Positions 1-64,000 of a DNA stretch of 64,000 nucleotides are shown one piece after another. Within the stretch, counting starts at the first letter, position 1; each line of letters starts with the position of its first letter. The translations under genes and the position numbers were made by a program. The stretch covers positions 1 to 64,000 of the forward strand of contig CALUJS010000002.1 in the NCBI GenBank assembly GCA_944321015.1. The letters run 5' to 3'. The notes under the pieces are model-generated. The model was not told where the DNA came from and did not search any database. It saw only the letters and a program-made list of their open reading frames with translations. The stretch is from an uncultured Phocaeicola sp. (GTDB lineage: Bacteria; Bacteroidota; Bacteroidia; Bacteroidales; Bacteroidaceae).

Positions 1-2461
1 ATCCCTTCACTCCCACGAAGTCTGCCGCCTCGATGTCAAGCGGCTCGCGGAAGCTGTCGTTTCCTCCAAACACCACCTGCAGGTGCGGATAATATTCATC
101 CGTGAGCAACAGCAGTTCATTGTGCTTGTTCTCACCCAGATAGTTCTGGCGACGCGAAGAGGCTTCGAAGGCAAAACGTTTCAGATAGGGATAGCCCTGC
201 TGGTCCTGGTCATAGAGGATGGCCGTCCACACCTTGTGCGGGTCAAATTTCTCAATGAGATGGATGTCGCGTTCGTAGTGATTGTTCACGTCGAAGTCGG
301 TCGTGTAAAAATCACCGTTCTTGAGCACCACCAGAATCTGGTCACCCGTCTGGAACTCGCCCAGATATTCGCCCCGTTCGTCGTAATTGAGCCGGAGCAC
401 GTCACTGTCAAACCACACCTTACGTCCTCCCAGCGTGGAACCTCCGCGTTGCTTCAAGGCGATTTTGTGCACGTCGTTGCGCGTGAGCAGATTGCCCTTG
501 GCCTGACGCGAACGGATGCCGATCTCGGCAAAGTCACGCTCAAACGTGATGCGCCGCAGGCGAGGATTGGGCTTGAGCGTCACCTTGATGATTTCGGCCT
601 CCCCGTTCGGATTGGCTGTAAAATAGACCACGCGCGAACCGGGCGCACCGGCCGTGAGGTCATACTCGCGGTCGCGGATGATGGCCGTCACGAAGAAACG
701 CTTCATCATGTAAGCACCGCTCGCACCGTCGCGGTAGACCACGTTGTAGATGGTGCGCTTGTCGTTCTTCTTGAAGATGGCGATGTGGAGGACATTCTTC
801 CCGACAAACATCTTGTCGGCCACACGCACCAGCTTGTATTTGCCGTCGCGATAGAAGATGAGCACGTCGTCGATGTCGGAACAGTTGGCCACGAACTCGT
901 CCTTTTTCAGGCTTGTGCCGATGAATCCCTCCTCGCGGTTGATGTAGAGCTTTTCGTTGGCCTCCACCACCTTGGTAGCTTCAATGGTGTCGAAGTTGCG
1001 TATCTCGGTCAGGCGGGGATGTTCCTTGCCGTATTTCTCCTTCAGCATGGCAAACCACCGCGAGGTGACGCCAATCATGTCGCTCAGCTCCTTGTTGATT
1101 TCGGCAACCTCGTCCTTCATGCGGGCAATGGCTTCGTTGGCCTTGTCGCTGTTGAACTTCAGGATGCGTCCCATCTTGATTTCCATCAGGCGGAGGATGT
1201 CGTCGCGGGTCACTTCGCGGATGAATTGCGGATAGAAGGGGACGAGCCGGCTGTCGATGTGGGCTACGGCGGCATCCATGTCGTCGGCCTGTTCAAATTG
1301 CCGGTCTTTGTAGATGCGCTCTTCGATGAATATCTTTTCGAGCGAGGCGAAATGCAGACTTTCCAACAGTTCGCCTTTGCGTATTTCCAGCTCGCGGCGC
1401 AGCAGCTCCAGCGTGTTGTCCACCGACTTGCGCAGCACGTCGCTCACGGTGAGGAAGTGGGGCTTCTTGTCGTCGATGACGCAACAGTTGGGCGAAACGT
1501 TCACTTCGCAGTCCGTGAAGGCATAGAGGGCGTCGAGCGTTTTGTCCGATGATGTGCCCGGCGCCAGATGGATGAGAATCTCGGCGTGGGCGGCCGTGTT
1601 GTCTTCCACCTTGCGGATTTTTATCTTGCCCTTCTCCACCGCTTTCAGGATGGAGTCGATCAGGGTCGACGTGGTTTTGCCGTAGGGAATCTCGGTGATG
1701 ACGAGCGTCTTGTTGTCGAGCTTGCTTATCTTGGCGCGTATCTTCACGCTGCCTCCGCGTTCGCCGTCGTTGTATTTCGACACGTCGATGGACCCGCCCG
1801 TCTGAAAGTCGGGATAGAGGTGGAAGGGTTGGCCGTGCAGGTAGGCTGTGGCGGCGTCGCACAACTCGTTGAAGTTGTGAGGCAGAATCTTCGACGACAG
1901 TCCCACGGCAATGCCCTCGACGCCCTGCGCCAGCAGCAGGGGGAACTTTACGGGCAGGGTGATGGGCTCGCGGTTGCGTCCGTCGTAGGAGAGCTTCCAG
2001 TCGGTAGTCTTCGGGTTGAACACCACGTCGAGGGCAAACTTCGAGAGGCGCGCCTCGATGTAACGCGGCGCGGCGGCGTCGTCGCCCGTGAGGATGTTTC
2101 CCCAGTTTCCCTGATGGTCGATGAGCAGTTCCTTTTGCCCCAGCTGCACCAGCGCGTCGCCAATGGAGGCGTCGCCGTGGGGGTGGAACTGCATGGTGTG
2201 TCCCACGATGTTGGCCACCTTGTTGTAGCGTCCGTCGTCCAGCCGCTTCATGGAGTGCAGGATGCGTCGCTGCACGGGTTTCAGCCCGTCGTTGATGTGG
2301 GGCACGGCGCGCTCCAGGATGACGTAGGAGGCATAGTCCAGAAACCAGTTCTGGTACATGCCGCTCAACTGGTGTCGTACGCTTTCGTCCCTCGTGTCGG
2401 CGGGGTGGTAGTCGGAGTGTTCGTTGCTTGTTATGTCGATGTCTTGCGTTTTGTCGCTCAT
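1..2461 (-). CDS. parC: DNA topoisomerase IV subunit A (C-terminal part missing)
   Basis: Type IIA topoisomerase A subunit, which breaks and rejoins DNA during decatenation of daughter chromosomes together with ParE. The gene runs off the left edge; about 820 codons are present. The N-terminus reads DYASYVILERAVP then DGLKPVQRRIL, the usual breakage-reunion domain. The catalytic tyrosine lies in the RYIEARL motif (Tyr134). The C-terminal part matches the beta-pinwheel region. DYASYVILERAVP is closer to Bacteroidetes ParC than to GyrA, whose N-terminus is normally SSYIDYSMSVI-like, so I call ParC. Start: the ATG at 2459-2461 is 36 bp downstream of a TAnnTTTG box, with no earlier in-frame start between them. 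Two-component genes lie upstream in the same direction but are separated by 272 bp and a repeat element, so parC probably has its own promoter. Confidence 0.93.
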   Translation of the reverse strand, partial: MSDKTQDIDITSNEHSDYHPADTRDESVRHQLSGMYQNWFLDYASYVILERAVPHINDGLKPVQRRILHSMKRLDDGRYNKVANIVGHTMQFHPHGDASIGDALVQLGQKELLIDHQGNWGNILTGDDAAAPRYIEARLSKFALDVVFNPKTTDWKLSYDGRNREPITLPVKFPLLLAQGVEGIAVGLSSKILPHNFNELCDAATAYLHGQPFHLYPDFQTGGSIDVSKYNDGERGGSVKIRAKISKLDNKTLVITEIPYGKTTSTLIDSILKAVEKGKIKIRKVEDNTAAHAEILIHLAPGTSSDKTLDALYAFTDCEVNVSPNCCVIDDKKPHFLTVSDVLRKSVDNTLELLRRELEIRKGELLESLHFASLEKIFIEERIYKDRQFEQADDMDAAVAHIDSRLVPFYPQFIREVTRDDILRLMEIKMGRILKFNSDKANEAIARMKDEVAEINKELSDMIGVTSRWFAMLKEKYGKEHPRLTEIRNFDTIEATKVVEANEKLYINREEGFIGTSLKKDEFVANCSDIDDVLIFYRDGKYKLVRVADKMFVGKNVLHIAIFKKNDKRTIYNVVYRDGASGAYMMKRFFVTAIIRDREYDLTAGAPGSRVVYFTANPNGEAEIIKVTLKPNPRLRRITFERDFAEIGIRSRQAKGNLLTRNDVHKIALKQRGGSTLGGRKVWFDSDVLRLNYDERGEYLGEFQTGDQILVVLKNGDFYTTDFDVNNHYERDIHLIEKFDPHKVWTAILYDQDQQGYPYLKRFAFEASSRRQNYLGENKHNELLLLTDEYYPHLQVVFGGNDSFREPLDIEAADFVGVKG

Positions 2462-2496
2462 AGCTTCGTTTTGTACGGTCAAAATACGTTTACGCG

Positions 2497-2504
2497 CAAA
2501 ATTA
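2497..2504 (-). promoter_or_regulatory. Bacteroidetes -7 box upstream of parC
   Basis: On the minus strand the sequence is TAATTTTG, matching the Bacteroides -7 consensus TAnnTTTG, 36 bp before the parC start. I see no clear -33 TTTG. Confidence 0.5.
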
Positions 2505-2606
2505 AGTATTTTGCAGGGGAAATCCTTGTTTTCCCCGTCTCACTTTTTGCTTCGGATGCAGAAAAAAGCATCCGCGCCGCGCGGTTCATGAAGCCCGGCG
2601 AGCCAG

Positions 2607-2680
2607 CATATTGCGGCTCGCGAGCGGGGATATGGCCGGACGTGAGCGGGAATATGGACGGACACGAGCGGAGATATGGC
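2607..2680. repeat. 22-bp-period palindromic repeat element, copy A
   Basis: Three tandem 22-bp units start at 2607, 2629 and 2651, with a partial fourth at 2673. Each unit begins with (C/G/A)ATAT(T/G) and carries a GC-rich block related to GCTCGCGAGC. The element lies between the response regulator stop and the parC promoter. It is the first of six similar elements in the window. Confidence 0.8.
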
Positions 2681-2733
2681 TGCTTTTTTGTGATGAACGG
2701 AACGGCCGCGAGAGGCGTAACGGCAGCCGGATG

Positions 2734-4089
2734 CTATTGCAGATTGTACAGTTTGAGCTTGTTGTAGAGCGTTTTACGGTCGATGCCCAGCAGGATGGCG
2801 GCTTTGCTCTTGTTGTTGTTGGTCTGGCGCAGGGCCTCGATGATTTGCCGTTTCTCCTGTTCCTCGTTGTGAAGGGTGAACGATGGCGTGACCGGTTGTG
2901 CGGACGGTTCGGTCAGTTCGTTCTCTATTTCGCGCAGGGTGATGAATTCGCCTTGGGCCAGCAGGGTGGCCCGCTTCACGATGTTGCGCAATTGGCGCAG
3001 ATTGCCCGGCCACGAGTAGCGTTGCAACGCCGCCATGGCTTGCGCGTCGAAACCTGTCAGGTGGCGTTCCAGTTCGCGGTTGGCCTGGTCGAGGAAGAAG
3101 TTGGCAAAGAGCAATATGTCTTCCTGCCGCTCTTTCAGCGAGGGCATGCGCAGGGTAAATTCGTTGATGCGGTGGTAGAGGTCTTCGCGGAACGTTCCTT
3201 TGCGGATGGCGGCTTCGAGGTCTTCGTTTGTGGCGCTCACCACACGCACGTCGACTTCTATCTCCCGCGTGGAGCCCAGCGGGCGTATGCGTCGTTCCTG
3301 CAGGGCGCGGAGCAGTTGCACTTGGACGTCGTAGCCCAAGTTGCCTATCTCGTCCAGAAACAGCGTCCCGCCGTTGGCTTCGACGAAAGCGCCCGTCTTG
3401 TCGGTCACGGCTCCGGTGAACGAGCCTTTGACATGTCCGAAAAACTCCGATGCCGCCAGCTCTTTGGGGATGGAGCCGCAGTCGATGGCAATGAACGGCT
3501 TGTCGGCCCGTTTGCTCAGTTGGTGGATGTGGTGGGCCACATATTCTTTGCCCGTGCCGCTGGCGCCGTTGATGAGAACCGACATTTGCGTGGGAGCTAC
3601 CAGACGGACGTAGTTGTATAGTTGATGAGCCGCCTCGCTTTCGCCTTCCAGATAGTTTTGCGGGTCGGTATAGAGGGTGTGTGCGGGCTTGTTGGCGTTC
3701 GCATGTGGTGGTGGCGGAGTGTTGCTCCCGCTCTGTAACGCCTCTTGTATCTTTTTCAGCAGCTGGTCGGGTTGCACCGGCTTGGAGATGTAGTCGTTGG
3801 CGCCGCACTTCATGGCTTGCACGGCCGATTGGATGTCGGCATATCCGGTCATGATGATGAGCGGGATGGCAATGTCTTTTCGCCGCATCCAGTTCAGCAA
3901 GGCGATGCCGTCTTCGTCGGGCAACCTCAGGTCAGACAATATGATGTCGTAATGCTTGTCGGTCAGTTCGCGTCGTGCACGGGCTATGTTGCTGACGGTG
4001 TCTGCCTGAAAGCCTTTCTTTCCCAGCCATGTTTTCAGCATCAGGGAAAAGGTGAGGTCGTCTTCTACAATCAAGATAGATGTTGGCAT
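2734..4089 (-). CDS. NtrC-type sigma-54-dependent response regulator
   Basis: Cytoplasmic transcription activator of 451 residues. Domains in order: receiver domain at 1-120 with phospho-acceptor Asp53 (IILSDLRLP); AAA+ domain with Walker A GASGTGKE (Lys181) and the sigma-54 contact loop GSFTGA (222-227, a variant of GAFTGA); and a C-terminal Fis-type helix-turn-helix (KSKAAILLGIDRKTLYNKL). I chose the ATG at 4087-4089 (MPTSILIVEDD) because the frame extension upstream is not receiver-like and would overlap the preceding kinase gene; this leaves a 37-bp gap. It is the last gene of the operon and is probably phosphorylated by the HPt domain of the adjacent kinase. Target promoters are unknown. 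Confidence 0.93.
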   Translation of the reverse strand: MPTSILIVEDDLTFSLMLKTWLGKKGFQADTVSNIARARRELTDKHYDIILSDLRLPDEDGIALLNWMRRKDIAIPLIIMTGYADIQSAVQAMKCGANDYISKPVQPDQLLKKIQEALQSGSNTPPPPHANANKPAHTLYTDPQNYLEGESEAAHQLYNYVRLVAPTQMSVLINGASGTGKEYVAHHIHQLSKRADKPFIAIDCGSIPKELAASEFFGHVKGSFTGAVTDKTGAFVEANGGTLFLDEIGNLGYDVQVQLLRALQERRIRPLGSTREIEVDVRVVSATNEDLEAAIRKGTFREDLYHRINEFTLRMPSLKERQEDILLFANFFLDQANRELERHLTGFDAQAMAALQRYSWPGNLRQLRNIVKRATLLAQGEFITLREIENELTEPSAQPVTPSFTLHNEEQEKRQIIEALRQTNNNKSKAAILLGIDRKTLYNKLKLYNLQ

Positions 4090-4126
4090 TGCTTGTTGTT
4101 GCTTCTGTTTCAATCGCAAAGGTATA

Positions 4127-6658
4127 CTATTTCCCGCATCTGCGTTCGGCTTCCTCGATAATTTTTTCCATTTGTTGCAGCACGACATTTACTTTTTGCG
4201 CGATGAAAGCCGTGAGCTCCTCGTAGGGTTCCCGTTCGAGCCAGACGAGTAAGGGCAGGCATTCCTTGGCTTCCAGCATGGTGAACAGAGGCAATTGTTT
4301 GTGGGCAATGGCTTTAATCTGTGCGCAGTTGCCGCTTTTGAGCGCTTCCTCCAGCCGGTTCTTGTTTTGCCGTGTCTCTGTGGCGAACGAGCGCAGGATG
4401 GCTGCCGACGCTTCGGCGTCGTCGCCGGAGAATGCGGTCAGTGCCGTGAAGTTGAGCGACAGTTTGGCCTTTGTCTCCATGAGCGTGGTGGCCGATGATG
4501 AAGGCATGGGCACGTCGGCCAGTTTTCGTCCGGACAGGGTTTCGATGAGGCGGATTACTTCGTTCTGGCTGTAGGGCTTGTGAAGGCATGCGGCGAACCC
4601 TTTGGCCACGAACTGCTGTTCGTCGATGTCGCTGCGTGCGGTCAGCGCGACGACCGGGATGTCGTGTGCCTGTCCGTGGGGCAGGGCGCGCAGTTTCTTC
4701 AGCAGTTCGAAGCCGTTGAGCGCCGGCATCTGGATGTCGGAGAACAGCAGGTCGTAGCTTTCCTTTTCGAGCAGGCGGAACAGAATGTCCGGGCTGTCGC
4801 AGCAGCTTACGTCCAGTTGCGGATGCCGCAGCATGGCTTTGGTCAGGTCGAGCTGTATGCGGTCATCGTCGATGAACAGCAGGCGTATCTTGCGGCCTTC
4901 GGGAACAGCCGTCATGGCGGGAAGCGGCATCGGGGCCCCTTCCCGTTCGGGCAAGGCTTTCGGCGAGTCGCCTCCGGCCAGATGCAGGGGCAGGCTCACG
5001 GTGAAGGTGCTTCCTTCCCCTTGCCGGCTTTCGACGCGTATTTCGCCCTTCATCAGGGAGGCCAGCCGCTGGGTGATGGCCAGTCCCAGCCCGAAGCCTT
5101 CTTCGCCCTGTGCGTTCTGCAGGCGGGTGAACTCTTCAAACATGCGTTTTTGTCCCTCTTCCGAGATGCCGCTTCCCGTGTCGGCCACGGAGAAGCAGAA
5201 TTTTCCGTCGCTCAGTTTGATGCTGAGCGTGATGCTCCCTTCGGCGGTGAACTTGAGCGCATTCGACAGCAGGTTGTCGGCAATCTGCCGGATGCGGAAC
5301 GGGTCGCCCGTGTAGAAGCGGTTCAGCCTCTCGTCGTCGTGATAGAACAGTTGCAGGTGTTTCTTCTCGGCCAAAGGGCGGAAGCTGGTGTAGATGGTCT
5401 GAAACAGCTGGGCGGGGTTGAACGGCACTTGGTTGATTTCCATCTTGTTCGATTCCAGCTTGTGATAGTCCAGCAGCGAACTGACCAAATCCAGCAGGTG
5501 GCGTGCCGAGCTTTTCATGTTCTGCAGGTAGAAGCGCAGTCGCTCTTCCGTAAGCAGGCGTGTCATCAGGTCGATGTAGCCCAATATGGAACCTACGGGG
5601 GCCTTGATGTCGTGGGTGATGGTGAGCATGAGTTTTTCGCGTGCGGCCAGTAAGCCTTCGGCACGCCGCTTGGCTTTCTCCAGTTCTTGCCGGTAGTGGT
5701 TGCTCCGCAGGATGTCCCGTTCGATGAGGAACAGGAACACCACTACCAGTATGATGGCCATGATGGCGACTACGGCGATGGCATGGGCCGACTTGGTTCG
5801 GATGTTATGCTCCAGTTGGAGGCGTTTGCCGATGAGGGCTTGTTCCTCGTTGTCAAACGCCTGTAAGATTTGGTTCATCTGGAAGCTCAGTTCCCAGCCG
5901 GTCTTTTTGAAGCGGTCTATTTTCTGCTGGATGTCGTCCCGTATGTGCGAGATGCTGTCGCTCACCTGGGTCTGTATGGTGCGCAGGATGGTGGCCACGC
6001 TGTCGGCCGGATTGTAGGCATTGACCAGCGTGTCGGTCACTAGTTCGCTCCGTGTGTTGGTGACCAGCGTGGAGTCTTCTTTGGGCGGGACGAACACCTG
6101 TGCCAGGCGTTTGAAGAATCCCGGGCGTTCCTGCTTCACCATGTATGACTTCTCGCGCACCACCACCTTCTTTTTAATGTTCTGCTGTTTCTGTACGATG
6201 GTGGTGTCTTGTGCCTGGATGACGCGCTCAATCTTTTGCCGGTAGATTTGCCCCGTGTTGGCTTCGCTCATGGCCCGGAGCAGATTGTACATGTTGCGCT
6301 CCTTCTGGCGCAGGAGCATGGACACCGTGTCCAGTCGGCTTATCTGGATGCTGTCGCTCAGGATGCCTTGTAACTCTTCGAGAGCCTGTTGTGAGCTTTG
6401 CAGGGCGCGCCGGTAGCGGTGAAACTCGTCGATTTGTCCGGCACTGACCGATTGGCCCACCACTTCGGTCTGATAGAGCTGGGCCAGCACGCGGTAAGCA
6501 ATTCGCCGTTGCTCGTTGAGGCTTTGCTCGTAGTTTCCGCTGTCGGTCAGTGCCGTCATTTTCCGGTAGATGTAGTTGACGGAGAAGATGAGCAACAGGC
6601 TGAGCAACACGTAGCCTATGATGACTTTGATTTGGGTCGATTTATAGTTGATGGACAT
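4127..6658 (-). CDS. Hybrid sensor histidine kinase with receiver and HPt domains
   Basis: Inner-membrane sensor of 843 residues. TM1 is about 12-31, a roughly 260-residue periplasmic region follows, and TM2 is about 293-312. Then come HisKA with phospho-His349 (LTITHDIKAP), HATPase_c with N box NLLSNALKFT, DTGSGI and GFGLGLAIT, a receiver with Asp641 (LLFSDIQMPALNGF), and a C-terminal HPt-like helical domain whose likely phospho-His is 786 (IAHKQLPLF). This is the full His-Asp-His-Asp phosphorelay layout with the downstream regulator as final acceptor. Its first codons overlap the end of the MATE gene by 17 bp, which suggests coupled translation. The signal is not evident; upstream genes for a lipoprotein foldase and a peptidase hint at envelope state. 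Confidence 0.92.
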   Translation of the reverse strand: MSINYKSTQIKVIIGYVLLSLLLIFSVNYIYRKMTALTDSGNYEQSLNEQRRIAYRVLAQLYQTEVVGQSVSAGQIDEFHRYRRALQSSQQALEELQGILSDSIQISRLDTVSMLLRQKERNMYNLLRAMSEANTGQIYRQKIERVIQAQDTTIVQKQQNIKKKVVVREKSYMVKQERPGFFKRLAQVFVPPKEDSTLVTNTRSELVTDTLVNAYNPADSVATILRTIQTQVSDSISHIRDDIQQKIDRFKKTGWELSFQMNQILQAFDNEEQALIGKRLQLEHNIRTKSAHAIAVVAIMAIILVVVFLFLIERDILRSNHYRQELEKAKRRAEGLLAAREKLMLTITHDIKAPVGSILGYIDLMTRLLTEERLRFYLQNMKSSARHLLDLVSSLLDYHKLESNKMEINQVPFNPAQLFQTIYTSFRPLAEKKHLQLFYHDDERLNRFYTGDPFRIRQIADNLLSNALKFTAEGSITLSIKLSDGKFCFSVADTGSGISEEGQKRMFEEFTRLQNAQGEEGFGLGLAITQRLASLMKGEIRVESRQGEGSTFTVSLPLHLAGGDSPKALPEREGAPMPLPAMTAVPEGRKIRLLFIDDDRIQLDLTKAMLRHPQLDVSCCDSPDILFRLLEKESYDLLFSDIQMPALNGFELLKKLRALPHGQAHDIPVVALTARSDIDEQQFVAKGFAACLHKPYSQNEVIRLIETLSGRKLADVPMPSSSATTLMETKAKLSLNFTALTAFSGDDAEASAAILRSFATETRQNKNRLEEALKSGNCAQIKAIAHKQLPLFTMLEAKECLPLLVWLEREPYEELTAFIAQKVNVVLQQMEKIIEEAERRCGK

Positions 6659-7994
6659 GCGTCAGTCGGGTTTTTCGTCGGAAACGAAGGTAGAATGCAA
6701 TGCCGGCCGTGGTCAGGCCTACGGGGAATCCCATCCAGATGCCCACCGTCCCCCACTCGAGGATGAAACCGAAGATGTAGCTGGTCGGCAGGGACAGCAC
6801 GATGTAGGCCACAAAGGCGATATACATCATCGGTTTGACATCGGCCAAGCCGCGGAGGGCGTTGGCAAAAGCAATCTGAAGGCCGTCGCCGAACTGATAG
6901 GCAAGCATCGGGATAACCAGCACGGCCACCAGACGGCTTACTTCTTCGCTGTCGGTGTACCATTCGCCCAGTTGATGGCGCAGGCAGAAGACGATGGTGC
7001 ACAGAATGGCTCCCCACAACAGGATGAGGTGGAATCCGGCGTAGGCCGAGCGGCACAGGTCGGGCAAATCTTCTTGGCCGCGGAAGTAGCTGACGCGCAC
7101 GGCTATGGCCGCTCCCATGCCGTAGTATATCATGAAACACAGCGTCGTGATGGTGTTCATGATTTGATGGGCGGCCAGCGGGGTGTCGCCCAGCCAGCCC
7201 AACATGATGGCGCACAGGCTGAACGAGGCCGTTTCCATGCCCATTTGCAGAGCGATGGGCCATCCCAGCTTGTTGAGCTGCCTGAAGTCGGCACGGTTGG
7301 CACGCGAGCGGAGGAAGCCTTGCTTGAAGACGGCGTATCGTTTATTCCCGAAGAACAGGCCCACAAAAACAAGCAGCATCACCAGGCGGGAAAACAGCGT
7401 GGACAGGCCGCCACCCACCAGACCCAGTTCCGGAAAGCCGAACGTTCCGTAGATGAGCAGGTAATTGCCTGCGATGTTGAGCACATTGCCGCCCAGGAGT
7501 ATCCACATCGGAGTGCGTGTGTCGGTGATGCCGTCGGAGAACTGCTTGAACGCATTGAACAGCATGATGAGCGGGAGCGATGCCCACAGGATGAGATAGT
7601 AGGGCTTGATGTAGGGCAACAGGTTCTCCGGTTGTCCCAAGCGGTCGAGATTCAGATAGAGGATGCCCATGATGACACATAGAAACACGGCTATCAGCAG
7701 GTTGGCGATGAGACTGTTTTTCAGTTGCCCGCCGGCTTCCCGCTCTTCGCCCCGGCCATAGAGCGCTCCCACGATGGGGGTAAGCCCGTAGGAGAAGCCG
7801 AGGCCGAAGATGATGGCCAGATTGAACAGTGTGTTTACAAAACCGGCGGCCGACAGTTCCGCCGCGCTGTGACGGCCTATCATGATGGTGTCGGCAAAGC
7901 CCAGCACGATGGTGCCCAGCTGGCCTATCATGATGGGAACGCCCAGATAGATTAGTTCCCGGTAGTGTCGTTTGTAGCTGATGGGTTGATTCAT
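6642..7994 (-). CDS. MATE family multidrug/cation antiporter
   Basis: Polytopic inner-membrane exporter of 450 residues, the usual length for the MATE family, with about 12 hydrophobic segments in two halves. The N-terminal stretch GVPIMIGQLGTIVLGFADTI is characteristic of the family. MATE pumps use Na+ or H+ gradients to expel cationic compounds; the substrate cannot be read from sequence. The start codon overlaps the M16 peptidase stop by 4 bp (ATGA) and its end overlaps the kinase start, so it sits in the middle of a five-gene operon. That placement suggests it is expressed with the sensor rather than being its target. Confidence 0.93.
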   Translation of the reverse strand: MNQPISYKRHYRELIYLGVPIMIGQLGTIVLGFADTIMIGRHSAAELSAAGFVNTLFNLAIIFGLGFSYGLTPIVGALYGRGEEREAGGQLKNSLIANLLIAVFLCVIMGILYLNLDRLGQPENLLPYIKPYYLILWASLPLIMLFNAFKQFSDGITDTRTPMWILLGGNVLNIAGNYLLIYGTFGFPELGLVGGGLSTLFSRLVMLLVFVGLFFGNKRYAVFKQGFLRSRANRADFRQLNKLGWPIALQMGMETASFSLCAIMLGWLGDTPLAAHQIMNTITTLCFMIYYGMGAAIAVRVSYFRGQEDLPDLCRSAYAGFHLILLWGAILCTIVFCLRHQLGEWYTDSEEVSRLVAVLVIPMLAYQFGDGLQIAFANALRGLADVKPMMYIAFVAYIVLSLPTSYIFGFILEWGTVGIWMGFPVGLTTAGIAFYLRFRRKTRLTHVHQL

Positions 7995-9232
7995 TTGGAT
8001 TGTGCTTTGTAGTAGAGCGTGTTGCTGTTTTCTGTCGTGAAGGCTTGTTGCGCCACGCGCTGTAATTGTCCGGCGCTCACGCTGCGATATTTGCGCACTT
8101 CGTCGTTGATGTCTTCGGCCCGGTTCAACATCTCGAAGTAAGCCAGATTGGTTGCTACGTTGAGGTAGTTGATGTTGCCGAATATCTGCTCGGACTCATA
8201 GCGGTTCTTCACCTTTTCCAGTTCGTGCTCGTCCACCGGCGTGTGCTTGAGCGTCTCCAGCTCTTCCCACACGGCCTTTTCCACATCGGCAAGGGTGTAG
8301 CCCGGTGTCGGCTTGCCCACGATGTGGATAAGTCCGGCGTCGAGACTGCCCGAGATGTAGGCGTCCACGGAGGAGCAGATGCGGCGTTCGATGACCAGCC
8401 GGCGGATGAGGCGGCTCGATTTGCCGTTCGACAGGATGTCCGACAGCATGTCGAAGGCATAGTAGTCCGGATGCAGGCGGTCGCACATGTGGAAACACAG
8501 ATACAAGGCATCCACGGGAACGGCGCGCTCCACCTCCATGCGCCGCGCTTCCGTCTGCCGGGGTTCCCGGGGCAGACGGCGTGCGGGCACGTCGCGCCTC
8601 GGAATCGGGGCGAACCATTTCTCGGCCAGCCGCACGGTTTCTTCCCACGTGATGTTGCCCGTTACGGCCAGGATGGCGTTGTTGGGGGCGTAGTAGTGGA
8701 AAAAGAAGTCCTTGACCTCGTCCAAGGTGGCATGGGCTATGTGGCTGATGTCTTTGCCGATGGTCGGCCAGCGGTAGGGATGCACCTTGTAGGCCAGGGC
8801 GCGCAGCAGGTGGCTGTCGTCGCCATAAGGCTGGTTCAGGTTGCGTTGCTTGAATTCCTCGATGACCACTTGCCGCTGCACCTCCAGGCTTTTTGGATTG
8901 AAGTCCAGGCCCAACATGCGGTCGGACTCCAGCCAGAATGCCAGTTCGATGTTGTGTGCCGGGAGCGTGACGTAATAGTTTGTGATGTCGTTGTTCGTCC
9001 ACGCGTTGTTTTCCCCTCCGGCTTGTTGAACGGGCGTGTCATAGTCGGGAATGTTCACCGAGCCGCCGAACATCAGGTGCTCAAACAGGTGGGCGAATCC
9101 CGTGTGGTCGGGGTGCTCGTCGCGGGCGCCCACCTTATATAACAGGTTGAGCGCCGCCATGCGGGTGCTTCTGTCCTCGTTGTGCACCACGACCAGCCCG
9201 TTGGGCAATGTCAGCTTGTTGACGTGTATCAC
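7991..9232 (-). CDS. M16 family zinc peptidase (processing-peptidase-like)
   Basis: Zinc metallopeptidase of 413 residues. The inverted zinc motif HxxEH is present as HLFEHLMFG (His48, Glu51, His52), and a downstream Glu in VVIEEF (125/126) is the likely third ligand. The length fits the single-chain bacterial M16B group. I see no signal peptide, so a cytoplasmic location is likely, although some homologues are exported. It lies between a cyclophilin lipoprotein (5 bp upstream) and a MATE pump (4-bp overlap), so it is surely co-transcribed. The substrate is unknown. Confidence 0.92.
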   Translation of the reverse strand: MIHVNKLTLPNGLVVVHNEDRSTRMAALNLLYKVGARDEHPDHTGFAHLFEHLMFGGSVNIPDYDTPVQQAGGENNAWTNNDITNYYVTLPAHNIELAFWLESDRMLGLDFNPKSLEVQRQVVIEEFKQRNLNQPYGDDSHLLRALAYKVHPYRWPTIGKDISHIAHATLDEVKDFFFHYYAPNNAILAVTGNITWEETVRLAEKWFAPIPRRDVPARRLPREPRQTEARRMEVERAVPVDALYLCFHMCDRLHPDYYAFDMLSDILSNGKSSRLIRRLVIERRICSSVDAYISGSLDAGLIHIVGKPTPGYTLADVEKAVWEELETLKHTPVDEHELEKVKNRYESEQIFGNINYLNVATNLAYFEMLNRAEDINDEVRKYRSVSAGQLQRVAQQAFTTENSNTLYYKAQSK

Positions 9233-9236
9233 AGGC

Positions 9237-10067
9237 TTATTCCTCTACGGTTACTTTCTCGATGACGACATTCTCCACCGGTCGATCGGCACGTCCGGTC
9301 TTTACGTTCTGGATGGCGTCTACCACGTCCATGCCTTCGATGACTTCACCGAACACGGTGTATTGTCCGTCCAGGTGAGGAGCGCCTCCCACGGTGGTGT
9401 AGGCTTGCTTCTGTTCGTCGTTGAAGCTGAACATGTGGTTCAGCGTCTCGGCCTTGGCTTGCTCGAAAAGTTCGTTTTCCAGCCGTTTCAGTCCGGTGGT
9501 GTCGTTTGCCTTGCGCATCTTGAAGATGTCCTTCATGTGTTGGCGTGCCAGGGTGTCGAAGGTGGCGCGCAGGCTGTTTTGGTTCAGCTGGGTCTCCAGC
9601 CCGTCGAGTTCCTCTTCGGTGAATTTCTTGCCCGTCACGATGTAGAACTGGCATCCCGACGATTCCCGGCGGGGATTCACGTCGTCGCCCATGCGGGCTG
9701 CGGCCAGGACGCCGCGACGGTGGAAATACTTCGGATAGACAAACTCGGCGGGCAGGGTATAGCCCGTGTCGCCCGAGCCCAGGGTAGCCGTGTCGGAAGC
9801 ATTCTTCGACTTCGGGTCGCCGGCCTGTATCATGAAGTCTTTGATGACGCGATGGAACAGCGTTCCGTCGTAGAAGCCTTCCTTGGCCAGTTTGACGATG
9901 TTGTCACGGTGTTTCGGGGTGTCGTCGTACAAGCGTACGCGAATGTCGCCCATGCTGGTTTCCAGCAGTAATACGGTTCCTTCCATGTGATTCTTGTTTT
10001 TGTGTCCGCAGGCCATGAGGCTGCAGAGCGTGAGGATGCAAATTATACTTAGCGATAGATGTTTCAT
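9237..10067 (-). CDS. Cyclophilin-type peptidyl-prolyl isomerase lipoprotein
   Basis: Periplasm-facing prolyl isomerase of 276 residues, anchored as a lipoprotein: signal peptide with lipobox SLMAC, Cys20. The cyclophilin core is clear: FHRVIKDFMIQAGDP with catalytic Arg73, and later the CQFYIV and YTVFGEVIEGMDVVD strands. Between these two core strands lies a helical, charged insertion of roughly 75 residues (about 155-230), which makes the protein longer than the usual 160-190-residue cyclophilin; such insertions are common in Bacteroidetes members. It is the first gene of the operon, with a TAnnTTTG box 21 bp upstream. Confidence 0.93.
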   Translation of the reverse strand: MKHLSLSIICILTLCSLMACGHKNKNHMEGTVLLLETSMGDIRVRLYDDTPKHRDNIVKLAKEGFYDGTLFHRVIKDFMIQAGDPKSKNASDTATLGSGDTGYTLPAEFVYPKYFHRRGVLAAARMGDDVNPRRESSGCQFYIVTGKKFTEEELDGLETQLNQNSLRATFDTLARQHMKDIFKMRKANDTTGLKRLENELFEQAKAETLNHMFSFNDEQKQAYTTVGGAPHLDGQYTVFGEVIEGMDVVDAIQNVKTGRADRPVENVVIEKVTVEE

Positions 10068-10088
10068 GTGTGTTTGTCTTTAGTCCGG

Positions 10089-10096
10089 CAAATTTA
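10089..10096 (-). promoter_or_regulatory. -7 box for the cyclophilin-M16-MATE-kinase-regulator operon
   Basis: The minus strand reads TAAATTTG, an exact TAnnTTTG match, 21 bp before the cyclophilin start. The palindromic repeat copy B begins 69 bp further upstream. Confidence 0.55.
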
Positions 10097-10164
10097 GGCA
10101 TAAATCTCGATTTTGTCCTTATATGCTTTGACCAAATCGTTGTCAGAACCGGGGAGTGACGCTC

Positions 10165-10236
10165 AATATGTCCGCTCGTGAGCGGGCATATGCCTGCTTG
10201 CGAGCCTCCATATCCCCGCTCGCGTCCGGGCATATG
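10165..10236. repeat. 22-bp-period palindromic repeat element, copy B
   Basis: Units start at 10165, 10187 and 10209 with a terminal CATATG at 10231. The first unit contains the near-palindrome CCGCTCGTGAGCGG. The element lies between the helicase stop (10254) and the cyclophilin promoter. Confidence 0.85.
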
Positions 10237-10253
10237 GAGGCTCACGACGCGGT

Positions 10254-13200
10254 TTACCGTCCGGCCGGGGTGGTTGTTTTTTCCGTGTAAGGCGTAAGGG
10301 TGCGGATAAAATCGCGGTAGATGTCGTTGCGGGCCAGGAGAGAGGTGTTTCCCGTCAGGAAAAACTGCTTCTTGGCCCGGGTGATGGCCACGTTCAGCTT
10401 GCGGTCCACCACGAGCGGCCCGTCGGTTATGGGCACACTGAGCATGTCGAGCTGATAGGGCCGGCTGATGGTGGTGGAATAGATGATGATGTCGCGCTGG
10501 CTGCCTTGGTAACGCTCCACGGTGTCCACGGTGATGTCGTCCGTCTCCGGGATGTTCAGGTTGCGGAGCGCCTGGTTCACGAGCGCAATCTGGTTGCGAA
10601 ACGGCACGATGATGCCGATGCGTTCCTTGGCCCGGAAGGGGAGTCCGTTCCGAAGGCACAGCTCGTGGATGGTCCGCACCAGCGACGCCGTGATGTGCGC
10701 CTCTTCGCGGTTGATTTTGTTCGAGTCGGCTGCCGGAGGTTGGTGTGAGGGGAAGAAGCCCGTCCGCGTGTGGGCGACGAAGTAAGCCAGCGGGTCGGTC
10801 TCGGAGGCGGGGCAGTCGACAAACTCCAGTTCGGCCGTCTGATGCTTCACGGGCACGATGTCGAGTTTTCCGCCGTAGAACCGTCGGTTGGCAAAGTCGC
10901 TGACGGCGGGATGCATGCGCCCCTGATGGTCGAGCATGGCCACGATGCCCGCCACGGGCTGCTTCTGTTGCAGGCGGTAGAGCCGCTCGAAGAACGAGTT
11001 GCGGCGGTCGCTCAGCCCGATGGCAAGCAGGCTGGGGTCGTCCACTCTTGAATCTTTTTCCGTTTGGAGCACCACGGCCGGCAGCTGTTTGTGGTCGCCC
11101 ACCAGGATGAATTTCCCGATGGCACACCGTCCGTCGGCATCGTGCGCGCTGAGTATGCCGATGATTTGCGGTTCCAGAATCTGGGAGGCCTCGTCGACGA
11201 TGGCCACATGGAAGTGTTTCAGTTTGAACAGGTCGGTCTTGCCCATGACGGAGGCCGTGGTGCCCACGACGATGCGCACGCCGTCGATGACCCGGCGGAT
11301 GGCGGCGCGATTCGCGCACGGGGCTATTACTTCCTGCAACAGGCGGGGGCGAAACCGTTCGTCGCACGACAGGTGGCTGCCTATCCGCACATGTTCCGGC
11401 GTGTCGGGGATGCTTTCCAGCATTTCGCATATCTCGTCCACGGCGCGGTTGGTGTACGACATGAGCAGGATGTTGCACTGCGGGTCGGCGTGAAACTCCT
11501 CCACCATGCTCCGCAGGGCGATGGACGTCTTGCCCGTGCCCGGCGGGCCGATGAGCAGGAAGTAGTCGTCGGCCTGCTTGGCTTGCAGCACGATGCGGTC
11601 GATCTGTTCGTTCAGGTAGTGGCGTGTCAGCGTCCGTTCCGGATTGGTGCGCGGCGCGCGCTGTCCCAGGATGAGGCTGCGGCGCACTTCGGGCGCGGTG
11701 AGGAACGTGTATAGGCCCTGATAGAGGTTATTGAACGAGCTGTCCATGAAGTCGTGTTCCAGCGCGTAGGCGCTCTCTGCGGAAAATACCTGGGCGTTGC
11801 GTTGCTTGTGGCGAAGCCTGATGGTCATTTCGCCGTCGGCAATGTGCTCTATGCTGCCCCGGAACACTTGGTGGCGGGTGGCGTTGTCGTCGGCCGACGT
11901 CCGTTCGTAGAGCAACACGATGTCGCCCGGCCTGAAGTTGGGCAGGAAACTTTCGTCGTAGTCCGGCACGGCCAGGGCAATCAGTTCGATGCCTTCGTTG
12001 TCGTCCGTGCGGATGATGTGCAGGTCGGTCAGGATGTTGCCGGCGGCTTGCTTTGTGGCCAGGTCGGCGTTCCACAGGTCGGAGAAGCCGCGCGAGGAGT
12101 CGGGCTGCGCGTCGCCGGTCTTGGCAAGAAACTGCTCCTTGGCAACGAACGTCAGGAAACTGCGGAAATAGGCCGCTTCGACGCCTTGCATCAGGCGGAG
12201 CGGAGCCAACCGGCGTTCCAGCGCGGGGCGTTGCCACAGCGCCCATAGTTTGGACGTGTCGCCCCGTTCGTTGAGGTTCTCCGGGGTGAGGCGGGCCAGG
12301 ACTTCGGCCGTCTGTCCGCGCTTGATGAGCAGCTCGTTGCCCACGATGCGGTTGCGCAGGTCGATGGCGTGTTGTATCTGCGCTTTTGAACTCCGTTCCA
12401 GGAAGAGCTTCGGGTAGACGGAGTAGAAGAGGAAGGAATGTATTTCTTCGCGGGGAATATCCAGATTGTAGTAGAGCACTTCCTTGTAGAGAGCCATCTG
12501 CAGGGCATGGCTTTCCTTCGAGCGCAACTGGCTGCCCCATTCCTCGGCCTTGCCCGACTTCAGTTCTATCAGGTTGCGTCCATCGCTCTGCAGGAAGTCC
12601 ATGCGTCCCTGCAGGCCGAGACATTCGCACAGGAAGGAAGGTTCGAGCACCGCGCTGTTCTTGTCGATGTGGCAGTCGGGCGTGGGGAACGACTGTTCCA
12701 CCGTGTGGTGTATGTTGTCGAACTGCTTGGCGGCGCGGGCGAAATAGGCCGCGTCGATGTCGGCGCACGTGCAATATTCCATCACGTTCGTGCGGAAGGC
12801 TTTTTGTATGGAGCCCTCGAAGGTGGCGGGCGCGTCGGGCCGTTCGTTCACACAGTCGTCCAGAAACTGGTTGGCGGCGTTACCCAGCAGGGTGTAGTGG
12901 CTGGTTTCGCGCGGAGTGAGCTTGTTGACCAGATATTGCAGCGGGCTGTGCCCGTAGTTGGTGTAGCAGGCCGCCAGCGCGCTGATGTCAATCAGGTAGT
13001 CCGGTTCGAGCACCACGATTTCGGGGCAGAGCACCCCGGCCTCATCGCTGCGCACGGAGAGCAGGTTGAGCTGTGCGCCCGCATAGAGCATGCCGCGCAG
13101 GGCGCCGAACACCTCCGGGCAGATGACAGGAAACGGCGCGTCGGCCGGATGGGCCTCGTCGTAGGCGTAGATGTAGCTCTCGTCCCAGTGTGTCACGGCC

Positions 13201-13619
13201 ACCCGCATCCGTTTCCTCACCTCGCTGTGGTAGGTGCTTTCGGGCAGGGCGCGCCAACGGCGGGGCAGGCAACGCTGCAATTTTTCCGGCACAGGGACCG
13301 ACGTCTGCGCGCTGACCCACTCGCATAGGGCTTTCAGGTCGTAGCGGTAGTCGTCCTCGGTCAGTTCGGTGGGGAGCGTGCCTTGGCGGGCCTGCTTTCC
13401 CCTGAGGCGGAACACCTCGATGGCCGTGGAGGCGACGCCCCGCTTCCGGCACAGATAGTGCAGGCGCGAAAAGAGGTTGGAAAAGTCGGTCTCCGCGTCG
13501 GCCGTGAGCTGCTTGCACAGGCGGTCGAGCAGGGCATAGAGGCGGACGTAACGTTCGCCGACGGGCAGTCCGGCGGTGTGATGGAAGAGAATCTCGTCGA
13601 ATGGTTCGTTTCCGTTCAT
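10254..13619 (-). CDS. Dna2-like PD-(D/E)XK nuclease / superfamily I helicase fusion
   Basis: A 1121-residue DNA-processing enzyme. The N-terminal half holds a RecB/Cas4-type PD-(D/E)XK nuclease core: GRMDF (Asp341), then LIELKSGK (Glu352, Lys354). The C-terminal half is an Upf1/Dna2-type helicase with Walker A GPPGTGKTS (Lys697), Walker B VAIVDEAS (Asp809-Glu810), and late motifs VDTVERYQGSQRDI and LNVAITRAKKQ. The start at 13617-13619 (MNGNEP) is preferred because the longer frame would overlap the preceding transglycosylase gene by 77 bp. It follows that gene by 10 bp and is probably co-transcribed. The family acts on single strands or flaps during repair; a role in phage defence is possible but unsupported here. 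Confidence 0.88.
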   Translation of the reverse strand: MNGNEPFDEILFHHTAGLPVGERYVRLYALLDRLCKQLTADAETDFSNLFSRLHYLCRKRGVASTAIEVFRLRGKQARQGTLPTELTEDDYRYDLKALCEWVSAQTSVPVPEKLQRCLPRRWRALPESTYHSEVRKRMRVAVTHWDESYIYAYDEAHPADAPFPVICPEVFGALRGMLYAGAQLNLLSVRSDEAGVLCPEIVVLEPDYLIDISALAACYTNYGHSPLQYLVNKLTPRETSHYTLLGNAANQFLDDCVNERPDAPATFEGSIQKAFRTNVMEYCTCADIDAAYFARAAKQFDNIHHTVEQSFPTPDCHIDKNSAVLEPSFLCECLGLQGRMDFLQSDGRNLIELKSGKAEEWGSQLRSKESHALQMALYKEVLYYNLDIPREEIHSFLFYSVYPKLFLERSSKAQIQHAIDLRNRIVGNELLIKRGQTAEVLARLTPENLNERGDTSKLWALWQRPALERRLAPLRLMQGVEAAYFRSFLTFVAKEQFLAKTGDAQPDSSRGFSDLWNADLATKQAAGNILTDLHIIRTDDNEGIELIALAVPDYDESFLPNFRPGDIVLLYERTSADDNATRHQVFRGSIEHIADGEMTIRLRHKQRNAQVFSAESAYALEHDFMDSSFNNLYQGLYTFLTAPEVRRSLILGQRAPRTNPERTLTRHYLNEQIDRIVLQAKQADDYFLLIGPPGTGKTSIALRSMVEEFHADPQCNILLMSYTNRAVDEICEMLESIPDTPEHVRIGSHLSCDERFRPRLLQEVIAPCANRAAIRRVIDGVRIVVGTTASVMGKTDLFKLKHFHVAIVDEASQILEPQIIGILSAHDADGRCAIGKFILVGDHKQLPAVVLQTEKDSRVDDPSLLAIGLSDRRNSFFERLYRLQQKQPVAGIVAMLDHQGRMHPAVSDFANRRFYGGKLDIVPVKHQTAELEFVDCPASETDPLAYFVAHTRTGFFPSHQPPAADSNKINREEAHITASLVRTIHELCLRNGLPFRAKERIGIIVPFRNQIALVNQALRNLNIPETDDITVDTVERYQGSQRDIIIYSTTISRPYQLDMLSVPITDGPLVVDRKLNVAITRAKKQFFLTGNTSLLARNDIYRDFIRTLTPYTEKTTTPAGR

Positions 13620-13629
13620 GGGGGATGGT

Positions 13630-15009
13630 TTAGCTCTTGATTTTTTCCTGATAGTACCGGTGGCGCTCGCGGATGTCGGACACGAAGCGGCAGGTTTCTT
13701 CGCCACGGAAATATCCGTTGCGGCACACCTCGTCGTTGAAGTAGCGTTCGTGGCTCTTCAGCTTCAGATATTTCTCCACGTTCCCCTTCCAGCGGGCCGG
13801 GTCGGCGCCGTATTTGCGGGCCAGCGCCACGGCATCCTTCACGTGGCCTTCGCCTGCGTTGTAGGATGCCAGAATGAAGTTGATGCGCTCGTCCTTGTCC
13901 TCAATGTTGGCAAAGCTCTTGTCCAGCCTTCCTATATATGTGGTGGCGGCCTTGATGCTCTCTTCCGGATCGGCCTCCTTGCCGGGGGGCATGCCCATGG
14001 CGCGGGCCGTGCGGGGCATGAGCTGCATCAGTCCCCGCGCGCCGGCCCACGACACGACGTCGGGATTGAAGTTCGACTCGGCATAGGCCAGCGAGGCCAG
14101 CAGCCGCCAGTCCCACCCGATTTCGGCCGCATATTTGCGGAACAAGTCGTCGTAGCGCGAGATTTTGCCGTCCTTTATCGAGAGGATGGAGCCGTGGGCG
14201 ATGTGCTTTTCCTGCTCGAAATAACGTCGCGCACTGGCCAGATAGGCTTTCGACGTCTTGTTTCGGGCAAACCATTCCGTGGCCGCCCGGGCCAGCAGCG
14301 GTTCGTCGGGACGCACGGCCCACGACGAGCGTTGGGCGAAGCTGACGCTCACGCTGATGTCCAGGTTGGTGAAATAGGTCTTGTTCACGCGGGCCACCTC
14401 GTTGTCGCACACCGTGTAGTCAATCTGCCCCCTGGCCACCTGCTCGATGAGGTCCTCTTCCGACACGCTGTCTTCCCTCACCGCATGGATGCGGATGCCT
14501 CCGCCCAGCTCCTTGTTCAGGTTCTCCAGGCGCATCAGGTAGCGGTCGGGCTTGATGTAGATGTCCTTGCCGGGCATGTCGGTCACGTCCTTCAACGCCT
14601 TTCGTCCGCCGCGTTGCACCAGCACCTGATGGCTGAGCGTCTCCTCGCCGCAGAACAGCAGGCTGTCCTTGCGCTCGTTGGTCACGTTCATGTTGTAGGC
14701 AATGATGTCTCCCTCGCCGGCCAGCAGTTTGCGCATCAGCTCTTCAGGGCTTGCGGCCACTTTCACCGTCAGCTCCACGCCCAGCGAGTCGGCGAACTGT
14801 CGGCACAGCTCGTATTGGAACCCCATCGGCTCGCCACGATAGAGGAAGTACGATGTCGAGCTGTAGAGCGTCAGCGCCACCAGCGTGTCGCGCTCGAGGA
14901 TGGCGGGCAGGTCGGTCGGGGGCGCTTCTTCGGTCGCAGTGTGTCGCCGTCCGCCGCAGGCCGTCAGCACACACACGATAAGGGTCAGCAAGGTCAGTTT
15001 CTTGTACAT
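13630..15009 (-). CDS. MltF-like membrane-bound lytic murein transglycosylase
   Basis: A 459-residue lipoprotein (lipobox VLTAC, Cys18). An N-terminal solute-binding fold (SBP_bac_3-like, about 40-270) is followed by an SLT transglycosylase domain. Catalytic Glu311 lies in AYAESNFNPD, followed by SWAGARGLMQLMPRTA and the NAGEGH motif. This matches MltF, which cleaves peptidoglycan to give 1,6-anhydromuramyl ends and is tuned by its binding domain. It heads a two-gene transcript with the downstream nuclease-helicase, an odd functional pairing. Confidence 0.93.
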   Translation of the reverse strand: MYKKLTLLTLIVCVLTACGGRRHTATEEAPPTDLPAILERDTLVALTLYSSTSYFLYRGEPMGFQYELCRQFADSLGVELTVKVAASPEELMRKLLAGEGDIIAYNMNVTNERKDSLLFCGEETLSHQVLVQRGGRKALKDVTDMPGKDIYIKPDRYLMRLENLNKELGGGIRIHAVREDSVSEEDLIEQVARGQIDYTVCDNEVARVNKTYFTNLDISVSVSFAQRSSWAVRPDEPLLARAATEWFARNKTSKAYLASARRYFEQEKHIAHGSILSIKDGKISRYDDLFRKYAAEIGWDWRLLASLAYAESNFNPDVVSWAGARGLMQLMPRTARAMGMPPGKEADPEESIKAATTYIGRLDKSFANIEDKDERINFILASYNAGEGHVKDAVALARKYGADPARWKGNVEKYLKLKSHERYFNDEVCRNGYFRGEETCRFVSDIRERHRYYQEKIKS

Positions 15010-15032
15010 GGGGATTTGGCTTTAAATTGAGG

Positions 15033-15040
15033 CAAAGTTA
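15033..15040 (-). promoter_or_regulatory. -7 box for the MltF-like gene
   Basis: Minus-strand TAACTTTG, 23 bp upstream of the start. Repeat copy C begins 58 bp further upstream. Confidence 0.5.
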
Positions 15041-15098
15041 GTGTTTTCTTCGGAAACAACGTGTGTCCGGTGAGTGTTATGGAATGTCTCCAAGCGTC

Positions 15099-15184
15099 CA
15101 TATGTCCGCCCGCGAGCGACCATATTCCCGCTCGTGAGCGATCATATGCCTGCTTGCGGGCAGCCATATGTCCGGAGAAACCCG
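15099..15184. repeat. 22-bp-period palindromic repeat element, copy C
   Basis: Full units start at 15099, 15121 and 15143, and a diverged fourth at 15165 begins CATATGTCCGG. It sits in the 328-bp gap between two divergent genes. Apart from this element and one promoter box on each side, I see nothing in the gap. Confidence 0.85.
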
Positions 15185-15288
15185 GATATATGGGAATGGA
15201 ATGGACGGTGAAGCCGTCTTTTTTTCTGTTCGATACGTCCTCCGTAACTTTCCCCGCTCTATCCCGTACAACGGAACGGAAAAATACG

Positions 15289-15296
15289 TAGCTTTG
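15289..15296 (+). promoter_or_regulatory. -7 box for the secreted lipocalin-like gene
   Basis: TAGCTTTG matches TAnnTTTG, 41 bp before the ATG at 15338. Confidence 0.45.
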
Positions 15297-15337
15297 CCTC
15301 ATGCAAACTCGGAATTAACCGCATAACATACAGACTT

Positions 15338-16288
15338 ATGAAAACACTATCCGCCATTTTGATGACGTTGGCCTTGAGCCTTGTCGTGCCCCTCCATGCG
15401 CAAAAGTATCACGATGCCATCATAGAAGGAGCCACCGGGCCGGTGAAGAGCATCCAACAAGACAGGTATGTCGTCCGCTTCAATGAAGATGGAGAAATGA
15501 CTTATCGCTGCGGTTGGATGGGAAATGAAGAATATTTCGAGGTGACCAGAAACAGGGACAGTTATCCCTCTTACCTCACCATCTACACGGACAAAGAGCA
15601 TAACGACTCCCATACATTAAAGGAATTTATATACTCCGGAAAAGGAAATCTTTGGATGGTTACGTATAGGAGTAAGGGAGCTGTTAAAACAGGTGCCATA
15701 ACCTATAACCATGACTATGAACGCAAAGGGATATTAACAGGGTTCACAGAGAAAAAGACATATAGAACAGACAATAGCCATGAAGAAATCTATGCGACGT
15801 ATAGCAATGTCGTATATGATCAATACGGGAACTGGACATCCAGAGACGTTACTAAAAAAAGCTCGAAACACGGCACCTCTAAAGAGAGAGAAACCCGCAC
15901 CATCACCTACTACCCCACAGCGACGCAGGCCACCGCTCAACCTCAACCGTCGCAAAATGGCGGAAGCATCTATTCAAGCTTTGCCAACCTGATGGAGAAG
16001 AATCTGCGCGGCGCCTGGAAGCTGCAGCGGTGGACCTACGACGGTCGAAGCGTGGACTTCTCGCAAAGCAAGGAGCAAGTGGTGTTTGGCGACAACCGAA
16101 CCTATGTTTGGCAGAACAAAGGCGATGGCGACACCAACGGCACCTATAAAATAGAGTTCATCGACCGGAACTCCGCACGCCTCACGATGTCCGAAACGAG
16201 TATCACTTTCGTTGTCAAACTCTACGGCAACCGGATGACGTGGAAAGGCAGCGACGGCACCATCCGCGCGTTTACCCGCATCCGTTAA
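15338..16288 (+). CDS. Secreted protein with C-terminal lipocalin-like domain
   Basis: Exported protein of 316 residues with a clear signal peptide ending ...VPLHAQ. The N-terminal two thirds (about 25-215) are rich in short beta-type and repeat-like segments (YDQYGNWTSRD resembles a single RHS/YD-like strand), and their DNA is AT-richer than the surroundings. The last 95 residues (GAWKLQRWTYDGRSV to the end) look like the small lipocalin-like beta-barrel common in Bacteroidetes. The GC-rich end and AT-rich front suggest a mosaic origin. Function is not known. Confidence 0.8.
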   Translation: MKTLSAILMTLALSLVVPLHAQKYHDAIIEGATGPVKSIQQDRYVVRFNEDGEMTYRCGWMGNEEYFEVTRNRDSYPSYLTIYTDKEHNDSHTLKEFIYSGKGNLWMVTYRSKGAVKTGAITYNHDYERKGILTGFTEKKTYRTDNSHEEIYATYSNVVYDQYGNWTSRDVTKKSSKHGTSKERETRTITYYPTATQATAQPQPSQNGGSIYSSFANLMEKNLRGAWKLQRWTYDGRSVDFSQSKEQVVFGDNRTYVWQNKGDGDTNGTYKIEFIDRNSARLTMSETSITFVVKLYGNRMTWKGSDGTIRAFTRIR

Positions 16289-16325
16289 CCATTTGGAGCT
16301 TTAACCTTATAATATATAGTACGCT

Positions 16326-16811
16326 ATGATGAAGAAGATACAGAACCCTTGGCTGCACAAGGAGGGCTACAACTGTTTCGGCTGCGCGCCGGGCAACGAG
16401 GCCGGATTGAAGATGGAGTTTTACGAAGACGGCGACGAAGTGGTGAGCATCTGGCATCCCGGGCCTCAGTATCAGGGCTGGATTGACACCCTCCACGGAG
16501 GCATACAGGCCGTGCTCCTCGACGAGATATGCGGCTGGGCGGTGTTCCGCAAACTGCAGACCACGGGCGTGACGTCGAAGATGGAGACCCGCTATCTGAA
16601 GCCCGTGTCCACCCGCGACGGCCATCTGACCCTGCGGGCGCGCATCAAGGAGACCCGCCGCAACATCGTCACCCTGGAGGCCGGATTGTACAGCGAGGCC
16701 GGAGAACTTTGCACCCGGGCCGAGTGTACCTATTTCACCTTTCCCAAGGCGAAAGCCGAGGAGATGGGCTTCCGCTCGTGCAGGCTGGAAGAGGAAGCCG
16801 GGGAGGAGTAA
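16326..16811 (+). CDS. PaaI-type hotdog thioesterase
   Basis: A 161-residue cytoplasmic hotdog-fold protein. The family signature is visible in DTLHGGIQAVLLDEICGW, where HGG and the following acidic residue form the thioester active site. A Cys pair near the start (NCFGCAPGN) is common in this subgroup. It probably hydrolyses an acyl-CoA, substrate unknown. Two in-frame ATGs (16326 and 16329) are equivalent. Its stop is followed by the his leader region. Confidence 0.88.
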   Translation: MMKKIQNPWLHKEGYNCFGCAPGNEAGLKMEFYEDGDEVVSIWHPGPQYQGWIDTLHGGIQAVLLDEICGWAVFRKLQTTGVTSKMETRYLKPVSTRDGHLTLRARIKETRRNIVTLEAGLYSEAGELCTRAECTYFTFPKAKAEEMGFRSCRLEEEAGEE

Positions 16812-16874
16812 GCCCGAATGTGGGTCGCATGAATATCCATTTGCAGGCGATAATTGAAAAAAATGGCCCGAAAG

Positions 16875-16906
16875 TTTGTTTGTGCTGTCGGAAACGCATA
16901 TATTTG
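16875..16906 (+). promoter_or_regulatory. his operon promoter (TTTG-N20-TATATTTG)
   Basis: A -33 TTTG at 16875-16878 and a -7 TATATTTG at 16899-16906 are separated by 20 nt, within the 19-21 nt spacing known for Bacteroides sigma-ABfr promoters. The predicted RNA start is close to 16911, about 26 nt before the leader peptide. Confidence 0.75.
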
Positions 16907-16936
16907 CCAGCGAAGTGAATATTTAAGGTTACTAAT

Positions 16937-17014
16937 TTGGAGAAAAAAGCAACATATCGCCATCATCATCACCTTGACGAATCCTGTTCGGCAAGCGATG
17001 TGGCGTATATGTAG
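16937..17014 (+). CDS. hisL: Putative histidine leader peptide
   Basis: A 25-codon open frame that contains four consecutive histidine codons (CAT CAT CAT CAC, 16961-16972), preceded by TYR and followed by LDESCSASDVAYM and TAG. The only plausible start is TTG at 16937, about 26 nt into the predicted transcript, since no ATG exists in this frame after the TGA at 16916. The position just before hisG, downstream of a strong promoter and upstream of a terminator, is what a his attenuator leader should look like. The non-ATG start is the weak point. Confidence 0.65.
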   Translation: MEKKATYRHHHHLDESCSASDVAYM

Positions 17015-17082
17015 AAACGATTAACACATTATGATTTCATGGTAGAAAGAGGCTTGCCGGGAGGTAAGCCTCTTTCGTTTTA
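16953..17082 (+). promoter_or_regulatory. his operon transcription attenuator
   Basis: Three mutually exclusive pairings can be drawn. (1) 16953-16967 with 16997-17011, a 14-bp helix with two single-base bulges, covers the His codons. (2) Antiterminator: CGGCAAGC at 16989-16996 pairs perfectly with GCTTGCCG at 17052-17059. (3) Terminator: GAAAGAGGCTTGCC at 17045-17058 pairs with 17063-17076 (14 bp, one G-U) around a GGGA loop, followed by GTTTTA. A ribosome stalled at the His codons would open pairing 1 and allow the antiterminator. The U-run is short, as is usual in this phylum. Confidence 0.75.
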
Positions 17083-17113
17083 CATTAACTTATGACAAAA
17101 ACAGAATAGAACT

Positions 17114-17965
17114 ATGTTACGCATTGCAATTCAATCAAAAGGTCGTCTTTTCGACGACACGATGGCCTTGCTTCAGGAAGCGGGCATCAAGGTCAATACA
17201 ACGAAACGCACCCTGCTGACGCAGGCGGCCAACTTCCCTGTGGAGGTTCTTTTCCTGCGGGATGACGACATCCCCCAGACCGTGGCCGGGGGAGTGGCCG
17301 ACGTGGGCATCGTGGGCGAGAACGAGTACATGGAGAGGCAGGAGGACGCCGAGGTTATCAGACGCCTGGGGTTCAGCCGCTGCCGCCTGTCGCTGGCCAT
17401 CCCCAAGGAGGCCGACTACACGGGCGTGCAGTGGTTTGAGGGGAAGCGCATAGCCACGTCGTATCCGCACATATTGGAGGACTACCTGCGCCGGCAGGGG
17501 GTGAGGGCGGAGATACACGTCATCACGGGGTCGGTGGAGATAGCGCCGGGCATCGGCCTGTCGCAAGCCATCTTCGACATCGTGAGCTCGGGCTCGACGC
17601 TGCTGAGCAATAACCTGAAGGAGGTGGAAGTGGTGATGCGCTCGGAGGCGGTGCTCATAGCCAACCGCAACCTCAGCCCGGAGAAGCGCGAGACGCTGCG
17701 CGAACTGCTGTTCCGCTTGGAGGCGGTGAAGTGTGCCGAAGACAAGCGGTATGTGCTGATGAACGCTCCCAATGACCGGCTGGACGACATCGTGGCGGCT
17801 CTGCCCGGCATGAAAAGCCCTACGGTGATGCCCCTTGCCCAGGAGGGGTGGAGCTCGGTGCACACGGTGCTCGACGAGGAGTGTTTCTGGGAGATTATCG
17901 GGAAACTTAAATCGCTGGGGGCGCAAGGCATATTGGTGCTTCCCATCGAGAAAATGATAGTGTGA
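17114..17965 (+). CDS. hisG: ATP phosphoribosyltransferase, long form
   Basis: First enzyme of histidine synthesis: ATP + PRPP to N1-phosphoribosyl-ATP. The 283-residue length marks the long, homohexameric form with a C-terminal ACT-like domain for histidine feedback. Visible family segments are RIAIQSKGRLFDDTM at the start, GIVGENEYM, and DIVSSGSTLLSNNL, the PRPP-binding loop. It opens the hisGDCB cluster, 32 bp after the leader terminator, so it should be controlled both by attenuation and by feedback. Confidence 0.97.
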   Translation: MLRIAIQSKGRLFDDTMALLQEAGIKVNTTKRTLLTQAANFPVEVLFLRDDDIPQTVAGGVADVGIVGENEYMERQEDAEVIRRLGFSRCRLSLAIPKEADYTGVQWFEGKRIATSYPHILEDYLRRQGVRAEIHVITGSVEIAPGIGLSQAIFDIVSSGSTLLSNNLKEVEVVMRSEAVLIANRNLSPEKRETLRELLFRLEAVKCAEDKRYVLMNAPNDRLDDIVAALPGMKSPTVMPLAQEGWSSVHTVLDEECFWEIIGKLKSLGAQGILVLPIEKMIV

Positions 17966-17969
17966 GCCT

Positions 17970-19265
17970 ATGAAGACGATATGTTACCCTGAACGTGCGG
18001 AGTGGCCGGCACTGCTGGCCCGCCCGCATCTGGACGTGGCTTCCCTGAGGGCCACGGTGGACGAAGTGCTGCAGGACGTCAAGGCGCGTGGCGACGAGGC
18101 GGTGCTGGACTATGAGGAACGTTTCGACCACGTGCGCCCGGCATCGCTTGCGGTGACTCCCGGGGAAGTGGAGGAGGCGGTGGCCCGTGTGCCCCGCGAA
18201 CTGAAAGAGGCCATGCGCGTGGCGGAGCATAACATCGCGGCGTTCCATGCCGCGCAACGGTTTGAGAGCCGGCGTGTGGAGACGGCTCCCGGCGTGGTGT
18301 GCTGGCAGAAGGCGGTACCCATCGAGCGGGTGGGGTTGTACATTCCCGGCGGCACGGCGCCGCTGTTCTCCACGGTGCTCATGCTGGCTGTGCCCGCACG
18401 GTTGGCAGGATGTCGCGAGGTGGTGCTCTGCACGCCTCCCGACCGTGAGGGGCGCGTGCATCCGGCCATCCTCTATGCCGCCCGTCTGGCGGGGGTGAAC
18501 CGCATCTTCAAGGCCGGCGGCGTGCAGGCCATCGGGGCGATGGCCTACGGCACGGAGAGCGTGCCGAAGGTGTATAAGATATTCGGCCCCGGCAACCAGT
18601 ATGTCATGGCGGCGAAGCAGCAGGTGTCCTTGCACGATGTGGCCATAGACATGCCCGCCGGCCCCTCCGAGGTGGCCGTCGTGGCCGATGCCAAGGCTTC
18701 GCCGGCGTTTGTCGCGGCCGACCTCCTGTCGCAGGCTGAGCATGGGGCCGACAGCCAGGTGCTGCTTGTCACCACGTCGGAGTCTCTGCTGCGGGCGGTG
18801 CAGATTGAGGTGGAGCGCCAGCTCGCCTTGCTGCCCCGCCGTGAGCTGGCATCCCGCTCGTTGGCGCACAGCAGGCTGGTGCTGGTGCGCAGCCTTGACG
18901 AGGCCATCGACCTGGTGAACGAATATGCCCCTGAGCACCTCATCCTGGAGACGGAGGACTATGCTTCCCTGGCTGCGCGGGTGACTAATGCCGGCTCGGT
19001 GTTCATGGGACCCTATACGCCCGAGAGCGCCGGCGACTATGCTTCGGGCACGAACCATACCTTGCCCACGAGCGGCTATGCCAAGGCATACAGCGGGGTG
19101 AACCTCGACAGCTTCGTGCGGAAGATTACCTTTCAGGAGATATCGCCGGAGGGGATAAGGCGCATCGGTCCTGCCATCGAACAGATGGCGGCGGGCGAAC
19201 AGCTGGATGCCCACCGGAATGCCGTGACCGTGCGGCTCGACTATCTAAAACAAATGCAACAATGA
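17970..19265 (+). CDS. hisD: Histidinol dehydrogenase
   Basis: A 431-residue Zn2+-dependent enzyme that oxidises L-histidinol to L-histidine with two NAD+, the last step of the pathway. Conserved blocks include [21 protein letters not shown] and EYAPEHLIL. The start is 4 bp after the hisG stop, and its end overlaps hisC by 4 bp, so translation is coupled. The length is standard for the family. Confidence 0.97.
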
Positions 19266-20299
19266 GAACCATAGAAGAACTGACGCGCCCTAACATCCGG
19301 CGCCTGAAACCATACTCGTCGGCACGCGACGAGTATAAGGGGAAGTCCGCCACGGTCTTCCTGGATGCGAACGAGAACCCTTACCATGTGCCCTATAACC
19401 GCTATCCCGACCCGTTGCAGGAGGAGGTGAAGTGTCGCCTGTCGACCGTCAAGGGGGTGCCGCCCGCCGGCATCTTCCTGGGCAACGGCAGCGATGAGGG
19501 AATAGACCTGGTGTATCGTGCCTTTTGTGTGCCCGGCGTGGATAACGTGGTGGCCATCGACCCTACCTATGGCATGTATGAGGTGTGTGCGGACATCAAC
19601 GACGTGGAGTATCGCAAGGTGCGGCTCGACGCCCGTTATCGCTTCCGTGCGGCGGACATGCTTGCCGCAGCGGACGAGCATACGAAGGCGATGTTTCTCT
19701 GCTCGCCCAACAATCCCACCGGGAACTGCCTTGACCGCACGGAGACGGAGACGCTGTTGCGGTCGTTTGACGGGCTGGTAATCGTGGACGAGGCTTACAT
19801 AGACTTCGCTCCGGAACCTTCCCTGACATCGCGCCTGCCGGAGTTCCCGAACCTGATAGTTCTGCAGACGTTCTCCAAGGCGTGGGGTTGCGCGGGCATC
19901 CGCCTGGGCATGTCCTTTGCGTCGCCGGAAATCGTTGCGGTGCTCAACCGCATAAAGTATCCCTACAACGTCAACCGGCTCACCCAGCAAGAGGCACTCC
20001 GCATGCTGGACAATCCCTCCGTCGTGAGGCAGTGGGTGGACGCCTTGTTGGCCGAGCGCGCCCGGGTGACGGAAGCTTTCCGCGCGTTGGCCTGTTGCCT
20101 GGAGGTCTATCCCAGCGATGCCAACTTCTTTCTGGCGCGGGTGACCGATGCCGACGGCATCTATGCCCGCCTGGTGGAGCAAGGCATCATCGTGCGCAAC
20201 CGTTCCCGCATCGCGCTCTGCGGCGGTTGCCTGCGCATCACTGTCGGCACGAGGGATGAGAATGATGCGTTGCTCAGGGCTTTGTCTGACGAAAAGTAA
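19262..20299 (+). CDS. hisC: Histidinol-phosphate aminotransferase
   Basis: A 345-residue PLP enzyme of fold type I that converts imidazole-acetol phosphate and glutamate to histidinol phosphate. The sequence shows FLDANENPY at the start, [17 protein letters not shown], and the PLP-lysine motif [13 protein letters not shown]. It overlaps hisD by ATGA and precedes hisB by 8 bp. Confidence 0.97.
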
Positions 20300-20307
20300 T
20301 ATTGCTC

Positions 20308-21426
20308 ATGAAGAAGAAAGTATTGTTTATAGACCGCGACGGGACGCTTGTCATGGAGCCTCCCGTTGATTATCAGCTGGACGCGTTCGGCAAGTTGGAG
20401 TTCTATCCGGGCGTGATGCGTAATCTGTCGTTCATCCGCCGCAAGCTCGACTTCGAGTTCGCCATGGTAACCAATCAGGACGGATTGGGTACGTCCTCTT
20501 TCCCCGAAGACACCTTCTGGCCCGTGCATAACCTCGTGATGCAGACGTTGGCGGGCGAGGGCATCGTCTTCGACCATGTGTTCATTGACCGCACGTTCCC
20601 TGACGAGCAGGCGCCTACCCGCAAGCCCGGCACGGCGATGTTGGGACGCTATTTCACGGACGAGTACGACCTGCCCGGAAGTTATGTCATCGGCGACCGG
20701 CTGACGGACGTGCAGCTGGCCAAGAATCTGGGGTGCCGCGCCATCTGGCTTCATGACGGTCGTGACGGGTTGCCTGCCGACCTGGACGACGTGTGCGTGT
20801 TGGCCACACCCCATTGGGATCGTGTGGCCGAGTTCCTCTTTGCCGGCGAGCGCGTGGCTTCCGTCCGCCGCACCACGAAGGAGACGGATGTGTATGTGTC
20901 GCTGAACGTGGACGGGAGCGGTCGTTGCGAGGTGGACACGGGATTGGGATTCTTTGACCATATGCTGGAGCAGATAGGCAAACACGGCGGCATGGACCTG
21001 ACGGTCCGTGTGAAGGGCGACTTGCATGTGGACGAACATCACACCATGGAAGATACGGCGTTGGCTCTGGGCGAGTGTCTGTTGAAAGCCTTGGGCGACA
21101 AGCGCGGCATGGAGCGTTATGGTTATTGCCTGCCCATGGACGACTGCCTGTGCCGGGTGGCTTTGGACTTCGGCGGCCGTCCGTGGCTGGTGTGGGATGC
21201 GGAGTTTCGTCGTGAGCGGATAGGCGATGTGCCTACCGAGATGTTCCCGCACTTCTTCAAATCCCTCAGCGATGCCGCCCGCATGAACCTGAACATCCAA
21301 GCCGAGGGGGCGAATGAACACCATAAGATTGAGGCCGTCTTCAAAGCTCTGGCACGTGCTTTGAAGATGGCCGTCAAGCGGGACATCTATCATTATACGC
21401 TTCCCTCGACGAAAGGTTGTCTGTAA
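20308..21426 (+). CDS. hisB: Bifunctional histidinol-phosphatase / imidazoleglycerol-phosphate dehydratase
   Basis: A 372-residue two-domain enzyme. The N-terminal HAD phosphatase has DRDGT with Asp9 and Asp11 and removes phosphate from histidinol phosphate. The C-terminal IGPD half has the paired histidine motifs HHTMED and HHKIEA that bind Mn2+. I use the ATG at 20308 ([13 protein letters not shown]) rather than the TTG two codons earlier. It is the last his gene here; hisH, hisA, hisF and hisIE are not in the window. Confidence 0.96.
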
Positions 21427-21470
21427 AAGCGGAATATTGTCTGCACGCGGATTTTCTGTTTTCTTGACCG

Positions 21471-21779
21471 TTGCAAATTTGCGGCAACTCAACCAAGGGC
21501 TTGGAAATGCTGTCGTACGTGTGCGGCGGCTCAATCAAGGGCTTGGAAATGCTCCTGCAATTTGCAGCGGCTCAATCAAGGGCTTGGAAATGCTCCTGCA
21601 ATTTGCGGCGGCTCAATCAAGGGCTTGGAAATGCTCCTGCAATTTGCGGCAGCTCAATCAAGGGCTAGGATGAGCTGCTGCAAATTTGCAACGCCCAATC
21701 AAGGGCTAGGATGAGCTGCTGCACTTTTGCACCGGTCAACCAAGGGCTAGGTTGTGCTCCTGCAAATTTGCAACGGCTC
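21471..21779. repeat. Tandem array, seven copies of a 41-bp unit
   Basis: The core CAAGGGCT recurs at 21494, 21536, 21577, 21618, 21659, 21700 and 21741, a spacing of 42 then 41 five times. A full unit combines CTCAATCAAGGGCTTGG, AAATGCTCCTG and CAATTTGCGGCGG. The middle copies are nearly identical and the outer ones diverge (GGCTAGGATGAGCTG). Because 41 is not a multiple of three, the open frames through it are incidental. It fills most of the 500-bp gap after hisB; the rest holds only the promoter of the next gene. Confidence 0.93.
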
Positions 21780-21863
21780 GTCGACATCCGTCGGCGAACT
21801 CCTGCAAATAACGACAGATTGCGGAAGAACAAAACGGAAGCGGCGCAAAATTCCTGACATTCG

Positions 21864-21894
21864 TTTGGAACATGGCAATATCTGCGTAAATTTG
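21864..21894 (+). promoter_or_regulatory. Promoter TTTG-N19-TAAATTTG
   Basis: A -33 TTTG at 21864-21867 and a -7 TAAATTTG at 21887-21894 with a 19-nt spacer, a full match to the Bacteroides consensus, 33 bp before the ATG at 21928. Confidence 0.7.
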
Positions 21895-21927
21895 CGAATG
21901 AGTATTAACCTTTAAAATCATACCGTT

Positions 21928-22557
21928 ATGAAAAGATGTATCACGATTTTTCTGTTCCTGCTCGTCGTGGTGGGGCTGCGGGCGCAAGTGAGCAGTTTCC
22001 CTTATGAAAAAGTGACAAAGGCCATGAATTGCCGGATGATGAAGGTCAAAGCACAGGTGGTAATTCAAAGAGCTAATCAACAGGTATCAGAAGTAGCCCC
22101 TATCAATGTGCATTTTACTCTTTGCTATGGAGCACAAAGTTCTGGTTATGCTTCCGATGATTACATTTACTTGCTGGGCGATGATTCCAATGAATGGAAT
22201 AGCAATGGATGTATGGGTTTCATGGATATGCCTACAGGAGTAAGTAAAACGACTGAATTAAAGGATGTCGATGGAGATTTTGTTTTATATGCGTTTTACG
22301 GCCATACATATAAAATGGCTGTAACTTGTGAAAAAACGGGAGATGCCAGGCTAAAATCAGGAAACTCAATAATCATATTGACAGGTGATAATGATAAGGG
22401 CATCGGTTATGTTATTGATAGGTGTGATTTTTATGATATATCTAGTGGTCAAGAACGTTTGGTATTAGAAGGATATCAACCTAGTAAGGATGATTACAGC
22501 GCAGGCAACCTGTTCCGCGTGTTCATGGACAGGATGTACGAATACTACAATCGGTAA
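21928..22557 (+). CDS. Small exported protein of unknown function
   Basis: A 209-residue protein with a signal peptide ending near ...GLRAQ. I do not recognise a family. The mature part has beta-strand-like stretches such as YIYLLGDDSNEW and GDFVLYAFYGHTYKMAVTCEK, three internal cysteines, and a helical C-terminus (NLFRVFMDRMYEYYNR). Its coding DNA is clearly AT-richer than neighbouring genes, and it lies between a tandem array and two hairpins, so recent acquisition is plausible. It has its own promoter and terminator and no partner genes. Confidence 0.75.
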   Translation: MKRCITIFLFLLVVVGLRAQVSSFPYEKVTKAMNCRMMKVKAQVVIQRANQQVSEVAPINVHFTLCYGAQSSGYASDDYIYLLGDDSNEWNSNGCMGFMDMPTGVSKTTELKDVDGDFVLYAFYGHTYKMAVTCEKTGDARLKSGNSIIILTGDNDKGIGYVIDRCDFYDISSGQERLVLEGYQPSKDDYSAGNLFRVFMDRMYEYYNR

Positions 22558-22582
22558 TAACCTCAAACGGCTGAAAAGCCAA

Positions 22583-22622
22583 CGCGGGCGATGCCGTCCT
22601 CAATCGGATTGCATTGCCCGCG
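22583..22622 (+). terminator. Hairpin after the 21928 gene
   Basis: CGCGGGCGATGC (22583-22594) pairs with GCATTGCCCGCG (22611-22622), 12 bp with one G-U and a 16-nt loop, 25 bp after the stop. The downstream T content is weak (CTTTGTG). Confidence 0.6.
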
Positions 22623-22637
22623 CTTTGTGTATAAAAG

Positions 22638-22655
22638 CCTCCCCTTCGGGGGAGG
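22638..22655. terminator. UUCG-capped hairpin between convergent genes
   Basis: CCTCCCC and GGGGAGG form a perfect 7-bp stem around TTCG, followed by TTTGGAGGGG. It lies between the convergent 21928 gene and kduI and may terminate one or both transcripts. Confidence 0.55.
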
Positions 22656-22685
22656 TTTGGAGGGGCTGTGATTTGGAGGAGCTGG

Positions 22686-23606
22686 TTATCTCATCTCCAG
22701 ATACTGAATCTTATCCTGGTCGCCATAGTCGAGGTTTTCGCCCGCCATGCCCCAGATGAACATGTAGTTGCTCGTTCCGGCAGCGGCGTGGATGGACCAT
22801 TCGGGCGACATGATGGCCTGCTCGTTGTGCAGCCACACGAGGCGTTCTTCCTGCGGCTCGCCCATGAGGTGGCAGATGGCGTTGCCCTCGGGCACGTTGA
22901 AGTAGAGGTAAGCCTCAATGCGGCGGCTGTGGATGTGGGGCGGCATGGTGTTCCACACCGAACCCGGCTTCAGCTCCGTGAGGCCCATTTGCAGCTGGCA
23001 GGGACCTTCCTCAAGCACGTTGTTCACGATGAGCTGGTTGATGACGCGGTCGTTGCTCTCCTCCATCTTTCCGGCAGCCATGCTGTTGGCTTTGAGCGAG
23101 CCTTTGCGGCCGTCGATAGTGATCCACTGCGTCTTGTATTCCTTGTGCGCGGTGGCCGAGTTGAGGTAGAACTTGGCGGGGTTGGCGGCATCTTTGCTGC
23201 GGAACTTCACTTCCTTGTTGCCGCGTCCCACGTAGAGGGCCTCTTTGAACTTCAGTTCGTATTCCTTGCCGTCCACAACGACAATGCCGTCGCCGCCGAT
23301 GTTGATGACGCCCAGCTCGCGGTTGAACAGGAAGTAGGGAGCCTTCAGCGGGTCGATGGTTTCGAGCGTGAGCTCTTTGGTGGCAGGCACTGCGCCGCCG
23401 AAGATGAAGCGGTCGTACATGGAGTAGGTCAGGTTGATTTCGTCGGCAACCATGACTTTTTCCATCACGAACGCGCTGCGCAGACGTTCCGTGTCGTAGT
23501 GTTTCACGTCCATCGGGTTGCAGGCCGTCTGGATTTTGTAGTTCACTTGGGCCGAGCTGCTCAGTGCGGCCACGCCCATCAGAATAGCAAGTGTTAATCG
23601 TTTCAT
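22686..23606 (-). CDS. kduI: 5-dehydro-4-deoxy-D-glucuronate isomerase with signal peptide
   Basis: A cupin-family isomerase that interconverts 5-keto-4-deoxyuronate and 3-deoxy-D-glycero-2,5-hexodiulosonate in the breakdown of pectin and glycosaminoglycan disaccharides. The mature sequence starts [22 protein letters not shown], and the metal-binding motif is [13 protein letters not shown]. Unlike the usual roughly 280-residue cytoplasmic KduI, this 306-residue protein begins with [20 protein letters not shown], a typical export signal. The start is the ATG at 23604-23606; the frame further upstream is not protein-like. It follows a IIC-type transporter gene by 17 bp. Confidence 0.92.
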
Positions 23607-23623
23607 AGTCGTATAATTAGTGT

Positions 23624-25015
23624 TTATTTGTTTTCTTGTCTGGAAGCTTTGATGATGCGCACGCGGTTGAGATACATCATGCCCATGGTGAAGAGCACGA
23701 GGATGCCTGCACCGATGTACTTGAAGCTGTATGTCAGGTGGAAGATGACCCACGAGAAGATGCTCGAAGCGAAGTCGAGCGCGCCGCCCTGGAAGCCTTC
23801 GGGGATGCGCACGGCAGCATCCTGGGTCTTCACATAGACGTCGGTGGCGGCTTCGGTGAAGAATGGTGCCAGGTTGGTCACGAAGTAGAGTCCCACGATG
23901 AGCGCCACGAGGCCCACGATGAAGGTCTTGAGCACGTTACCCTTGGTGATGGGGAGCACGGCGGGGAACAGATAGAACATGCCGGCCAGCGAGGCGAGCG
24001 GCAGGAACTGGTTGCCCGGCAGGACAACGGAGAGGAACAGCACCACGGGGATGAGCAGCAGCGACACGACGAGCGTCGTGGGGTGTCCGATGACGAGGGC
24101 CGGGCTCATGCCGATGTGCAGGCCGGCGCTGTTCTTGAACTTGCGGGCAATGAGCTCGCGGGTGGCTTCGGAGATGGGTTTCAAACCTTCGATGAAAAGG
24201 CTGGTGATGCGCGGGATGAGTTCCATGACGGCGCCCATCTTGATGCCGAGGCCGAGTATGCCCGGAATGCCGTTCACCAGTTCTTCGCCATCCTTGCAGG
24301 CCAGCGCGCCGATGGCGCAGCCCACGATGACGCCGAGGAAGAGTGGTTCGCCCATGATGCCGAACTTTTTCTTCATGCCTTCGGCGTCGATGTTGAGCTT
24401 GTCGAAGCCCGGAATCTTGTCGAGCACCTTGTTGATGACCACGGCAAAAGGCACGAAGCCTTGGCAGAACGGTTGTGGGATGGAGATACCCTCCATGCCG
24501 TCATAGTATTTCTGGAACTTGTCGGCTGTGAGGTCGGCCATGATGAGGGTGATGATGTAGCAGATGATGGCCGCGAAGAAGCCCCACCAGATGTTGCCGC
24601 AAGCGAAGTAGACCACGGCTCCGATGAAGGCGAAGTGCCAATAGTTCCACAGGTCGATGTTGACCGTCTTGGTCGTTTTGGTGAGGAGCATCACGATGTT
24701 CACCGCCAGGCAGACGGGGATGATGAACGCTCCGACCGAAGTGTTATAGGCCACTGAGGCGGCTGCCGGCCAGCCCATGTCGAATATGCCGAGACTCAGG
24801 CCGTATATTTCGGTTACTTTTTTCAGCGGTTCTCCCAGGCTGTCGGTCAGCAGGCCCGTGATGACGGACAAGCCCACAAAACCTACGCCGACGAGCAGTC
24901 CGCTCTTTAACGCTTTTCCGAATTTGATTCCGATACACACGCCGAGTATCGTAAAGATGATAGGCATCATGACGGCTGCCCCAAGTCCGATAATGTAGCT
25001 GAATACTGCTTCCAT
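23624..25015 (-). CDS. PTS galactitol-type IIC transporter protein, orphan
   Basis: A 463-residue polytopic membrane protein of the galactitol/SgaT-like PTS EIIC superfamily (N-terminus [37 protein letters not shown] in the second half). No EIIA, EIIB, HPr or EI gene lies nearby, and most Bacteroidetes lack a sugar PTS, so I infer it works as a permease without phosphorylation. Co-transcription with kduI points to an unsaturated uronate or its product as substrate. It is the first gene of the pair, with a -7 box 49 bp upstream. Confidence 0.88.
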
Positions 25016-25064
25016 GCTTTAGTGATTGTTTTTAAGTGTTAAGTATCAAGTTTTTCATCCGGCG

Positions 25065-25072
25065 CAAAAATA
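25065..25072 (-). promoter_or_regulatory. -7 box for the IIC-kduI operon
   Basis: Minus-strand TATTTTTG, 49 bp upstream of the transporter start; no clear -33 element. Confidence 0.45.
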
Positions 25073-25111
25073 CTGTTTTTTTGTTATTTATGCAGTGCTT
25101 TGAGCCACAGA

Positions 25112-25855
25112 TTATATGCTTTTTTCTTCTATCGCGATGATTTTATCATTTCCTTTCCGGTTTATCCCATAGCCGAACAGGGCGAAGTCGCCCAGGCAAG
25201 GATCGCCGGGAAACACTTCGGCCAGTGCGGCGGTGATGCGGCGGGCATTGCTGAGGGAGAACGTCGGGCGGGAGATGAGTCCCAATTCACAGGCCATGTG
25301 GCAGACGTGCGTATCGAGCGGGATTATCAGTTCCGAAGGGCGGAACGAAGGCCAGATGCCGAAGTCCACTTCGCTTTCCGTGCGTATCATCCAGCGCAGG
25401 AACATGTTGAGCTTCTTTTGCGGATTGGCTGCCGATACGTTCATAAAGGCGCACAGCCGTTCCATGGGTGTGCCGGGCAGGGTGGCCAAAGCGTCTTCCA
25501 GACTGTCGTAGCGGGAATAGACCGTGTATAACCGTTCGAACCAGGCGCGGACGGTGGCATAGGACACCATGCGATAGTAGCTGTCATGGCGTTCGGCGGG
25601 AAAGTCTTCCTGCCACCGACCGGACAGAACATAGCGGTGGGGATGTCCTTGCATGAGATTGTCCAGTGCGTCGGCTTTCTTCAGTATCTGCGGGCGCGCT
25701 CCGAAGCTGAGCAGGGCGGTGAGCAGGCCGCTGATTTCAATGTCGGCTTTGCGGGTGTGCCGATGGGGAAACTGTATCGGATCGTCCGCAATGAAAGCAC
25801 GGCAGTGATATTGCCGTGCCCACATGCGAAGTTGGTTTTTGACGTATTCTGTCAT
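25112..25855 (-). CDS. TIGR02757 (DUF2400) family protein
   Basis: A 247-residue cytoplasmic protein of a conserved Bacteroidetes/spirochaete family with no established function. Family features include an N-terminal DPIQFPHRH segment, LLSFGARPQILKK, MFLRWMIRTESEVDFGIW and LIIPLDTHVCHMA. The last two recall helix-hairpin-helix DNA glycosylase folds, so a nucleic-acid role is possible but is inference. It follows the CNNM-like gene by 11 bp and is probably in the same transcript. Confidence 0.88.
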   Translation of the reverse strand: MTEYVKNQLRMWARQYHCRAFIADDPIQFPHRHTRKADIEISGLLTALLSFGARPQILKKADALDNLMQGHPHRYVLSGRWQEDFPAERHDSYYRMVSYATVRAWFERLYTVYSRYDSLEDALATLPGTPMERLCAFMNVSAANPQKKLNMFLRWMIRTESEVDFGIWPSFRPSELIIPLDTHVCHMACELGLISRPTFSLSNARRITAALAEVFPGDPCLGDFALFGYGINRKGNDKIIAIEEKSI

Positions 25856-25866
25856 GGGCGGGCTTG

Positions 25867-27165
25867 TCAGCCTATGTTGCCTTGCAGGATGCTGTCATCG
25901 GCAGTGACGAGCACTTTGTCGATGCGTGCGCCGTCCATGTCCACAATCTCGAAGTGGAAACCTTTCCAATCGACTTTCTCTCCCGATTGCGGGATGTGTT
26001 CCAACAGTTCCAGAATAAGTCCGCCCACGGTGTTGTAGGTACTGTCGCTCTCATACAAGTCTTCCTGGTCGAAGTAGGACAGGAAGTTGTAGAACGTGCA
26101 TTGGCCGTCTACCAGCCAGCTGTTAGAGTCGCTTCGTTTGATGATTTCCGGTTCGTCGGTCGTTCCTTCAATGCTGCCCACCAGTCCGCCCAGGATGTCC
26201 TTCAGCGTGATGATACCTTGGAAGCTACCGAATTCGTCACAGATGAAAGCTTGGCTCAAGCGGTGTTCCTTCATTTGTTCCAGCGCCTTGTACACACTCA
26301 TGTTGTCGTGGAAGTAGGTTGCCGGATGCACAGCCTCTTCGAGCTTGAGTTCGGGTTGGTCAAAGCGGAATATGAGGTCTTTCAGGCCGACGATGCCCAG
26401 CATGTTGTCGAATGTGCGGTCAATCACCGGATATGTCTCATAGAGATTTTCTTCCAGGATAGCTTTTATTTCTTCTTTTGTGTTGTGTATGTCCAGTGCC
26501 ACGATGTCGGTACGGTGGGTCATGAGGGAGCTGACCTTCAGGTCGCCCAGCAGGAACACGCGCTCCACGATGTCCTGTTCCACTTCCTGCACCTCGCCGT
26601 CTTCCTTGCCTTCCTGCACGATGGATTTGATTTCCTCTTCGGTCACTTTGCTTTCGGCTTCCTTGATGCCCAGCAGGTTGTACATGGTCTCCGTGCTTTT
26701 GGCCAGTATCCACACAAACGGAGCCGCAATGACCGACAGGCAATACATGGGCCGCGCCACGGCCTTGGAGGCTTTTTCAGCGGCGCTCAGTCCGATGCGT
26801 TTCGGCACCAGCTCGCCAAACAGGATGGTGAGGTAGGTCACCAGAATGATGATGATGGTTTGTCCCGTCAGCCGGGCGTATGCAGCCGGAAATCCGGCAT
26901 CGACCAACAGTTTGGCAAAGTCGTCGGCCAGCGTGGCGCCCGAATAGATACCGGTCAGGATGCCGATGAGCGTGATGCCGATTTGTACGGTGGACAGGAA
27001 GCGGTCGGGGTCGTTGGCCAGCTTGAGGGCCATCTTGGCTGATTTGCTTCCTTTCTTGATATCAGTAGAGAGACTGGACTTTCGGGCCGATATGACCGCG
27101 ATTTCCGACATGGCGAATACGCCGTTGAGTAAAATAAGTAGTATAATTATGACTATTTCGTCCAT
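25867..27165 (-). CDS. CNNM/CorC-like (hemolysin family) membrane protein with CBS domains
   Basis: A 432-residue inner-membrane protein. An N-terminal DUF21/CNNM domain with about four hydrophobic segments (1-190) is followed by two CBS motifs (about 205-330) and a C-terminal CorC_HlyC domain (SWLVDGQCTFYNF onward). Proteins of this type are linked to Mg2+ or Co2+ efflux; the old name hemolysin is not a functional claim. The conserved FGELVPKRIGL motif is present. A leader of about 210 bp precedes it, with a -7 box at 27377. Confidence 0.92.
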   Translation of the reverse strand: MDEIVIIILLILLNGVFAMSEIAVISARKSSLSTDIKKGSKSAKMALKLANDPDRFLSTVQIGITLIGILTGIYSGATLADDFAKLLVDAGFPAAYARLTGQTIIIILVTYLTILFGELVPKRIGLSAAEKASKAVARPMYCLSVIAAPFVWILAKSTETMYNLLGIKEAESKVTEEEIKSIVQEGKEDGEVQEVEQDIVERVFLLGDLKVSSLMTHRTDIVALDIHNTKEEIKAILEENLYETYPVIDRTFDNMLGIVGLKDLIFRFDQPELKLEEAVHPATYFHDNMSVYKALEQMKEHRLSQAFICDEFGSFQGIITLKDILGGLVGSIEGTTDEPEIIKRSDSNSWLVDGQCTFYNFLSYFDQEDLYESDSTYNTVGGLILELLEHIPQSGEKVDWKGFHFEIVDMDGARIDKVLVTADDSILQGNIG

Positions 27166-27376
27166 ATAATATTGATAGATTGATAATGCTGGATTGATAT
27201 GGTTGTGTTTGTGGCAGACGGACTTTCGGAGAAGTCCGCCCGTTGGGGAAAGGAAGAAAAAAGGTCAGGCACGGAGCGGATAGCTAATCACACGCTTCCC
27301 GCTCAGGAAGGTGCGATGCTCCATGCGCTTCGTGCCTATAAAGAAATGTATGGATGTGTGCGGTTTCATGTTGCCG

Positions 27377-27384
27377 CAAATATA
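27377..27384 (-). promoter_or_regulatory. -7 box upstream of the CNNM-like gene
   Basis: Minus-strand TATATTTG, about 210 bp upstream of the start. Between it and the gene lies a small hairpin (CGGACTT/AAGTCCG, about 27219-27238) and nothing else I can name, so the mRNA may have a long 5' leader. Confidence 0.45.
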
Positions 27385-27450
27385 GGAAGGAAACAGGTAC
27401 TTCCCTCGATAGCATGAAAAACTTTCATAAATTTTAACCAGCCAGAGTCG

Positions 27451-27627
27451 TTACCAGAACCGGTTGTGTTCGCTGCTATATTCAAACCCGGCCTTGGCCA
27501 GTGTCTGAACGAGGTGTTGTTTGTCTACATGCAGGTCGTCGCACAGGGCGTCGAGCGAGGGATAGGTGTCACGCAGTTTCATGTTGATGACGCTGAAGAG
27601 CATCATCGGGTCTTGGGGAAGTTCCAT
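27451..27627 (-). CDS. DUF4250 family small protein
   Basis: A 58-residue protein, start ATG at 27625-27627 and stop at 27451-27453. It reads MELPQDPMMLFSVINMKLRD, then YPSLDALCDDLHVDKQHLV and GFEYSSEHNRFW, which matches the DUF4250 family: about 60 residues, N-terminal PxDPxMLxSxxNxKLRD, C-terminal Y-x-N-x-F. The middle looks like a small helix-turn-helix, so nucleic-acid binding is conceivable, but function is unknown. A -7 box sits in a hairpin loop 33 bp upstream. Confidence 0.88.
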   Translation of the reverse strand: MELPQDPMMLFSVINMKLRDTYPSLDALCDDLHVDKQHLVQTLAKAGFEYSSEHNRFW

Positions 27628-27645
27628 CGTTATAGTTGTTATAAA

Positions 27646-27679
27646 CAGATAATCGCCTGCAAAGGTAGGCGATTATCTG
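27646..27679. promoter_or_regulatory. 13-bp inverted repeat with a promoter box in its loop
   Basis: CAGATAATCGCCT (27646-27658) and AGGCGATTATCTG (27667-27679) are perfect inverted arms. The loop together with the adjacent arm bases holds minus-strand TACCTTTG (27660-27667), a TAnnTTTG box for DUF4250. The dyad could be an operator, or the terminator of the choloylglycine hydrolase gene that ends at 27710; the poor T-run argues against a pure terminator. Confidence 0.6.
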
Positions 27680-27709
27680 TTAGGTTGTATTGCAAGCATG
27701 TGAAACTTT

Positions 27710-28795
27710 TCAATTGATGTCCACAGGGACGATGGGTTGCTGCTTCACCTTGTCGAGCGGAACGGCTTGGTAGGTCGTGCGGGCAAAATCGATGCGTTTC
27801 AGGTCGATGCTGCGAATCGTGCTGTCATACATTGTGCGGTAATAGATGACACGGTTCGTGGGGTCGGTGGCCGATGTCCACTGTGTGGCGCTGGGCAGGT
27901 CGGGGGCCTGCTCTCCCCGTGCCACTTCGATGCCGATGGGGATATCGAAGTTGTTCAGTATCTGGAAACACTGGCGCACGGCGTCTTCAGCCGACGCGGC
28001 TTGCGGGGCTGTGGCCTGGTAGAAGGCGGCACGCACGAAGCGCGAGGGAGGCGTCACGTCGCCGGGGATGCCCAGAAAGCCGCTGCCCGCTCCGAACGAA
28101 GTCAGCTGTGCCGCGCCCAACTGCTGTGCCGGGGCACTGCCGGGAAAGAGGTTGACGTAGTTGTTCAGGTTGGTCAGTTGCCATTCAAATCCCGGCGAGT
28201 TGGTCAACACGCCCAGCGTGTTCTCGTAGAAGCGTGCCTGTCCGTCGATGATTTCAAGCACAATCTGTCTGCCCGACGGGTCGGCGAAACGCCAGTGTAC
28301 GGTCGATGCGCGCGGGTCTATGGCCACCACGTGTACGCTTTTCACAGCTTGCTTCACTTCGTCTATCGTCTCACAACTGCCCAGAATCCAGCTCACCAGT
28401 TGCAGATCGGCTATGGTGCTTGCTTTCTGTGCGGAGTCGTAGGTTTCGTATTGGCCGTAGCGCGGGAAGTAGAACAGCCCGGCCGACAGTCCTTTCTCGT
28501 TGACGCCTTCGGCCACGAACTCTTTCTGTTCCACGGCCAGCCCCACGTAGCCCAACCGTGCCTTGAATGTCATGCCGTCGGTAGTCCCTCCGGGCGTGTA
28601 GGATTGTTGCACATGGCCTCGCGGCACGATGACATACCGGCTGTTCAGGTCGCTTCCGCCCCATTCGATGGTACGTGCCAGGACGGGCAGGCCGCCCGCG
28701 GTTCGCAGGGTGATGCCCGTGCAGGCTGTTGTCTGCGGCACATGTAGCGCCAGACAGATGATGCTCGTGATGAGCATTGCAGATAGTCGTTTCAT
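27710..28795 (-). CDS. Choloylglycine hydrolase / linear amide C-N hydrolase, exported
   Basis: A 361-residue Ntn-hydrolase of the bile-salt hydrolase / penicillin V acylase family. A signal peptide ends at ...QTTA, and the next residue is the catalytic Cys25 (CTGITL), freed by signal cleavage. The family arginine is Arg41 (position 17 of the mature enzyme). The residue aligned with Asp20 is Glu44 (RTIEW). GVNEKGLSAGLFYFP and LTNSPGFEWQL carry the other substrate-pocket residues. I use the ATG at 28793-28795, since the frame upstream is not protein-like. Bile-salt deconjugation is plausible in a gut species, but the Asp-to-Glu change means substrate specificity should not be assumed. Confidence 0.88.
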   Translation of the reverse strand: MKRLSAMLITSIICLALHVPQTTACTGITLRTAGGLPVLARTIEWGGSDLNSRYVIVPRGHVQQSYTPGGTTDGMTFKARLGYVGLAVEQKEFVAEGVNEKGLSAGLFYFPRYGQYETYDSAQKASTIADLQLVSWILGSCETIDEVKQAVKSVHVVAIDPRASTVHWRFADPSGRQIVLEIIDGQARFYENTLGVLTNSPGFEWQLTNLNNYVNLFPGSAPAQQLGAAQLTSFGAGSGFLGIPGDVTPPSRFVRAAFYQATAPQAASAEDAVRQCFQILNNFDIPIGIEVARGEQAPDLPSATQWTSATDPTNRVIYYRTMYDSTIRSIDLKRIDFARTTYQAVPLDKVKQQPIVPVDIN

Positions 28796-28880
28796 AACTG
28801 TAGGGTTATTTGTTCCCTGCAATATTACACCTATTATATATAGGATGCAAACATTCCGCCATGTTTCGTGAGCGGGAGGG

Positions 28881-29843
28881 TTATTCCGGCTGCACTTCGT
28901 TGGGCGAGGGCAGTTCTTTCCATCCTTCACCAAAGGCGTCATAGGCGTCGGTCACGACGACGAACGCCGTAGGATCGACCTCCTTTATTTTGAGCTTGAG
29001 TCCGGTGACTTCCTTGTAGCTGATGACGAGGAACAGCATCTCTTTGTCTTCGCCCGTATAGACGCCGCTGCTCTTGATGTAGGTTCCGGTGCGGTCGAGG
29101 TCACGCAGGATGTACGTGCGCAGTTCCTCCAGATGTTTGTCGCTGATGACGAAGATGAGTTTGTCGTTCTTCGCGCCATTGATCATGTAAGCGATGACGC
29201 GCGAGGTGACGAAGATGGCGATGAGCGAATAGAGCGACAAGTGCCATGACGGCTGAGATACATCGTCGGCCGTACCGATGCCGAACCCGATGACCAGCAA
29301 GCCAAAGCACACCACCGTGCCGTCGGCCAGCAGGATGGCGTTGGAGAAGCGTATGTGCGCGTATTTCTGGAGCAACATGCCCACGATGTCCGTACCGCCC
29401 GTGGTGGCCTGGTTGCGCACCACGATACCCGTGCCGATGCCTATCACCGTGGCGCCGATGATGCTCGTCAGCATCAGGTGGTTGCTCATGTCGAGCGTGC
29501 CGCCCAGCAGTTGCGTGGGGTCGAGCGCCTCAAGAGCTTCGCGGGTGGGATAGACCAGCGTGGTCAGCAAGTTCATGATGAGCGGTGTGGTCAGTGCCGC
29601 CGCAATGGTGCGCACACCGAGCTTGGAGCCGAGCAGGACGACCGAGAGAATGAGCAGGGGAATGTCGAACATGTAGCCGAACGTTCCCACCTGGATGGAA
29701 GGGAACAGGTTGTGGAGTACGATGCTGGCACCGTAGACTCCGCCCGGCACGATGTTATAGGGATTGATGAAAAAGACAAAGCCGGAGGCCAGTATGAAGC
29801 ACCCCAGCAGGATGTTAATCCATGCGCGAATTGTTTTGTTCAT
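28881..29843 (-). CDS. YitT family membrane protein (DUF161 + DUF2179)
   Basis: A 320-residue inner-membrane protein with about five or six hydrophobic segments in the first 220 residues (ILLGCFILASGFVFFINPYNIVPGGVYG is the family signature, too long to give unbroken here: key parts are NPYNIVPGG and GTDIVGMLL), then a cytoplasmic DUF2179 domain of about 90 residues (YTGEDKEMLFLVISYKEV). Function is unknown. The start at 29841-29843 (MNKTIRAW) lies after the -7 box at 29868; the earlier in-frame ATG would lie in the promoter. Confidence 0.9.
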   Translation of the reverse strand: MNKTIRAWINILLGCFILASGFVFFINPYNIVPGGVYGASIVLHNLFPSIQVGTFGYMFDIPLLILSVVLLGSKLGVRTIAAALTTPLIMNLLTTLVYPTREALEALDPTQLLGGTLDMSNHLMLTSIIGATVIGIGTGIVVRNQATTGGTDIVGMLLQKYAHIRFSNAILLADGTVVCFGLLVIGFGIGTADDVSQPSWHLSLYSLIAIFVTSRVIAYMINGAKNDKLIFVISDKHLEELRTYILRDLDRTGTYIKSSGVYTGEDKEMLFLVISYKEVTGLKLKIKEVDPTAFVVVTDAYDAFGEGWKELPSPNEVQPE

Positions 29844-29867
29844 AGCTATAGGTTTATAATTATGCAG

Positions 29868-29875
29868 CAAATATA
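29868..29875 (-). promoter_or_regulatory. -7 box for the YitT gene
   Basis: Minus-strand TATATTTG, 24 bp upstream of the preferred start. This rules out the alternative ATG at 29870, which lies inside the box. Confidence 0.5.
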
Positions 29876-29914
29876 CAAAAGATTCGTCACTCCCGCATGG
29901 ATTAGGCAGGAATT

Positions 29915-31354
29915 TTAGCTGTTTTCCTTCGGCGACAGGCCCATCTCGGCCGCTTTCCGGAGCAGGAACCCGTAGGCGGCATCATGTTCGTTGGGGATGA
30001 CGCCGTCCAAGATGGCATCCTTGATGGCGCTTTTGAGCGTGCCCACCTCGCGGCAGGGAGCCAGTCCGAACACACGCATGATTTCCTCTCCGCTCACCGG
30101 GGGTTGGAAGTTGCGGATGCGGTCTTTCTCCTCCAGGTCTTTCAGCTTCCGGCGCACCAGTTTGAAGTTGTCCAGGAAGCGTTGCTTGCGCACCTGGTTC
30201 TTCGAGGTGATGTCCGCCTCGCACAGGGTCATCAGGTCGTCGATGTCGTCGCCCGCCTCGAACAGCAGGCGGCGCACGGCCGAGTCGGTCACCACATCGT
30301 CGGCAATGACGATGGGGCGCATATGCAGTCCGACGAGCTTCTGCACGTACTTCATCTTCTCGTTCATAGGCAGTTTCATGCGGCGGAAGATGTCCGGCAC
30401 CATCTTTTCTCCTATATAATTATGGTTGTGGAAGGTCCACCCCGTGCGCGGCTCCCAGCGTTTGGTGCGCGGTTTGCCGATGTCGTGCAGCAGTGCGGCC
30501 CAGCGCAGCCAGAGGCCCGCTCCCTGCTTGGCTACGTTGTCCACCACCTCCAGCGTGTGGTAGAAATTGTCCTTGTGGGCGCGGCCGTTCATCGTTTCCA
30601 CTCCCTGCAGGGCCGTGAGTTCGGGGAAGATGATTTCCAACAGTCCGCTGCGTTCCAGGTCGACCAGCCCGCGTGAGGGGACGGGCGAGAGGAGTATCTT
30701 GTTCAGCTCGTCGCTGATGCGTTCGTAAGATATGATGCGGATGCGTTCGCGGTTGCGCGCCAGTGCTTCAAACGTCTCATCGTCAATGTAGAACTTCAGC
30801 TGTGTGGCAAAGCGGATGCAGCGCATCATGCGCAGGGGGTCGTCGCTGAACGTCACGTCCGGGTCGAGCGGCGTGCGGATGGTTTTTTCCTTCATGTCGT
30901 CCAGCCCGCCGAACGGGTCCACCAGCTCGCCGAAGCGCGCATGGTTGAGGCAGACGGCCAACGCGTTGATGGTGAAGTCGCGCCGGTTCTGGTCGTCCTC
31001 CAGCGTGCCGTCCTCGACTACCGGCTTGCGCGAGTCGTGCGAGTAAGATTCGCGCCGTGCGCCCACGAACTCCACTTCGAGCGCGCCGCATTTCACTTGC
31101 GCCGTGCCGAAGTTGCGGAATACCGACACATGCGCCTTCTTCCCCAGTTTGCGTCCCAGTGCTTCGGCCATCGCTATGCCGCTGCCCACGACCACCACGT
31201 CGATGTCTTTCGACGGGCGTTCGAGGAAGAGGTCGCGCACGTAGCCTCCCACGGCATAACACTCCAGGCCCAGCTCGTCGGCCGTTTCGGAAATTTGGTG
31301 GAATATGGGTTTGTCAAATCGCTCAATCAAGTCGCTTTGTGTCAGTTCTATCAT
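29915..31354 (-). CDS. cca: CCA tRNA nucleotidyltransferase with HD domain
   Basis: A 479-residue class II nucleotidyltransferase that adds or repairs the 3' CCA of tRNAs. Active-site segments are GGYVRDLF and DIDVVVVG, then RRDFTINA and the ribose- and base-selection motifs (DDPLRMMRCIRFA, ERISDEL). An HD phosphohydrolase domain follows (ALLHDIGKP). The ATG at 31352-31354 (MIELTQSDL) is chosen because the earlier in-frame ATGs lie at or upstream of the -7 box at 31381. The gene is monocistronic and divergent from a lipoprotein gene. Confidence 0.94.
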   Translation of the reverse strand: MIELTQSDLIERFDKPIFHQISETADELGLECYAVGGYVRDLFLERPSKDIDVVVVGSGIAMAEALGRKLGKKAHVSVFRNFGTAQVKCGALEVEFVGARRESYSHDSRKPVVEDGTLEDDQNRRDFTINALAVCLNHARFGELVDPFGGLDDMKEKTIRTPLDPDVTFSDDPLRMMRCIRFATQLKFYIDDETFEALARNRERIRIISYERISDELNKILLSPVPSRGLVDLERSGLLEIIFPELTALQGVETMNGRAHKDNFYHTLEVVDNVAKQGAGLWLRWAALLHDIGKPRTKRWEPRTGWTFHNHNYIGEKMVPDIFRRMKLPMNEKMKYVQKLVGLHMRPIVIADDVVTDSAVRRLLFEAGDDIDDLMTLCEADITSKNQVRKQRFLDNFKLVRRKLKDLEEKDRIRNFQPPVSGEEIMRVFGLAPCREVGTLKSAIKDAILDGVIPNEHDAAYGFLLRKAAEMGLSPKENS

Positions 31355-31380
31355 ACGTCTATGGTTTATCGTGTGAGGTG

Positions 31381-31388
31381 CAAAGTTA
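31381..31388 (-). promoter_or_regulatory. -7 box for cca
   Basis: Minus-strand TAACTTTG, 26 bp before the preferred cca start. Confidence 0.5.
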
Positions 31389-31500
31389 CGCCGATTCTTC
31401 CGAATAACCGCAGAAATGCGCAAATTTACGAACGTCGCGGCGTTGGCAGACCTCGATCACGGATGAGGAAACGGCCGTCGGAAGACAGGCTCCGGGCGTC

Positions 31501-31573
31501 CATATTCGCAGCCTTGAGCGGACATATCCCCGCCCGCGAGCGCCCATATTCCCGCTTGCGAGCCTTCATATTG
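31501..31573. repeat. 22-bp-period palindromic repeat element, copy D
   Basis: Units start at 31501, 31523 and 31545, with a terminal CATATTG at 31567. It sits in the 346-bp gap between divergent cca and the lipoprotein gene. The rest of the gap holds one -7 box on each side and nothing else I can identify. Confidence 0.85.
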
Positions 31574-31669
31574 CTCGTCAATGTCGCAGGATAATGACTG
31601 ATTTGGGTTAAATTGGCAACACCGGTATCGAAAGTAGGGAATCGGGCTGGCTTAATGCAAATAAATGCG

Positions 31670-31677
31670 TACTTTTG
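31670..31677 (+). promoter_or_regulatory. -7 box for the 31701 lipoprotein
   Basis: TACTTTTG, 23 bp before the ATG at 31701; it also excludes the in-frame ATG at 31665. Confidence 0.5.
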
Positions 31678-31700
31678 CCAAACAACAAACAAACGAACTC

Positions 31701-32528
31701 ATGAAGAAATATCTGTTTATAAGCTGCCTTGCGGTCATGCTGGCCGCGTGCAGCGACTACGACAAGCAAGCCCGGCCTTACTTGCAACGAGCCGAGGAAT
31801 TGCTCGTGCAGGGACAATACAGCGAGGCCAAATCGCAGATTGACAGCATCCGCGCCCTCTATCCGAAAGCATTCGAGGCGCGCAAGGCCGGCATCCGCCT
31901 CATGCAGCAAATCGAACTCAAGGAGCAGGCCCGCACGCTGGCCTATCTCGACAGCGCCTACCGTGCGAAGGCGGCGACGCTGGATTCCATCAAGGGAAAC
32001 TATGTCTTCGAGAAGGACACGGCCTATCAGGACATCGGCAACTATTTCAGTCCCTCGCAGACGGTGGAGAAGAACCTGCGCCGCTCCTACCTCCGCGCTC
32101 AGGTGAGCGAGCGGGGCGAGATGAGGCTTACGTCGATTTATTGCGGACAGAGGAACATCCACCACACGGCGGTGAAGGTGACTGCGGCGGACACTTTCGC
32201 GCAGACGCCCGTGTCGACGGACGTCTACGAGTCGTCCGACCTGGGCTGGCATACGGAGCAGGCCGACTTCGTGTTGGGCCGCGACAGCAGCGTGATAGAC
32301 TTCATCGTGATGCACCGTGCCGACCCCATCCGGGTGGAATACTTGGGCGAGCGTCCCTATCGCACGACGATGACGCGTGCCGACCGCGACGCGATAGCCG
32401 ATGTGTACCGGCTGACGCAGGTGCTCTCGGCCATGGAACAGATACGGGCGGACAAGCGTGAGGCCGAGCTGAAGGTTGAGTTCATCAAGCGGAAAATGGC
32501 GGAAGACGCCGCCGGGGATGGCAAATGA
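31701..32528 (+). CDS. Lipoprotein with helical, repeat-like N-terminal half
   Basis: A 275-residue lipoprotein (lipobox LAAC, Cys17). The region after the anchor, YLQRAEELLVQGQYSEAKSQID then ALYPKAFEARKAG, resembles a tetratricopeptide-like helix pair. The middle is strand-rich and the last 40 residues form a charged helix (VLSAMEQIRADKREAELKVE). I do not recognise a named function. Proteins of this type are frequent in Bacteroidetes envelopes. It stands alone, convergent with the toxin-antitoxin pair. Confidence 0.85.
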   Translation: MKKYLFISCLAVMLAACSDYDKQARPYLQRAEELLVQGQYSEAKSQIDSIRALYPKAFEARKAGIRLMQQIELKEQARTLAYLDSAYRAKAATLDSIKGNYVFEKDTAYQDIGNYFSPSQTVEKNLRRSYLRAQVSERGEMRLTSIYCGQRNIHHTAVKVTAADTFAQTPVSTDVYESSDLGWHTEQADFVLGRDSSVIDFIVMHRADPIRVEYLGERPYRTTMTRADRDAIADVYRLTQVLSAMEQIRADKREAELKVEFIKRKMAEDAAGDGK

Positions 32529-32577
32529 CAGGAAGGCGTGGCAGGAGAGAGAACACACGGCGGGGCGGGATGCCCCG

Positions 32578-32919
32578 TTACTTTAATCCGTTCTGTTTTA
32601 ATAAGGCTGCAATCTCGGCCTGAGTGATGGAAGACCGCTCGGCCTTGTCGTAGATGGTGATGAGGTTGATTTCGGTTTCGCCAATGGCCACAACTATGGT
32701 GAAGGTGATGACCCGTGCGCCGCCGCTTTTCCCTCGTCCTTTGGAGGTGATGGCCATGCGCACCTTGCGCAGGCCGCCTCCAAGGTCGGCGCCTAGACGG
32801 GGATTGGCTTCCAGATCTCTAAGTAAACGGGCATAGTCATTTGCTATGGAAGCATAACGCTTGCCCAATCGCTTGATTTCTTTATCAAAAGAAGGGACGG
32901 TTGTGATTTTATACTTCAT
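32578..32919 (-). CDS. RelE/ParE-superfamily toxin
   Basis: A 113-residue protein with the RelE/ParE fold pattern: N-terminal strand-helix-helix (VPSFDKEIKRLGKRYASI), a central LRKVRMAI strand followed by a basic loop (SKGRGKSGGARVITF), and a C-terminal LITIYDKAERSS segment. Toxins of this superfamily cleave mRNA on the ribosome or poison gyrase; which applies here is unclear. Its start overlaps the upstream antitoxin gene by 11 bp. Confidence 0.85.
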   Translation of the reverse strand: MKYKITTVPSFDKEIKRLGKRYASIANDYARLLRDLEANPRLGADLGGGLRKVRMAITSKGRGKSGGARVITFTIVVAIGETEINLITIYDKAERSSITQAEIAALLKQNGLK

Positions 32920-33142
32920 CTTCTAATTCTTTTAAGAGTTCTTCGGCTGGTCTTGTGCGTCCCGCCTTCATGTCTTTCAAACCGGCATCAATCATGGCCA
33001 ACACTTCTTCCTTGCTGATGTATTCGGTCTCGTCTTTAGGCTTGAGGTCTTCGTTCAATCGCTCGGCGAGCCACTTCTTGTTGCTCTTGGGAAGCGATTG
33101 CAAGTAAAGCCACAAGTTTTCCATTGCTGCGGATGTTCTCAT
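32909..33142 (-). CDS. Antitoxin of the RelE-type pair
   Basis: A 77-residue acidic protein directly upstream of, and overlapping, the toxin. The N-terminal half is helical (LWLYLQSLPKSNKKWLAERL), and the C-terminal half is flexible and charged, the usual toxin-wrapping region. I see no clear DNA-binding motif. The ATG at 33140-33142 is supported by an AAGGAGG sequence 7 nt upstream; an in-frame ATG at 33124 is less likely. It was identified mainly by context. Confidence 0.8.
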   Translation of the reverse strand: MRTSAAMENLWLYLQSLPKSNKKWLAERLNEDLKPKDETEYISKEEVLAMIDAGLKDMKAGRTRPAEELLKELEDEV

Positions 33143-33149
33143 AGTTGTT

Positions 33150-33156
33150 CCTCCTT
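33150..33156 (-). promoter_or_regulatory. Strong Shine-Dalgarno site of the antitoxin gene
   Basis: Minus-strand AAGGAGG, 7 nt before the ATG. This is unusual in Bacteroidetes, whose genes mostly lack such sites, and I noticed no comparable one at the other starts I inspected. Confidence 0.75.
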
Positions 33157-33179
33157 AATTAATAGATGGTTTACATGGG

Positions 33180-33187
33180 CAAAGGTA
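33180..33187 (-). promoter_or_regulatory. -7 box of the toxin-antitoxin operon
   Basis: Minus-strand TACCTTTG, 37 bp upstream of the antitoxin start. Confidence 0.5.
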
Positions 33188-33280
33188 GTGAAACATCTCC
33201 AATAGTCCTTGTTGCACAGAGCTTTTCTTTGCCCGTGTGTGAGGATATTTGTGCTATTTTGGGTCTTATAAGGCGCGGCT

Positions 33281-33314
33281 TTTGCCTCTTTTAGGAAAAA
33301 ATATAGTACTTTTG
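33281..33314 (+). promoter_or_regulatory. Promoter of gltX
   Basis: TTTG at 33281-33284 and TACTTTTG at 33307-33314 with a 22-nt spacer, slightly longer than the 19-21 nt consensus; the ATG follows 30 bp later. Confidence 0.55.
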
Positions 33315-33344
33315 CGGGGTATTAAGCATAAGTAACAGAACAAC

Positions 33345-34862
33345 ATGGCAGAAAGAAAAGTAAGAGTGCGCTTTGCGCCTAGTCCTACCGGTGCGTTGCA
33401 CATCGGAGGCGTCCGTACCGCTTTATATAATTATTTGTTTGCCCGTCAGCATGGCGGCGACCTGATATTCCGCATTGAGGATACCGATTCCAGCCGTTTC
33501 GTGCCCGGTGCGGAGGAATATATCATAGAATCATTCAAATGGCTTGGTATCAAGTTTGACGAAGGCGTGAGCTTCGGAGGCGACCACGGCCCGTACCGTC
33601 AGTCCGAACGGCGCGACATCTATAAGAAGTATGTCCGTCAGTTGCTCGATGCGGGCAAGGCTTACATAGCCTTTGACACGCCTGCCGAGCTGGAGGCCAA
33701 ACGTGCCGAGGTGCCCAATTTCCAATATGACGCCCACACGCGCGGCATGATGCGCAATTCATTCACGCTTCCGAAAGAGGAGGTAGACCGGCTTATAGCC
33801 GAAGGACGGCAATACGTCGTGCGTTTCAAGATAGAACCCAATGAAGACGTGCATGTCAACGACCTTATCCGTGGCGATGTGGTTATCAACTCGTCTATTC
33901 TGGATGACAAGGTGCTCTACAAGTCGGCCGACGAACTGCCTACTTACCACCTGGCCAACATTGTGGACGATCACTTGATGGAAGTCACCCACGTCATCCG
34001 TGGCGAGGAGTGGTTGCCGTCGGCTCCGCTTCATGTGTTGCTCTATCGCGCCTTCGGCTGGGCCGACACGATGCCGGAGTTTGCCCATTTGCCCCTCTTG
34101 TTGAAGCCCGATGGCAAAGGCAAGCTCAGCAAGCGCGACGGCGACCGTTTGGGATTCCCCGTGTTCCCGCTCGAATGGCATGACCCCAAGACCGGCGAAG
34201 TGTCGTCGGGTTTCCGCGAGTCGGGTTACTTGCCCGAAGCGGTGCTCAACTTCCTTGCCCTGCTGGGCTGGAATCCCGGTAACGACCAGGAACTGATGAC
34301 GCTCGACGAGATGGTACGTCTCTTCGACATACGCCGTTGCAGCAAGGCCGGCGCGCGTTTCGACTACGTGAAAGGCATCTGGTTCAATCATGAGTATATC
34401 TTGAAGATGAGTGATGAACGTGTGGCCGAGCTGTTCATGCCCATCCTGAAAGAACATGGCATCGATGCTCCGATGGACAAAGTGGTGACTGTGGTCGGCA
34501 TGATGAAGGGCCGCGTCAACTTCGTTAAGGAACTTTGGGATACGTGCAAGTTCTTCTTTGTGGCTCCCACCGAATATGATGCCAAGACGGTGCAGAAACG
34601 TTGGAAGGAAGATTCCGCCGAGATGATGACCCGTCTGGCCGACCTGTTGGAGAGCCTTGACGACTTCTCGCTGGAAAACCAGGAGCGGGTGGTGATGAAG
34701 TGGATTGAGGACAATGGCCTGCACACGGGCAACATCATGAATGCTTTCCGCCTGACGCTGGTGGGCGAAGGCAAAGGTCCCCACATGTTTGACATTTCTT
34801 CGGTGCTGGGCAAGGAAGAAACCATCGCACGCATGCGCCGTGCCATTGAAGTGCTGAAATAA
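33345..34862 (+). CDS. gltX: Glutamyl-tRNA synthetase
   Basis: A 505-residue class I aminoacyl-tRNA synthetase that charges tRNA-Glu. The HIGH-type motif is ALHIGG (17-22) within [13 protein letters not shown], and the KMSKS-type motif is KLSKR (260-264). The length and C-terminal anticodon-binding region are normal. It is followed after 10 bp by waaA, so the two probably form one transcript. Confidence 0.97.
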
Positions 34863-34872
34863 TATTTCGCTC

Positions 34873-36093
34873 ATGTACAGCTTTGTCATTTGCATCTACC
34901 TGATGGTTGTCAAACTGGTGTCGCTCTTCAATGCGAAGGCGCGGCTCATGGTGCGCGGCCATGCACAGGTGTTCCGCATGCTTCGTGAACGCATCAAGCC
35001 GGGAGAAAGGTATCTGTGGTTTCATGCTGCTTCCTTGGGCGAGTTTGAGCAGGGGCGTCCGCTGATGGAACGCATCCGCCGCGAATATCCGGAGTATAAG
35101 ATACTGCTCACATTTTTTTCCCCGTCGGGGTATGAGGTACGCAAGAACTATGCGGGAGCCGACATCATTTGCTATTTGCCTTTTGACACGCCGCGCAATG
35201 TGCGCCGTTTCCTAGAGTTGGCTCATCCCTGCATGGCTTTCTTCATCAAGTACGAGTTCTGGCAGAACTATCTGAAAGGCTTGCAGCGGCGCGACATCCC
35301 GGTGTACAGCGTTTCGTCTATCTTCCGTCGGAACCAAGTGTTTTTCCGTTGGTATGGCGGGAAGTACTATAAAGTGCTTACCCGTTTTACCCATCTTTTT
35401 GTGCAGAATGAAGTTTCAAAGGATTTGTTGGCCACGTTGGGCATTCACAATGTGACGGTGGTGGGCGATACCCGTTTCGACCGCGTCATCGAGATATTCC
35501 GTCAGACCAAGCAGTTGCCTTTGGTGGAAGCGTTTAAGGGACAGTGTCGCCGGGTAATGGTGGCCGGCAGTTCATGGCAGCCGGATGAGGACATTTTCAT
35601 TCCTTACTTCAATGCACATCCTGAGATGAAGCTCATCATCGCTCCGCACGTTATAGGCGAAGACCATCTGAAGGAGATTACCGGCAAGCTCAAGCGTCCC
35701 TATGTGCGCTACACGCAGACGACGGAGGAAGAGGCGGCCAAGGCCGATTGTCTTATCGTGGACTGTTTCGGCTTGCTTTCGTCCATCTACCGTTATGGCG
35801 AAGTGGCCTATGTGGGCGGTGGCTTCGGCGTGGGCATCCACAATGTGTTGGAAGCAGCGGTTTATGGTGTGCCCGTACTCTTTGGTCCGAACAATCACCG
35901 CTTTCAGGAAGCCCGTCAGTTGCTGGATGCCGGAGGCGGTATAGAGGTGACGGATGAGGCTTCGTTTCGCACGGAGATGGACAAGTTGCTCACGGATGAA
36001 ACCTATCTGTCCGACTGTGGGCATCGCGCGGGCACATACGTCCACGGACATGCCGGGGCCTCGGACAAGATACTGGGCAGTATTGCACTTTAA
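34873..36093 (+). CDS. waaA: 3-deoxy-D-manno-octulosonic acid (Kdo) transferase
   Basis: A 406-residue GT30 glycosyltransferase that adds Kdo from CMP-Kdo to lipid A precursors on the inner leaflet. The N-terminus carries a hydrophobic anchor (SFVICIYLMVVKLVSLF). The probable catalytic Glu57 lies in HAASLGEFEQG. Donor-binding parts VGDTRFDRV, APHVIGEDH and GGGFGVGIHNVLEAA are all present. Its position between gltX and a symporter implies no pathway link beyond shared transcription. Confidence 0.95.
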   Translation: MYSFVICIYLMVVKLVSLFNAKARLMVRGHAQVFRMLRERIKPGERYLWFHAASLGEFEQGRPLMERIRREYPEYKILLTFFSPSGYEVRKNYAGADIICYLPFDTPRNVRRFLELAHPCMAFFIKYEFWQNYLKGLQRRDIPVYSVSSIFRRNQVFFRWYGGKYYKVLTRFTHLFVQNEVSKDLLATLGIHNVTVVGDTRFDRVIEIFRQTKQLPLVEAFKGQCRRVMVAGSSWQPDEDIFIPYFNAHPEMKLIIAPHVIGEDHLKEITGKLKRPYVRYTQTTEEEAAKADCLIVDCFGLLSSIYRYGEVAYVGGGFGVGIHNVLEAAVYGVPVLFGPNNHRFQEARQLLDAGGGIEVTDEASFRTEMDKLLTDETYLSDCGHRAGTYVHGHAGASDKILGSIAL

Positions 36094-36136
36094 CCTATTA
36101 CCATAATTGAGATACCATAGGAAACACTACAGGGTG

Positions 36137-37303
36137 ATGAAGAAGATAAGATTTGGTTTATTGTCGCGCATCATTCTGGCTATTTTGCTGGGAGTGGCCT
36201 GCGGGCATGTGTTGCCCGCATGGTGTGTGCGCGTGTTTGTTACGTTCAATGGCATATTCAGTGAATTCTTGGGGTTCATCATTCCCCTTATCATTGTAGG
36301 ACTGGTGGTGCCGGCCATTGCCGATATAGGAAAAGGGGCAGGGCGAATGTTGCTTGTCACAGTGCTTGTGGCCTACGGCGCTACTTTGTTCTCAGGCTTC
36401 CTTTCCTACTTTACCGGGGAACTGGCGTTCCCATACTTGATAGACCCCGATGCTTCGTTGAGCGGCGTAAGCGATTCTGTCTCTCCGGAACCTTATTTTA
36501 CTGTGCCCATTCCTCCAATGATGGATGTCATGACGGCTTTGGTGCTGGCTTTCACGCTGGGCTTGGGAGTAGCCGGATTGGCCTCAAAGGCATTGAAGCA
36601 AGTGTTTGATGATTTCCGGGACATCATTTCGGCTACCATCAGTGCCGTCATTCTGCCACTGTTGCCCATTTATATATTCGGCATATTTCTGAATATGACC
36701 CACACGGGACAAGTATGGAGCATTCTGGTGGTGTTTGTCAAGATTATCGGAGTCATTTTCGTGCTGCATATCCTGCTGCTCGTTTTGCAATATTCGGCAG
36801 CTGCGGTTTTCGTACGTAAGAATCCCTTCAAGTTGTTGGCGCGCATGATGCCTGCTTATTTCACGGCACTCGGCACACAGTCCTCGGCTGCCACCATCCC
36901 TGTGACATTGGAACAAACGAAGCGCAATGGCGTGTCGGACAGTGTGGCCGGTTTTGTCATTCCGCTTTGCGCCACCATCCACTTGTCGGGCAGTACGCTG
37001 AAAATTGTGGCCTGCGCTTTGGCGTTGCTGATGATGCAGGGGCTTCCCCACGGGTTGCCGCTTTTTGCCGGCTTCATCTTTATGCTGGGCATCACGATGG
37101 TAGCTGCTCCGGGAGTTCCCGGCGGAGCCATCATGGCGGCATTGGGCATATTGGAGTCCATCTTGGGTTTTGATGCAGAAGCCCAGGCGTTGATGATAGC
37201 TCTTTACATTGCCATGGACAGTTTCGGCACGGCATGCAATGTGACCGGCGATGGTTCCATCGCGCTTATCATCGACCATTTCATGGGACCGCGCAAGAAG
37301 TAA
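36137..37303 (+). CDS. Dicarboxylate/amino acid:cation symporter (SDF family)
   Basis: A 388-residue membrane transporter of the Glt/SstT family with about eight transmembrane segments and two re-entrant loops. The serine-rich loop appears as LGTQSSAATIPVT, and the later HLSGSTLKIVACA and SFGTACNVTGDG motifs hold cation- and substrate-binding residues. The substrate is probably glutamate, aspartate, serine/threonine or a C4 acid. The ATG at 36137 fits the usual N-terminus MKKIRFGLLSRIILAILLG better than an in-frame ATG 30 bp earlier. It is 43 bp after waaA. Confidence 0.92.
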   Translation: MKKIRFGLLSRIILAILLGVACGHVLPAWCVRVFVTFNGIFSEFLGFIIPLIIVGLVVPAIADIGKGAGRMLLVTVLVAYGATLFSGFLSYFTGELAFPYLIDPDASLSGVSDSVSPEPYFTVPIPPMMDVMTALVLAFTLGLGVAGLASKALKQVFDDFRDIISATISAVILPLLPIYIFGIFLNMTHTGQVWSILVVFVKIIGVIFVLHILLLVLQYSAAAVFVRKNPFKLLARMMPAYFTALGTQSSAATIPVTLEQTKRNGVSDSVAGFVIPLCATIHLSGSTLKIVACALALLMMQGLPHGLPLFAGFIFMLGITMVAAPGVPGGAIMAALGILESILGFDAEAQALMIALYIAMDSFGTACNVTGDGSIALIIDHFMGPRKK

Positions 37304-37357
37304 GGCCGGTGCCGTGGAAATCTATATGCGACTGCGTCGGAATGGATTGAAACAACA

Positions 37358-37408
37358 GACACGGACATGCAGAGTTTTTATTTCCCTGCATGTCCGTGTC
37401 TCTTTTTT
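37358..37408 (+). terminator. Intrinsic terminator after the symporter
   Basis: A perfect 15-bp stem, GACACGGACATGCAG (37358-37372) with 37386-37400, and a 13-nt loop, followed by TCTTTTTTG. It sits in the convergent gap with exonuclease III and probably serves the plus strand best. Confidence 0.88.
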
Positions 37409-37453
37409 GTTGTCGTTCTGAAGCAACGATAGCGTTCGTATATTTTTCTTCCT

Positions 37454-38212
37454 TTACAGCTTTAGTGTCACTTCCACCGGGCAATGGTCGGAGCCAAGGA
37501 TGTCTGTGTGGATTTTTGCCCCGGCGAGCTTTTCTTGCAGGCGGTTGGACACGACGAAGTAGTCGATGCGCCACCCGGCATTCTTTTCTCGCGCGCGGAA
37601 GCGGTACGACCACCACGAGTAGATGCCCTCTGTGTCGGGATAGAAATAGCGGAACGTGTCGGTGAAGCCCGCGTCGAGCAGTTCCTGAAACTTGGCGCGC
37701 TCCTCGTCGGTGAAGCCCGCGTTCTTGCGGTTCGACTTCGGATTTTTCAGGTCTATCTCCTTGTGGGCCACGTTCAGGTCGCCGCAGACGATGACCGGTT
37801 TGTGTGCGTCGAGCCGTTGCAGGTAGGCACGGAAGGCGTCCTCCCACGTCATGCGGTAATCCAGACGGCGCAGGCCGTCCTGCGAGTTGGGCGTGTAGAC
37901 GGTCACGAGATAGAAGTCGTCCATTTCGAGCGTGATGACACGTCCCTCGCGGTCGTGCTCCTCGATGTCCAGGCCATAGGTCACGCGGAGCGGCGTGTGG
38001 CGCGTGAAGACGGCCGTTCCGGAATAGCCTTTCTTTTCGGCGTAGTTCCAATAGGAAGTGTATCCGTCAAACTTCAGGTCGAGTTGTCCTTCCTGCATCT
38101 TGGTCTCCTGCAGGCAGAAGAAGTCGGCGTCCAGCCTTCGGAACGCGTCGCCGAATCCTTTGTCGCAACAGGCGCGCAGCCCGTTGACGTTCCATGAAAT
38201 CAGTTTTATCAT
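37454..38212 (-). CDS. xth: Exodeoxyribonuclease III
   Basis: A 252-residue Mg2+-dependent AP endonuclease / 3'-5' exonuclease of base-excision repair. Signature residues are visible: [10 protein letters not shown] (Asn), CLQETKM (catalytic Glu), [18 protein letters not shown] (Asp/Asn), and the C-terminal [10 protein letters not shown] with catalytic Asp-His. Length is normal. It lies 17 bp downstream of the flavodoxin-ferredoxin gene in the same direction. Confidence 0.95.
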
Positions 38213-38229
38213 AAGTCTTTAGGGGTATG

Positions 38230-39009
38230 TCAGATAAACAATTCCGGCTCGCGGCGTGCGCTGAACTTGGCGTGCAGCATGGCCGTATAGGGCGTGTCGA
38301 ATGTAAGCGCGCCCGCAGGACATGCTTTCACGCAGGCGCAGCACTTGATGCAGGTTGAGGGCTCGGTCTGCACTTCTCCTTCATCGGTCATGCGGATGGA
38401 CATCGTGGGACAGCAATCGACACACGTGCCGCAGCCCGTGCAATCGTCCTCGTGCCATACGGGCGCCTGCGGAGTGGGGGTGCCCACCTCGCGATAGGGC
38501 ACGTTGCCTTTGATGAAGAAAGGTTCACTGTTTCCGCTTTCGTGCTTGATGCGTGCACGCCGTCCGAAGTCGGAGGCCAGTGCAAGGTCGGCCTCGTCGG
38601 GACGTCCCTCGGCGATGGGCATGCCGGGACGGCTGTAGGAATGTTCGCCGATGAAGGCACCGGCAGCCACGGGCACGAAGCCCTGTGCCGTCATGACATC
38701 GCGCAGCTCCACGAGCGCATCTTCATAGTCGCGATTGCCGTAGACCACGATGAGGATGGCGGGTGTCCCTTCGCCGCGCACGTCCTTCAGGCGTTGCAGG
38801 GCCAGGGGCGCCACCCGTCCGGCATATACCGGCACGGAGATGACGGCCATGCAGTCGGCCCCGATGGCGAATGGTTCGCGAAGCTGACGGCAGGTCAAGT
38901 CCAGTTCGTCGGCCTCCGTGCCCTGCCATCCACGGGCCACGGCACGTGCAATCTTCAGGGAAGTATGAGTGGGTGAAAACGTAATCACCCGCGTGTGTGT
39001 GATATTCAT
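38230..39009 (-). CDS. Flavodoxin-like protein fused to two [4Fe-4S] ferredoxin motifs
   Basis: A 259-residue cytoplasmic electron-transfer protein of the EFR1-like type. An N-terminal flavodoxin fold (ITFSPTHTSLKIARAVARG, then VISVPVYAGRV) would bind FMN. Two C-terminal clusters follow, CTGCGTCVDCCP and CIKCCACVKACP, each with the CxxCxxCxxxCP ligand spacing. The redox partner is unknown. The ATG at 39007-39009 (MNITHTRV) follows the TACCTTTG box at 39050; longer in-frame starts would lie upstream of that box. Confidence 0.92.
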   Translation of the reverse strand: MNITHTRVITFSPTHTSLKIARAVARGWQGTEADELDLTCRQLREPFAIGADCMAVISVPVYAGRVAPLALQRLKDVRGEGTPAILIVVYGNRDYEDALVELRDVMTAQGFVPVAAGAFIGEHSYSRPGMPIAEGRPDEADLALASDFGRRARIKHESGNSEPFFIKGNVPYREVGTPTPQAPVWHEDDCTGCGTCVDCCPTMSIRMTDEGEVQTEPSTCIKCCACVKACPAGALTFDTPYTAMLHAKFSARREPELFI

Positions 39010-39049
39010 AAACGTAGGTTTTGATTGATAAGTTAGTCGGTAATTGGCA

Positions 39050-39057
39050 CAAAGGTA
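39050..39057 (-). promoter_or_regulatory. -7 box for the flavodoxin-ferredoxin gene
   Basis: Minus-strand TACCTTTG, 40 bp upstream of the start. It is divergent from another box at 39103. Confidence 0.5.
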
Positions 39058-39102
39058 ACCATTTTTCAGTAAAAACATGAAGGCCGTTCCCTCCGGAATG
39101 AA

Positions 39103-39110
39103 TAACTTTG
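39103..39110 (+). promoter_or_regulatory. -7 box for the 39147 gene
   Basis: TAACTTTG. The in-frame ATG at 39108 lies inside this box, so translation must start at 39147. Confidence 0.55.
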
Positions 39111-39146
39111 ACCACACGAACAATAAACCCCGACATACGACCGCTT

Positions 39147-39734
39147 ATGAAATTCAATTGGTTCCGAAAAGAAGAAAAAGATTCCATCCCCGTGGAACAA
39201 ATGAAATGGCGCAATGCGCACGAACTCTATTTCCTTCTGGCTCACGACCGTGAAGGCTCCGTCATAACCTCCCGCACAAACGTCGGAGAGTCGGAACATT
39301 ACTATTATTTCGACTTGCAGGAACACATGACCCGCGTGCGCAGCAGTGCGACAAAGGCACAGTTTCTGATGAACGATGAGACGGAAGAAGCCTGGATGAT
39401 ACTCGCGCCGAACGGAATGCTCCGGCAATGGGGAGAGAAGGATATCGACTTCGCCTGCGTGGACACGCTGGACAACGTGGAGTACGTACACGCCCTGCAC
39501 GCCAAGTTCTGGTTTTCGATTGGAGACTTCAAAAACGGCGTGGCGCAGGTGCACTGGACGGCTTATCCCGACGGCCAATATTTTGCCGACGAAGACGGAT
39601 TTGGCGCCGAGTCGAACAGCGAGGTGAACATCTATGCCTATACCGATCGCTCCGCCCGCATCGTGGTGCCTTTTCAGCCGATGAACAAAGAGGAAAAAGA
39701 GCGGTGGAGAACCGTGGCGGAAGGGAAGGCTTGA
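39147..39734 (+). CDS. Cytoplasmic protein of unknown function
   Basis: A 195-residue soluble protein with no signal peptide or membrane segment (MKFNWFRKEEKDSIPVEQMK at the start). It is acidic and rich in aromatic residues (HYYYFDLQEH, KFWFSIGDFKNG), suggesting a beta-rich fold. I do not recognise a family. It is transcribed alone between a divergent ferredoxin gene and repeat copy E, which begins 38 bp after its stop. Confidence 0.75.
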   Translation: MKFNWFRKEEKDSIPVEQMKWRNAHELYFLLAHDREGSVITSRTNVGESEHYYYFDLQEHMTRVRSSATKAQFLMNDETEEAWMILAPNGMLRQWGEKDIDFACVDTLDNVEYVHALHAKFWFSIGDFKNGVAQVHWTAYPDGQYFADEDGFGAESNSEVNIYAYTDRSARIVVPFQPMNKEEKERWRTVAEGKA

Positions 39735-39771
39735 CGGCTGATGAGGCTGTGCGCGGACTGCTTTTTCTCTC

Positions 39772-39859
39772 CATATCACGGCTCGCGAGCGGCAATATGG
39801 ACGGACACGAGCGCAGATATGTACGCTCGCGAGCCGTGATATGCCCGCTTCGGGCGAAG
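39772..39859. repeat. 22-bp-period palindromic repeat element, copy E (with 19-bp inverted repeat)
   Basis: Units start at 39772, 39794, 39816 and 39838. The first 19 bases (CATATCACGGCTCGCGAGC) recur as an exact reverse complement at 39825-39843, so this copy can form a long hairpin. It sits upstream of the metF promoter. Confidence 0.88.
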
Positions 39860-39934
39860 GAATTTGTGAAGGTAGAACAAATCTAATACTAGCTGCTATC
39901 GCCACAAAAAAGTCAGAATCTCGCTTTTTTATAT

Positions 39935-39942
39935 TAACTTTG
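39935..39942 (+). promoter_or_regulatory. -7 box for metF
   Basis: TAACTTTG, 37 bp before the metF ATG. Confidence 0.55.
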
Positions 39943-39979
39943 CCCGTCATAGCACGAAATACAACATAAACACCGACAC

Positions 39980-40933
39980 ATGAAAGTCATCGACTTGATA
40001 AAAAGCACGGAGAAAACGGCCTTCTCCTTCGAGATACTCCCTCCTCTGAAAGGGAAGGGAATCGACAAAGTGTATCAGACCATTGACACGCTTCGTGAGT
40101 TTGATCCTCAATATATCAACATTACCACTCACCGCAGCGAATACGTGTACAAAGACTTGGGCGGCGGGCTGTTTCAGCGCAGCCGTCTGCGTCGGCGTCC
40201 GGGCACCGTGGCCGTGGCCGCCGCCATCCAAAACAAATACGGCATCACCGTGGTGCCCCACATTCTGTGCAGCGGTTTCACGCGCGAGGAAACGGAATAT
40301 GTGTTGCTCGACCTGCAATTTCTGGGCATCACCGACCTGCTGGTGCTGCGTGGCGACAAAGCCAAACACGAACGTCTGTTCACTCCGGAAGTCGACGGCT
40401 ATGAACACGCCATCGAGCTGCAGGCGCAGATCAACGATTTCAACCGGGGCGTGTTTGTCGACGGCTCGCCCATCGAGGTCACCGGAACTCCCTTCCACTA
40501 TGGCGTGGCATGCTATCCGGAAAAACACGAGGAAGCACCCAACATGGAGACGGATATCTATTGGCTGAAAAAGAAGGTGGAAGCCGGTGCCGAATATGCC
40601 GTGACCCAGCTGTTCTATGACAACAGGAAATATTTTGATTTCGTGGAGCGCGTGCGGCGCGAGGGCATCACGGTGCCCATCATTCCGGGCATCAAGCCTT
40701 TTGCCAAACTGTCGCAACTGAACATGGTGCCCAAGACGTTCAAGGTCGATTTGCCCGAACCGCTAGCCTCCGAAGCCGCCCGTTGCCGGAACGATGAAGA
40801 GGCAGCCGCGCTGGGCGTGGAATGGTGCGTGGCCCAATGTCGGGAGCTGATAGCTGCCGGCGTGCCCAGCATCCACTTCTACACCGTTTCGGCCGTGGAC
40901 AGCATCCGCCGGGTGGCCCAGCAGATTTTTTAA
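39980..40933 (+). CDS. metF: 5,10-methylenetetrahydrofolate reductase
   Basis: A 317-residue FAD-dependent TIM-barrel enzyme that makes 5-methyl-THF for methionine synthesis. It begins VIDLIKSTEKTAFSFEILPP, the usual substrate-binding segment, and contains NITTHRSE, LLVLRGDK and AVTQLFYDN, all family landmarks. It is slightly longer than E. coli MetF (296 residues). holB follows after 20 bp, a likely co-transcript without an obvious metabolic link. Confidence 0.94.
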   Translation: MKVIDLIKSTEKTAFSFEILPPLKGKGIDKVYQTIDTLREFDPQYINITTHRSEYVYKDLGGGLFQRSRLRRRPGTVAVAAAIQNKYGITVVPHILCSGFTREETEYVLLDLQFLGITDLLVLRGDKAKHERLFTPEVDGYEHAIELQAQINDFNRGVFVDGSPIEVTGTPFHYGVACYPEKHEEAPNMETDIYWLKKKVEAGAEYAVTQLFYDNRKYFDFVERVRREGITVPIIPGIKPFAKLSQLNMVPKTFKVDLPEPLASEAARCRNDEEAAALGVEWCVAQCRELIAAGVPSIHFYTVSAVDSIRRVAQQIF

Positions 40934-40953
40934 CCGATTCATCGTCGTCGCCT

Positions 40954-42078
40954 ATGTTCTTCAAGGATATCATCGGACAAGAAAACGTCAAGGAGCGTCT
41001 CCTGACCGAGGTGCGCGAAGGGCGCATCCCTCACGCCTTGCTTCTTGCCGGGCCTGAAGGCACCGGTGCCTTGCCCTTGGCCATTGCCTATGCCCGTTTT
41101 CTGCTCTGCACCCGTCGCGGGGAGCATGACGCCTGCGGCACGTGCCCCTCGTGCGTGAAGGTGAACAAGCTGGCACATCCCGACCTGCACTTTGTCTTCC
41201 CCGTGGTGAAGCGCAAGAGCGGAAGCGACACCGTGTCCGATGACTACATCGCCGAGTGGCGCGAATTGGCCATTGGCACGCCCTATTTCGGTCTCAACCA
41301 TTGGCTGGACGCCATGGGCGCGGAGAACCAGCAGGCCCAAATCTTTGTGAAGGAGAGCGACGAACTGACCCGCAAACTCAACCTGAAGTCGAGCGAGGGT
41401 GGTTATAAGGTGGTCATCATCTGGTTGCCGGAAAAGATGAAAGTGGAATGTGCCAACAAACTGCTGAAGCTGCTCGAAGAGCCGCCCGCACAGACGGTGT
41501 TCATGCTCGTGAGCGAGGAGCCCGACGCCATCCTGCCCACCATTCTGAGCCGTACGCAACGTGTCAACGTCCCCCGTGTGGATGACAACATCATAGCCGG
41601 AGCCCTGACAAGCCGTTTCGGACTCAGTCCGGCCGATGCCTCCGAAACGGCCCGTCTGGCCGAAGGCAGCTTTTTGCAGGCACTCGAGATTATCCACCTG
41701 AACGATGACAACCGCCGCTACTTTGACCTGTTTGTCAGTCTGATGCGTCTGGCCTATCAGCGCAAGGTGAAGGAGATGCGCGAGTGGAGCGAGGTGGTTG
41801 CCGCCATGGGCCGGGAACGCCAGAAGCATTTTCTGGCTTATTGCCAGCGCATGGTGCGCGAAAGTTTCATCTCAAACTTTCATCGCCGCGAACTGACTTA
41901 TATGAACCGTGATGAGGAGAATTTTACGGCACGCTTCGCACCGTTTGTCAACGAGCGCAACGTGGCGGGCATAGCCGACGAACTGGCCGAGGCGCAAGCC
42001 CACATCGAGCAGAACGTCAACGCCCGCATGGTGTTCTTCGATTTCGCGCTGAAAATGATTGTACTATTACTGAAGTGA
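40954..42078 (+). CDS. holB: DNA polymerase III delta' subunit
   Basis: A 374-residue clamp-loader AAA+ subunit, starting MFFKDIIGQENVKERLL. The P-loop is degenerate (GPEGTGAL, no catalytic Lys), as expected for the delta' stator. A zinc module with four cysteines follows (CTRRGEHDACGTCPSC), then VKESDELTRKLNLKS and the sensor region LLKLLEEPPAQTVF. The frame is open upstream into metF but only this start matches the family. A ricT gene comes 34 bp downstream. Confidence 0.93.
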   Translation: MFFKDIIGQENVKERLLTEVREGRIPHALLLAGPEGTGALPLAIAYARFLLCTRRGEHDACGTCPSCVKVNKLAHPDLHFVFPVVKRKSGSDTVSDDYIAEWRELAIGTPYFGLNHWLDAMGAENQQAQIFVKESDELTRKLNLKSSEGGYKVVIIWLPEKMKVECANKLLKLLEEPPAQTVFMLVSEEPDAILPTILSRTQRVNVPRVDDNIIAGALTSRFGLSPADASETARLAEGSFLQALEIIHLNDDNRRYFDLFVSLMRLAYQRKVKEMREWSEVVAAMGRERQKHFLAYCQRMVRESFISNFHRRELTYMNRDEENFTARFAPFVNERNVAGIADELAEAQAHIEQNVNARMVFFDFALKMIVLLLK

Positions 42079-42112
42079 CCCGTTCACACACCCCATAAAA
42101 CAAATAAACGCT

Positions 42113-43417
42113 ATGGATTTCAAACTGAAAAACGGCTGTGGCAACCTTTCCGCCAAAGGATGCGGCCGACAAGATAACAAACTCAACACTTACGATTGGC
42201 TGGCCGATATACCCGGCAACGAAGACACCTGTGACATGGTGGAAGTGCAATTCAAAAACACACGCAAAGGCTACTATAAGAACAGCAACAAATTGAAGCT
42301 CGAAAAGGGCGATATTGTGGCCGTGGAAGCCAGTCCCGGGCACGACATCGGAACTGTGACCCTCACAGGACGGCTCGTTCCTCTGCAGATGAAGAAAGCC
42401 AACCTCAAGCCGGATGCCGAAATACGTCGCATTTACCGCAAGGCCAAGCCCGTGGACATGGAGAAGTATAACGAAGCAAAGGCAAAAGAACATGACACGA
42501 TGATACGCTCGCGACAGATTGCCGCTGACCTGAAGCTGGATATGAAGATTGGCGACGTGGAATATCAGGGCGACGGCAACAAAGCCATCTTCTACTACAT
42601 TGCTGACGAACGGGTGGATTTCCGGCAGCTCATCAAGGTGCTGGCCGATGCCTTTCATGTACGCATCGAGATGAAACAAATCGGTGCACGTCAGGAGGCC
42701 GGACGCATAGGCGGCATTGGTCCGTGCGGACGTGAATTGTGTTGTGCCACGTGGATGACCAACTTTGTTTCCGTGTCGACCAATGCAGCCCGCATACAGG
42801 ACATCTCGCTCAATCCCCAGAAGTTGGCTGGGCAATGTGCCAAGTTGAAATGTTGTCTTAATTATGAGGTGGATGCTTATGTGGAGAGCTCCAAGCGTAT
42901 GCCGTCGCGTGAAATCACGCTGGAGACCAAGGACGCCACGTATTATTACTTTAAGGCTGATATTCTGAAAGGCATCATCAGCTATTCCACCGACAAAAAC
43001 TTTGCGGCCAATCTGGTTAACATCACGGGGAAACGCGCTTTCGAGGTCATCAATATGAACCGTAACGGCATAAAGCCTGACAGTTTGTCGGAAGATGAAC
43101 ACCAAGGCGAGCCCAAACGTCCCATCGACTTGCTGGAGCAAGAAAGCCTGACCCGCTTCGACAAGGCCAAAAAGAACAAGAAGAAAAAGAAAAGCAATCC
43201 GGCTCAAGCTGAAGGCAAAAAGAACGAGCCGAAAAAGCCGCAGACTGAAGGTAAAAAACAGTCCAACAAGAATCCGCAACAGACGTCGGGCAACCCACAA
43301 CCGGAGCGCAAACCGGGAGGAGGCAACAGCAAGCGACGCCATAAGGAGGGTAACCGGCAACCGCAGGACACGGTCAAAAAACAACAGGCTCCGAATGCGG
43401 ACAATACGCCTCAGTAG
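42113..43417 (+). CDS. RicT/PSP1-domain protein with lysine-rich tail
   Basis: A 434-residue protein of the PSP1/YaaT (RicT) family. The PSP1 core (about 40-290) carries the conserved cysteines GPCGRELCCATWM and AKLKCCLNYE, which in Bacillus RicT take part in Fe-S-binding complexes that affect RNase Y activity. After residue 345 comes a low-complexity tail rich in Lys, Gln, Asn and Pro (KKNKKKKKSNPAQ), typical of Bacteroidetes members and possibly RNA-binding. It lies between holB and gldH, and its TAG is immediately followed by the gldH ATG. Confidence 0.88.
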   Translation: MDFKLKNGCGNLSAKGCGRQDNKLNTYDWLADIPGNEDTCDMVEVQFKNTRKGYYKNSNKLKLEKGDIVAVEASPGHDIGTVTLTGRLVPLQMKKANLKPDAEIRRIYRKAKPVDMEKYNEAKAKEHDTMIRSRQIAADLKLDMKIGDVEYQGDGNKAIFYYIADERVDFRQLIKVLADAFHVRIEMKQIGARQEAGRIGGIGPCGRELCCATWMTNFVSVSTNAARIQDISLNPQKLAGQCAKLKCCLNYEVDAYVESSKRMPSREITLETKDATYYYFKADILKGIISYSTDKNFAANLVNITGKRAFEVINMNRNGIKPDSLSEDEHQGEPKRPIDLLEQESLTRFDKAKKNKKKKKSNPAQAEGKKNEPKKPQTEGKKQSNKNPQQTSGNPQPERKPGGGNSKRRHKEGNRQPQDTVKKQQAPNADNTPQ

Positions 43418-43900
43418 ATGCATCTCGTTACCCAACTGTTGAAGAACATCATCCTGCCGATGGCAATTGTTTTGCTGTCGGCAGGATGTCATGCGCCCGA
43501 AGGATATCATGCCTTCCGTACGTTGCCGGTCGAGGGTTGGACACGGGGTGATACGCTTTGCTTTGCTCTTCCTCGGCAGGCTCATACCGTGTCATGTCGT
43601 GCCACGATCGAAATACGCCACACGGGGCGTTATCCTTACCGTTCGTTGTGGCTTCTTGTAAGTCACAACACAACAGATTCGCTGCAGTTCCGAACCGACA
43701 CCATTGAATGTGCACTCACCGACGCACACGCGCATTTTGATGGCACGGGTGTCAATGACCTTTATCAGAAGTCTTTTCCCTTGTCGCCCATGACCTTGAA
43801 AGCCGGCACCTCACCCATCATACGGGTCGTCCCGTTCATGAAAGACCGCTTCTTGCCCGGCATCACCGATATTGGTGTGCGTCTGACTCCCGCCCCGTAG
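43418..43900 (+). CDS. gldH: GldH-like gliding-motility lipoprotein
   Basis: A 160-residue lipoprotein (lipobox LSAGC, Cys24). The mature part matches GldH: EGYHAFRTLPVEGWTRGDTLCF, RHTGRYPYRSLWLLV and a C-terminal LPGITDIGVRL. GldH is required for gliding in flavobacteria but is also conserved in non-gliding Bacteroides, where its role is unknown. It starts directly at the end of ricT, so translation is coupled. Its stop is only 7 bp from the left direct repeat of the putative island. Confidence 0.9.
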   Translation: MHLVTQLLKNIILPMAIVLLSAGCHAPEGYHAFRTLPVEGWTRGDTLCFALPRQAHTVSCRATIEIRHTGRYPYRSLWLLVSHNTTDSLQFRTDTIECALTDAHAHFDGTGVNDLYQKSFPLSPMTLKAGTSPIIRVVPFMKDRFLPGITDIGVRLTPAP

Positions 43901-43906
43901 AGATAA

Positions 43907-43938
43907 GCCGGGAATAGGGCTCTTGTTCAAAAAGAAAA
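43907..43938. repeat. Left copy of direct repeat flanking the tubulin-like island
   Basis: A 32-nt sequence made of GCCGGGAATAGGGCTC and TTGTTCAAAAAGAAAA. It aligns with 54245-54274 at 28 of 32 columns (two mismatches, two single-base gaps), in the same orientation. It sits just after gldH and at the outer edge of the operon terminator. Confidence 0.7.
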
Positions 43939-43964
43939 GAAGGTGCGCTTTTTGACACACCTTC
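43929..43964 (-). terminator. Terminator of the tubulin-like operon
   Basis: On the minus strand, GAAGGTGTG pairs with CGCACCTTC (43956-43964 and 43939-43947, one G-U) around an 8-nt loop, followed by TTTTCTTTTTG. A strong intrinsic terminator 39 bp after the last gene. Confidence 0.85.
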
Positions 43965-44002
43965 TCCACTTGATTATTTTTTTGCTGCGATGGGGAGAAG
44001 CC

Positions 44003-44773
44003 TCATGCTTCTTCCTTTTCGCTCAACAGTTTCTCCAATTCTTCGTCCGAATAATCTTCCAGCGAACCGCCCTCTTCCTGCGAAGCCAGCAGTTCCTGTG
44101 CCACTTGGGCGGCAGATTTGGTCACTGTTTCGCAGTCCTGATAGGCCGACAGGTCGGCATTGGCGTCAACTGGTATGCCCTCTTCGGTAAAGTCCTTTTG
44201 GTATTGAGCGATGACGCGCAGGCATTCCTTGCGGAGACTCAGTTGTTTTTTCAGTTCCTTGATGTCATTGGTTGAAGCCAGCAGGCCGGTAGCAGCACCG
44301 ATACCGGCACCTATCAGCTTGTCTTTCTTTGAACCGCCTGCAGCCAGTCCGCCCAACAGGCCGGCACCGGTTCCGATGCCCACTTTAGCTATGATAGCAC
44401 CGCCTGACTTCAAGGCAGCCTTGAGGTGCTTGCGGGCTGTGCTGGGGTCACACACTGTACCGTTCTGGTCCACCAGACGGTAGGTCTTGCGGACGGTCTG
44501 GTCTTCGTTGCGGATGGTGTCGCCGTTTGCGTCCGTCTCTATCATTTCCACCACGCTGTACGAGGGCATCGTCTCAATGAGTTGTTTGGCCGAGATACTG
44601 TCTTCGGCAGCAACGGCCGTAGTGTCGGCGTTTTGTTCGCCTCCGCCCACGACACTTTGCACCGTCTCTGTAGCCTTCTTTAGTTTCTTCAAGAATCCCT
44701 GTGCCGAGGCACCCGTTGCGCAGAAGGTCATCAAGGTCAAGATGTAAACACTTCTCAAAATAATGTTTTTCAT
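44003..44773 (-). CDS. Exported glycine-zipper protein, last gene of the tubulin-like operon
   Basis: A 256-residue protein with a signal peptide ending ...ATGASAQ. A middle section (about 125-167) is packed with small residues in a GxxxG-like pattern (GIGTGAGLLGGLAAGG, then GAGIGAATGLLAS), i.e. a glycine zipper that could insert into or oligomerise in a membrane. The last 30 residues are strongly acidic (EEGGSLEDYSDEELEKLL). The first half contains short beta-type segments (YRLVDQNGTVCD). No catalytic motif is seen. It is separated from the upstream gene by 71 bp, the second-largest gap in the operon. Confidence 0.8.
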   Translation of the reverse strand: MKNIILRSVYILTLMTFCATGASAQGFLKKLKKATETVQSVVGGGEQNADTTAVAAEDSISAKQLIETMPSYSVVEMIETDANGDTIRNEDQTVRKTYRLVDQNGTVCDPSTARKHLKAALKSGGAIIAKVGIGTGAGLLGGLAAGGSKKDKLIGAGIGAATGLLASTNDIKELKKQLSLRKECLRVIAQYQKDFTEEGIPVDANADLSAYQDCETVTKSAAQVAQELLASQEEGGSLEDYSDEELEKLLSEKEEA

Positions 44774-44844
44774 ACGTTTAAAAGTTTTAATTGTTAATAT
44801 AATGATTAGTTGTAAATTGCTATGTGCATGAGTTCGGACGTTGA

Positions 44845-46425
44845 TTATTTGGTGTACATTTTCACACGGAACTGCTTCTTCATGTATGTGCCTCGCGCCT
44901 GGTGCATCAAGTCCTCGAAACTCATGTAGACAATTTTCTGGGGCGAATCTTCCTTCGGACGGAAAAGAATGCCCGTAGGCAGGTTGGTGCGGTTCAGTTC
45001 GATTTCGGCAATGCCGTTCTCACCCGATTGGCCCACCTGCTGGAAATTCATCTCCTCCTTCTTCAAGAGACGGCGGAAACGTTTGTCCGACGAGAAACTG
45101 TTAGACGACAGAGGCGTGAATCCCCGGTAAATCCACACCTCGACACCGGGAATTGGATTACCCTCGGAGAAGGTCTTCCACTCGACGAACGTGAATTTTA
45201 CTTGCAAGTCCATGCTCATTAGCAGGCCTTTCATCAATTCGATACGTTTCAGGTAATAGTCGTCCGGATTGAACCGGCGGAGCTGTTCAATGTACTCAAT
45301 GGCGTATGAGGCATACTCGGCCACTTCGGCCTGCGTGGCGTGCCCTTCCTTCTTCATCTTGGCAATTTGCTGGAAGCAACGGGCGGTGAGGTTGTCATAG
45401 TACGCACACGAGTCGCACAGCGAGATGGCGGCCCGGATGTTCGGCCGGAGGTCGGATACAACCGATTCACCCGTCTGTAGTGCTTTGTCATAGGCGGCGC
45501 GGGCCTGCTTGTACTTGCGCATTCCGAAGAGGCGGCTACCCTCGTCCATTAGGGCGCAGCACTGGCTGGTGAATACCTCCGTTTCCATCACGATGGGCAG
45601 GACAACGTAGCGGCGCAGGATGCGGGGTTTCAGGTCGCCTATGTAGATGGACAGCAAGTTGGTACCATCGCCGTAGATCGTCACATTGGAGAGGTTGGCT
45701 AGGTACATTTGGGTTTCCTCCAGTTTTCGGTCGACTCTTTCAATTTCATCCCATTCGGGCGCATTCTCGGCTAATTGGCCTGAATCCATGATCTTGTCCA
45801 ACTCGGCTTGACGTTTCTGCAATTTATCCAGTTGGTCTCGCACCTCGTCTAGCTTGGCCACGGGTATGACAACGCTCACTTTCAATAGGGAGGCGTCTTC
45901 TGGGCTTTCCTTCATGGTGATGCGTGCACCCAAGTCGGACGGGCATTTCACTTGCAGTGATTTCAGCGTGGATGTAAACTCTAGAGCGGCTTCGGTCTCG
46001 CTTTTATAGACATCGTTCACCATAGTCTGGTCGTCGTAGCGGATGGGGTTGGCCACTTCTTCCAGGCGGTAGGCCTGCAGATAGTCCGTAGCGTTCAGCG
46101 AGGCCAGTAACGGGGCGCGGTAGGGGTTGCCCATACGGCTTACCTCCAGCTTGGGCTGTTTGGTGTCGCGCACGTCGATGATGACGTAATAACGGTAGTT
46201 CCCGTCTGAGTCCTTTCCGCGGAGGTCTACGGTGGCAGGAAATGCCTTGTTGACTACGACGATGACCAGATCTTTGTGCTTCGATAATATGAGTACGCCT
46301 CGGTTGCCTCCCAAGTCCTCAAAACAGTCGTCTTCCGGCGAACGATTCAGTTCGTTGGTACCCAACTGCGCCCACGTAGGCAGGGCCAGCAGGCAGAGGA
46401 ATATCATCCAAAGTATTCGTTTCAT
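44845..46425 (-). CDS. Large exported protein of the tubulin-like operon
   Basis: A 526-residue protein with a signal peptide (MKRILWMIFLCLLALPTWAQ). The N-terminal third is strand-rich (GVLILSKHKDLVIVVVN, YYVIIDVRDTKQPKLEV). A charged coiled-coil-like helix follows at about 195-245 (LDEVRDQLDKLQKRQAELDK). Then comes a TPR-like segment (EGSRLFGMRKYKQARAAYDKAL) and a C-terminal beta region. It resembles a periplasmic scaffold; I know of no named family. It lies 25 bp after the NTF2-like gene. Confidence 0.8.
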   Translation of the reverse strand: MKRILWMIFLCLLALPTWAQLGTNELNRSPEDDCFEDLGGNRGVLILSKHKDLVIVVVNKAFPATVDLRGKDSDGNYRYYVIIDVRDTKQPKLEVSRMGNPYRAPLLASLNATDYLQAYRLEEVANPIRYDDQTMVNDVYKSETEAALEFTSTLKSLQVKCPSDLGARITMKESPEDASLLKVSVVIPVAKLDEVRDQLDKLQKRQAELDKIMDSGQLAENAPEWDEIERVDRKLEETQMYLANLSNVTIYGDGTNLLSIYIGDLKPRILRRYVVLPIVMETEVFTSQCCALMDEGSRLFGMRKYKQARAAYDKALQTGESVVSDLRPNIRAAISLCDSCAYYDNLTARCFQQIAKMKKEGHATQAEVAEYASYAIEYIEQLRRFNPDDYYLKRIELMKGLLMSMDLQVKFTFVEWKTFSEGNPIPGVEVWIYRGFTPLSSNSFSSDKRFRRLLKKEEMNFQQVGQSGENGIAEIELNRTNLPTGILFRPKEDSPQKIVYMSFEDLMHQARGTYMKKQFRVKMYTK

Positions 46426-46450
46426 GTCGGTAAGTATAAAGGTTTAGCAA

Positions 46451-47470
46451 TCAGAGGTCAAAGGCACCCAAGGTGGAAATGTCGTTGTCCGGCTGCTGGT
46501 GTACGTCGCCCACCCATTCGGGCTGCCAGGTGCGTACGTGTATGATTGGGTCGCCACCGTCATCTGGAAATTCCCACAGTAGGAAGAGGTAGCCCTCGTC
46601 GCTATATGTGCTTGACGACCATTCCTGGTGCAAGCGCACGCCGTACATGTTAGGGTCGACTTTTGAGCGGGTAATGCCAGCGCAGCCGCCCTCTTCTCCG
46701 TTGTCGCCGATTTCGCTGAACTTGACGTTAATCCACTTGTTGCGCAGAAAGGCTTTTTTCAGGTTGCGGATGTACTGCTCTTTGTTTTGCTTGGTGTATT
46801 CCACCTTTTGCGACACAAAGTTGTTGTCGGCACTGGGACGGACGGTGACAACCTTACCGGTGATGATGAGCGCGTCATCGCTGAAGTAGCGGTTAATCAC
46901 GTCGATGTCCTTCTGGTTGTAGGCCGTGCGGAAGCGTTCAATCTGCTGCATGATAATCATCTGCTTTTCCTTTTCCACCACGCTGCCACAGTGTTCTAGG
47001 CTTTCGGAAAGCTGGGCGTCTAGGGCGAGGCGAAAATCGGTCAATTTGCCTTGGGAGTCAAATTCGACTATGGCTTCCTGATAGGTCCCCATGCCGAAGT
47101 CCTCGCCTTCGGGTGTAATAATCAATGGAATGTGGCTCACCATCATTGAGCCGTCCTTGAATACCCAGCAGCGTTCCACTACTTCTTCGTCGTCGCAGTA
47201 GAACGGTGTGACGGCCCACAGGCGCAAGAGCGAGCGCAGTGAGAACTCGTCCATTGGTAGGCTGTTTGTCGTCAGAATTTCCTTGGCCTGCTGGGCGCGA
47301 TTGATTTCGGTCAGCACTTGGGCCAGATTGCGTTGGGCAGCCTCTAAGCCGATAGGGCAGTCCACGCCTTCGTCGACAGTGAGGGTGACCTCCACCGCTT
47401 TACAGTCGGTTGCTCCCCATATCCCTATCAGGGCCATGGCGAGCATTGCACGTATCAGTATTCTCTTCAT
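46451..47470 (-). CDS. Exported protein with NTF2/SnoaL-like domain
   Basis: A 339-residue protein with a signal peptide ending near DCKA. The region from about 175 to the end resembles an NTF2/SnoaL-like cone fold: RFRTAYNQKDIDVINRYFSDDALIITG, followed after an insertion by strands LHQEWSS, YLFLLWEF and HVRTWQPEW. The first half is helical. NTF2-like domains bind small ligands or act as protein-interaction modules; no catalytic residues are evident. It is the fifth main gene downstream from the GTPase end of the operon. Confidence 0.78.
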   Translation of the reverse strand: MKRILIRAMLAMALIGIWGATDCKAVEVTLTVDEGVDCPIGLEAAQRNLAQVLTEINRAQQAKEILTTNSLPMDEFSLRSLLRLWAVTPFYCDDEEVVERCWVFKDGSMMVSHIPLIITPEGEDFGMGTYQEAIVEFDSQGKLTDFRLALDAQLSESLEHCGSVVEKEKQMIIMQQIERFRTAYNQKDIDVINRYFSDDALIITGKVVTVRPSADNNFVSQKVEYTKQNKEQYIRNLKKAFLRNKWINVKFSEIGDNGEEGGCAGITRSKVDPNMYGVRLHQEWSSSTYSDEGYLFLLWEFPDDGGDPIIHVRTWQPEWVGDVHQQPDNDISTLGAFDL

Positions 47471-47499
47471 ATTTTTGTTGTGTTATTAATATCGTAATG

Positions 47500-48180
47500 T
47501 CATTCCACCTCTACGCCGATGGCGCCGCAACCACGGTAGTTGGCTACGCTGTCGGATTGGTTGGTCTTCACATTGAGGCGGTCGGGACCGGGTGTCAGTA
47601 TGGCGACGACTTTAGCTTCCTTGTTGTAGATAATCAGGTAGTACTTGTCGGGGTTGTCCAGCGAGGCGTAACGGTCGTATCCTTTAATTTTGCCTTCGCC
47701 CTCCATCTGTTTCACCTTCTCGGCCATGGCATAGTAGTCCGTAATCCCGGCCAACAGATTGATGGCTTCGGGTAAGACGGGTTGCAGCTTTTTTTCGACG
47801 GCCGGACGATTCTCATTCTCAATGACGACGGCGTTGTCGGTGGCGATAATATCTTTTTTTCGGACGTAGACGAAGTAGCGGAACATGTTGGTGCCGCGCG
47901 GCATGGACAGCGGAGTCCACAGTTCTTTGCGGTTGTTGACCACCAGATTGGCGCTGTCATTCATTTTCCTTTGGGTAGCTACCCACTTGTTTACCTCGTC
48001 GAATAAGCGCTCTTCGGCATAGATACGGGCATCTTCTTCAGTAGGAGCCGTAGACTCTGCGTAGATGTACTGCGAACTCTTCTTGATTTTATTTATCTGC
48101 TTCTTGATATCGTCGGTTGTCTGCCCCAGCGCGGTGGTCAGGGAGAGGAAGCAGAGGGTGATGGATAGTAGTATTCTCAT
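47500..48180 (-). CDS. Exported protein of unknown function, tubulin-like operon
   Basis: A 226-residue protein with a signal peptide (MRILLSITLCFLSLTTALGQ). The mature start is a basic helix (DDIKKQINKIKKSSQYIYAE), then an acidic helix (EEDARIYAEERLFDEVNKWV). This order, a Tyr/Glu-rich strand followed by a helix annotated in other proteins as LPP20- or DUF-like, is suggestive only. The C-terminal half is beta-rich and ends ANYRGCGAIGVEVE. It lies 11 bp after the preceding gene and was surely co-transcribed. Confidence 0.75.
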   Translation of the reverse strand: MRILLSITLCFLSLTTALGQTTDDIKKQINKIKKSSQYIYAESTAPTEEDARIYAEERLFDEVNKWVATQRKMNDSANLVVNNRKELWTPLSMPRGTNMFRYFVYVRKKDIIATDNAVVIENENRPAVEKKLQPVLPEAINLLAGITDYYAMAEKVKQMEGEGKIKGYDRYASLDNPDKYYLIIYNKEAKVVAILTPGPDRLNVKTNQSDSVANYRGCGAIGVEVE

Positions 48181-48191
48181 TGCACTATTAA

Positions 48192-49304
48192 CTATGGGTT
48201 ATTCATGAAAAAGTTTTCGGTGACGTTCTGCAAGGGGGTGAAAGCGTAGAGTGTTCCCGCCATGATGCTGTTGCCCTGCAGCACGCTGTATGGCACAATT
48301 AAGCTGAGCGTGTGGCAGTAGGCCAGTTTGGTATTCACGGCAAAGAGTGTAGCGGACACGCCGGTGTCAGTGCGCTCTTTGATGCCCAGGTAGAGACGGC
48401 AGCCTGTGGTGTTGCAATAATGGACGAACTGCTGGAGGGTGACGGACAGAGGTTTGCGAATGCCTCCATACTTGTCGAGTGTCAGGCGCAGGGAGACCAT
48501 ATGTCGGGCGCACCCCGTCAGTAGCAGGTTGTTGAGGGCTTGGTTGGGATGTGTGGGGTCTGTCAGGATGCGGTAACCGCCGGGACACGTATCGTCGGGG
48601 CATAAGTAAAGTCGTGCACATATCAGGTCACAGAGGAACGTCCCGCCGTCGGCCACGGCCACGTTGTCCGCTGTCGAGACGGGGCAACTGCGCCAGGCTT
48701 CGGGCACAGTGTCGACCGGTAGGGCAGAGGCGGTGCGCTGGAGGTCGCGTTCGAGCATCTCTTCCAACTCGATCAGGTTGGCGCCCAGAAGAGTCTGACA
48801 GTCGGCGGAGATGCGGAGGGAGACCTGTCCGCTGCCTTTGCCCCACTCCATTAGGTAGGTCCTGCGTTCCTGCTCGTTGAGACTGAAGGGTGTCTCGGGC
48901 GTCAAAGTCTTGAGCATGGTGGCGTTGCCTTTCAGGAAGATAATGTCTTTCCGACTGGTGGCTTCGGCTTTGTCTTCGGGTTTCAAAACGTCCTCTTCGA
49001 GGGCGTAGCGTTCGATGAAGTCGAGCACAGGTCGGACATCGTGGGCTGCCGCCCAAGCGCTGTCGAAGAGCTTGTAGCCGATGTGTGACACGTCGCCATA
49101 GGCATTGGTGCGCACGCGCAGGCTGCGGCCGCGATAACTCCACGTCGCGTCATAATCTGCATCTGGTTCCAGCTTGTCCGGTAGGTTCAGCCCGATGCTG
49201 TGGGCCAAGCGCTCCAGATTAGGCACTTGGTAAGTGGGGGTAGCATTCACCGCCAAGGTGAACACTACCCATAACCATACCATATGGCAACGCAGGGACG
49301 TCAT
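48192..49304 (-). CDS. Exported protein of unknown function, tubulin-like operon
   Basis: A 370-residue protein with a hydrophobic leader (CHMVWLWVVFTLAVNA) that is probably a signal peptide. It has eight or more cysteines in the mature part (for example CDLICARLYLCPDDTCPGG), suggesting disulphides in the periplasm. Early sequence WSYRGRSLRVRTNAYGDVSHIGYKLF is strand-like. No recognised domain. Its start overlaps the upstream MORN-protein gene by 4 bp (ATGA), so the two are translationally coupled. Confidence 0.75.
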   Translation of the reverse strand: MTSLRCHMVWLWVVFTLAVNATPTYQVPNLERLAHSIGLNLPDKLEPDADYDATWSYRGRSLRVRTNAYGDVSHIGYKLFDSAWAAAHDVRPVLDFIERYALEEDVLKPEDKAEATSRKDIIFLKGNATMLKTLTPETPFSLNEQERRTYLMEWGKGSGQVSLRISADCQTLLGANLIELEEMLERDLQRTASALPVDTVPEAWRSCPVSTADNVAVADGGTFLCDLICARLYLCPDDTCPGGYRILTDPTHPNQALNNLLLTGCARHMVSLRLTLDKYGGIRKPLSVTLQQFVHYCNTTGCRLYLGIKERTDTGVSATLFAVNTKLAYCHTLSLIVPYSVLQGNSIMAGTLYAFTPLQNVTENFFMNNP

Positions 49305-49915
49305 GGCTTCACGACAGTCTGGTTCCCATCGTGTTTCCAGTAGCCCAGGCCGCTGATGCGCCCGTCGCGGAACTCACCTTCGAAAGTGTCGCCGGGCTGT
49401 GCCACGAAATCTTTCGAGGAGACGATTTTGTGTTCCTGTTTGTAGGTGATGGTGCCGTAGCCATGAGGCTTGCCGTTCTTCAGTTCGCCGGTGTAAGAGC
49501 CGTAGCCTAGGTCGACGGTACCGCGTTTGGAGTCTGCCTGGGAAGCTTTAGGTTTGGGCGCGGGGACTTCGGGTTCCGGGTTTTCGGGAGCGACGACTGC
49601 AGTGTTGACGGGTGCTGGAGAAGCAACCGTTTTCGGTTCTTCCACAACAGGCTTGGGCTCTTCGCCCGCATTCAAGTAGGAGTAGACGCCATAGCCTCCA
49701 CCGCCTAATATGACAGCAGCCGCGACAATCAAAGCAATCTTCTTCCCATTACCGTTGCCTTCGTCGTTGTTGTTCTTGTTTTTATGTTTGCCCGCAGCTT
49801 CACGCAAGGGCTGGTGGCAGTAAGGGCATTCGAACTCCCCGCCTGCTTCAATCTCAAAAACTTCTTTGTAGTGGTCGCAATCGATGTTTGCGCATGCACC
49901 TGTTTTCTTTGCCAT
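49301..49915 (-). CDS. Zinc-ribbon / transmembrane / MORN-repeat protein
   Basis: A 204-residue bitopic membrane protein. Cytoplasmic N-terminus: a zinc ribbon with Cys8, Cys13, Cys30 and Cys33 (CANIDC, CPYC). One transmembrane helix is at about 59-81 (ALIVAAAVILGGGGYGVYSYL), then a Pro/Glu/Ala-rich linker (about 85-130) and at least two MORN-type repeats (YGSYTGELKNGKPHGYGTI and FEGEFRDGRISGLGYWK). MORN repeats in other systems bind lipid or protein at membranes. This layout could tie the cytoplasmic GTPase to exported partners; that is inference. Confidence 0.88.
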   Translation of the reverse strand: MAKKTGACANIDCDHYKEVFEIEAGGEFECPYCHQPLREAAGKHKNKNNNDEGNGNGKKIALIVAAAVILGGGGYGVYSYLNAGEEPKPVVEEPKTVASPAPVNTAVVAPENPEPEVPAPKPKASQADSKRGTVDLGYGSYTGELKNGKPHGYGTITYKQEHKIVSSKDFVAQPGDTFEGEFRDGRISGLGYWKHDGNQTVVKP

Positions 49916-49934
49916 ATTCGAAATGTTTATTTAG

Positions 49935-50099
49935 TTATGATTCTGATTCCTTTTCTTGTTGCAATCCTTCTTTTAGTGAAAGTGGCTTGCGTACTCCGAA
50001 CAGTAAGGGCACCTCGTCTTCTTTCAGTTCGGATGAAGCGTGGCCACCATGCGGACGCAGCAAAATCCCGACGCACGGCAGCCCGGAAGACGTGTGCAT
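49935..50099 (-). CDS. Probable small ORF coupled to the tubulin-like gene (TGATG)
   Basis: A 54-codon frame whose ATG shares its A with the TGA stop of the tubulin-like gene (TGATG), the classic coupling overlap. It reads MHTSSGLPCVGILLRPHGG, then ELKEDEVPLLFGVRKPLSL and a charged end (KEGLQQEKESES). It fills most of an otherwise unexplained 183-bp gap in a tightly packed operon. No family is recognised. A chance frame of this length is possible. Confidence 0.5.
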   Translation of the reverse strand: MHTSSGLPCVGILLRPHGGHASSELKEDEVPLLFGVRKPLSLKEGLQQEKESES

Positions 50100-53000
50100 C
50101 AGGAGATGCGCATATCGTCGTCGCAGAGCTTCTCGGCCGCCTTGTTGAAGGCCACGAAGACCGGGTTGTTCTCGTTACCGTTGACCAGCGGGAGCAGGAC
50201 GTTGTCGAGAGTTTCGCCCAGTTTCAGCATCAGTTGCTTGCGCTTCTCAATGTGCTTGTAGTTGGTGTCCATTTCCTCGATGACGGTTTTCTTCAGTGCG
50301 GCGGCATCCATGGCGCGGGTCATCTTGCTCAGTTCCTTGAGGGTGGAAACGATGTCTTCTCCGACAGGAATCCAGCGGCTGACGCGGCCCATGCGGTTCT
50401 TCTCGCCGGCAAAGCACATGGTCTTCTCGCCAGTTTCGGGGTCTTCGCGGGGTACGATGATACCGTCCAAGGTGTAGGCCATGAGGACAATCGGCATGAG
50501 GTCTTTCTCGGACTCTTCCTTGTTGCGGTTGAACAACCCCGGCAGTGGCTTGGCGAAACTTTCGGTGTGCACCACCATGCGGTTGACCTCGTTGCGGGTC
50601 AGGATGTCGTACTTCTCTTTCAGCACGCGCACGTTGTCGACGTAGCGCAGGGGGAATCCGCTGTGTGCGGTGATGACAACTATCTGATTACTCTTGAAGT
50701 TGACCGACACGTCGTTGTTCTTGTTGAACGGAATGGTTCCCGATTCGCCGAAGTCCTTGATGAAATCGTTGCGGAAGGTGTCGTCTTCTTCGTAGAGCGG
50801 CAGCGAAATTTGGATGATTTTCTGGTGGTTGGCAGCTGTTTCGGGGCTACCCTTTCCTTCTTCCGAACCGTTGAAGGTCAGGAAACTTTGGGCGGCGTTG
50901 TAGATTTCCTTGACGAAACGTTTGCGCTTTTCGGGCGTGCTGCAGTCGGAGTTGCGCAATTTGTCGAGGATGTTGACATTGACGAGGCGCATATTCGCGT
51001 TCTTCTTGGAGTATTCGTTCAGTTCGGCGCGCGACTGCTCTATGCAGACCTTCAGTGTCACTTCTTGCAGGGTGCTGAGGTTCATCTTTTTGGCCAAGGT
51101 GCTGAAAGAGGCGTTGGCGGCACCCACGGCTTTCACGATGTCGGCGCGCAGGCTGGCGGCGTGCTGTCGCTGGTTTTCTTGATTCTTGAGGAATCCTAGC
51201 ACTGTTTCGCGCACTTGACGCGGGTCGTATTCCTTGACGACTTCGCCCCGCATGTCGTTCTCATCGGCATCGCTCAACTTGCACTTGTCTTCCGCTTGTT
51301 TCTTCATGATATCAGCAAACTCCTCGTATACCCGCATCAGCGGTTCCACGCTGTTGGCGTTGAGGAGCGTCAACATGTTCACCACCTCGAACAGTAGTTT
51401 GACGGCATAGCTGTAGGCAGTGATGGTGGTCATCAGCGTCAGTTGCTCGCGTTTGGCGTCGGCAAAGCGGCCAAACGTCTTGGTAGAGGCGTTGGTGACA
51501 GCATCGCGCAGCCAACCGATGTTGTTCCAGTCGCGGCGGATGTCCTCCAACTGGGCGTTCAGGTCTTCGTTGAGATAGGCCGTGCGCTTGTTGATCTTCT
51601 GTTTGTATTGGTCGATGCGCTCCTCGCACTTGGCCGATAGAACCTTGATGTATTTGTGCACTTCGATGATTGACAGTTCGCCCACTTTCCATTTGGCAAA
51701 CAGGTTGTTCTCGATGCGGCGGCAAATCTCTTCGGCAAACCCTCCGATTTGCGACTCGTAGTTGGCATAGAATTTTTTCACGCCGCATCCCCGGTACATG
51801 CTGTCGAAGAAGTTCGTGCACAGTTGGTTGAACTCTTCGTACCATTCTTTCTTGGGGCATTCGGCCTGTACGTCCTGTTTGTAGCGGTCGACATACATTT
51901 CCCAACCTTGCACGATGGGCTTCCAGTTGGCGACGTGCTTCTCGATGGAAGGCAGTGGTTTGCTCAGGGTCAGGTATTCTTCACTTAGCAAGTTGCTCTC
52001 CAATTCGGCGCTTTTCTCCACCAATTCCACATAGTCCTTGCCGACCATGTCTTCCGCACACTCAATGTATCCTCGGGCATCGTCCCACAGTCCGTATAGC
52101 ATTTGCATGGATGCCTGACGGGCTAAGTGATAGGCTCCGTACTCGACGACTTCTGTCTCGGGATATTCAATACGCTTCACGCCAAAGGTCATGAATTTGC
52201 GGCTGTGGACAGCCTCGCCCGCTTCGTTGGCTTCGGGCAGGAGGCCGTTGTTTTCATTCGTCTCCAGACGCGCCATCTTTCCGCCGTTCATTGCCGAAAC
52301 AACAATCTTCTGGAACAGGAAGTCGCCCACGATGTTCGGCAGGACGTCGAACAGATTAACTTCTTTGCCAGCCTCATTGACGTTCGTATAGAGGTAGGCC
52401 ATGTCGAAGGCGTCCTGTCCTTTCAACAAGCGGCGCACGTTGCCATACTCGTCAGTGTTGCCCTTTACGTCGGTGGGGAAATAACGTCCCACAGACATGG
52501 CGTTCAGCTCCAACAGGGCGGCATAGCCGTTAGGCTGGTAGAAGCGGTTGCTGTCTTCGCCGCCGGTGATTTGGATAATCTTCTCGGGAACGTAGAGGTA
52601 AAGCTGGATTTTGAACTTGCTGCGGTCGTCGCCCGTGCGCTGGAACTCGTTGCGGATTTGCGTCACGGCGTCTATGATGGACCCGGAACCCGTGCCGCCA
52701 CCCAGTCCGGCACAAATGTGGAAAGTCACGTCGTCCACGTTCTCCTGTTCCTTCAACGCCCTTACGCGGGCATGTACCTGCCCGATGAACGTGTTCTGCG
52801 GCAAGCCGCACATGTTGTTGGCGATTAGCATGCGGCCGAATCTTCTGCGCTGTCCGCCGATGCCTTCGTTGATGATGGCGCCGATGCCTTCCTTCAGCAA
52901 AGCCTCGTCGCGACGGTTGATGAAAGCGTTAATACCGGGATATTGGTCGAGATTGTCCAGCACGCCGGCACCAATGCCGTTGATGGATAAGCGCTGGGCG

Positions 53001-53203
53001 GGCGACAACTGCACCGATGTGCCCAGCACCTGCCAACGTTCTTCGTTGTTCAGGTCGGTCAGACTCGAATCGACGTACAGGTACTCGATGTGAGCATCGC
53101 CTTCCGGGGTGTTCGAGCGAAATTCTTCGTAAATACGTTTACGCAAAGCGCACAAGACAGAACCGCCCGTGCCTCCTAATCCGATAACTAAATGGTTTGC
53201 CAT
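50099..53203 (-). CDS. Tubulin/FtsZ-superfamily GTPase (Tubulin_2 / FtsZl1-like)
   Basis: A 1034-residue cytoplasmic protein. The N-terminal 300 residues are a tubulin/FtsZ-type GTPase domain: first glycine loop HLVIGLGGTGGSV (4-16), then YVDSS, and the diagnostic phosphate loop GGGTGSG (168-174) in CAGLGGGTGSGSIIDAV. A segment EVNLFDVLPNIVGDF is the best candidate for the catalytic T7 region but is not certain. About 330-820 is mostly long charged helices; the end is mixed. FtsZ is about 350-400 residues, so this belongs to the large bacterial branch, Tubulin_2 or FtsZl1, which has been predicted to act in membrane remodelling. It is second in the operon, after a membrane protein. Confidence 0.9.
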   Translation of the reverse strand: MANHLVIGLGGTGGSVLCALRKRIYEEFRSNTPEGDAHIEYLYVDSSLTDLNNEERWQVLGTSVQLSPAQRLSINGIGAGVLDNLDQYPGINAFINRRDEALLKEGIGAIINEGIGGQRRRFGRMLIANNMCGLPQNTFIGQVHARVRALKEQENVDDVTFHICAGLGGGTGSGSIIDAVTQIRNEFQRTGDDRSKFKIQLYLYVPEKIIQITGGEDSNRFYQPNGYAALLELNAMSVGRYFPTDVKGNTDEYGNVRRLLKGQDAFDMAYLYTNVNEAGKEVNLFDVLPNIVGDFLFQKIVVSAMNGGKMARLETNENNGLLPEANEAGEAVHSRKFMTFGVKRIEYPETEVVEYGAYHLARQASMQMLYGLWDDARGYIECAEDMVGKDYVELVEKSAELESNLLSEEYLTLSKPLPSIEKHVANWKPIVQGWEMYVDRYKQDVQAECPKKEWYEEFNQLCTNFFDSMYRGCGVKKFYANYESQIGGFAEEICRRIENNLFAKWKVGELSIIEVHKYIKVLSAKCEERIDQYKQKINKRTAYLNEDLNAQLEDIRRDWNNIGWLRDAVTNASTKTFGRFADAKREQLTLMTTITAYSYAVKLLFEVVNMLTLLNANSVEPLMRVYEEFADIMKKQAEDKCKLSDADENDMRGEVVKEYDPRQVRETVLGFLKNQENQRQHAASLRADIVKAVGAANASFSTLAKKMNLSTLQEVTLKVCIEQSRAELNEYSKKNANMRLVNVNILDKLRNSDCSTPEKRKRFVKEIYNAAQSFLTFNGSEEGKGSPETAANHQKIIQISLPLYEEDDTFRNDFIKDFGESGTIPFNKNNDVSVNFKSNQIVVITAHSGFPLRYVDNVRVLKEKYDILTRNEVNRMVVHTESFAKPLPGLFNRNKEESEKDLMPIVLMAYTLDGIIVPREDPETGEKTMCFAGEKNRMGRVSRWIPVGEDIVSTLKELSKMTRAMDAAALKKTVIEEMDTNYKHIEKRKQLMLKLGETLDNVLLPLVNGNENNPVFVAFNKAAEKLCDDDMRIS

Positions 53204-53242
53204 ATCTTATACATTATTATAATATTACATTTACAAATAAAA

Positions 53243-53851
53243 TCAAAAATCATCGTAGCGTTTGGGACGCGCCTTGTGACGACGGCTGCTGCCAGTACGT
53301 CCGGTGCGCGATGAACTTGTCCGTCGACTGCCGCGCCCGGTTTGCTCCATCGTCTTGATGACCACGAAAGATGCCATGACGACAAACAATGCACTCCAAC
53401 CCACACGCCGCCAGATGAAACGCGTCATGTAAGTACGTAACTCGTCGGCCATGGCCGAAGCGATGTTCAACGGCGTATGGCCTGTAAAGTCGGTCCCGCC
53501 GATAAAGTATCCGACCAGCGGCCATTCGTCTTGTATCAGTTTTAAAATGCCTTGACTGTCATCTTCGTCAAACTCCACATATTCGGGCACGTCACGCACC
53601 CAGCCATTGATGGCTGTTTCGACATCGGTGCTATATGACCGTATGGTGACGGCTCCGCAAAGCAAGATGGCTTGGAACGACAGAAACAGGAACAGGACGG
53701 CCCCCGTCACGTAGCTGACGATTGTGAACGTGCGCTGCGAGAACCATGAATGGATAATGAAAAACATCAGGGCAACACCGATGGCCGTCAGCAATATTCC
53801 CAGAAAGAGATTGCCGATGGAATAAGAGATGATATTGAACAAAGCTCCCAT
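53243..53851 (-). CDS. Three-helix membrane protein with basic C-terminal tail
   Basis: A 202-residue inner-membrane protein, first gene of the operon. Likely TM helices are at 12-37 (LGILLTAIGVALMFFII), 42-70 (VTGAVLFLFLSFQAILL) and 150-168 (GWSALFVVMASFVVIKTM). The loop between the second and third (about 80 residues, acidic) should be on one face. The last 35 residues are very basic and Ser/Arg-rich (GRGSRRTSSSRTGRTGSSRR) and probably cytoplasmic, suited to binding acidic protein surfaces or lipid heads. I infer a membrane anchor for the GTPase encoded 39 bp downstream. Confidence 0.82.
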   Translation of the reverse strand: MGALFNIISYSIGNLFLGILLTAIGVALMFFIIHSWFSQRTFTIVSYVTGAVLFLFLSFQAILLCGAVTIRSYSTDVETAINGWVRDVPEYVEFDEDDSQGILKLIQDEWPLVGYFIGGTDFTGHTPLNIASAMADELRTYMTRFIWRRVGWSALFVVMASFVVIKTMEQTGRGSRRTSSSRTGRTGSSRRHKARPKRYDDF

Positions 53852-53907
53852 AAGATGGCAGTGTTTAAAATGACACTTACTAAATCGTTAACTTAACTCT
53901 AACGCCA

Positions 53908-53915
53908 CAAAGGTA
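53908..53915 (-). promoter_or_regulatory. -7 box of the tubulin-like operon
   Basis: Minus-strand TACCTTTG, 56 bp upstream of the first gene. The nearest TTTG (53931-53934) is only 15 nt away, so the -33 element is unclear. The rest of 53852-54003 is AT-rich with no gene seen. Confidence 0.5.
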
Positions 53916-54003
53916 GCATTTTCCGGAAAACAAAATAAAAAAATCTAAAAAGAAAAATGTATTTCCTCAACATTTGCAAGGAAGCGCATTTTGTTGACAA
54001 TCT

Positions 54004-54177
54004 CTAGCTGCTTGTACCTTTCTTGAAATTGCCACTACGCGTAAGGTCTATTGGTTTGATAAATAGACTAGTAGACAATCTCTTTACTTTACGATTAAGG
54101 GTAAAACGCAATTTGACGTTGTAAGTTCCATCGGTTTTCTGCTCGTTCTTCTTGATTTCCGCCTTGATAGTCAACAT
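54004..54177 (-). pseudogene. Truncated tyrosine recombinase: Arm DNA-binding domain only
   Basis: A 57-codon frame: MLTIKAEIKKNEQKTDGTYN, then VKLRFTLNRKVKRLSTSLFI and DLTRSGNFKKGTSS, then TAG. This matches the start of Bacteroidetes tyrosine integrases (Arm_DNA-bind_5: strand, DGTYNVxIRxTxNRKxKxxSTSxFV, then LTxSGxIKN). The core-binding and catalytic domains (R..H-x-x-R..Y) are absent, and nothing similar follows downstream. It lies between tRNA-His and the operon, the usual place for an integrase of a tRNA-integrated element. Confidence 0.82.
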
Positions 54178-54244
54178 TTTAAACTAAGAATTAATTAGTC
54201 AACAACTGGCGGAAAGTACTTGTAAATGCAGTCTCGAATGGTAG

Positions 54245-54274
54245 GCCGGAATAGGACTTTTGTCAAAAAGAAAA
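54245..54274. repeat. Right copy of direct repeat flanking the tubulin-like island
   Basis: GCCGGAATAGGACTTT followed by TGTCAAAAAGAAAA, aligned with 43907-43938 at 28 of 32 columns. It is directly next to the tRNA-His terminator stem, including its T-run. Confidence 0.7.
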
Positions 54275-54309
54275 ATCGCCAAATCTTTTTAAATCAAAGA
54301 CTTGGCGAT
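54265..54309 (-). terminator. Terminator of tRNA-His
   Basis: On the minus strand, ATCGCCAAGTCT pairs with AGATTTGGCGAT (12 bp, one G-U; plus coordinates 54298-54309 and 54275-54286) and is followed by TTTTCTTTTTG, 12 bp after the tRNA. Confidence 0.88.
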
Positions 54310-54321
54310 AACTTCTTTCCG

Positions 54322-54396
54322 GGTGGCAGATGGGACTCGAACCCACGACATTCAGAACCACAATCTGACGCTCTAACCAACTGAACTACAGCCACC
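54322..54396 (-). tRNA. tRNA-His (anticodon GTG)
   Basis: Cloverleaf read on the minus strand: acceptor GTGGCTG with CTGCCAC plus the extra G-1 opposite C73 that marks tRNA-His, D arm GTTCAGTTGGTTAGAGC, anticodon stem TCAGA/TCTGA with loop TTGTGGT (anticodon GTG), and T arm GTGGGTTCGAGTCCCAT. CCA is not encoded, consistent with the CCA-adding enzyme in the window. One odd point is an apparent U6-U67 mismatch in the acceptor stem. Confidence 0.93.
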
Positions 54397-54448
54397 ATAT
54401 AAAGTTTGTTCATAGCATCGGGGGAATCGCTTTCCCTTAAATGCGCTG

Positions 54449-54479
54449 CAAAGGTAGGCATAATTTTGAATCCGGCAAA
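54449..54479 (-). promoter_or_regulatory. Promoter of tRNA-His (TTTG-N19-TACCTTTG)
   Basis: On the minus strand, TTTG (54476-54479) and TACCTTTG (54449-54456) are separated by 19 nt, a full consensus match, 52 bp upstream of the tRNA. Confidence 0.7.
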
Positions 54480-54496
54480 TTATTGAGACGAAATTT

Positions 54497-55606
54497 TTAG
54501 AAAAAGTATTCGTTTATGCCCGAATTGTGCTTCTCGAAGAGCCTGCGGCTTTCCTTTACAAACCGGTTCAGACGTTGCCGTTCCGCTTCGGTCAGAGTTT
54601 TCGGCGGGCGGGCTGCCGGATAGATTTCATATTGCTTCCTGCCGCTCAAAACCGGGCGGGATGTCCACACCAGGCTGTATGCACAGTGGCTCATGCGGGT
54701 GCCCTGCGGGTCTTTCGTCAGTTGCAGACGCACCATCAGGCCGCCGTCGGTTCCGGCTTTTGACATATTACTAATGTAATTGCCCAGCGAATACACCACG
54801 AGATGTCGCTCGCCGATCTCGTCGGTCAGCACTTCCAAGGGTTGCACCACGTGTGGATGTGACCCGATGACGTGATCCACTCCCTGCGCTATCAGCCAGC
54901 GGGCCAGACGGCGCACCGAGTCTTCCGGCAGGTCCCGATATTCCACACCCCAATGCATGCACGCGATAATCACATCGGCCCCTCTGTCGTGCGCCCGGCG
55001 GATATCCTGCTTAATCTGCACGGTGTCAATGTAGTTCACCACCTGAGGCGCCCTGACTTTCAGCCCGTTGGTGCCATACGTATAGTTCAGGAATGCGACG
55101 CGCACGGCTGAAGGTTCCATCCAATCGCCCTTTCTCATCTCGCACACAAGCGGATAGCGACGGATGCGCTCCTCTGCGTTCCGGTAAGTCCCCGCGTGAA
55201 CCACATCCGCCGAGTCGAGCATGTGCAGGGTGCGTTCCAGTCCTTTGCTGCCTCCGTCCAGACAATGGTTGTTGGCCGTCAGCAGGACGTCGAAACCGGC
55301 CTCCTTGATGGCGGTCAGGTATTCATCGGGCGCGCTGAACTGCGGATAGCCGCGATAAGGCTTTCCGGCAAAGGTCACCTCCAGATTGGCCACGGCCAGG
55401 TCAGCCCGTTCTATCTCCGGTTTCACCCGTGCGAAACAGGAATCGTAACAATAGGCCGACGAGGTGCGCGCCGCGTCAATCTGAGCCTGATGCTGCATCA
55501 GGTCGCCGGCAAAAAGCAAATCGACGGTTTGGGCTGTCGATAGGCCGGACAGCGCCATTCCCGTCAGGAGCGCCGTCGCTCGTAATAGTTTGGACAAATG
55601 TATCAT
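54497..55606 (-). CDS. CapA family exported protein (metallophosphatase-like)
   Basis: A 369-residue protein with a signal peptide (MIHLSKLLRATALLTGMALSG..STAQ). The CapA/PGA_cap fold is clear: LLFAGDLMQHQAQ at the start of the mature part, VANLEVTFAG, LLTANNHCLDGG, MHWGVEYRD and GSHPHVVQP. These Asp/His/Asn motifs match a calcineurin-like active site. The family is named for poly-gamma-glutamate capsule synthesis in Bacillus, but lone members in Bacteroidetes have no known capsule role. It is transcribed alone. Confidence 0.92.
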   Translation of the reverse strand: MIHLSKLLRATALLTGMALSGLSTAQTVDLLFAGDLMQHQAQIDAARTSSAYCYDSCFARVKPEIERADLAVANLEVTFAGKPYRGYPQFSAPDEYLTAIKEAGFDVLLTANNHCLDGGSKGLERTLHMLDSADVVHAGTYRNAEERIRRYPLVCEMRKGDWMEPSAVRVAFLNYTYGTNGLKVRAPQVVNYIDTVQIKQDIRRAHDRGADVIIACMHWGVEYRDLPEDSVRRLARWLIAQGVDHVIGSHPHVVQPLEVLTDEIGERHLVVYSLGNYISNMSKAGTDGGLMVRLQLTKDPQGTRMSHCAYSLVWTSRPVLSGRKQYEIYPAARPPKTLTEAERQRLNRFVKESRRLFEKHNSGINEYFF

Positions 55607-55637
55607 CTTGACTGTTGTTGCTTGATTTCTTGTTCGG

Positions 55638-55645
55638 CAAACATA
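55638..55645 (-). promoter_or_regulatory. -7 box of the CapA-type gene
   Basis: Minus-strand TATGTTTG, 31 bp before the start; repeat copy F begins 46 bp further upstream. Confidence 0.5.
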
Positions 55646-55691
55646 CGGATAATAATTGAAACGGCCTCTTCATTTCCGCCTCATTTCTCTC

Positions 55692-55777
55692 CATATGTCC
55701 GCTCATGGGCGTGCATATGCCGGGGCGCGGGCGGACATATGCACGCTCGCACGCGCTGATATGTCCGCTTCGGTCGG
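55692..55777. repeat. 22-bp-period palindromic repeat element, copy F
   Basis: Units start at 55692, 55714, 55736 and 55758. Internal inverted pairs include CATATGTCCGC with GCGGACATATG and GCGTGCATATG with CATATGCACGC. It lies in the 292-bp gap between the divergent CapA-type and MATE genes, which otherwise holds only one promoter box per side. Confidence 0.87.
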
Positions 55778-55864
55778 AGAATGTTCCAACGCGACGGCCA
55801 TGCCATTCTGTTAAACATTTCTATTTTTATGGGAATAAAAAGAAACGGTACAAGCGAAAAAGCC

Positions 55865-55872
55865 TACCTTTG
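55865..55872 (+). promoter_or_regulatory. -7 box of the second MATE gene
   Basis: TACCTTTG, 26 bp before the ATG at 55899. Confidence 0.5.
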
Positions 55873-55898
55873 CGCGTTAAAAATCGAAACTTCACACT

Positions 55899-57269
55899 AT
55901 GACCACAAAAGGAACTGCTACCGAACTGGGCACGCTGCCCATACGAAAACTACTGACGCAATACTCCATCCCGGCCATTATCGCCATGACGGCGGCTTCG
56001 CTTTACAACATGATTGACAGCATCTACATCGGACACGGCGTGGGTGCGATGGCCATCTCGGGACTGGCGCTTACTTTCCCGCTGATGAACCTGGCCGCCG
56101 CCTTCGGCTCGCTGGTGGGCGTGGGAGCCGCCACGCTGATTTCCGTCCGGCTGGGGCAGAAAGACTACGATACGGCCAAGAACGTGCTGGGAAACGTAGT
56201 CATGCTGAACCTCATCATCGGAATCTCCTTCGGACTCATCATGTTGCTGTTTCTCGACCCCATCCTCTACTTCTTTGGCGCGAGTGAGGCCACCATCGGC
56301 TATGCGCGCGATTTCATGCGCGTCATCCTGTTGGGCAACGTGGTGACGCACATGTATCTGGGACTGAACTCCGTGCTTCGTGCCGCGGGACATCCCAAGA
56401 AGGCCATGATAGCCACCATCAACACCGTGGTGTTCAATGCCATTCTGGCTCCCATCTTCATCTATTGGTTCAAATGGGGCATCGAGGGAGCGGCCATTGC
56501 CACCGTGTTGTCGCAGGCCATCTCGCTGGTGCGTCAGATTCGCATCCTGAGCGACAAGAGCGAGCTTATCCACTTGCAGAAAGGCATATACCGCCTGAAG
56601 AGCAGCATCGTGGGCAATCTGATTGCCATCGGCATGGCTCCTTTTCTCATGAACCTGGCGGCCTGCTTCATCGTCATCCTCATCAACCGCGGACTGACCA
56701 CCTACGGCGGCGACTATCACATCGGCGCCTACGGCATTGTGAACCGCATCGCTTTCTTCTTCGTGATGATAGTCATGGGCTTGAACCAGGGCATGCAGCC
56801 CATTGCGGGATATAACTTCGGCGCGCAGCTGTTCGACCGCGTGACGCGCGTGACCAAACTGACCATCTACTGCGCCACGTGTGTCATGGTGACGGGCTTT
56901 CTCATTGCCGAATTGTGCCCCCACCTGGTAGCTTCGGCCTTCACCACGGATGAAAGCATGATAGAGCTGGCCTCGAAAGCCATGCGCATCGTGATGATAT
57001 TCTATCCCATTGTCGGTTTCCAGATGGTGACGACGAACTTCTTCCAAAGTCTGGGCATGGCCAAGAAGGCCATCTTCCTGTCGCTCACGCGTCAGTTGCT
57101 CTTCCTGGTGCCGTGTCTCATCTTCCTGCCTACGTGGCTGGGTGTAGACGGCGTGTGGTACAGCATGCCCACGGCCGACCTGCTGGCCTCCATGATTACG
57201 GCGTGGATGCTGTGGCGCCAGTTCCGCATATTCAAGAGGGCAAAGGCCGAAGGCCGGATTCCGGCTTAA
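55899..57269 (+). CDS. MATE family efflux transporter (second copy)
   Basis: A 456-residue antiporter with about 12 hydrophobic helices in two related halves. The N-terminus LGTLPIRKLLTQYSIPAIIAM and the GVGAMAISGLALTFPLMNL segment are typical of the Bacteroidetes MATE subgroup that also has MepA-like members. It is unlike the first MATE protein in the window (MNQPISYKRHYREL), so the two are not recent duplicates. Monocistronic, ended by a strong hairpin. Substrate unknown. Confidence 0.93.
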   Translation: MTTKGTATELGTLPIRKLLTQYSIPAIIAMTAASLYNMIDSIYIGHGVGAMAISGLALTFPLMNLAAAFGSLVGVGAATLISVRLGQKDYDTAKNVLGNVVMLNLIIGISFGLIMLLFLDPILYFFGASEATIGYARDFMRVILLGNVVTHMYLGLNSVLRAAGHPKKAMIATINTVVFNAILAPIFIYWFKWGIEGAAIATVLSQAISLVRQIRILSDKSELIHLQKGIYRLKSSIVGNLIAIGMAPFLMNLAACFIVILINRGLTTYGGDYHIGAYGIVNRIAFFFVMIVMGLNQGMQPIAGYNFGAQLFDRVTRVTKLTIYCATCVMVTGFLIAELCPHLVASAFTTDESMIELASKAMRIVMIFYPIVGFQMVTTNFFQSLGMAKKAIFLSLTRQLLFLVPCLIFLPTWLGVDGVWYSMPTADLLASMITAWMLWRQFRIFKRAKAEGRIPA

Positions 57270-57323
57270 TATGGGAGGAAGGAGCGGAGCGCGTTTTCAG
57301 TCTTCGTCCTGTTAGAAACAGAT

Positions 57324-57365
57324 AGCGCGGACACGGATTTCTGATTGTTTATCCGTGTCCGCGCT
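57324..57365. terminator. 15-bp hairpin between convergent genes
   Basis: AGCGCGGACACGGAT (57324-57338) and its exact complement (57351-57365) flank a 12-nt loop, between the convergent MATE and thioredoxin genes. Weak T-runs on both strands suggest a bidirectional terminator. Confidence 0.75.
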
Positions 57366-57421
57366 AATTTGCGTCTATGGAATCAGGCAATGCGCTTCCG
57401 GCGCATCCGCCTGAAGAGGAC

Positions 57422-58606
57422 TTATCGCATCTTCGGCATCTCGCCGGTTTCAAGGCCTTGGATGAGCATTTCCATCACCTTGCCCATGTTGCCGCTCATC
57501 TTCATGTTGCCTATCTGGGTTTGCGGCTGGCGTTTGCCCGATTTCAGGTCGTCCACGCGTTGTTGCAGGATGGCGGCCACTTGCTTGCGCAGGGCTTCGT
57601 CCTTGCAGTTCTCCGCCACGGGCGTGCAACGCTTGCACAGGAAGAGGTCGTTCGGGTCGGTCGCTTTCACGTACTCGGTCAGGTAATTCACGTAAGCCGT
57701 CCAGTCGGCTTTCTTCTCGGTGTAGTCCAGCAGTGTGGTCAGGCGCAGTTCCTCCCGGTTTCCCACGCCGCATTCCTCCATCAGTGCCAGCCATTTGTCG
57801 AAGTCGGCCTGGTCGAGCGTCGTATTGCCGTTGGCGTCGGTGCTTACCAGCGTGCGGGGATAGGTGTTCCACACGCTGTAGAGCTTCATCCGCACCGGTG
57901 TTTCACCCACTTGGGCAATGAGCGCCTCGGGGTGTTTGGCCGTGTAGACGAAAGCGGGACAGAACGGGTTGGAGATGTGCTTCATGAACACGTCGGCCAG
58001 CGTCTTGTCGGCGGCGAAGGTCTCGGCCTTGCCGTCGAGCAGGATTTCGGCCACCTCGTTACATTGCTCGCGCTTGTAGGCGCTGCCCAATGTCTGGAGA
58101 TACTGCATCAGGAACTGCGGGTCGCGTTCGCCGGCGGCAAAGCGTTTGTCCATGTCGGCCGAACCGTTGTCGGTGCTGTTCTTCTCCACGTTGGCAATGA
58201 ACTTGTCGGCATCGCATCCGCCCAGGAAACGGCCGATTTCTTCTCCGTTGCTGTTGAAGAAGATGAAGGTCGGGAAGGCCGATATTTGCAGTTTCTTGGC
58301 CAGTTCCACGCCCTCGCCTTTCTCCATGTCAATCTTGATGGAGACGAAGCGCGGATTCATGTACGCGCCGACTTTCTCTTGCGGAAACACGGTGTTGCTC
58401 ATCATTTTGCAAGGCCCGCACCACGAGGTGTAGCAGTCCAGGAATATCATCTTCCCCGTCTGTTGCGCCTTGGCCACGGCGTCCTTGAAGAGCGTGCCTT
58501 CGGGGAGGAAGGCGATGCCTTTGTTTTCTTGGGCATTAACCGATACGTTCAAGCACCAAAGTGCCAGCAACGTAAACAGTGTGATTAGTTTTTTCTGCAT
58601 TGTCAT
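57422..58606 (-). CDS. Exported thioredoxin-fold protein
   Basis: A 394-residue protein with a signal peptide (LITLFTLLALWCLNVSVNAQ). A thioredoxin domain (about 30-140) has the active site WCGPC in DCYTSWCGPCKMM. A helical domain of about 250 residues follows, ending GNMKMSGNMGKVMEMLIQGL. The CGPC motif suits a reductase or disulphide exchange role in the periplasm. It is the last gene of the SusC/D operon, 18 bp after the PKD-like lipoprotein, which suggests it helps handle cargo or partner proteins with cysteines. Confidence 0.9.
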   Translation of the reverse strand: MTMQKKLITLFTLLALWCLNVSVNAQENKGIAFLPEGTLFKDAVAKAQQTGKMIFLDCYTSWCGPCKMMSNTVFPQEKVGAYMNPRFVSIKIDMEKGEGVELAKKLQISAFPTFIFFNSNGEEIGRFLGGCDADKFIANVEKNSTDNGSADMDKRFAAGERDPQFLMQYLQTLGSAYKREQCNEVAEILLDGKAETFAADKTLADVFMKHISNPFCPAFVYTAKHPEALIAQVGETPVRMKLYSVWNTYPRTLVSTDANGNTTLDQADFDKWLALMEECGVGNREELRLTTLLDYTEKKADWTAYVNYLTEYVKATDPNDLFLCKRCTPVAENCKDEALRKQVAAILQQRVDDLKSGKRQPQTQIGNMKMSGNMGKVMEMLIQGLETGEMPKMR

Positions 58607-58624
58607 GTCTGATCTTATTAGTGG

Positions 58625-60193
58625 TTACATTTCAAGTATATATTTCCATCCCATATCTTTCACTTTGCCCGGAACGGTATATTCACGTGGTTCGCTTTGG
58701 ATGCTGCCATCAGCAGAATTTATACGATATTGATACAGCTTGCCTTCCTGCGTAGTTTCATTCCACGTAGCAATATGTAAAATTGCATCACGATTAGGCA
58801 TCATTGCCATGTATAGAGTATTGAAATGGAATTTCTGCAAGCGAACACATACTACTTCTTCATCGGCTGACGGAGCCTCCCAAAGCACCTCAGCGGTAGT
58901 GGAGTTGTTGTACTTCAGGTTGTATACTTTTGAACCGGCTCCGTAGAGTATAAACTCTCCTCCGTAAGCTGCGCTCATGGAAGTTGCCTGTCTGATTTCA
59001 GGAGATGCTGAGATGTTGTATAAATAGAGTCCGATGTTTTGACTGCTGGAGTTAGTCGTATTGAAATTGGCTACAGCCAGATAGCGTTCGTCTCCTTGGC
59101 TCATTAGCATATAATCGTAGTAGTTGCGTCCCCAATCGCCCATGAGCAGATTCATGCCTACATTGTTGACATCAAACTCGCAGGCTGTCAAATCTTGTCC
59201 GGCAAACGAGGTAAACTCAATGGAGTTACGGCTGGTGCATATGAAGCGTTGGTTTGTTTGATCATACACTATCGTGTTGTAGTTATAGTTTAATATATCG
59301 CTACCCCACGGAGCCAATTCGCCATGTTCGCCGTTTCGTGGTACACCAAAAAATGTATTACGTTTGTTCCCAGTAGCTATGTTTGTGTACACTTCGTTGT
59401 TGTTAATCAACATTTCTCCGGTAGTGCCTACGCCGGTGGCTCCATACCAAACAATGTCGCGTGTGGCCGGACTGTCATAGAAGAAATCGTCAAATTCGAG
59501 TACGGAACTGAAGTTGTTGTTGTCGGCACCGACCAGATTCCGGTCTGTGGCAACGATAACCAAGTCGTTTGGTAGTGCCATCACAGTGTGTAGGATACGT
59601 ACCGGATTGCCTTCGATGTGATGGTTGCTCGAAGCGGCATACAAATCCCAGAATTCCTTGTCGGTGATGATGTTCTTCTTTACCAGATTATTGACTACCA
59701 GTCCGACATCTGACGTGCCCGGCTCGTCGGCACATTCGTATAACATCATCCATCCGGCGGTAATTGATTCTTCGATGCTGAACGGAACCGTGAAGTAAGA
59801 TTGTAGTCCGGTTTCGCGATTGGTTACCGTTAATTGCAAGGTATAGGAACCGGCAGGGCGTGACAACTCGGCATTGAAAATGCACTCATGTCCTAAGGTG
59901 TCTATGGTGTAATCTAGTCCTGCGCCTGTGGAAGCGATATAAAAAGTCCACAGGTAATCAAGCGGTGCCTCGGAATTGTTGTTGGCCAACTGGCCGTTAT
60001 AATATACTTTAGGCTCAATGGTGAGCGATTCAAAACGCGATACCACATATGCCGGAAGCATCCCGCAATCGGTAGTATCAATGGTAATCTCATCCAGCTC
60101 ATGGTAGGTATAATTGCCTTTGTCGTCGTAGCAAGCGCTGAATAGTACCCCCAAGAGGCTACATATTATGGTAATATATTTAAATCGATACAT
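58625..60193 (-). CDS. PKD-like family surface lipoprotein
   Basis: A 522-residue lipoprotein (lipobox LFSAC, Cys21). After the anchor come two immunoglobulin/PKD-like segments (YTYHELDEITIDTTDCG and PAGSYTLQLTVTNRETGL, about 30-155), then a propeller-like series of strands with repeats of the type WDLYAASSNH, FDDFFYDSPATRD and YLAVANFNTTN. Such proteins sit in SusC/D operons as cell-surface partners, likely binding cargo. AT-richer than the core genes. It lies 16 bp after the DUF4843 gene. Confidence 0.85.
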   Translation of the reverse strand: MYRFKYITIICSLLGVLFSACYDDKGNYTYHELDEITIDTTDCGMLPAYVVSRFESLTIEPKVYYNGQLANNNSEAPLDYLWTFYIASTGAGLDYTIDTLGHECIFNAELSRPAGSYTLQLTVTNRETGLQSYFTVPFSIEESITAGWMMLYECADEPGTSDVGLVVNNLVKKNIITDKEFWDLYAASSNHHIEGNPVRILHTVMALPNDLVIVATDRNLVGADNNNFSSVLEFDDFFYDSPATRDIVWYGATGVGTTGEMLINNNEVYTNIATGNKRNTFFGVPRNGEHGELAPWGSDILNYNYNTIVYDQTNQRFICTSRNSIEFTSFAGQDLTACEFDVNNVGMNLLMGDWGRNYYDYMLMSQGDERYLAVANFNTTNSSSQNIGLYLYNISASPEIRQATSMSAAYGGEFILYGAGSKVYNLKYNNSTTAEVLWEAPSADEEVVCVRLQKFHFNTLYMAMMPNRDAILHIATWNETTQEGKLYQYRINSADGSIQSEPREYTVPGKVKDMGWKYILEM

Positions 60194-60209
60194 ATCTGTA
60201 ATCTTTTAA

Positions 60210-60980
60210 TTAAAAAACAACTTCTTCTCCCGTTTCTTCATCCGTCAATGGCTTTTCATGTGTGGCATTATATTCTATTAATGCTTCTTTCATTCTGTCT
60301 GCCAGATAGGAAGCATAACTGCTAGAAATGGTGTTTGTTTCTTCGTCATACGGCACGCTGGCAGTCATGGCAATATGAAAATCAACCAATCCCAGCGTTT
60401 GTATCATAAACTGATATTTCGTCTTACTATATTCGCCGAAATATCGTTGATAAGTCAAGTAGGGCGGAATTTGTGTATACCATTCCTCCGGTTGTGCCAG
60501 ATAATTACGGAGTACAACTTTCAGGGTTGACATGTTGTCTGCTCCGGTAGCAAACAGCTCATTGGCTTGTACCCGGAAATACAAATGCCCGTCATTTTGG
60601 GTGAAAGATTGATTGTCGGTTAACTTTGACGTATCAAAATAGATGGGATATTCTGCCTCTGATTCGCCTGCAGGGATGGTATATGACCCTAGTGTATAAC
60701 TACCGGCTGCTTCATCAATATCACCATCATAGGCTTCAAGTACAAATGTGCGGTCGTAATCTACAGGTAGTCCGACTACTCGACATAGGAACATGACAGA
60801 ATCTTTCTCTAATGTATAAGAGTAATTATAGGTCACACTGTCGAGTACCGAACTTTCGGTGCCAAACCAGATGTTGATAGCACTGTAACTTGTGTCGAAA
60901 ACAGGAGTCTCGTTTTTATCGCAACTACCCCATAGCAAGGCAATGGTTGCGAAACATAGGATATATAAATATTGTTTCAT
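60210..60980 (-). CDS. DUF4843 family lipoprotein
   Basis: A 256-residue lipoprotein (lipobox LWGSC, Cys20). The mature part shows the DUF4843 order: INIWFGTESSVLDSVTYNYSY, then VVGLPVDYDRTFVLEA, IPAGESEAEYPIYFD, and a C-terminal helical region (YFGEYSKTKYQFMIQTLG). Typical of SusC/D operons; function unknown, probably a surface-exposed accessory. The start at 60978-60980 (MKQYLYIL) is preferred, because the longer frame overlaps susD and is not signal-like. Separated from susD by 13 bp. Confidence 0.9.
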   Translation of the reverse strand: MKQYLYILCFATIALLWGSCDKNETPVFDTSYSAINIWFGTESSVLDSVTYNYSYTLEKDSVMFLCRVVGLPVDYDRTFVLEAYDGDIDEAAGSYTLGSYTIPAGESEAEYPIYFDTSKLTDNQSFTQNDGHLYFRVQANELFATGADNMSTLKVVLRNYLAQPEEWYTQIPPYLTYQRYFGEYSKTKYQFMIQTLGLVDFHIAMTASVPYDEETNTISSSYASYLADRMKEALIEYNATHEKPLTDEETGEEVVF

Positions 60981-60993
60981 AGTTGACTTTGTT

Positions 60994-62418
60994 TTATCGG
61001 TTGTTCTCACGTTGTGATGCCTCAGTCTCAGACAAGGGTAAGGGGAATGTATAGACTTTCTCTCCAATGGCGTCGGCATCAGAGCCTATAATGGAAGTTC
61101 TGTTCAGACGTTTGTAGAGGAAAAACAATTGACCTTCACCTATAAATTCACGGCGATATTCACGGATTAATTCAGTATAATAATCCGTTGGCTGGGTTTC
61201 ATAGGTGTTTGCGTTGCGTGCAAGACGAAGCTCGTTTAACGCATCAAGTCCATTGCCCGTATCTCTGTAGTCGCATTCAGAAACAATCAAATACATTTCA
61301 CTTATTTTGATTAGTGGCATTTTGTTCTGGTAGTACGAATCAGTCGAGCTGGATTCATAGTATTTGGTCAAATAACGGTTGTCCACCAATTCACCGGTTC
61401 CTGCTTGGAACCAAGACAAATAGCGGTAGTCATCGGTGTCGTTGTCATAACTGCTAAGCAAAGAAGAGAGCACTAACGAAAAACTGGCTGAGTTGTATTC
61501 TTCATTGAAATAATTGTCAGCTAGTGTAGACAGATTGACATTATTCAGGCCAAACAGATGCTCGGAAGCACAAGTATAATCTTCTCCATTTTGCATAGAT
61601 TGCGCATTTGCCCACGGGAAAACCTCTGAGTCTATGACTTCTTGAGCACAGCGTCGTGCATCTCCATAGCGTTGCATCCACATATATAGACGTGCTTGCA
61701 GGCCTTTGACAGCATAATAGTTCAAGTGTACTTGGCGATTCATCAGATAACCATTGTCTATAAGCTCTGTAATTGTTTCGCCGGTATAGATTGGGTCTGC
61801 CTTAAGCAGTTCTTCAGCCTCTAATAAATCGTCTTCTATGTGTTCGGCCACTTCTGATACAGTTAATTGGGGAGAAACGCGGTAAGTTAACTCCGTACAA
61901 TAAGGGATAGATGGCATTTGTGGGTTTTGTGCATAGCTTACGCCAAAGCAACGTAATAGGTCGAAATGCAGGAAGGCGCGCAATGCCAAAGCTTCACCTT
62001 TGATGATTTGATAATTATCATAACTAAAGAGGTTACGTTTGTCATCAATATGCTGCAGTATATTATTGACATTGGCAATGCCATTATACGATGTGCTCCA
62101 AATGGCTGCAATCATGGCTGTAGGTGTGGTTGTAGAATAATTGTAATCTACTATGTCTTGGTAAGTAGAGGGGTAATTATCCCATTCTTGCCCAAGTATA
62201 CCAACCATGCCAAAGAGTAGCTCTTTGGTATAAGTATTATCTGATACCATAGATGAATACACTCCGGACAAAGCTTCTTTGAAGCCGCTTTCGGAGTTGA
62301 ACAGTTCCGTATCCTCTACTTGTGAGGCCGGTTGCACGTCGAGCCAGTCGTTGCAGGAAGTGGCTCCGGCCAGTAGCAGGGCTGCGCATATACCTTTTAT
62401 TATATATAGATGTTTCAT
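60994..62418 (-). CDS. SusD/RagB family nutrient-binding lipoprotein
   Basis: A 474-residue outer-membrane lipoprotein (lipobox GATSC, Cys22) that caps the SusC channel. It begins DWLDVQPASQVED, the usual SusD N-terminus, has KGEALALRAFLHFDLLRCFG (the conserved helical segment), and ends with YRREFIGEGQLFFLYKRLN, characteristic of the family. Ligand specificity cannot be read. Its DNA is visibly AT-richer than the GC-rich housekeeping genes, hinting at horizontal spread of this locus. Confidence 0.94.
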   Translation of the reverse strand: MKHLYIIKGICAALLLAGATSCNDWLDVQPASQVEDTELFNSESGFKEALSGVYSSMVSDNTYTKELLFGMVGILGQEWDNYPSTYQDIVDYNYSTTTPTAMIAAIWSTSYNGIANVNNILQHIDDKRNLFSYDNYQIIKGEALALRAFLHFDLLRCFGVSYAQNPQMPSIPYCTELTYRVSPQLTVSEVAEHIEDDLLEAEELLKADPIYTGETITELIDNGYLMNRQVHLNYYAVKGLQARLYMWMQRYGDARRCAQEVIDSEVFPWANAQSMQNGEDYTCASEHLFGLNNVNLSTLADNYFNEEYNSASFSLVLSSLLSSYDNDTDDYRYLSWFQAGTGELVDNRYLTKYYESSSTDSYYQNKMPLIKISEMYLIVSECDYRDTGNGLDALNELRLARNANTYETQPTDYYTELIREYRREFIGEGQLFFLYKRLNRTSIIGSDADAIGEKVYTFPLPLSETEASQRENNR

Positions 62419-62433
62419 AAGTCTGACGTTGGT

Positions 62434-64000
62434 TTAGAATGTGGCAGATAATTGGAATGAGAACGAACGTGCATACGGGTAATCCAGTCCGCGTTCGGTC
62501 TTGACGGTGGACACACGGAAAAGGTCGTTCATGTAGAAGGAGAGCTTCAGGCGTTCCAGCTTGATTTTTTGCAACCAAGACTGGTACTTGAAGTCGTAGT
62601 AGCAGGAGAAGGAAGCGAATTGCAGTTCGTTGTTCTTCTCGATGAAACGAGTTGTCGCATAAGTAGTCGATGGAGTACTACCAATATGTTTGAACTTGGC
62701 TACGTCTCCCGCTTTCTGCCAAGTGTCGCTCAGCACGCGGCGGTCAACGTTGTTGGCAATATTGACGTTCTCCACGCGGTCTACCAAGGTCTGGTTGTAG
62801 TAGTCGCCGCCCAGTTTGTAACTGAAGGAGCAAGTAAGTCCGATACCTTTGTACTCGCCGCTGAGGCCGAAGTTGCCGTGGTATTTCGGGTTGCTGTCGC
62901 CGCCTACGATATAGTCATCGGCACTCCATGTATAAGTTGTGGTTTTGCCATCTTTCTTCAGGAAAAGTTCTTGTCCGGTTGTAGGATCAATGCCCAATGA
63001 TTTTACTGCCCAGATGGCGGTCATGGACTGACCTTCCTCGTAACGGATGATGGGAGCTGTGTTTTTGTTTTCAGCCTGGTCGGCTTCCTGTTCTTCGTTG
63101 AATGAGCGCAGGGCATCGTTGATTTCAGTAATCTTGTTGACGTTGTGTCCTACGGAGAAGTTCAGTGAGGCCCACGAGTCGTTGGTGTGGAAGAAACGCC
63201 AGTTCATGGTGGCATCGAAACCACGGTTTTCCACATTGCCCAAGTTCTCCTGGTAGGAGCTGAATCCGGTTGATGTAGGCAATGTCATGGCGAGCAGGGC
63301 GTCTTTGGTCTTGCTGCGGTAGACATCAATCACGAGGTTGAAGTTGTTGAACAGTTGCAAGTCCAAGCCGATGTTCAAGTCGGCGGTTTGCTGCCATTTC
63401 AGTTTGTCGTTGGCCATGGCCATCAGGTAAGCGCCCACGATGTTGTCGTACACCACGTCGCTGTAGAAGTTATAGGTCGCCTTGGCCTGATAGGGATTGA
63501 AGTTCTGGTTGCCGGTGAGACCGTAGGACGCACGGAGTTTCATCAGGTTGATGAAGCCCAGGCGTTCGATGAACTCCTCATTGTGAAGGTTCCAGCCCAA
63601 GCCGACCGACCAGAAGGTACCCCAGCGGTTGTCGGAACCGAAGACGGACGAACCGTTGTAGCGCAGGGTAACATCGGCCATATAGCGATCGTCATACGAA
63701 TAGTTCACGGCACCGGTAATACCAATGTCACGCGATGTGCCTTCGCTACCCGAAGGACGGCCGTTCTCTTCATACTGACGGGCGAATGAAATGTCGTCCA
63801 CGCGGTTGTTGAGAAAGCCCCAGGCGGTCATGCCGTGACTGTTGGAGGTAGTGGAACTCAAGCTCCAAGCTGCATTGGCGAGCAACATATGCTTGCCGAA
63901 CTGGCCGGTGTAGTTGGCGGTGATGTCGGATGAAAGCGTGCTCGATTCGCCATCGGTGATGGAGTAGGAGCCGCGTTTGAAGTAATTGTCGCCTGTCCAT
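62434..64000 (-). CDS. SusC/RagA family TonB-linked outer-membrane protein (N-terminus missing)
   Basis: About 522 C-terminal codons of a SusC-type beta-barrel; the plug domain and carboxypeptidase-like region lie beyond the right edge. Typical features are alternating strand patterns such as YMADVTLRYNGSSVFG, LGWNLHNEEFI, LKLRASYGLTGNQNF and the last strand SFQLSATF ending in an aromatic residue, needed for Bam recognition. It heads the operon SusC-SusD-DUF4843-PKD-thioredoxin (gaps 15, 13, 16 and 18 bp). The transported nutrient is unknown; no glycanase or peptidase gene is in view. Confidence 0.93.
   Translation of the reverse strand, partial: WTGDNYFKRGSYSITDGESSTLSSDITANYTGQFGKHMLLANAAWSLSSTTSNSHGMTAWGFLNNRVDDISFARQYEENGRPSGSEGTSRDIGITGAVNYSYDDRYMADVTLRYNGSSVFGSDNRWGTFWSVGLGWNLHNEEFIERLGFINLMKLRASYGLTGNQNFNPYQAKATYNFYSDVVYDNIVGAYLMAMANDKLKWQQTADLNIGLDLQLFNNFNLVIDVYRSKTKDALLAMTLPTSTGFSSYQENLGNVENRGFDATMNWRFFHTNDSWASLNFSVGHNVNKITEINDALRSFNEEQEADQAENKNTAPIIRYEEGQSMTAIWAVKSLGIDPTTGQELFLKKDGKTTTYTWSADDYIVGGDSNPKYHGNFGLSGEYKGIGLTCSFSYKLGGDYYNQTLVDRVENVNIANNVDRRVLSDTWQKAGDVAKFKHIGSTPSTTYATTRFIEKNNELQFASFSCYYDFKYQSWLQKIKLERLKLSFYMNDLFRVSTVKTERGLDYPYARSFSFQLSATF

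Follow-up and report, generated by a model that had tools for sequence, protein, structure and literature searches.

How a tubulin-like GTPase in the cytoplasm could act together with exported proteins is the question raised by eight minus-strand genes, g1 to g8 (53851-44003), of a gut Bacteroidales bacterium. The window analysed here is a stretch of 64,000 nucleotides, in which all eight reading frames are present at the positions described; every feature given coordinates below lies on the minus strand. In PMC2875224, Makarova and Koonin (2010) described the FtsZl1 family with its predicted multicomponent membrane systems and proposed membrane remodelling as its role, and a reviewer objected that a cytoplasmic FtsZ-like protein is incompatible with periplasmic or outer-membrane partners.

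The genes are closely packed, with gaps of -4 to 71 bp except for the 183 bp between g2 and g3, and the frames, promoter box and terminator from which an earlier note had drawn a single transcription unit were all found. The promoter is a candidate only: a Bacteroidota -7 box, TACCTTTG, is present at 53908-53915 (read 53915 to 53908), and boxes of this form number 42 in the window vs 19 in shuffles (approximately twofold), but the -33 TTTG stands at an unusual spacing from it. An intrinsic-terminator-like hairpin (43936-43967) comprises 13 pairs and a T tract. The complete set recurs as one unit in 18 loci, and g1-g6 alone in a further five; because gene order is identical across these loci while their flanks are unrelated, the grouping is above chance, and the neighbours of the GTPase are thus conserved with it in other genomes.

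The GTPase itself, g2 (50099-53203; 1034 aa), had been taken for a tubulin/FtsZ relative from its GGGTGSG signature, and both a profile search and a fold comparison bear this out. Residues 5-364 match Tubulin_2 (PF13809) with 170 bits against a Pfam cut-off of 27 (E 1.1e-49), motifs T1 (GLGGTGG, residues 8-14) and T4 (GGGTGSG, residues 168-174, within LGGGTGSGS, 167-175) are in place, and an AF2 model (pLDDT 85.6) matches tubulins and CetZ in the PDB with Z of 23-26, which covers the residues 1-300 singled out in the earlier note. The protein has the FtsZl1/Tubulin_2 architecture of an FtsZ-like N-terminal domain, an extended coiled coil and a further, mostly helical domain, here a GTPase domain (~1-370), a helical, coiled insertion (~385-785) and a putative tubulin C-terminal domain (~790-930); the part past the coil is alpha/beta and aligns, by range, with the tubulin C-terminal region. 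Going by the model, g2 may have the entire tubulin fold, interrupted by a helical insertion of ~400 residues. Most Tubulin_2 members have a T7-like motif, ENxDxFxxE, which has degenerated in the group that includes the window's protein. Judging by sequence, g2 is presumably GTP-dependent, with GTP hydrolysis and filament formation predicted at most. A conventional FtsZ is also encoded in the genome, as one separate PF00091 protein in a 431-aa frame on contig 22. Pseudo-tubulin paralogs adjoin some Tubulin_2 copies.

The next gene, g3 (49301-49915; 204 aa), is confirmed by Pfam, conservation and hydropathy as the zinc-ribbon/TM/MORN protein described earlier: the ribbon cysteines C8, C13, C30 and C33 are invariant, a single TM lies at ~60-78 and MORN at ~138-185 (Pfam E 6.9e-5). 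MORN is read as extracytoplasmic because some adaptors carry a Big_2 Ig domain between the TM and MORN, and others, which are MORN lipoproteins, have no part in the cytoplasm; the zinc ribbon of g3 is accordingly assigned to the cytoplasm and MORN to the periplasm. A CxN/S-C-CxxC ribbon with a TM occurs in all ~36 adaptors adjoining Tubulin_2 of the g2 type and in none of the nine MORN adaptors without a tubulin. Beside Tubulin_2, the ribbon-TM half is also found with a PBP-OmpA (L133) or TPR (L192, a betaproteobacterial plasmid) periplasmic end. Other adaptors join MORN through a TM to a Ser/Thr kinase (L129, L154, L155) or a TIR domain (L117, L130), and these adjoin g6 and, in most cases, g4 too; across the loci compared, the MORN half accompanies the exported genes even with kinase or TIR as the cytoplasmic end. 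The earlier remark that no catalytic effector is obvious therefore stands for the window's operon but not for relatives of its exported module, which have a kinase or TIR in the adaptor. Two further assignments were rejected: the sole PHROGs result, a match of g3 to a Zot-like protein, was spurious, and a protein of 814 aa encoded upstream of the adaptor in L140, caspase/gingipain-like by eye (HG...EACYGG), had no Pfam or PDB sequence match.

The five proteins that follow, g4-g8, have the hydrophobic, signal-peptide-like N-termini claimed for them, the export call being made by crude hydropathy and not with SignalP. The first, g4 (48192-49304; 370 aa), belongs to no known family; its AF2 model is confident with no clear PDB match (Foldseek E >= 0.066, Z <= 6), and its C-terminal part alone bears a weak NTF2-like resemblance in structure comparison. 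An LPP20-like N-terminal domain is assigned to g5 (47500-48180; 226 aa) through its relation to g5-g6 fusion proteins, which exist in some loci and one of which, in L105, matches LPP20 with E 8.9e-7. The best conserved exported component is g6 (46451-47470; 339 aa), widespread also without a tubulin, whose C-terminal half is NTF2/SnoaL-like by a match to DUF4440 under the Pfam cut-off (E 0.0012). An N-terminal beta domain, a TPR segment and a C-terminal domain make up g7 (44845-46425; 526 aa), some counterparts of which bear a PEGA or barrel-like C-terminus, and g8 (44003-44773; 256 aa) contains a glycine-zipper segment (E 0.046). The glycine zipper and NTF2-like fold of the earlier description are thus kept, on weak matches. 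Searches of PDB sequences with g4, g5, g6 and g7 profiles yielded nothing useful.

A membrane protein confined to Tubulin_2 loci is encoded by g1 (53243-53851; 202 aa), with three hydrophobic regions by hydropathy and, by comparison, a variable C-terminal tail. The very basic tail noted earlier is present in the window (+8) but is acidic or missing in L046, L059, L067 and L068, and g1 distances correlate with those of the exported genes (r 0.54) rather than the tubulin (r 0.18). For both reasons the tail was rejected as a docking site for the GTPase; we retain the proposed connection between GTPase and exported assembly, but its route would run through g3.

Co-variation among loci is consistent with such a route. 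Tubulin and g6 distances are uncorrelated (Mantel r 0.05, p 0.23), and those of g1, g4, g5, g7 and g8 track g6. The zinc-ribbon half of g3 correlates with the tubulin (r 0.67 vs 0.22 with g6, from only ~44 residues and hence little sequence) and the MORN half with g6 (r 0.76 vs 0.03 with the tubulin). This two-sided pattern survives near-duplicate removal and partial correlation, the ribbon half retaining a weaker link to g6 (partial r 0.34). In a sliding scan along g3 the tubulin signal stops at ~60-72 and the g6 signal starts at ~121; the switch point lies between the ribbon and MORN halves, around the TM and linker. In AU tests g6 data reject the tubulin clade (p 1e-129) and tubulin data the exported-module clade (p 2e-62), on a tubulin tree with long branches and obtained by a quick method; the Mantel and tree sets contain related genomes, and dropping near-duplicates in a repeat left the outcome unchanged. 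Tubulin and exported genes have evidently been re-assorted among loci. Since the two halves of g3 co-vary with different partners, g3 is best read as a transmembrane adaptor linking two exchangeable cassettes. Loci L126-L128 and L144-L152 have g4 and g6 and lack a cytoplasmic component, and the exported part can therefore presumably function without coupling of the g3 type.

The whole unit is also evidently mobile and horizontally transferred. A truncated tyrosine integrase N-terminus (54004-54177; Arm-DNA-bind_5, Pfam E 5.4e-6, seen in translation) is an island remnant, a tRNA-His gene (54321-54395) adjoins the insertion, and the pairing of a PGA_cap gene with tRNA-His is ancestral within the genus; this places g1-g8 in an island at tRNA-His. 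Tubulin_2 is patchy, occurring in 38 of 301 genomes of the bacterial family. Phage or plasmid cargo was rejected, with the Tubulin_2 unit found in no phage record and a lone plasmid match only 28% identical (Paraburkholderia); viral contigs searched with the g6 profile gave no match. The operon's neighbour on the opposite strand is GldH, but gldH and the PGA_cap gene lie far apart in relatives, so that the adjacency is not ancestral and a gliding link was discarded; a profile search found no Gld/Spr/Por (gliding/T9SS) homologues among the eight genes. Island context and frequent transfer could suggest that these are merely co-travelling mobile genes without a common machine. We consider this highly improbable, as gene order is maintained over deep divergence between unrelated flanks, the g3 halves co-vary with their partners and g5 and g6 occur fused.

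Because the conserved unit, the half-by-half co-variation of g3, the rejected clades, the ribbon distribution and the g5-g6 fusions coincide, we read g1-g8 as an envelope-spanning device coupling a tubulin to an exported complex via g3, and give this reading an even chance; its physical binding, filament formation, signalling direction and biological purpose are what we infer. The pilus and phototaxis link of Synechocystis Sll0445 also speaks for it; the short ribbon half of g3 with its residual link to g6, the degenerate T7-like loop and the loci that have g4 and g6 but lack a cytoplasmic component speak against it. In the cytoplasm, g2 would assemble or change state in a GTP-dependent manner and dock onto the zinc ribbon of the one-pass g3, whose periplasmic MORN end would hold, or be read by, the complex of g4-g8, with g1 beside that complex in the inner membrane. 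GTP-driven assembly and the outer envelope's state would thereby be coupled, in either direction. The cytoplasmic end would be a plug-in, tubulin and zinc ribbon being swapped as a cassette and a kinase or TIR taking their place elsewhere, and these swaps on the exported set suggest an interchangeable inside-outside coupling device. Most likely, sensing or scaffolding of something at the cell surface would fall to the exported part, with the cytoplasmic part as a switchable output. A broader version, which we offer tentatively as a possibility, is a Bacteroidota receptor platform of plug-in type that spans the envelope, in which an exported sensor or scaffold and a MORN TM adaptor would serve interchangeable outputs (a tubulin-type polymer, a Ser/Thr kinase, a TIR domain, perhaps a caspase-like protease). 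The tubulin polymer would then be induced in response to an event at the envelope, which could be contact or an attack by phage.

The same components could instead form a membrane-remodelling or envelope-shaping machine. Filaments of g2 would lie on the inner membrane, anchored by g3 and g1, the exported proteins would shape the periplasm or outer membrane (vesicles, a surface organelle, motility), and kinase and TIR would be borrowed regulators. The complete-looking tubulin fold of g2 with its long coiled insertion, the structural appearance of the PEGA, TPR and glycine-zipper proteins, OmpA in the adaptor of a relative, the tie of Sll0445 to pili and the proposal in PMC2875224 all agree with this. 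However, a kinase or TIR swap of the cytoplasmic part would be odd for a structural machine and the accessory distribution is patchy, which leaves this explanation rather doubtful.

Bacterial immunity typically features TIR and kinase partners, and both occur in relatives of the operon. In an anti-phage or conflict system the exported part would sense envelope attack, and the plug-in, whether tubulin, kinase or TIR, would trigger a protective or abortive response; a patchy mobile island with integrase traces, AbiE toxin-antitoxin genes adjoining g1 in L009 and the classing of related tubulin/GTPase systems as conflict systems (Kaur et al., PMC7159879) would suit this. We nevertheless think it unlikely. 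None of the eight operon proteins has a PADLOC match, PADLOC-DB models giving a single spurious result (E 0.038), and identity with a known defence system was rejected; the AbiE pair was the sole convincing match among 90 flanking proteins, whereby defence-island enrichment was also discarded; phage records lack the unit, and the window's operon lacks an effector enzyme.

On the coupling reading, the two-ended g3 adaptor would offer a concrete and testable answer to the 2010 objection, for a tubulin branch that has been without an assigned function since then. The separately inherited halves of g3 name two predicted binding interfaces, and the predicted full tubulin fold with its ~400-residue insertion, together with the pseudo-tubulin paralogs, allows filament formation and the pairing of non-equivalent subunits to be tested. 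Should tubulin, kinase and TIR outputs all be served by the exported module, common gut bacteria would have in it a general platform for coupling inside and outside.

Among known systems, FtsZl1/Tubulin_2, of which g2 is a member, has in common with the window's operon GGGTGSG, a long coiled region and membrane and exported neighbours (PMC2875224); OmpA is seen in a relative of g3. The vWA and P-loop GTPase neighbours, which are typical rather than defining, are not among the window's eight genes. These differ further in having an exported set particular to Bacteroidota (MORN, LPP20, NTF2, TPR, Gly-zipper) and an explicit adaptor, both ends of which are exchangeable. In the founding paper the second tubulin half went undetected, whereas the g2 model suggests the presence of the C-terminal domain. 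Type II Tubulin_2 loci of the same bacterial family (L051, L052, L061, L062, L070, L072, L084) likewise combine Tubulin_2 with exported partners, but the partners include exported vWA-like proteins (by eye) and large papain-type or vWA proteins, g3-g8 are absent, and the loci are nearer to the 2010 description than the window's operon. GAP1-N2-type GTPase-centric conflict systems (Kaur et al. 2020, PMC7159879) share a tubulin with a coiled-coil extension, membrane-associated partners and swappable components, but have DO-GTPase and GAP1 genes, for which the window's eight gave no Pfam or NCBIfam match; their tubulin subtype is limited to Firmicutes and Actinobacteria according to that paper, from whose text MORN is absent. 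The sole experimental datum found on any Tubulin_2 protein concerns Synechocystis Sll0445, which interacts with pilus-assembly proteins and is linked to impaired phototaxis (PMC9880817). The partners in Sll0445-Sll0447 are annotated as FtsA-like and DivIC-like, the link is to phototaxis and pili and a MORN adaptor is unreported (PMC9880817), but there, as in the window, Tubulin_2 is encoded within a membrane-linked gene cluster.

Five of the eight minus-strand genes of this unit (g4-g8) bear signal-like segments at their N-termini; by hydropathy only, these segments were assigned along with the three hydrophobic regions and basic tail of g1 (53243-53851) and the single transmembrane (TM) segment of g3. 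The product of g2 matched Tubulin_2 (PF13809) over residues 5-364 (170 bits, E 1.1e-49), and an ordinary FtsZ is encoded elsewhere in the same genome. Further matches were to the MORN repeat in g3 (E 6.9e-5) and, weakly, to the NTF2-like DUF4440 in g6 (E 0.0012) and a Gly-zipper in g8 (44003-44773). The genes overlap or are separated by short gaps, excepting the 183 bp between g2 and g3, and are bounded on the same strand by a Bacteroidota -7 box (53915-53908) and a hairpin with T tract (43967-43936).

Pairwise identities at 19 loci were compared by Mantel tests. Tubulin and g6 identities were unrelated (r 0.05, p 0.23). Within the adaptor g3, the N-terminal zinc-ribbon half tracked the tubulin (0.67) and not g6 (0.22), while the C-terminal MORN half tracked g6 (0.76) and not the tubulin (0.03). 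The remaining exported genes, g4, g5, g7 and g8, tracked g6 (0.58-0.87), and g1 tracked g6 more than the tubulin (0.54 vs 0.18). Partial correlations with near-duplicates removed agreed with this pattern (ribbon-tubulin 0.65, p 0.0004; MORN-g6 0.72, p 0.0002). In a sliding window over g3, the tubulin signal faded at approximately residues 60-72, at the TM segment, and the g6 signal rose from approximately residue 121. The tubulin clade (window, L010-L013, L015, L046) was rejected by g6 data (p 1e-129), as was the exported-module clade by tubulin data (p 2e-62). Relative to the window, L013 is 81% identical in tubulin and 34% in g6; L047 is 25% identical in tubulin, 70% in g6 and 82% in the MORN half. 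Exchange in which the docking half is retained would imply that g3 has a physical interface on each side, which we infer from this co-variation. At L010, a free-standing spare zinc-ribbon fragment (13243-13417, E 8e-16) lies between g2 and a complete g3, and the 183-bp gap of the window shares the end of this stretch. Fragment and gap remnant are plausibly the scar of an exchange; the fragment is probably either such a scar or a tiny extra subunit.

Loci with other partners at either end of the adaptor were also recovered. Cysteines C8, C13, C30 and C33 of g3 are invariant, and the ribbon occurs in all (about 36) adaptors adjoining a Tubulin_2 of the g2 type and is absent from all nine MORN adaptors that stand without a tubulin, related genomes being counted in both; L140 has a zinc finger of a different kind. 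Profiles of g6 recovered the exported module without tubulin, the adaptor then being Ser/Thr kinase-TM-MORN (L129, L154, L155; Pkinase E 5e-28 to 2e-30) or TIR-TM-MORN (L117, L130; TIR_2 E 5e-6 and 3e-14). Conversely, the zinc ribbon-TM half and Tubulin_2 occur with a PBP-OmpA periplasmic end in another Bacteroidota class (L133) and with a TPR end on a Paraburkholderia plasmid (L192). The MORN part is placed on the outer side because in some adaptors a Big_2 Ig domain separates the TM segment from the MORN part, and three module-adjoining MORN proteins (L141, L142, L175) have lipoprotein-like N-termini and no cytoplasmic part. At loci L144-L152 and L126-L128, which have neither adaptor nor cytoplasmic component, g4 and g6 stand with a protein resembling g7, as an exported module on its own. 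At L140, two genes (845-3289, 3282-5483) stand upstream of the module, where the tubulin would be; one encodes an 814-aa zinc-ribbon protein, whose HG...EACYGG pattern resembles, by eye, clan CD cysteine proteases with no supporting database match; the other encodes a coiled protein of 733 aa, also with a zinc ribbon.

An AlphaFold2 model of g2 from 31 homologues (mean pLDDT 85.6) matched tubulins, CetZ, TubZ, BtubA and FtsZ in Foldseek (best E 8e-6). VIA-align gave Z 26.4 with CetZ (308 residues, 3.5 A) and Z 23-26 with tubulins (~350 residues, 3.4-4 A), aligning model residues 1 to ~893 with tubulin 1 to ~430. This range indicates that the C-terminal domain of tubulin corresponds, in the model, to residues ~790-890, which follow a ~400-residue helical stretch. 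The founding paper detected similarity up to helix H5 only and found no T6-H7 or C-terminal counterpart (PMC2875224). By eye, the expected T6, H7 and T7 positions may correspond to T6-like N274/N276, to the helix spanning 288-305, in which D294 is conserved, and to the motif E-N-x-D-x-F-x-x-E at 317-324 (degenerate E-T-N-E-N-N in the window group). A second Tubulin_2-related gene precedes the main one at L075 (7087-9411) and L076 (6980-9304), encoding 774 aa with T1 and T4 motifs lost, at L011 (7805-9964), with T1 and without T4, and at L013 (6764-9349), partly altered. These are candidate pseudo-GTPase partners, possibly forming a non-equivalent (alpha/beta-like) subunit pair or acting as regulators.

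Tubulin_2 exceeded the curated cut-off in 38 of 301 same-family genomes, and the gene is thus accessory. Complete g1-g8 units occupied 18 of the fetched Tubulin_2 loci and g1-g6 five more, g7-g8 being the portion most frequently absent; gene order is constant and flanks are unrelated. The unit also occurs in other members of the order (L121, L124). In the window it lies downstream of tRNA-His (54321-54395), which adjoins a PGA_cap gene in nine other genus genomes; gldH, at the other side of the unit, is located elsewhere in relatives, and a truncated tyrosine integrase N-terminus (Arm-DNA-bind_5, E 5.4e-6) separates tRNA-His from g1. The neighbour of the unit in near relatives (tubulin 94%) is an integrase (L014), a set of AbiE genes (L009) or tRNA-Met (L010). 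Tubulin identity is 94% where the core PSP1-like protein (42113-43417) shows 73-76%, and 38-39% in a same-genus genome where the latter shows 79%. Host relatedness does not predict tubulin identity, which implies frequent transfer. An imperfect repeat, TTTTCTTTTTGA..AA..CCTATTCC, seen at both island ends (54240-54275 and 43900-43938 (minus)) and not listed by the repeat search of the window, could mark candidate insertion ends. This mobility, the TIR and kinase partners of the exported module, and the fact that related tubulin systems have been classed as conflict systems (PMC7159879) make a role in defence possible, but none of g1-g8 matched a defence model and the flanking genes give little support.

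The best-supported reading is that g3 would tether the tubulin protein to the exported complex and pass a state across the inner membrane. Fusions of g5 and g6 (LPP20 and NTF2 domains) suggest that these two bind each other, and PEGA (E 1e-22) or, by eye, barrel-like ends on g7 counterparts suggest the outer-membrane side. Exported ~600-aa fusions of g5-like LPP20 and g6-like NTF2 were seen at L105, L106, L108-L120 and L123, and such proteins are widespread in Bacteroidales. The output may be signalling, remodelling or defence. A single experiment on a Tubulin_2 protein was found in the literature searched; it connects the protein with phototaxis and with proteins of pilus assembly (PMC9880817).

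No description of the MORN adaptor, of the exported set or of their exchange among tubulin, kinase and TIR was found in the literature searched, and the adaptor logic makes a long-standing objection testable. Previous knowledge covers FtsZl1 proteins, one of them from Bacteroides caccae, and the proposal that they belong to a multicomponent membrane system (PMC2875224). Bacteroidaceae also contain Tubulin_2 loci of a second type (L051, L052, L061, L062, L070, L072, L084), which are partnered by large papain-like or vWA-containing proteins and exported vWA-like proteins and are nearer than the g1-g8 unit to the systems described in 2010.

Follow-up and report, generated by a model that had tools for sequence, protein, structure and literature searches.

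The interval that separates gldH from tRNA-His in an uncultured Phocaeicola sp. appears, with a probability of roughly one half, to be a composite, in which an operon that was exchanged independently lies between the scar of an old element at tRNA-His and a gldH junction produced by rearrangement. In the window, i.e. the whole stretch of 64,000 nucleotides that was analysed, a direct repeat lies at both edges of a tubulin-like operon, with a tRNA gene and a broken integrase at the right edge. This arrangement looks like a textbook island edge, and the repeat alone would have misled, because intact elements point to a different recombination site.

Direct repeat at the operon edges

Features at the left edge, and the two repeat copies:
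43418..43900, plus strand, gldH, left flank (Pfam GldH_lipo 104 bits, cut-off 27)
43904..43938, no strand assigned, repeat copy A, made up of the T-tract of the operon terminator and about 24 bp more, reaching up to gldH
43936..43967, minus strand, terminator-like hairpin at the operon end
54242..54274, no strand assigned, repeat copy B, made up of the tRNA-His terminator tail and about 22 bp more

The direct repeat described at both edges by a sequence-only reading of this DNA is real. In an alignment of 35 columns, copies A and B agree at 30 and differ by 3 mismatches and 2 gaps; copy A begins a few bases beyond the gldH stop codon, which ends at 43900. Alignment of the two intergenic gaps gave a score of 23, while 1000 mononucleotide shuffles reached at most 18, for a pair that had already been picked by that reading when it was tested for chance. 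Because the copies differ by indels, an ungapped repeat finder did not list them. When the whole 2.97-Mb genome was searched for further copies, the gapped core pattern was found at 2 places only, A and B, and a looser pattern added a single place, inside an ORF. A common terminator flank was ruled out on these grounds, and also by a comparison of 3737 pairs formed from 87 predicted terminator tails (about 150 kb of the same genome), in which A-B scored 23 and the runner-up 14. The operon regions of relatives likewise ruled out a conserved 3' part of the operon: A-like sequence was not found in these regions at 1 mismatch, and none was seen by eye behind the operon in G046, G002, G012, G001, G033 or G078.

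Integrase remnant behind tRNA-His

Features at the right edge:
54007..54177, minus strand, tyrosine integrase remnant, first 57 codons, arm-binding domain only
54193..54204, minus strand, TGTTGACTAATT, probably an arm-type site for the integrase
54275..54309, minus strand, terminator hairpin behind tRNA-His, probably element-borne
54321..54395, minus strand, tRNA-His(GUG), where the lost element is likely to have integrated
54497..55606, minus strand, PGA_cap-like gene of the right flank, neighbourhood with tRNA-His conserved

The truncated integrase noticed just inside copy B was confirmed, its 57 codons matching Pfam Arm-DNA-bind_5 with 27.3 bits (cut-off 22.6) and the catalytic domain being absent. 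The scar is AT-rich (35% GC, against 54% in the adjoining operon). The role of TGTTGACTAATT as an arm-type site is likely, since similar doubled copies occur at both ends of intact relatives. The PGA_cap-like gene adjoins tRNA-His in 12 of the 13 congeners with a tRNA-His match. In 17 of 24 cases (own included), the integrase match followed a tRNA gene at a distance of 140-240 bp, tRNA-His being that gene in 6 of them, which supports the earlier proposal that an integrase-bearing element entered at tRNA-His and then decayed.

The recombination site was studied in eight intact related elements, six of which have a duplicated site that includes the tRNA 3' half. In five of them the duplicate comprises about 43-54 nt of this 3' half and not the sequence behind the tRNA; the sixth, G080, has duplicated the whole tRNA with its terminator and tail. 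G080 also encodes the closest full-length integrase (78% identical over the fragment). The other two, G156 and G013, which count against the composite reading, showed no tRNA duplication beyond weak matches in the DNA examined. A second tRNA-His 3' end, sought with up to 3 mismatches, is absent from the window and from the whole genome; copy A is therefore probably not the attR of the remnant's integrase. Given the duplicated tRNA 3' halves in relatives and the missing one here, the claim that A and B are a duplicated att site was not supported. The duplication of the tail in G080 keeps a weaker version of that idea alive.

A similar scar was found in G001, a member of the same genus, where a homologous terminator, a B-like tail and arm sites follow tRNA-His (score 35, shuffle maximum 22). 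About 10 integrase codons remain there, followed by tRNA-Pro, and the operon is absent from that site.

Junction with gldH

The convergent neighbourhood of gldH and tRNA-His, which had been proposed as the state before insertion, was not seen in any of 13 congeners. The two genes were adjacent at none of 13 other gldH loci and none of 13 other tRNA-His loci, nor was this neighbourhood present at any of 80 PGA_cap loci, of which 53 have tRNA-His. Comparison of the gldH to tRNA-His interval thus yielded no empty site with a single repeat copy, no relative examined having these neighbours. On one contig of G011, gldH is at 0.97 Mb and tRNA-His at 3.47 Mb. The gldH gene lies near rodA in 6 of the 13 congeners, and because this holds for the nearest relatives the left edge is best taken as a rearrangement junction. 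In the genome studied here, rodA now precedes mdh, on a contig other than that of gldH. An inversion that would have brought gldH next to tRNA-His, and whose second product would be the present rodA neighbourhood, was considered and rejected, as it leaves the other breakpoint unaccounted for. Among the ORFs at the loci of 7 relatives, none like rodA was seen beside mdh.

Genes and products of the operon

Features of the operon:
44003..44773, minus strand, gene h, 256 aa, N-terminus resembling a signal sequence, glycine zipper weak
44845..46425, minus strand, gene g, 526 aa, TPR similarity weak and below cut-off
46451..47470, minus strand, gene f, 339 aa, the most conserved of the eight genes, DUF4440 similarity weak and below cut-off
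47500..48180, minus strand, gene e, 226 aa
48192..49304, minus strand, gene d, 370 aa
49301..49915, minus strand, gene c, 204 aa, with MORN repeats and a single hydrophobic segment
50099..53203, minus strand, gene b, tubulin-like GTPase (Tubulin_2, FtsZl1; PF13809)
53243..53851, minus strand, gene a, 202 aa, three hydrophobic segments

The operon is of the Tubulin_2 (FtsZl1) type and comprises eight genes, a-h, all on the minus strand. PF13809 covers the N-terminus of the gene b product (residues 5-364) with 170 bits for a cut-off of 27, and the GTP-binding loop reads GGGTGSG in the window protein and [ASC]GGTGSG in six aligned relatives. The MORN assignment of gene c is close to threshold (23.0 bits, cut-off 22.5). 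Among the eight products, Pfam gave no vWA match at E up to 1 and recognised no kinase or OmpA gene. Comparison of the operon with defence families returned nothing above noise, and no significant match to solved structures was obtained. Most likely, the operon encodes a membrane-bound GTPase filament system acting on the cell envelope with exported partners.

Mosaic history of the operon

The operon was found at unrelated loci in six other Bacteroidaceae (G012, G002, G001, G078, G046 and G033). In the stretches examined around it, no tRNA-His was present, and none of 9 recombinase queries revealed a related integrase nearby. The fructokinase-like gene that flanks the operon in G046 has many scattered homologues in that genus. 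Carriage on phages or plasmids was also rejected: no relative of genes f and b was found in viral contigs, of gene b in phage records or of gene f in plasmids, save for one distant match of gene b (28%) on a 1.09-Mb Paraburkholderia replicon.

The operon is a mosaic, in which the trees of the tubulin and of gene f conflict. Tubulin and gene f are respectively 69% and 39% identical between G033 and G046, 23% and 83% between G002 and G033, and 27% and 71% between G000 and G046. AU tests on the tubulin tree rejected the groupings G000+G046 (p 2.9e-8) and G002+G033 (p 2.7e-34), these clades having been picked after the pairwise identities were seen. We tentatively suggest, at somewhat less than even odds, that the Bacteroidaceae Tubulin_2 operon is a two-part exchangeable system. 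One half would be cytoskeletal, comprising the transmembrane protein and the tubulin-like GTPase, and the other would serve the envelope, running from the MORN protein to the glycine-zipper protein. Each half would recombine on its own between genera, close to the border of the tubulin and MORN genes, moved by homologous or illegitimate exchange without a recombinase of its own, and would settle in scars left, for instance, by dead tRNA-linked elements. An exchange of this kind, if true, would fit diversifying selection, for example against phages or competitors. The conflicting histories of its parts make this tubulin-superfamily GTPase system a concrete means of asking which half sets specificity and what selection drives the exchange.

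Proposed history of the locus and alternative explanations

In the order of events that we infer, the right edge would be the eroded end of a now dead element that had inserted at tRNA-His, leaving behind a restored tRNA, its own terminator, copy B as the tail, 57 integrase codons and an arm site; relatives of the lost integrase appear to recombine in the tRNA 3' half. The operon would be a separate traveller that arrived at this scar without an integrase of its own, recombination having passed it among Bacteroidaceae, in part as two modules (transmembrane and tubulin; MORN through glycine zipper), and its left edge against gldH would be a rearrangement junction. Copy A most likely arose as a stray second copy of the tail that follows a tRNA-His terminator, and is not the recombination core. 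It may derive from a long duplication like that of G080, or from recombination at the shared T-tract.

The sequence-only reading instead took A and B as attL and attR of one operon-carrying element behind tRNA-His, whose integrase was since lost. It would explain why a repeat pair unique in the genome stands exactly at both edges, why the operon lies directly inside the integrase remnant, where cargo would be, and why G080 has the terminator tail at its far end as well; these three observations also weigh against the composite reading. We nevertheless consider it unlikely, in view of duplicated sites that lie within the tRNA in the integrase's relatives, a left edge and a genome devoid of another tRNA-His 3' copy, the lack of a gldH/tRNA-His neighbourhood in any relative examined, a G001 scar without operon and six genomes with the operon and no scar.

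The likeness of A and B could also reduce to the same T-tract after two terminators, the remainder being coincidence. The T-tract accounts for 11 of the 35 columns, the portion beyond it scores 14, a value equalled by 1 of 5000 shuffles, and copy A compared with the tail behind the G001 tRNA-His reaches 13, below a shuffle maximum of 18. Such a coincidence is quite improbable, however, for a similarity that continues for about 24 columns past the T-tract, exceeds every other pair of terminator tails compared and has a core pattern found nowhere else in the genome. Finally, the gldH edge might be an assembly chimera, the two flanks never having been neighbours, as an assembly in 105 contigs and the distance between gldH and tRNA-His in G011 would allow. 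This is very improbable for a junction 43.9 kb into a 128-kb contig, and the changed neighbour of rodA on another contig is what a true rearrangement would give.

Comparison with known systems

In the portions of PMC5704250 drawn on here, NBU1 and NBU2 of the Bacteroidetes integrate in tRNA-Leu and tRNA-Ser, respectively, and the locus resembles such elements in that a tRNA gene is followed directly by the gene, here a remnant, of a tyrosine integrase. In contrast to NBU-like elements, only a remnant of 57 codons is left here, Pfam recognised no mobilisation or transfer genes among the operon products, and the tRNA 3' half that intact relatives of the integrase duplicate at the far end is absent. 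Our literature search found no report of tRNA-His as attachment site of a Bacteroides tyrosine integrase, nor any on a tubulin-like operon with MORN in Bacteroides. FtsZl1 operons (Tubulin_2, PF13809) were described by Makarova and Koonin in 2010, with a Bacteroides caccae member in a figure legend (PMC2875224). As far as the available part of that article goes, a vWA gene is typical of most, not all, members, whereas none was recognised here by Pfam, and the exchange of operon halves across genera is not mentioned. The operon shares with these systems the Tubulin_2 domain, the GGGTG(S/T)G loop, adjoining membrane and exported proteins and a patchy distribution.

Layout of the gldH to tRNA-His interval

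The window takes bases 1-64000 of a 128 kb contig, in a 2.97 Mb genome assembled into 105 contigs. The landmarks are:

43418-43900, plus strand, gldH
43904-43938, repeat copy A
54242-54274, repeat copy B, behind the tRNA-His terminator
54321-54395, minus strand, tRNA-His

The interval between gldH and tRNA-His contains an operon of eight minus-strand genes (a to h, with a encoding a transmembrane protein, b a tubulin-like GTPase and c a MORN protein) and, at its right end, a 171-bp integrase remnant. The names rodA, mdh, psp1, folD, matE and fructokinase are presumed here from recognition of the translations.

The flanking repeat and the integrase remnant

The sequence-only reading took the repeat as the att sites of an element that had carried the operon in behind tRNA-His. 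That a direct repeat bounds the interval was confirmed: A and B agree in 30 of 35 alignment columns, the terminator T-tract taking up 11 of the 35, and they score 23, whereas 1000 shuffles of the two gaps between genes never exceeded 18. The runner-up among 3737 terminator-tail pairs, from about 150 kb of the same genome, scored 14. A genome search for further copies recovered the gapped core pattern at A and B only, and a looser pattern added one place, inside an ORF. A common terminator flank, which would have counted against the sequence-only reading, is therefore ruled out.

The truncated integrase described just inside copy B was also recovered. It consists of 57 codons from the 5' end of a tyrosine integrase gene, and Arm-DNA-bind_5 is the sole domain that they encode; no additional integrase piece was found at a meaningful score between 43000 and 54500. 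Searching 200 relatives gave 24 integrase matches in 23 genomes, own included, and at 17 of the 24 loci a tRNA gene (7 Met, 6 His, 3 Arg, 1 Gly) precedes the integrase by 140-240 bp. Eight of these tRNA-linked elements were checked for a duplicate tRNA end. Six have one at a distance of 10.7 to 21.2 kb, and one of the six has extra copies at 14.6 and 31.5 kb. None was found in the DNA fetched for G156 and G013, the latter giving a partial match to a tRNA end only. In five of the six the duplicate spans ~43-54 nt, the anticodon arm through the tRNA 3' end, and what follows the tRNA is not common to both copies; in the sixth, G080, the entire tRNA-Arg, its terminator and ~40 nt of tail are repeated. 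These duplications place the usual recombination site of this integrase clade within the tRNA, the terminator and tail behind it being normally element-borne. As no second tRNA-His 3' end occurs in the own genome (≤3 mismatches in 26 nt), the A/B repeat probably does not mark where the element of this integrase inserted. The att idea is kept alive as a possibility by G080, where terminator and tail recur at the far end, and the origin of copy A is the weakest point of our account.

Two other tRNA-His loci were noticed. On a MAG contig (L139, 9630-11102), tRNA-His precedes a relative of the integrase. Although listed as two ORFs, this relative can be aligned along almost its whole length (54% to the G080 integrase), and the locus looks like the beginning of a tRNA-His element. 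A Phocaeicola coprophilus record (L141, 11355-11539) has two tRNA-His genes in tandem, possibly a trace of duplications at this tRNA.

The scar in a congener and the left edge

The congener G001 has the same junction. Its tRNA-His leads into a homologous terminator, then a B-like tail with doubled arm sites, and this stretch scores 35 where shuffles reach 22 at most; about ten integrase codons, read by eye, come next, and tRNA-Pro lies ~300 bp behind tRNA-His. The Tubulin_2 operon of G001 is on a different contig, so this integrase scar can exist without the operon.

An empty site between gldH and tRNA-His was not found. gldH is present in 14 of 15 genomes of the genus, and none of the 13 others has tRNA-His within 1.5 kb of it. 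rodA is near the gldH end in six (within 1.5 kb in G001, G012, G014 and G005, just beyond in G013, at ~6 kb in G011), and the remaining seven have no rodA within 1.5 kb; in the own genome a different contig carries rodA, with mdh next after it. Conversely, true tRNA-His matches occur in 13 congeners (19 loci examined), none of which has gldH close by; G003 is not in this set, its sole matches being to other tRNA stretches and weaker. tRNA-His adjoins a PGA_cap gene in 12 of these 13, and another 80 PGA_cap loci of named genomes, tRNA-His being present at 53, showed no gldH, operon gene or psp1, the neighbour of gldH, when read up to 10 kb per side. A distance of 2.5 Mb separates gldH from tRNA-His in G011, where a single contig carries both. 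With flanks drawn from two neighbourhoods, the history of the locus must include a rearrangement; on these comparisons gldH and tRNA-His may or may not have been adjacent in this species right before the operon arrived.

Short repeats built on CGAGCG(2-4 bases)ATATG as a core occur in the window at 2621, 2665, 10209, 15121, 39786, 39808 and 55736, and on another stretch (L093, 14587-14673). They stand in tandem at rodA/mdh and near PGA_cap/matE, where gene order is unlike that of relatives, and may mediate rearrangement.

The operon in relatives and exchange of its parts

A Tubulin_2 relative was found in 8 of 150 relatives searched, own included, a real patchiness. The eight-gene order is kept in G012, G002, G001, G078, G046 and G033. 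In the more distant operons (identities down to 14-20%) genes g and h were identified in part from where they lie and how long they are, and G001 genes c and d were detected by tblastn only; G003, with partial copies, was left out. All operon neighbourhoods differ from one another. No tRNA was seen in the stretches fetched around them, together with two tRNA-free stretches of other contigs, save tRNA-Met ~20 kb and tRNA-Gln ~38 kb beyond the G012 operon, which begins at a contig end and is readable on one side only. Nine recombinase queries gave no match around the relatives' operons. In none of the relatives examined did the operon appear as cargo of an island. The G046 tubulin gene has one internal TAG stop and reads as two ORFs (L240, 12732-12796), so that this copy may be broken. 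Farther away, a 1.09-Mb Paraburkholderia replicon (L251, 9001-11661) encodes a relative of the tubulin-like protein (28% over 89% of length).

Identities differ between genes of the same operons. G033 and G046 share 69% in tubulin, 39% in gene f, 15-36% in the other genes c to h and 31% in the transmembrane gene, whereas G002 and G033 share 38-83% in genes c to h and 23% in tubulin, and the own genome (G000) and G046 35-71% and 27%, respectively. The trees bear this out: that of tubulin groups G046 with G033 and G000 with G012; the gene f tree groups G002 with G033 and G000 with G046. Forcing the tubulin tree to G000+G046 (p-AU 2.9e-8) or G002+G033 (p-AU 2.7e-34), or the gene f tree to G033+G046 (p-AU 5.9e-73), was rejected, for groups picked after the identities had been seen and with two long tubulin branches. 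The signal of the transmembrane gene is mixed, G000 and G033 sharing 37%. The conflict between tubulin and gene f argues for exchange of operon parts between genera, which we regard as well supported. The simplest account puts a break between the tubulin and MORN genes, as an interpretation rather than a mapped point. The last operon gene of G078 (L239, 8378-9496) has a PEGA domain (41 bits, cut-off 20.8) and its window counterpart a weak glycine zipper, which again points to exchanged parts.

Predicted function

By crude hydropathy, gene a has three hydrophobic segments, gene c one besides its MORN repeats, and genes e, g and h signal-like segments at their start. The operon most likely encodes a membrane-anchored GTPase with exported partners, predicted to act on the envelope. 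The tubulin-like protein carries the FtsZl1 signature loop, and Makarova and Koonin (PMC2875224) predict that the FtsZl1 family forms a membrane-remodelling machine. In Synechocystis, a Tubulin_2 gene cluster has been tested for phototactic motility (PMC9880817).
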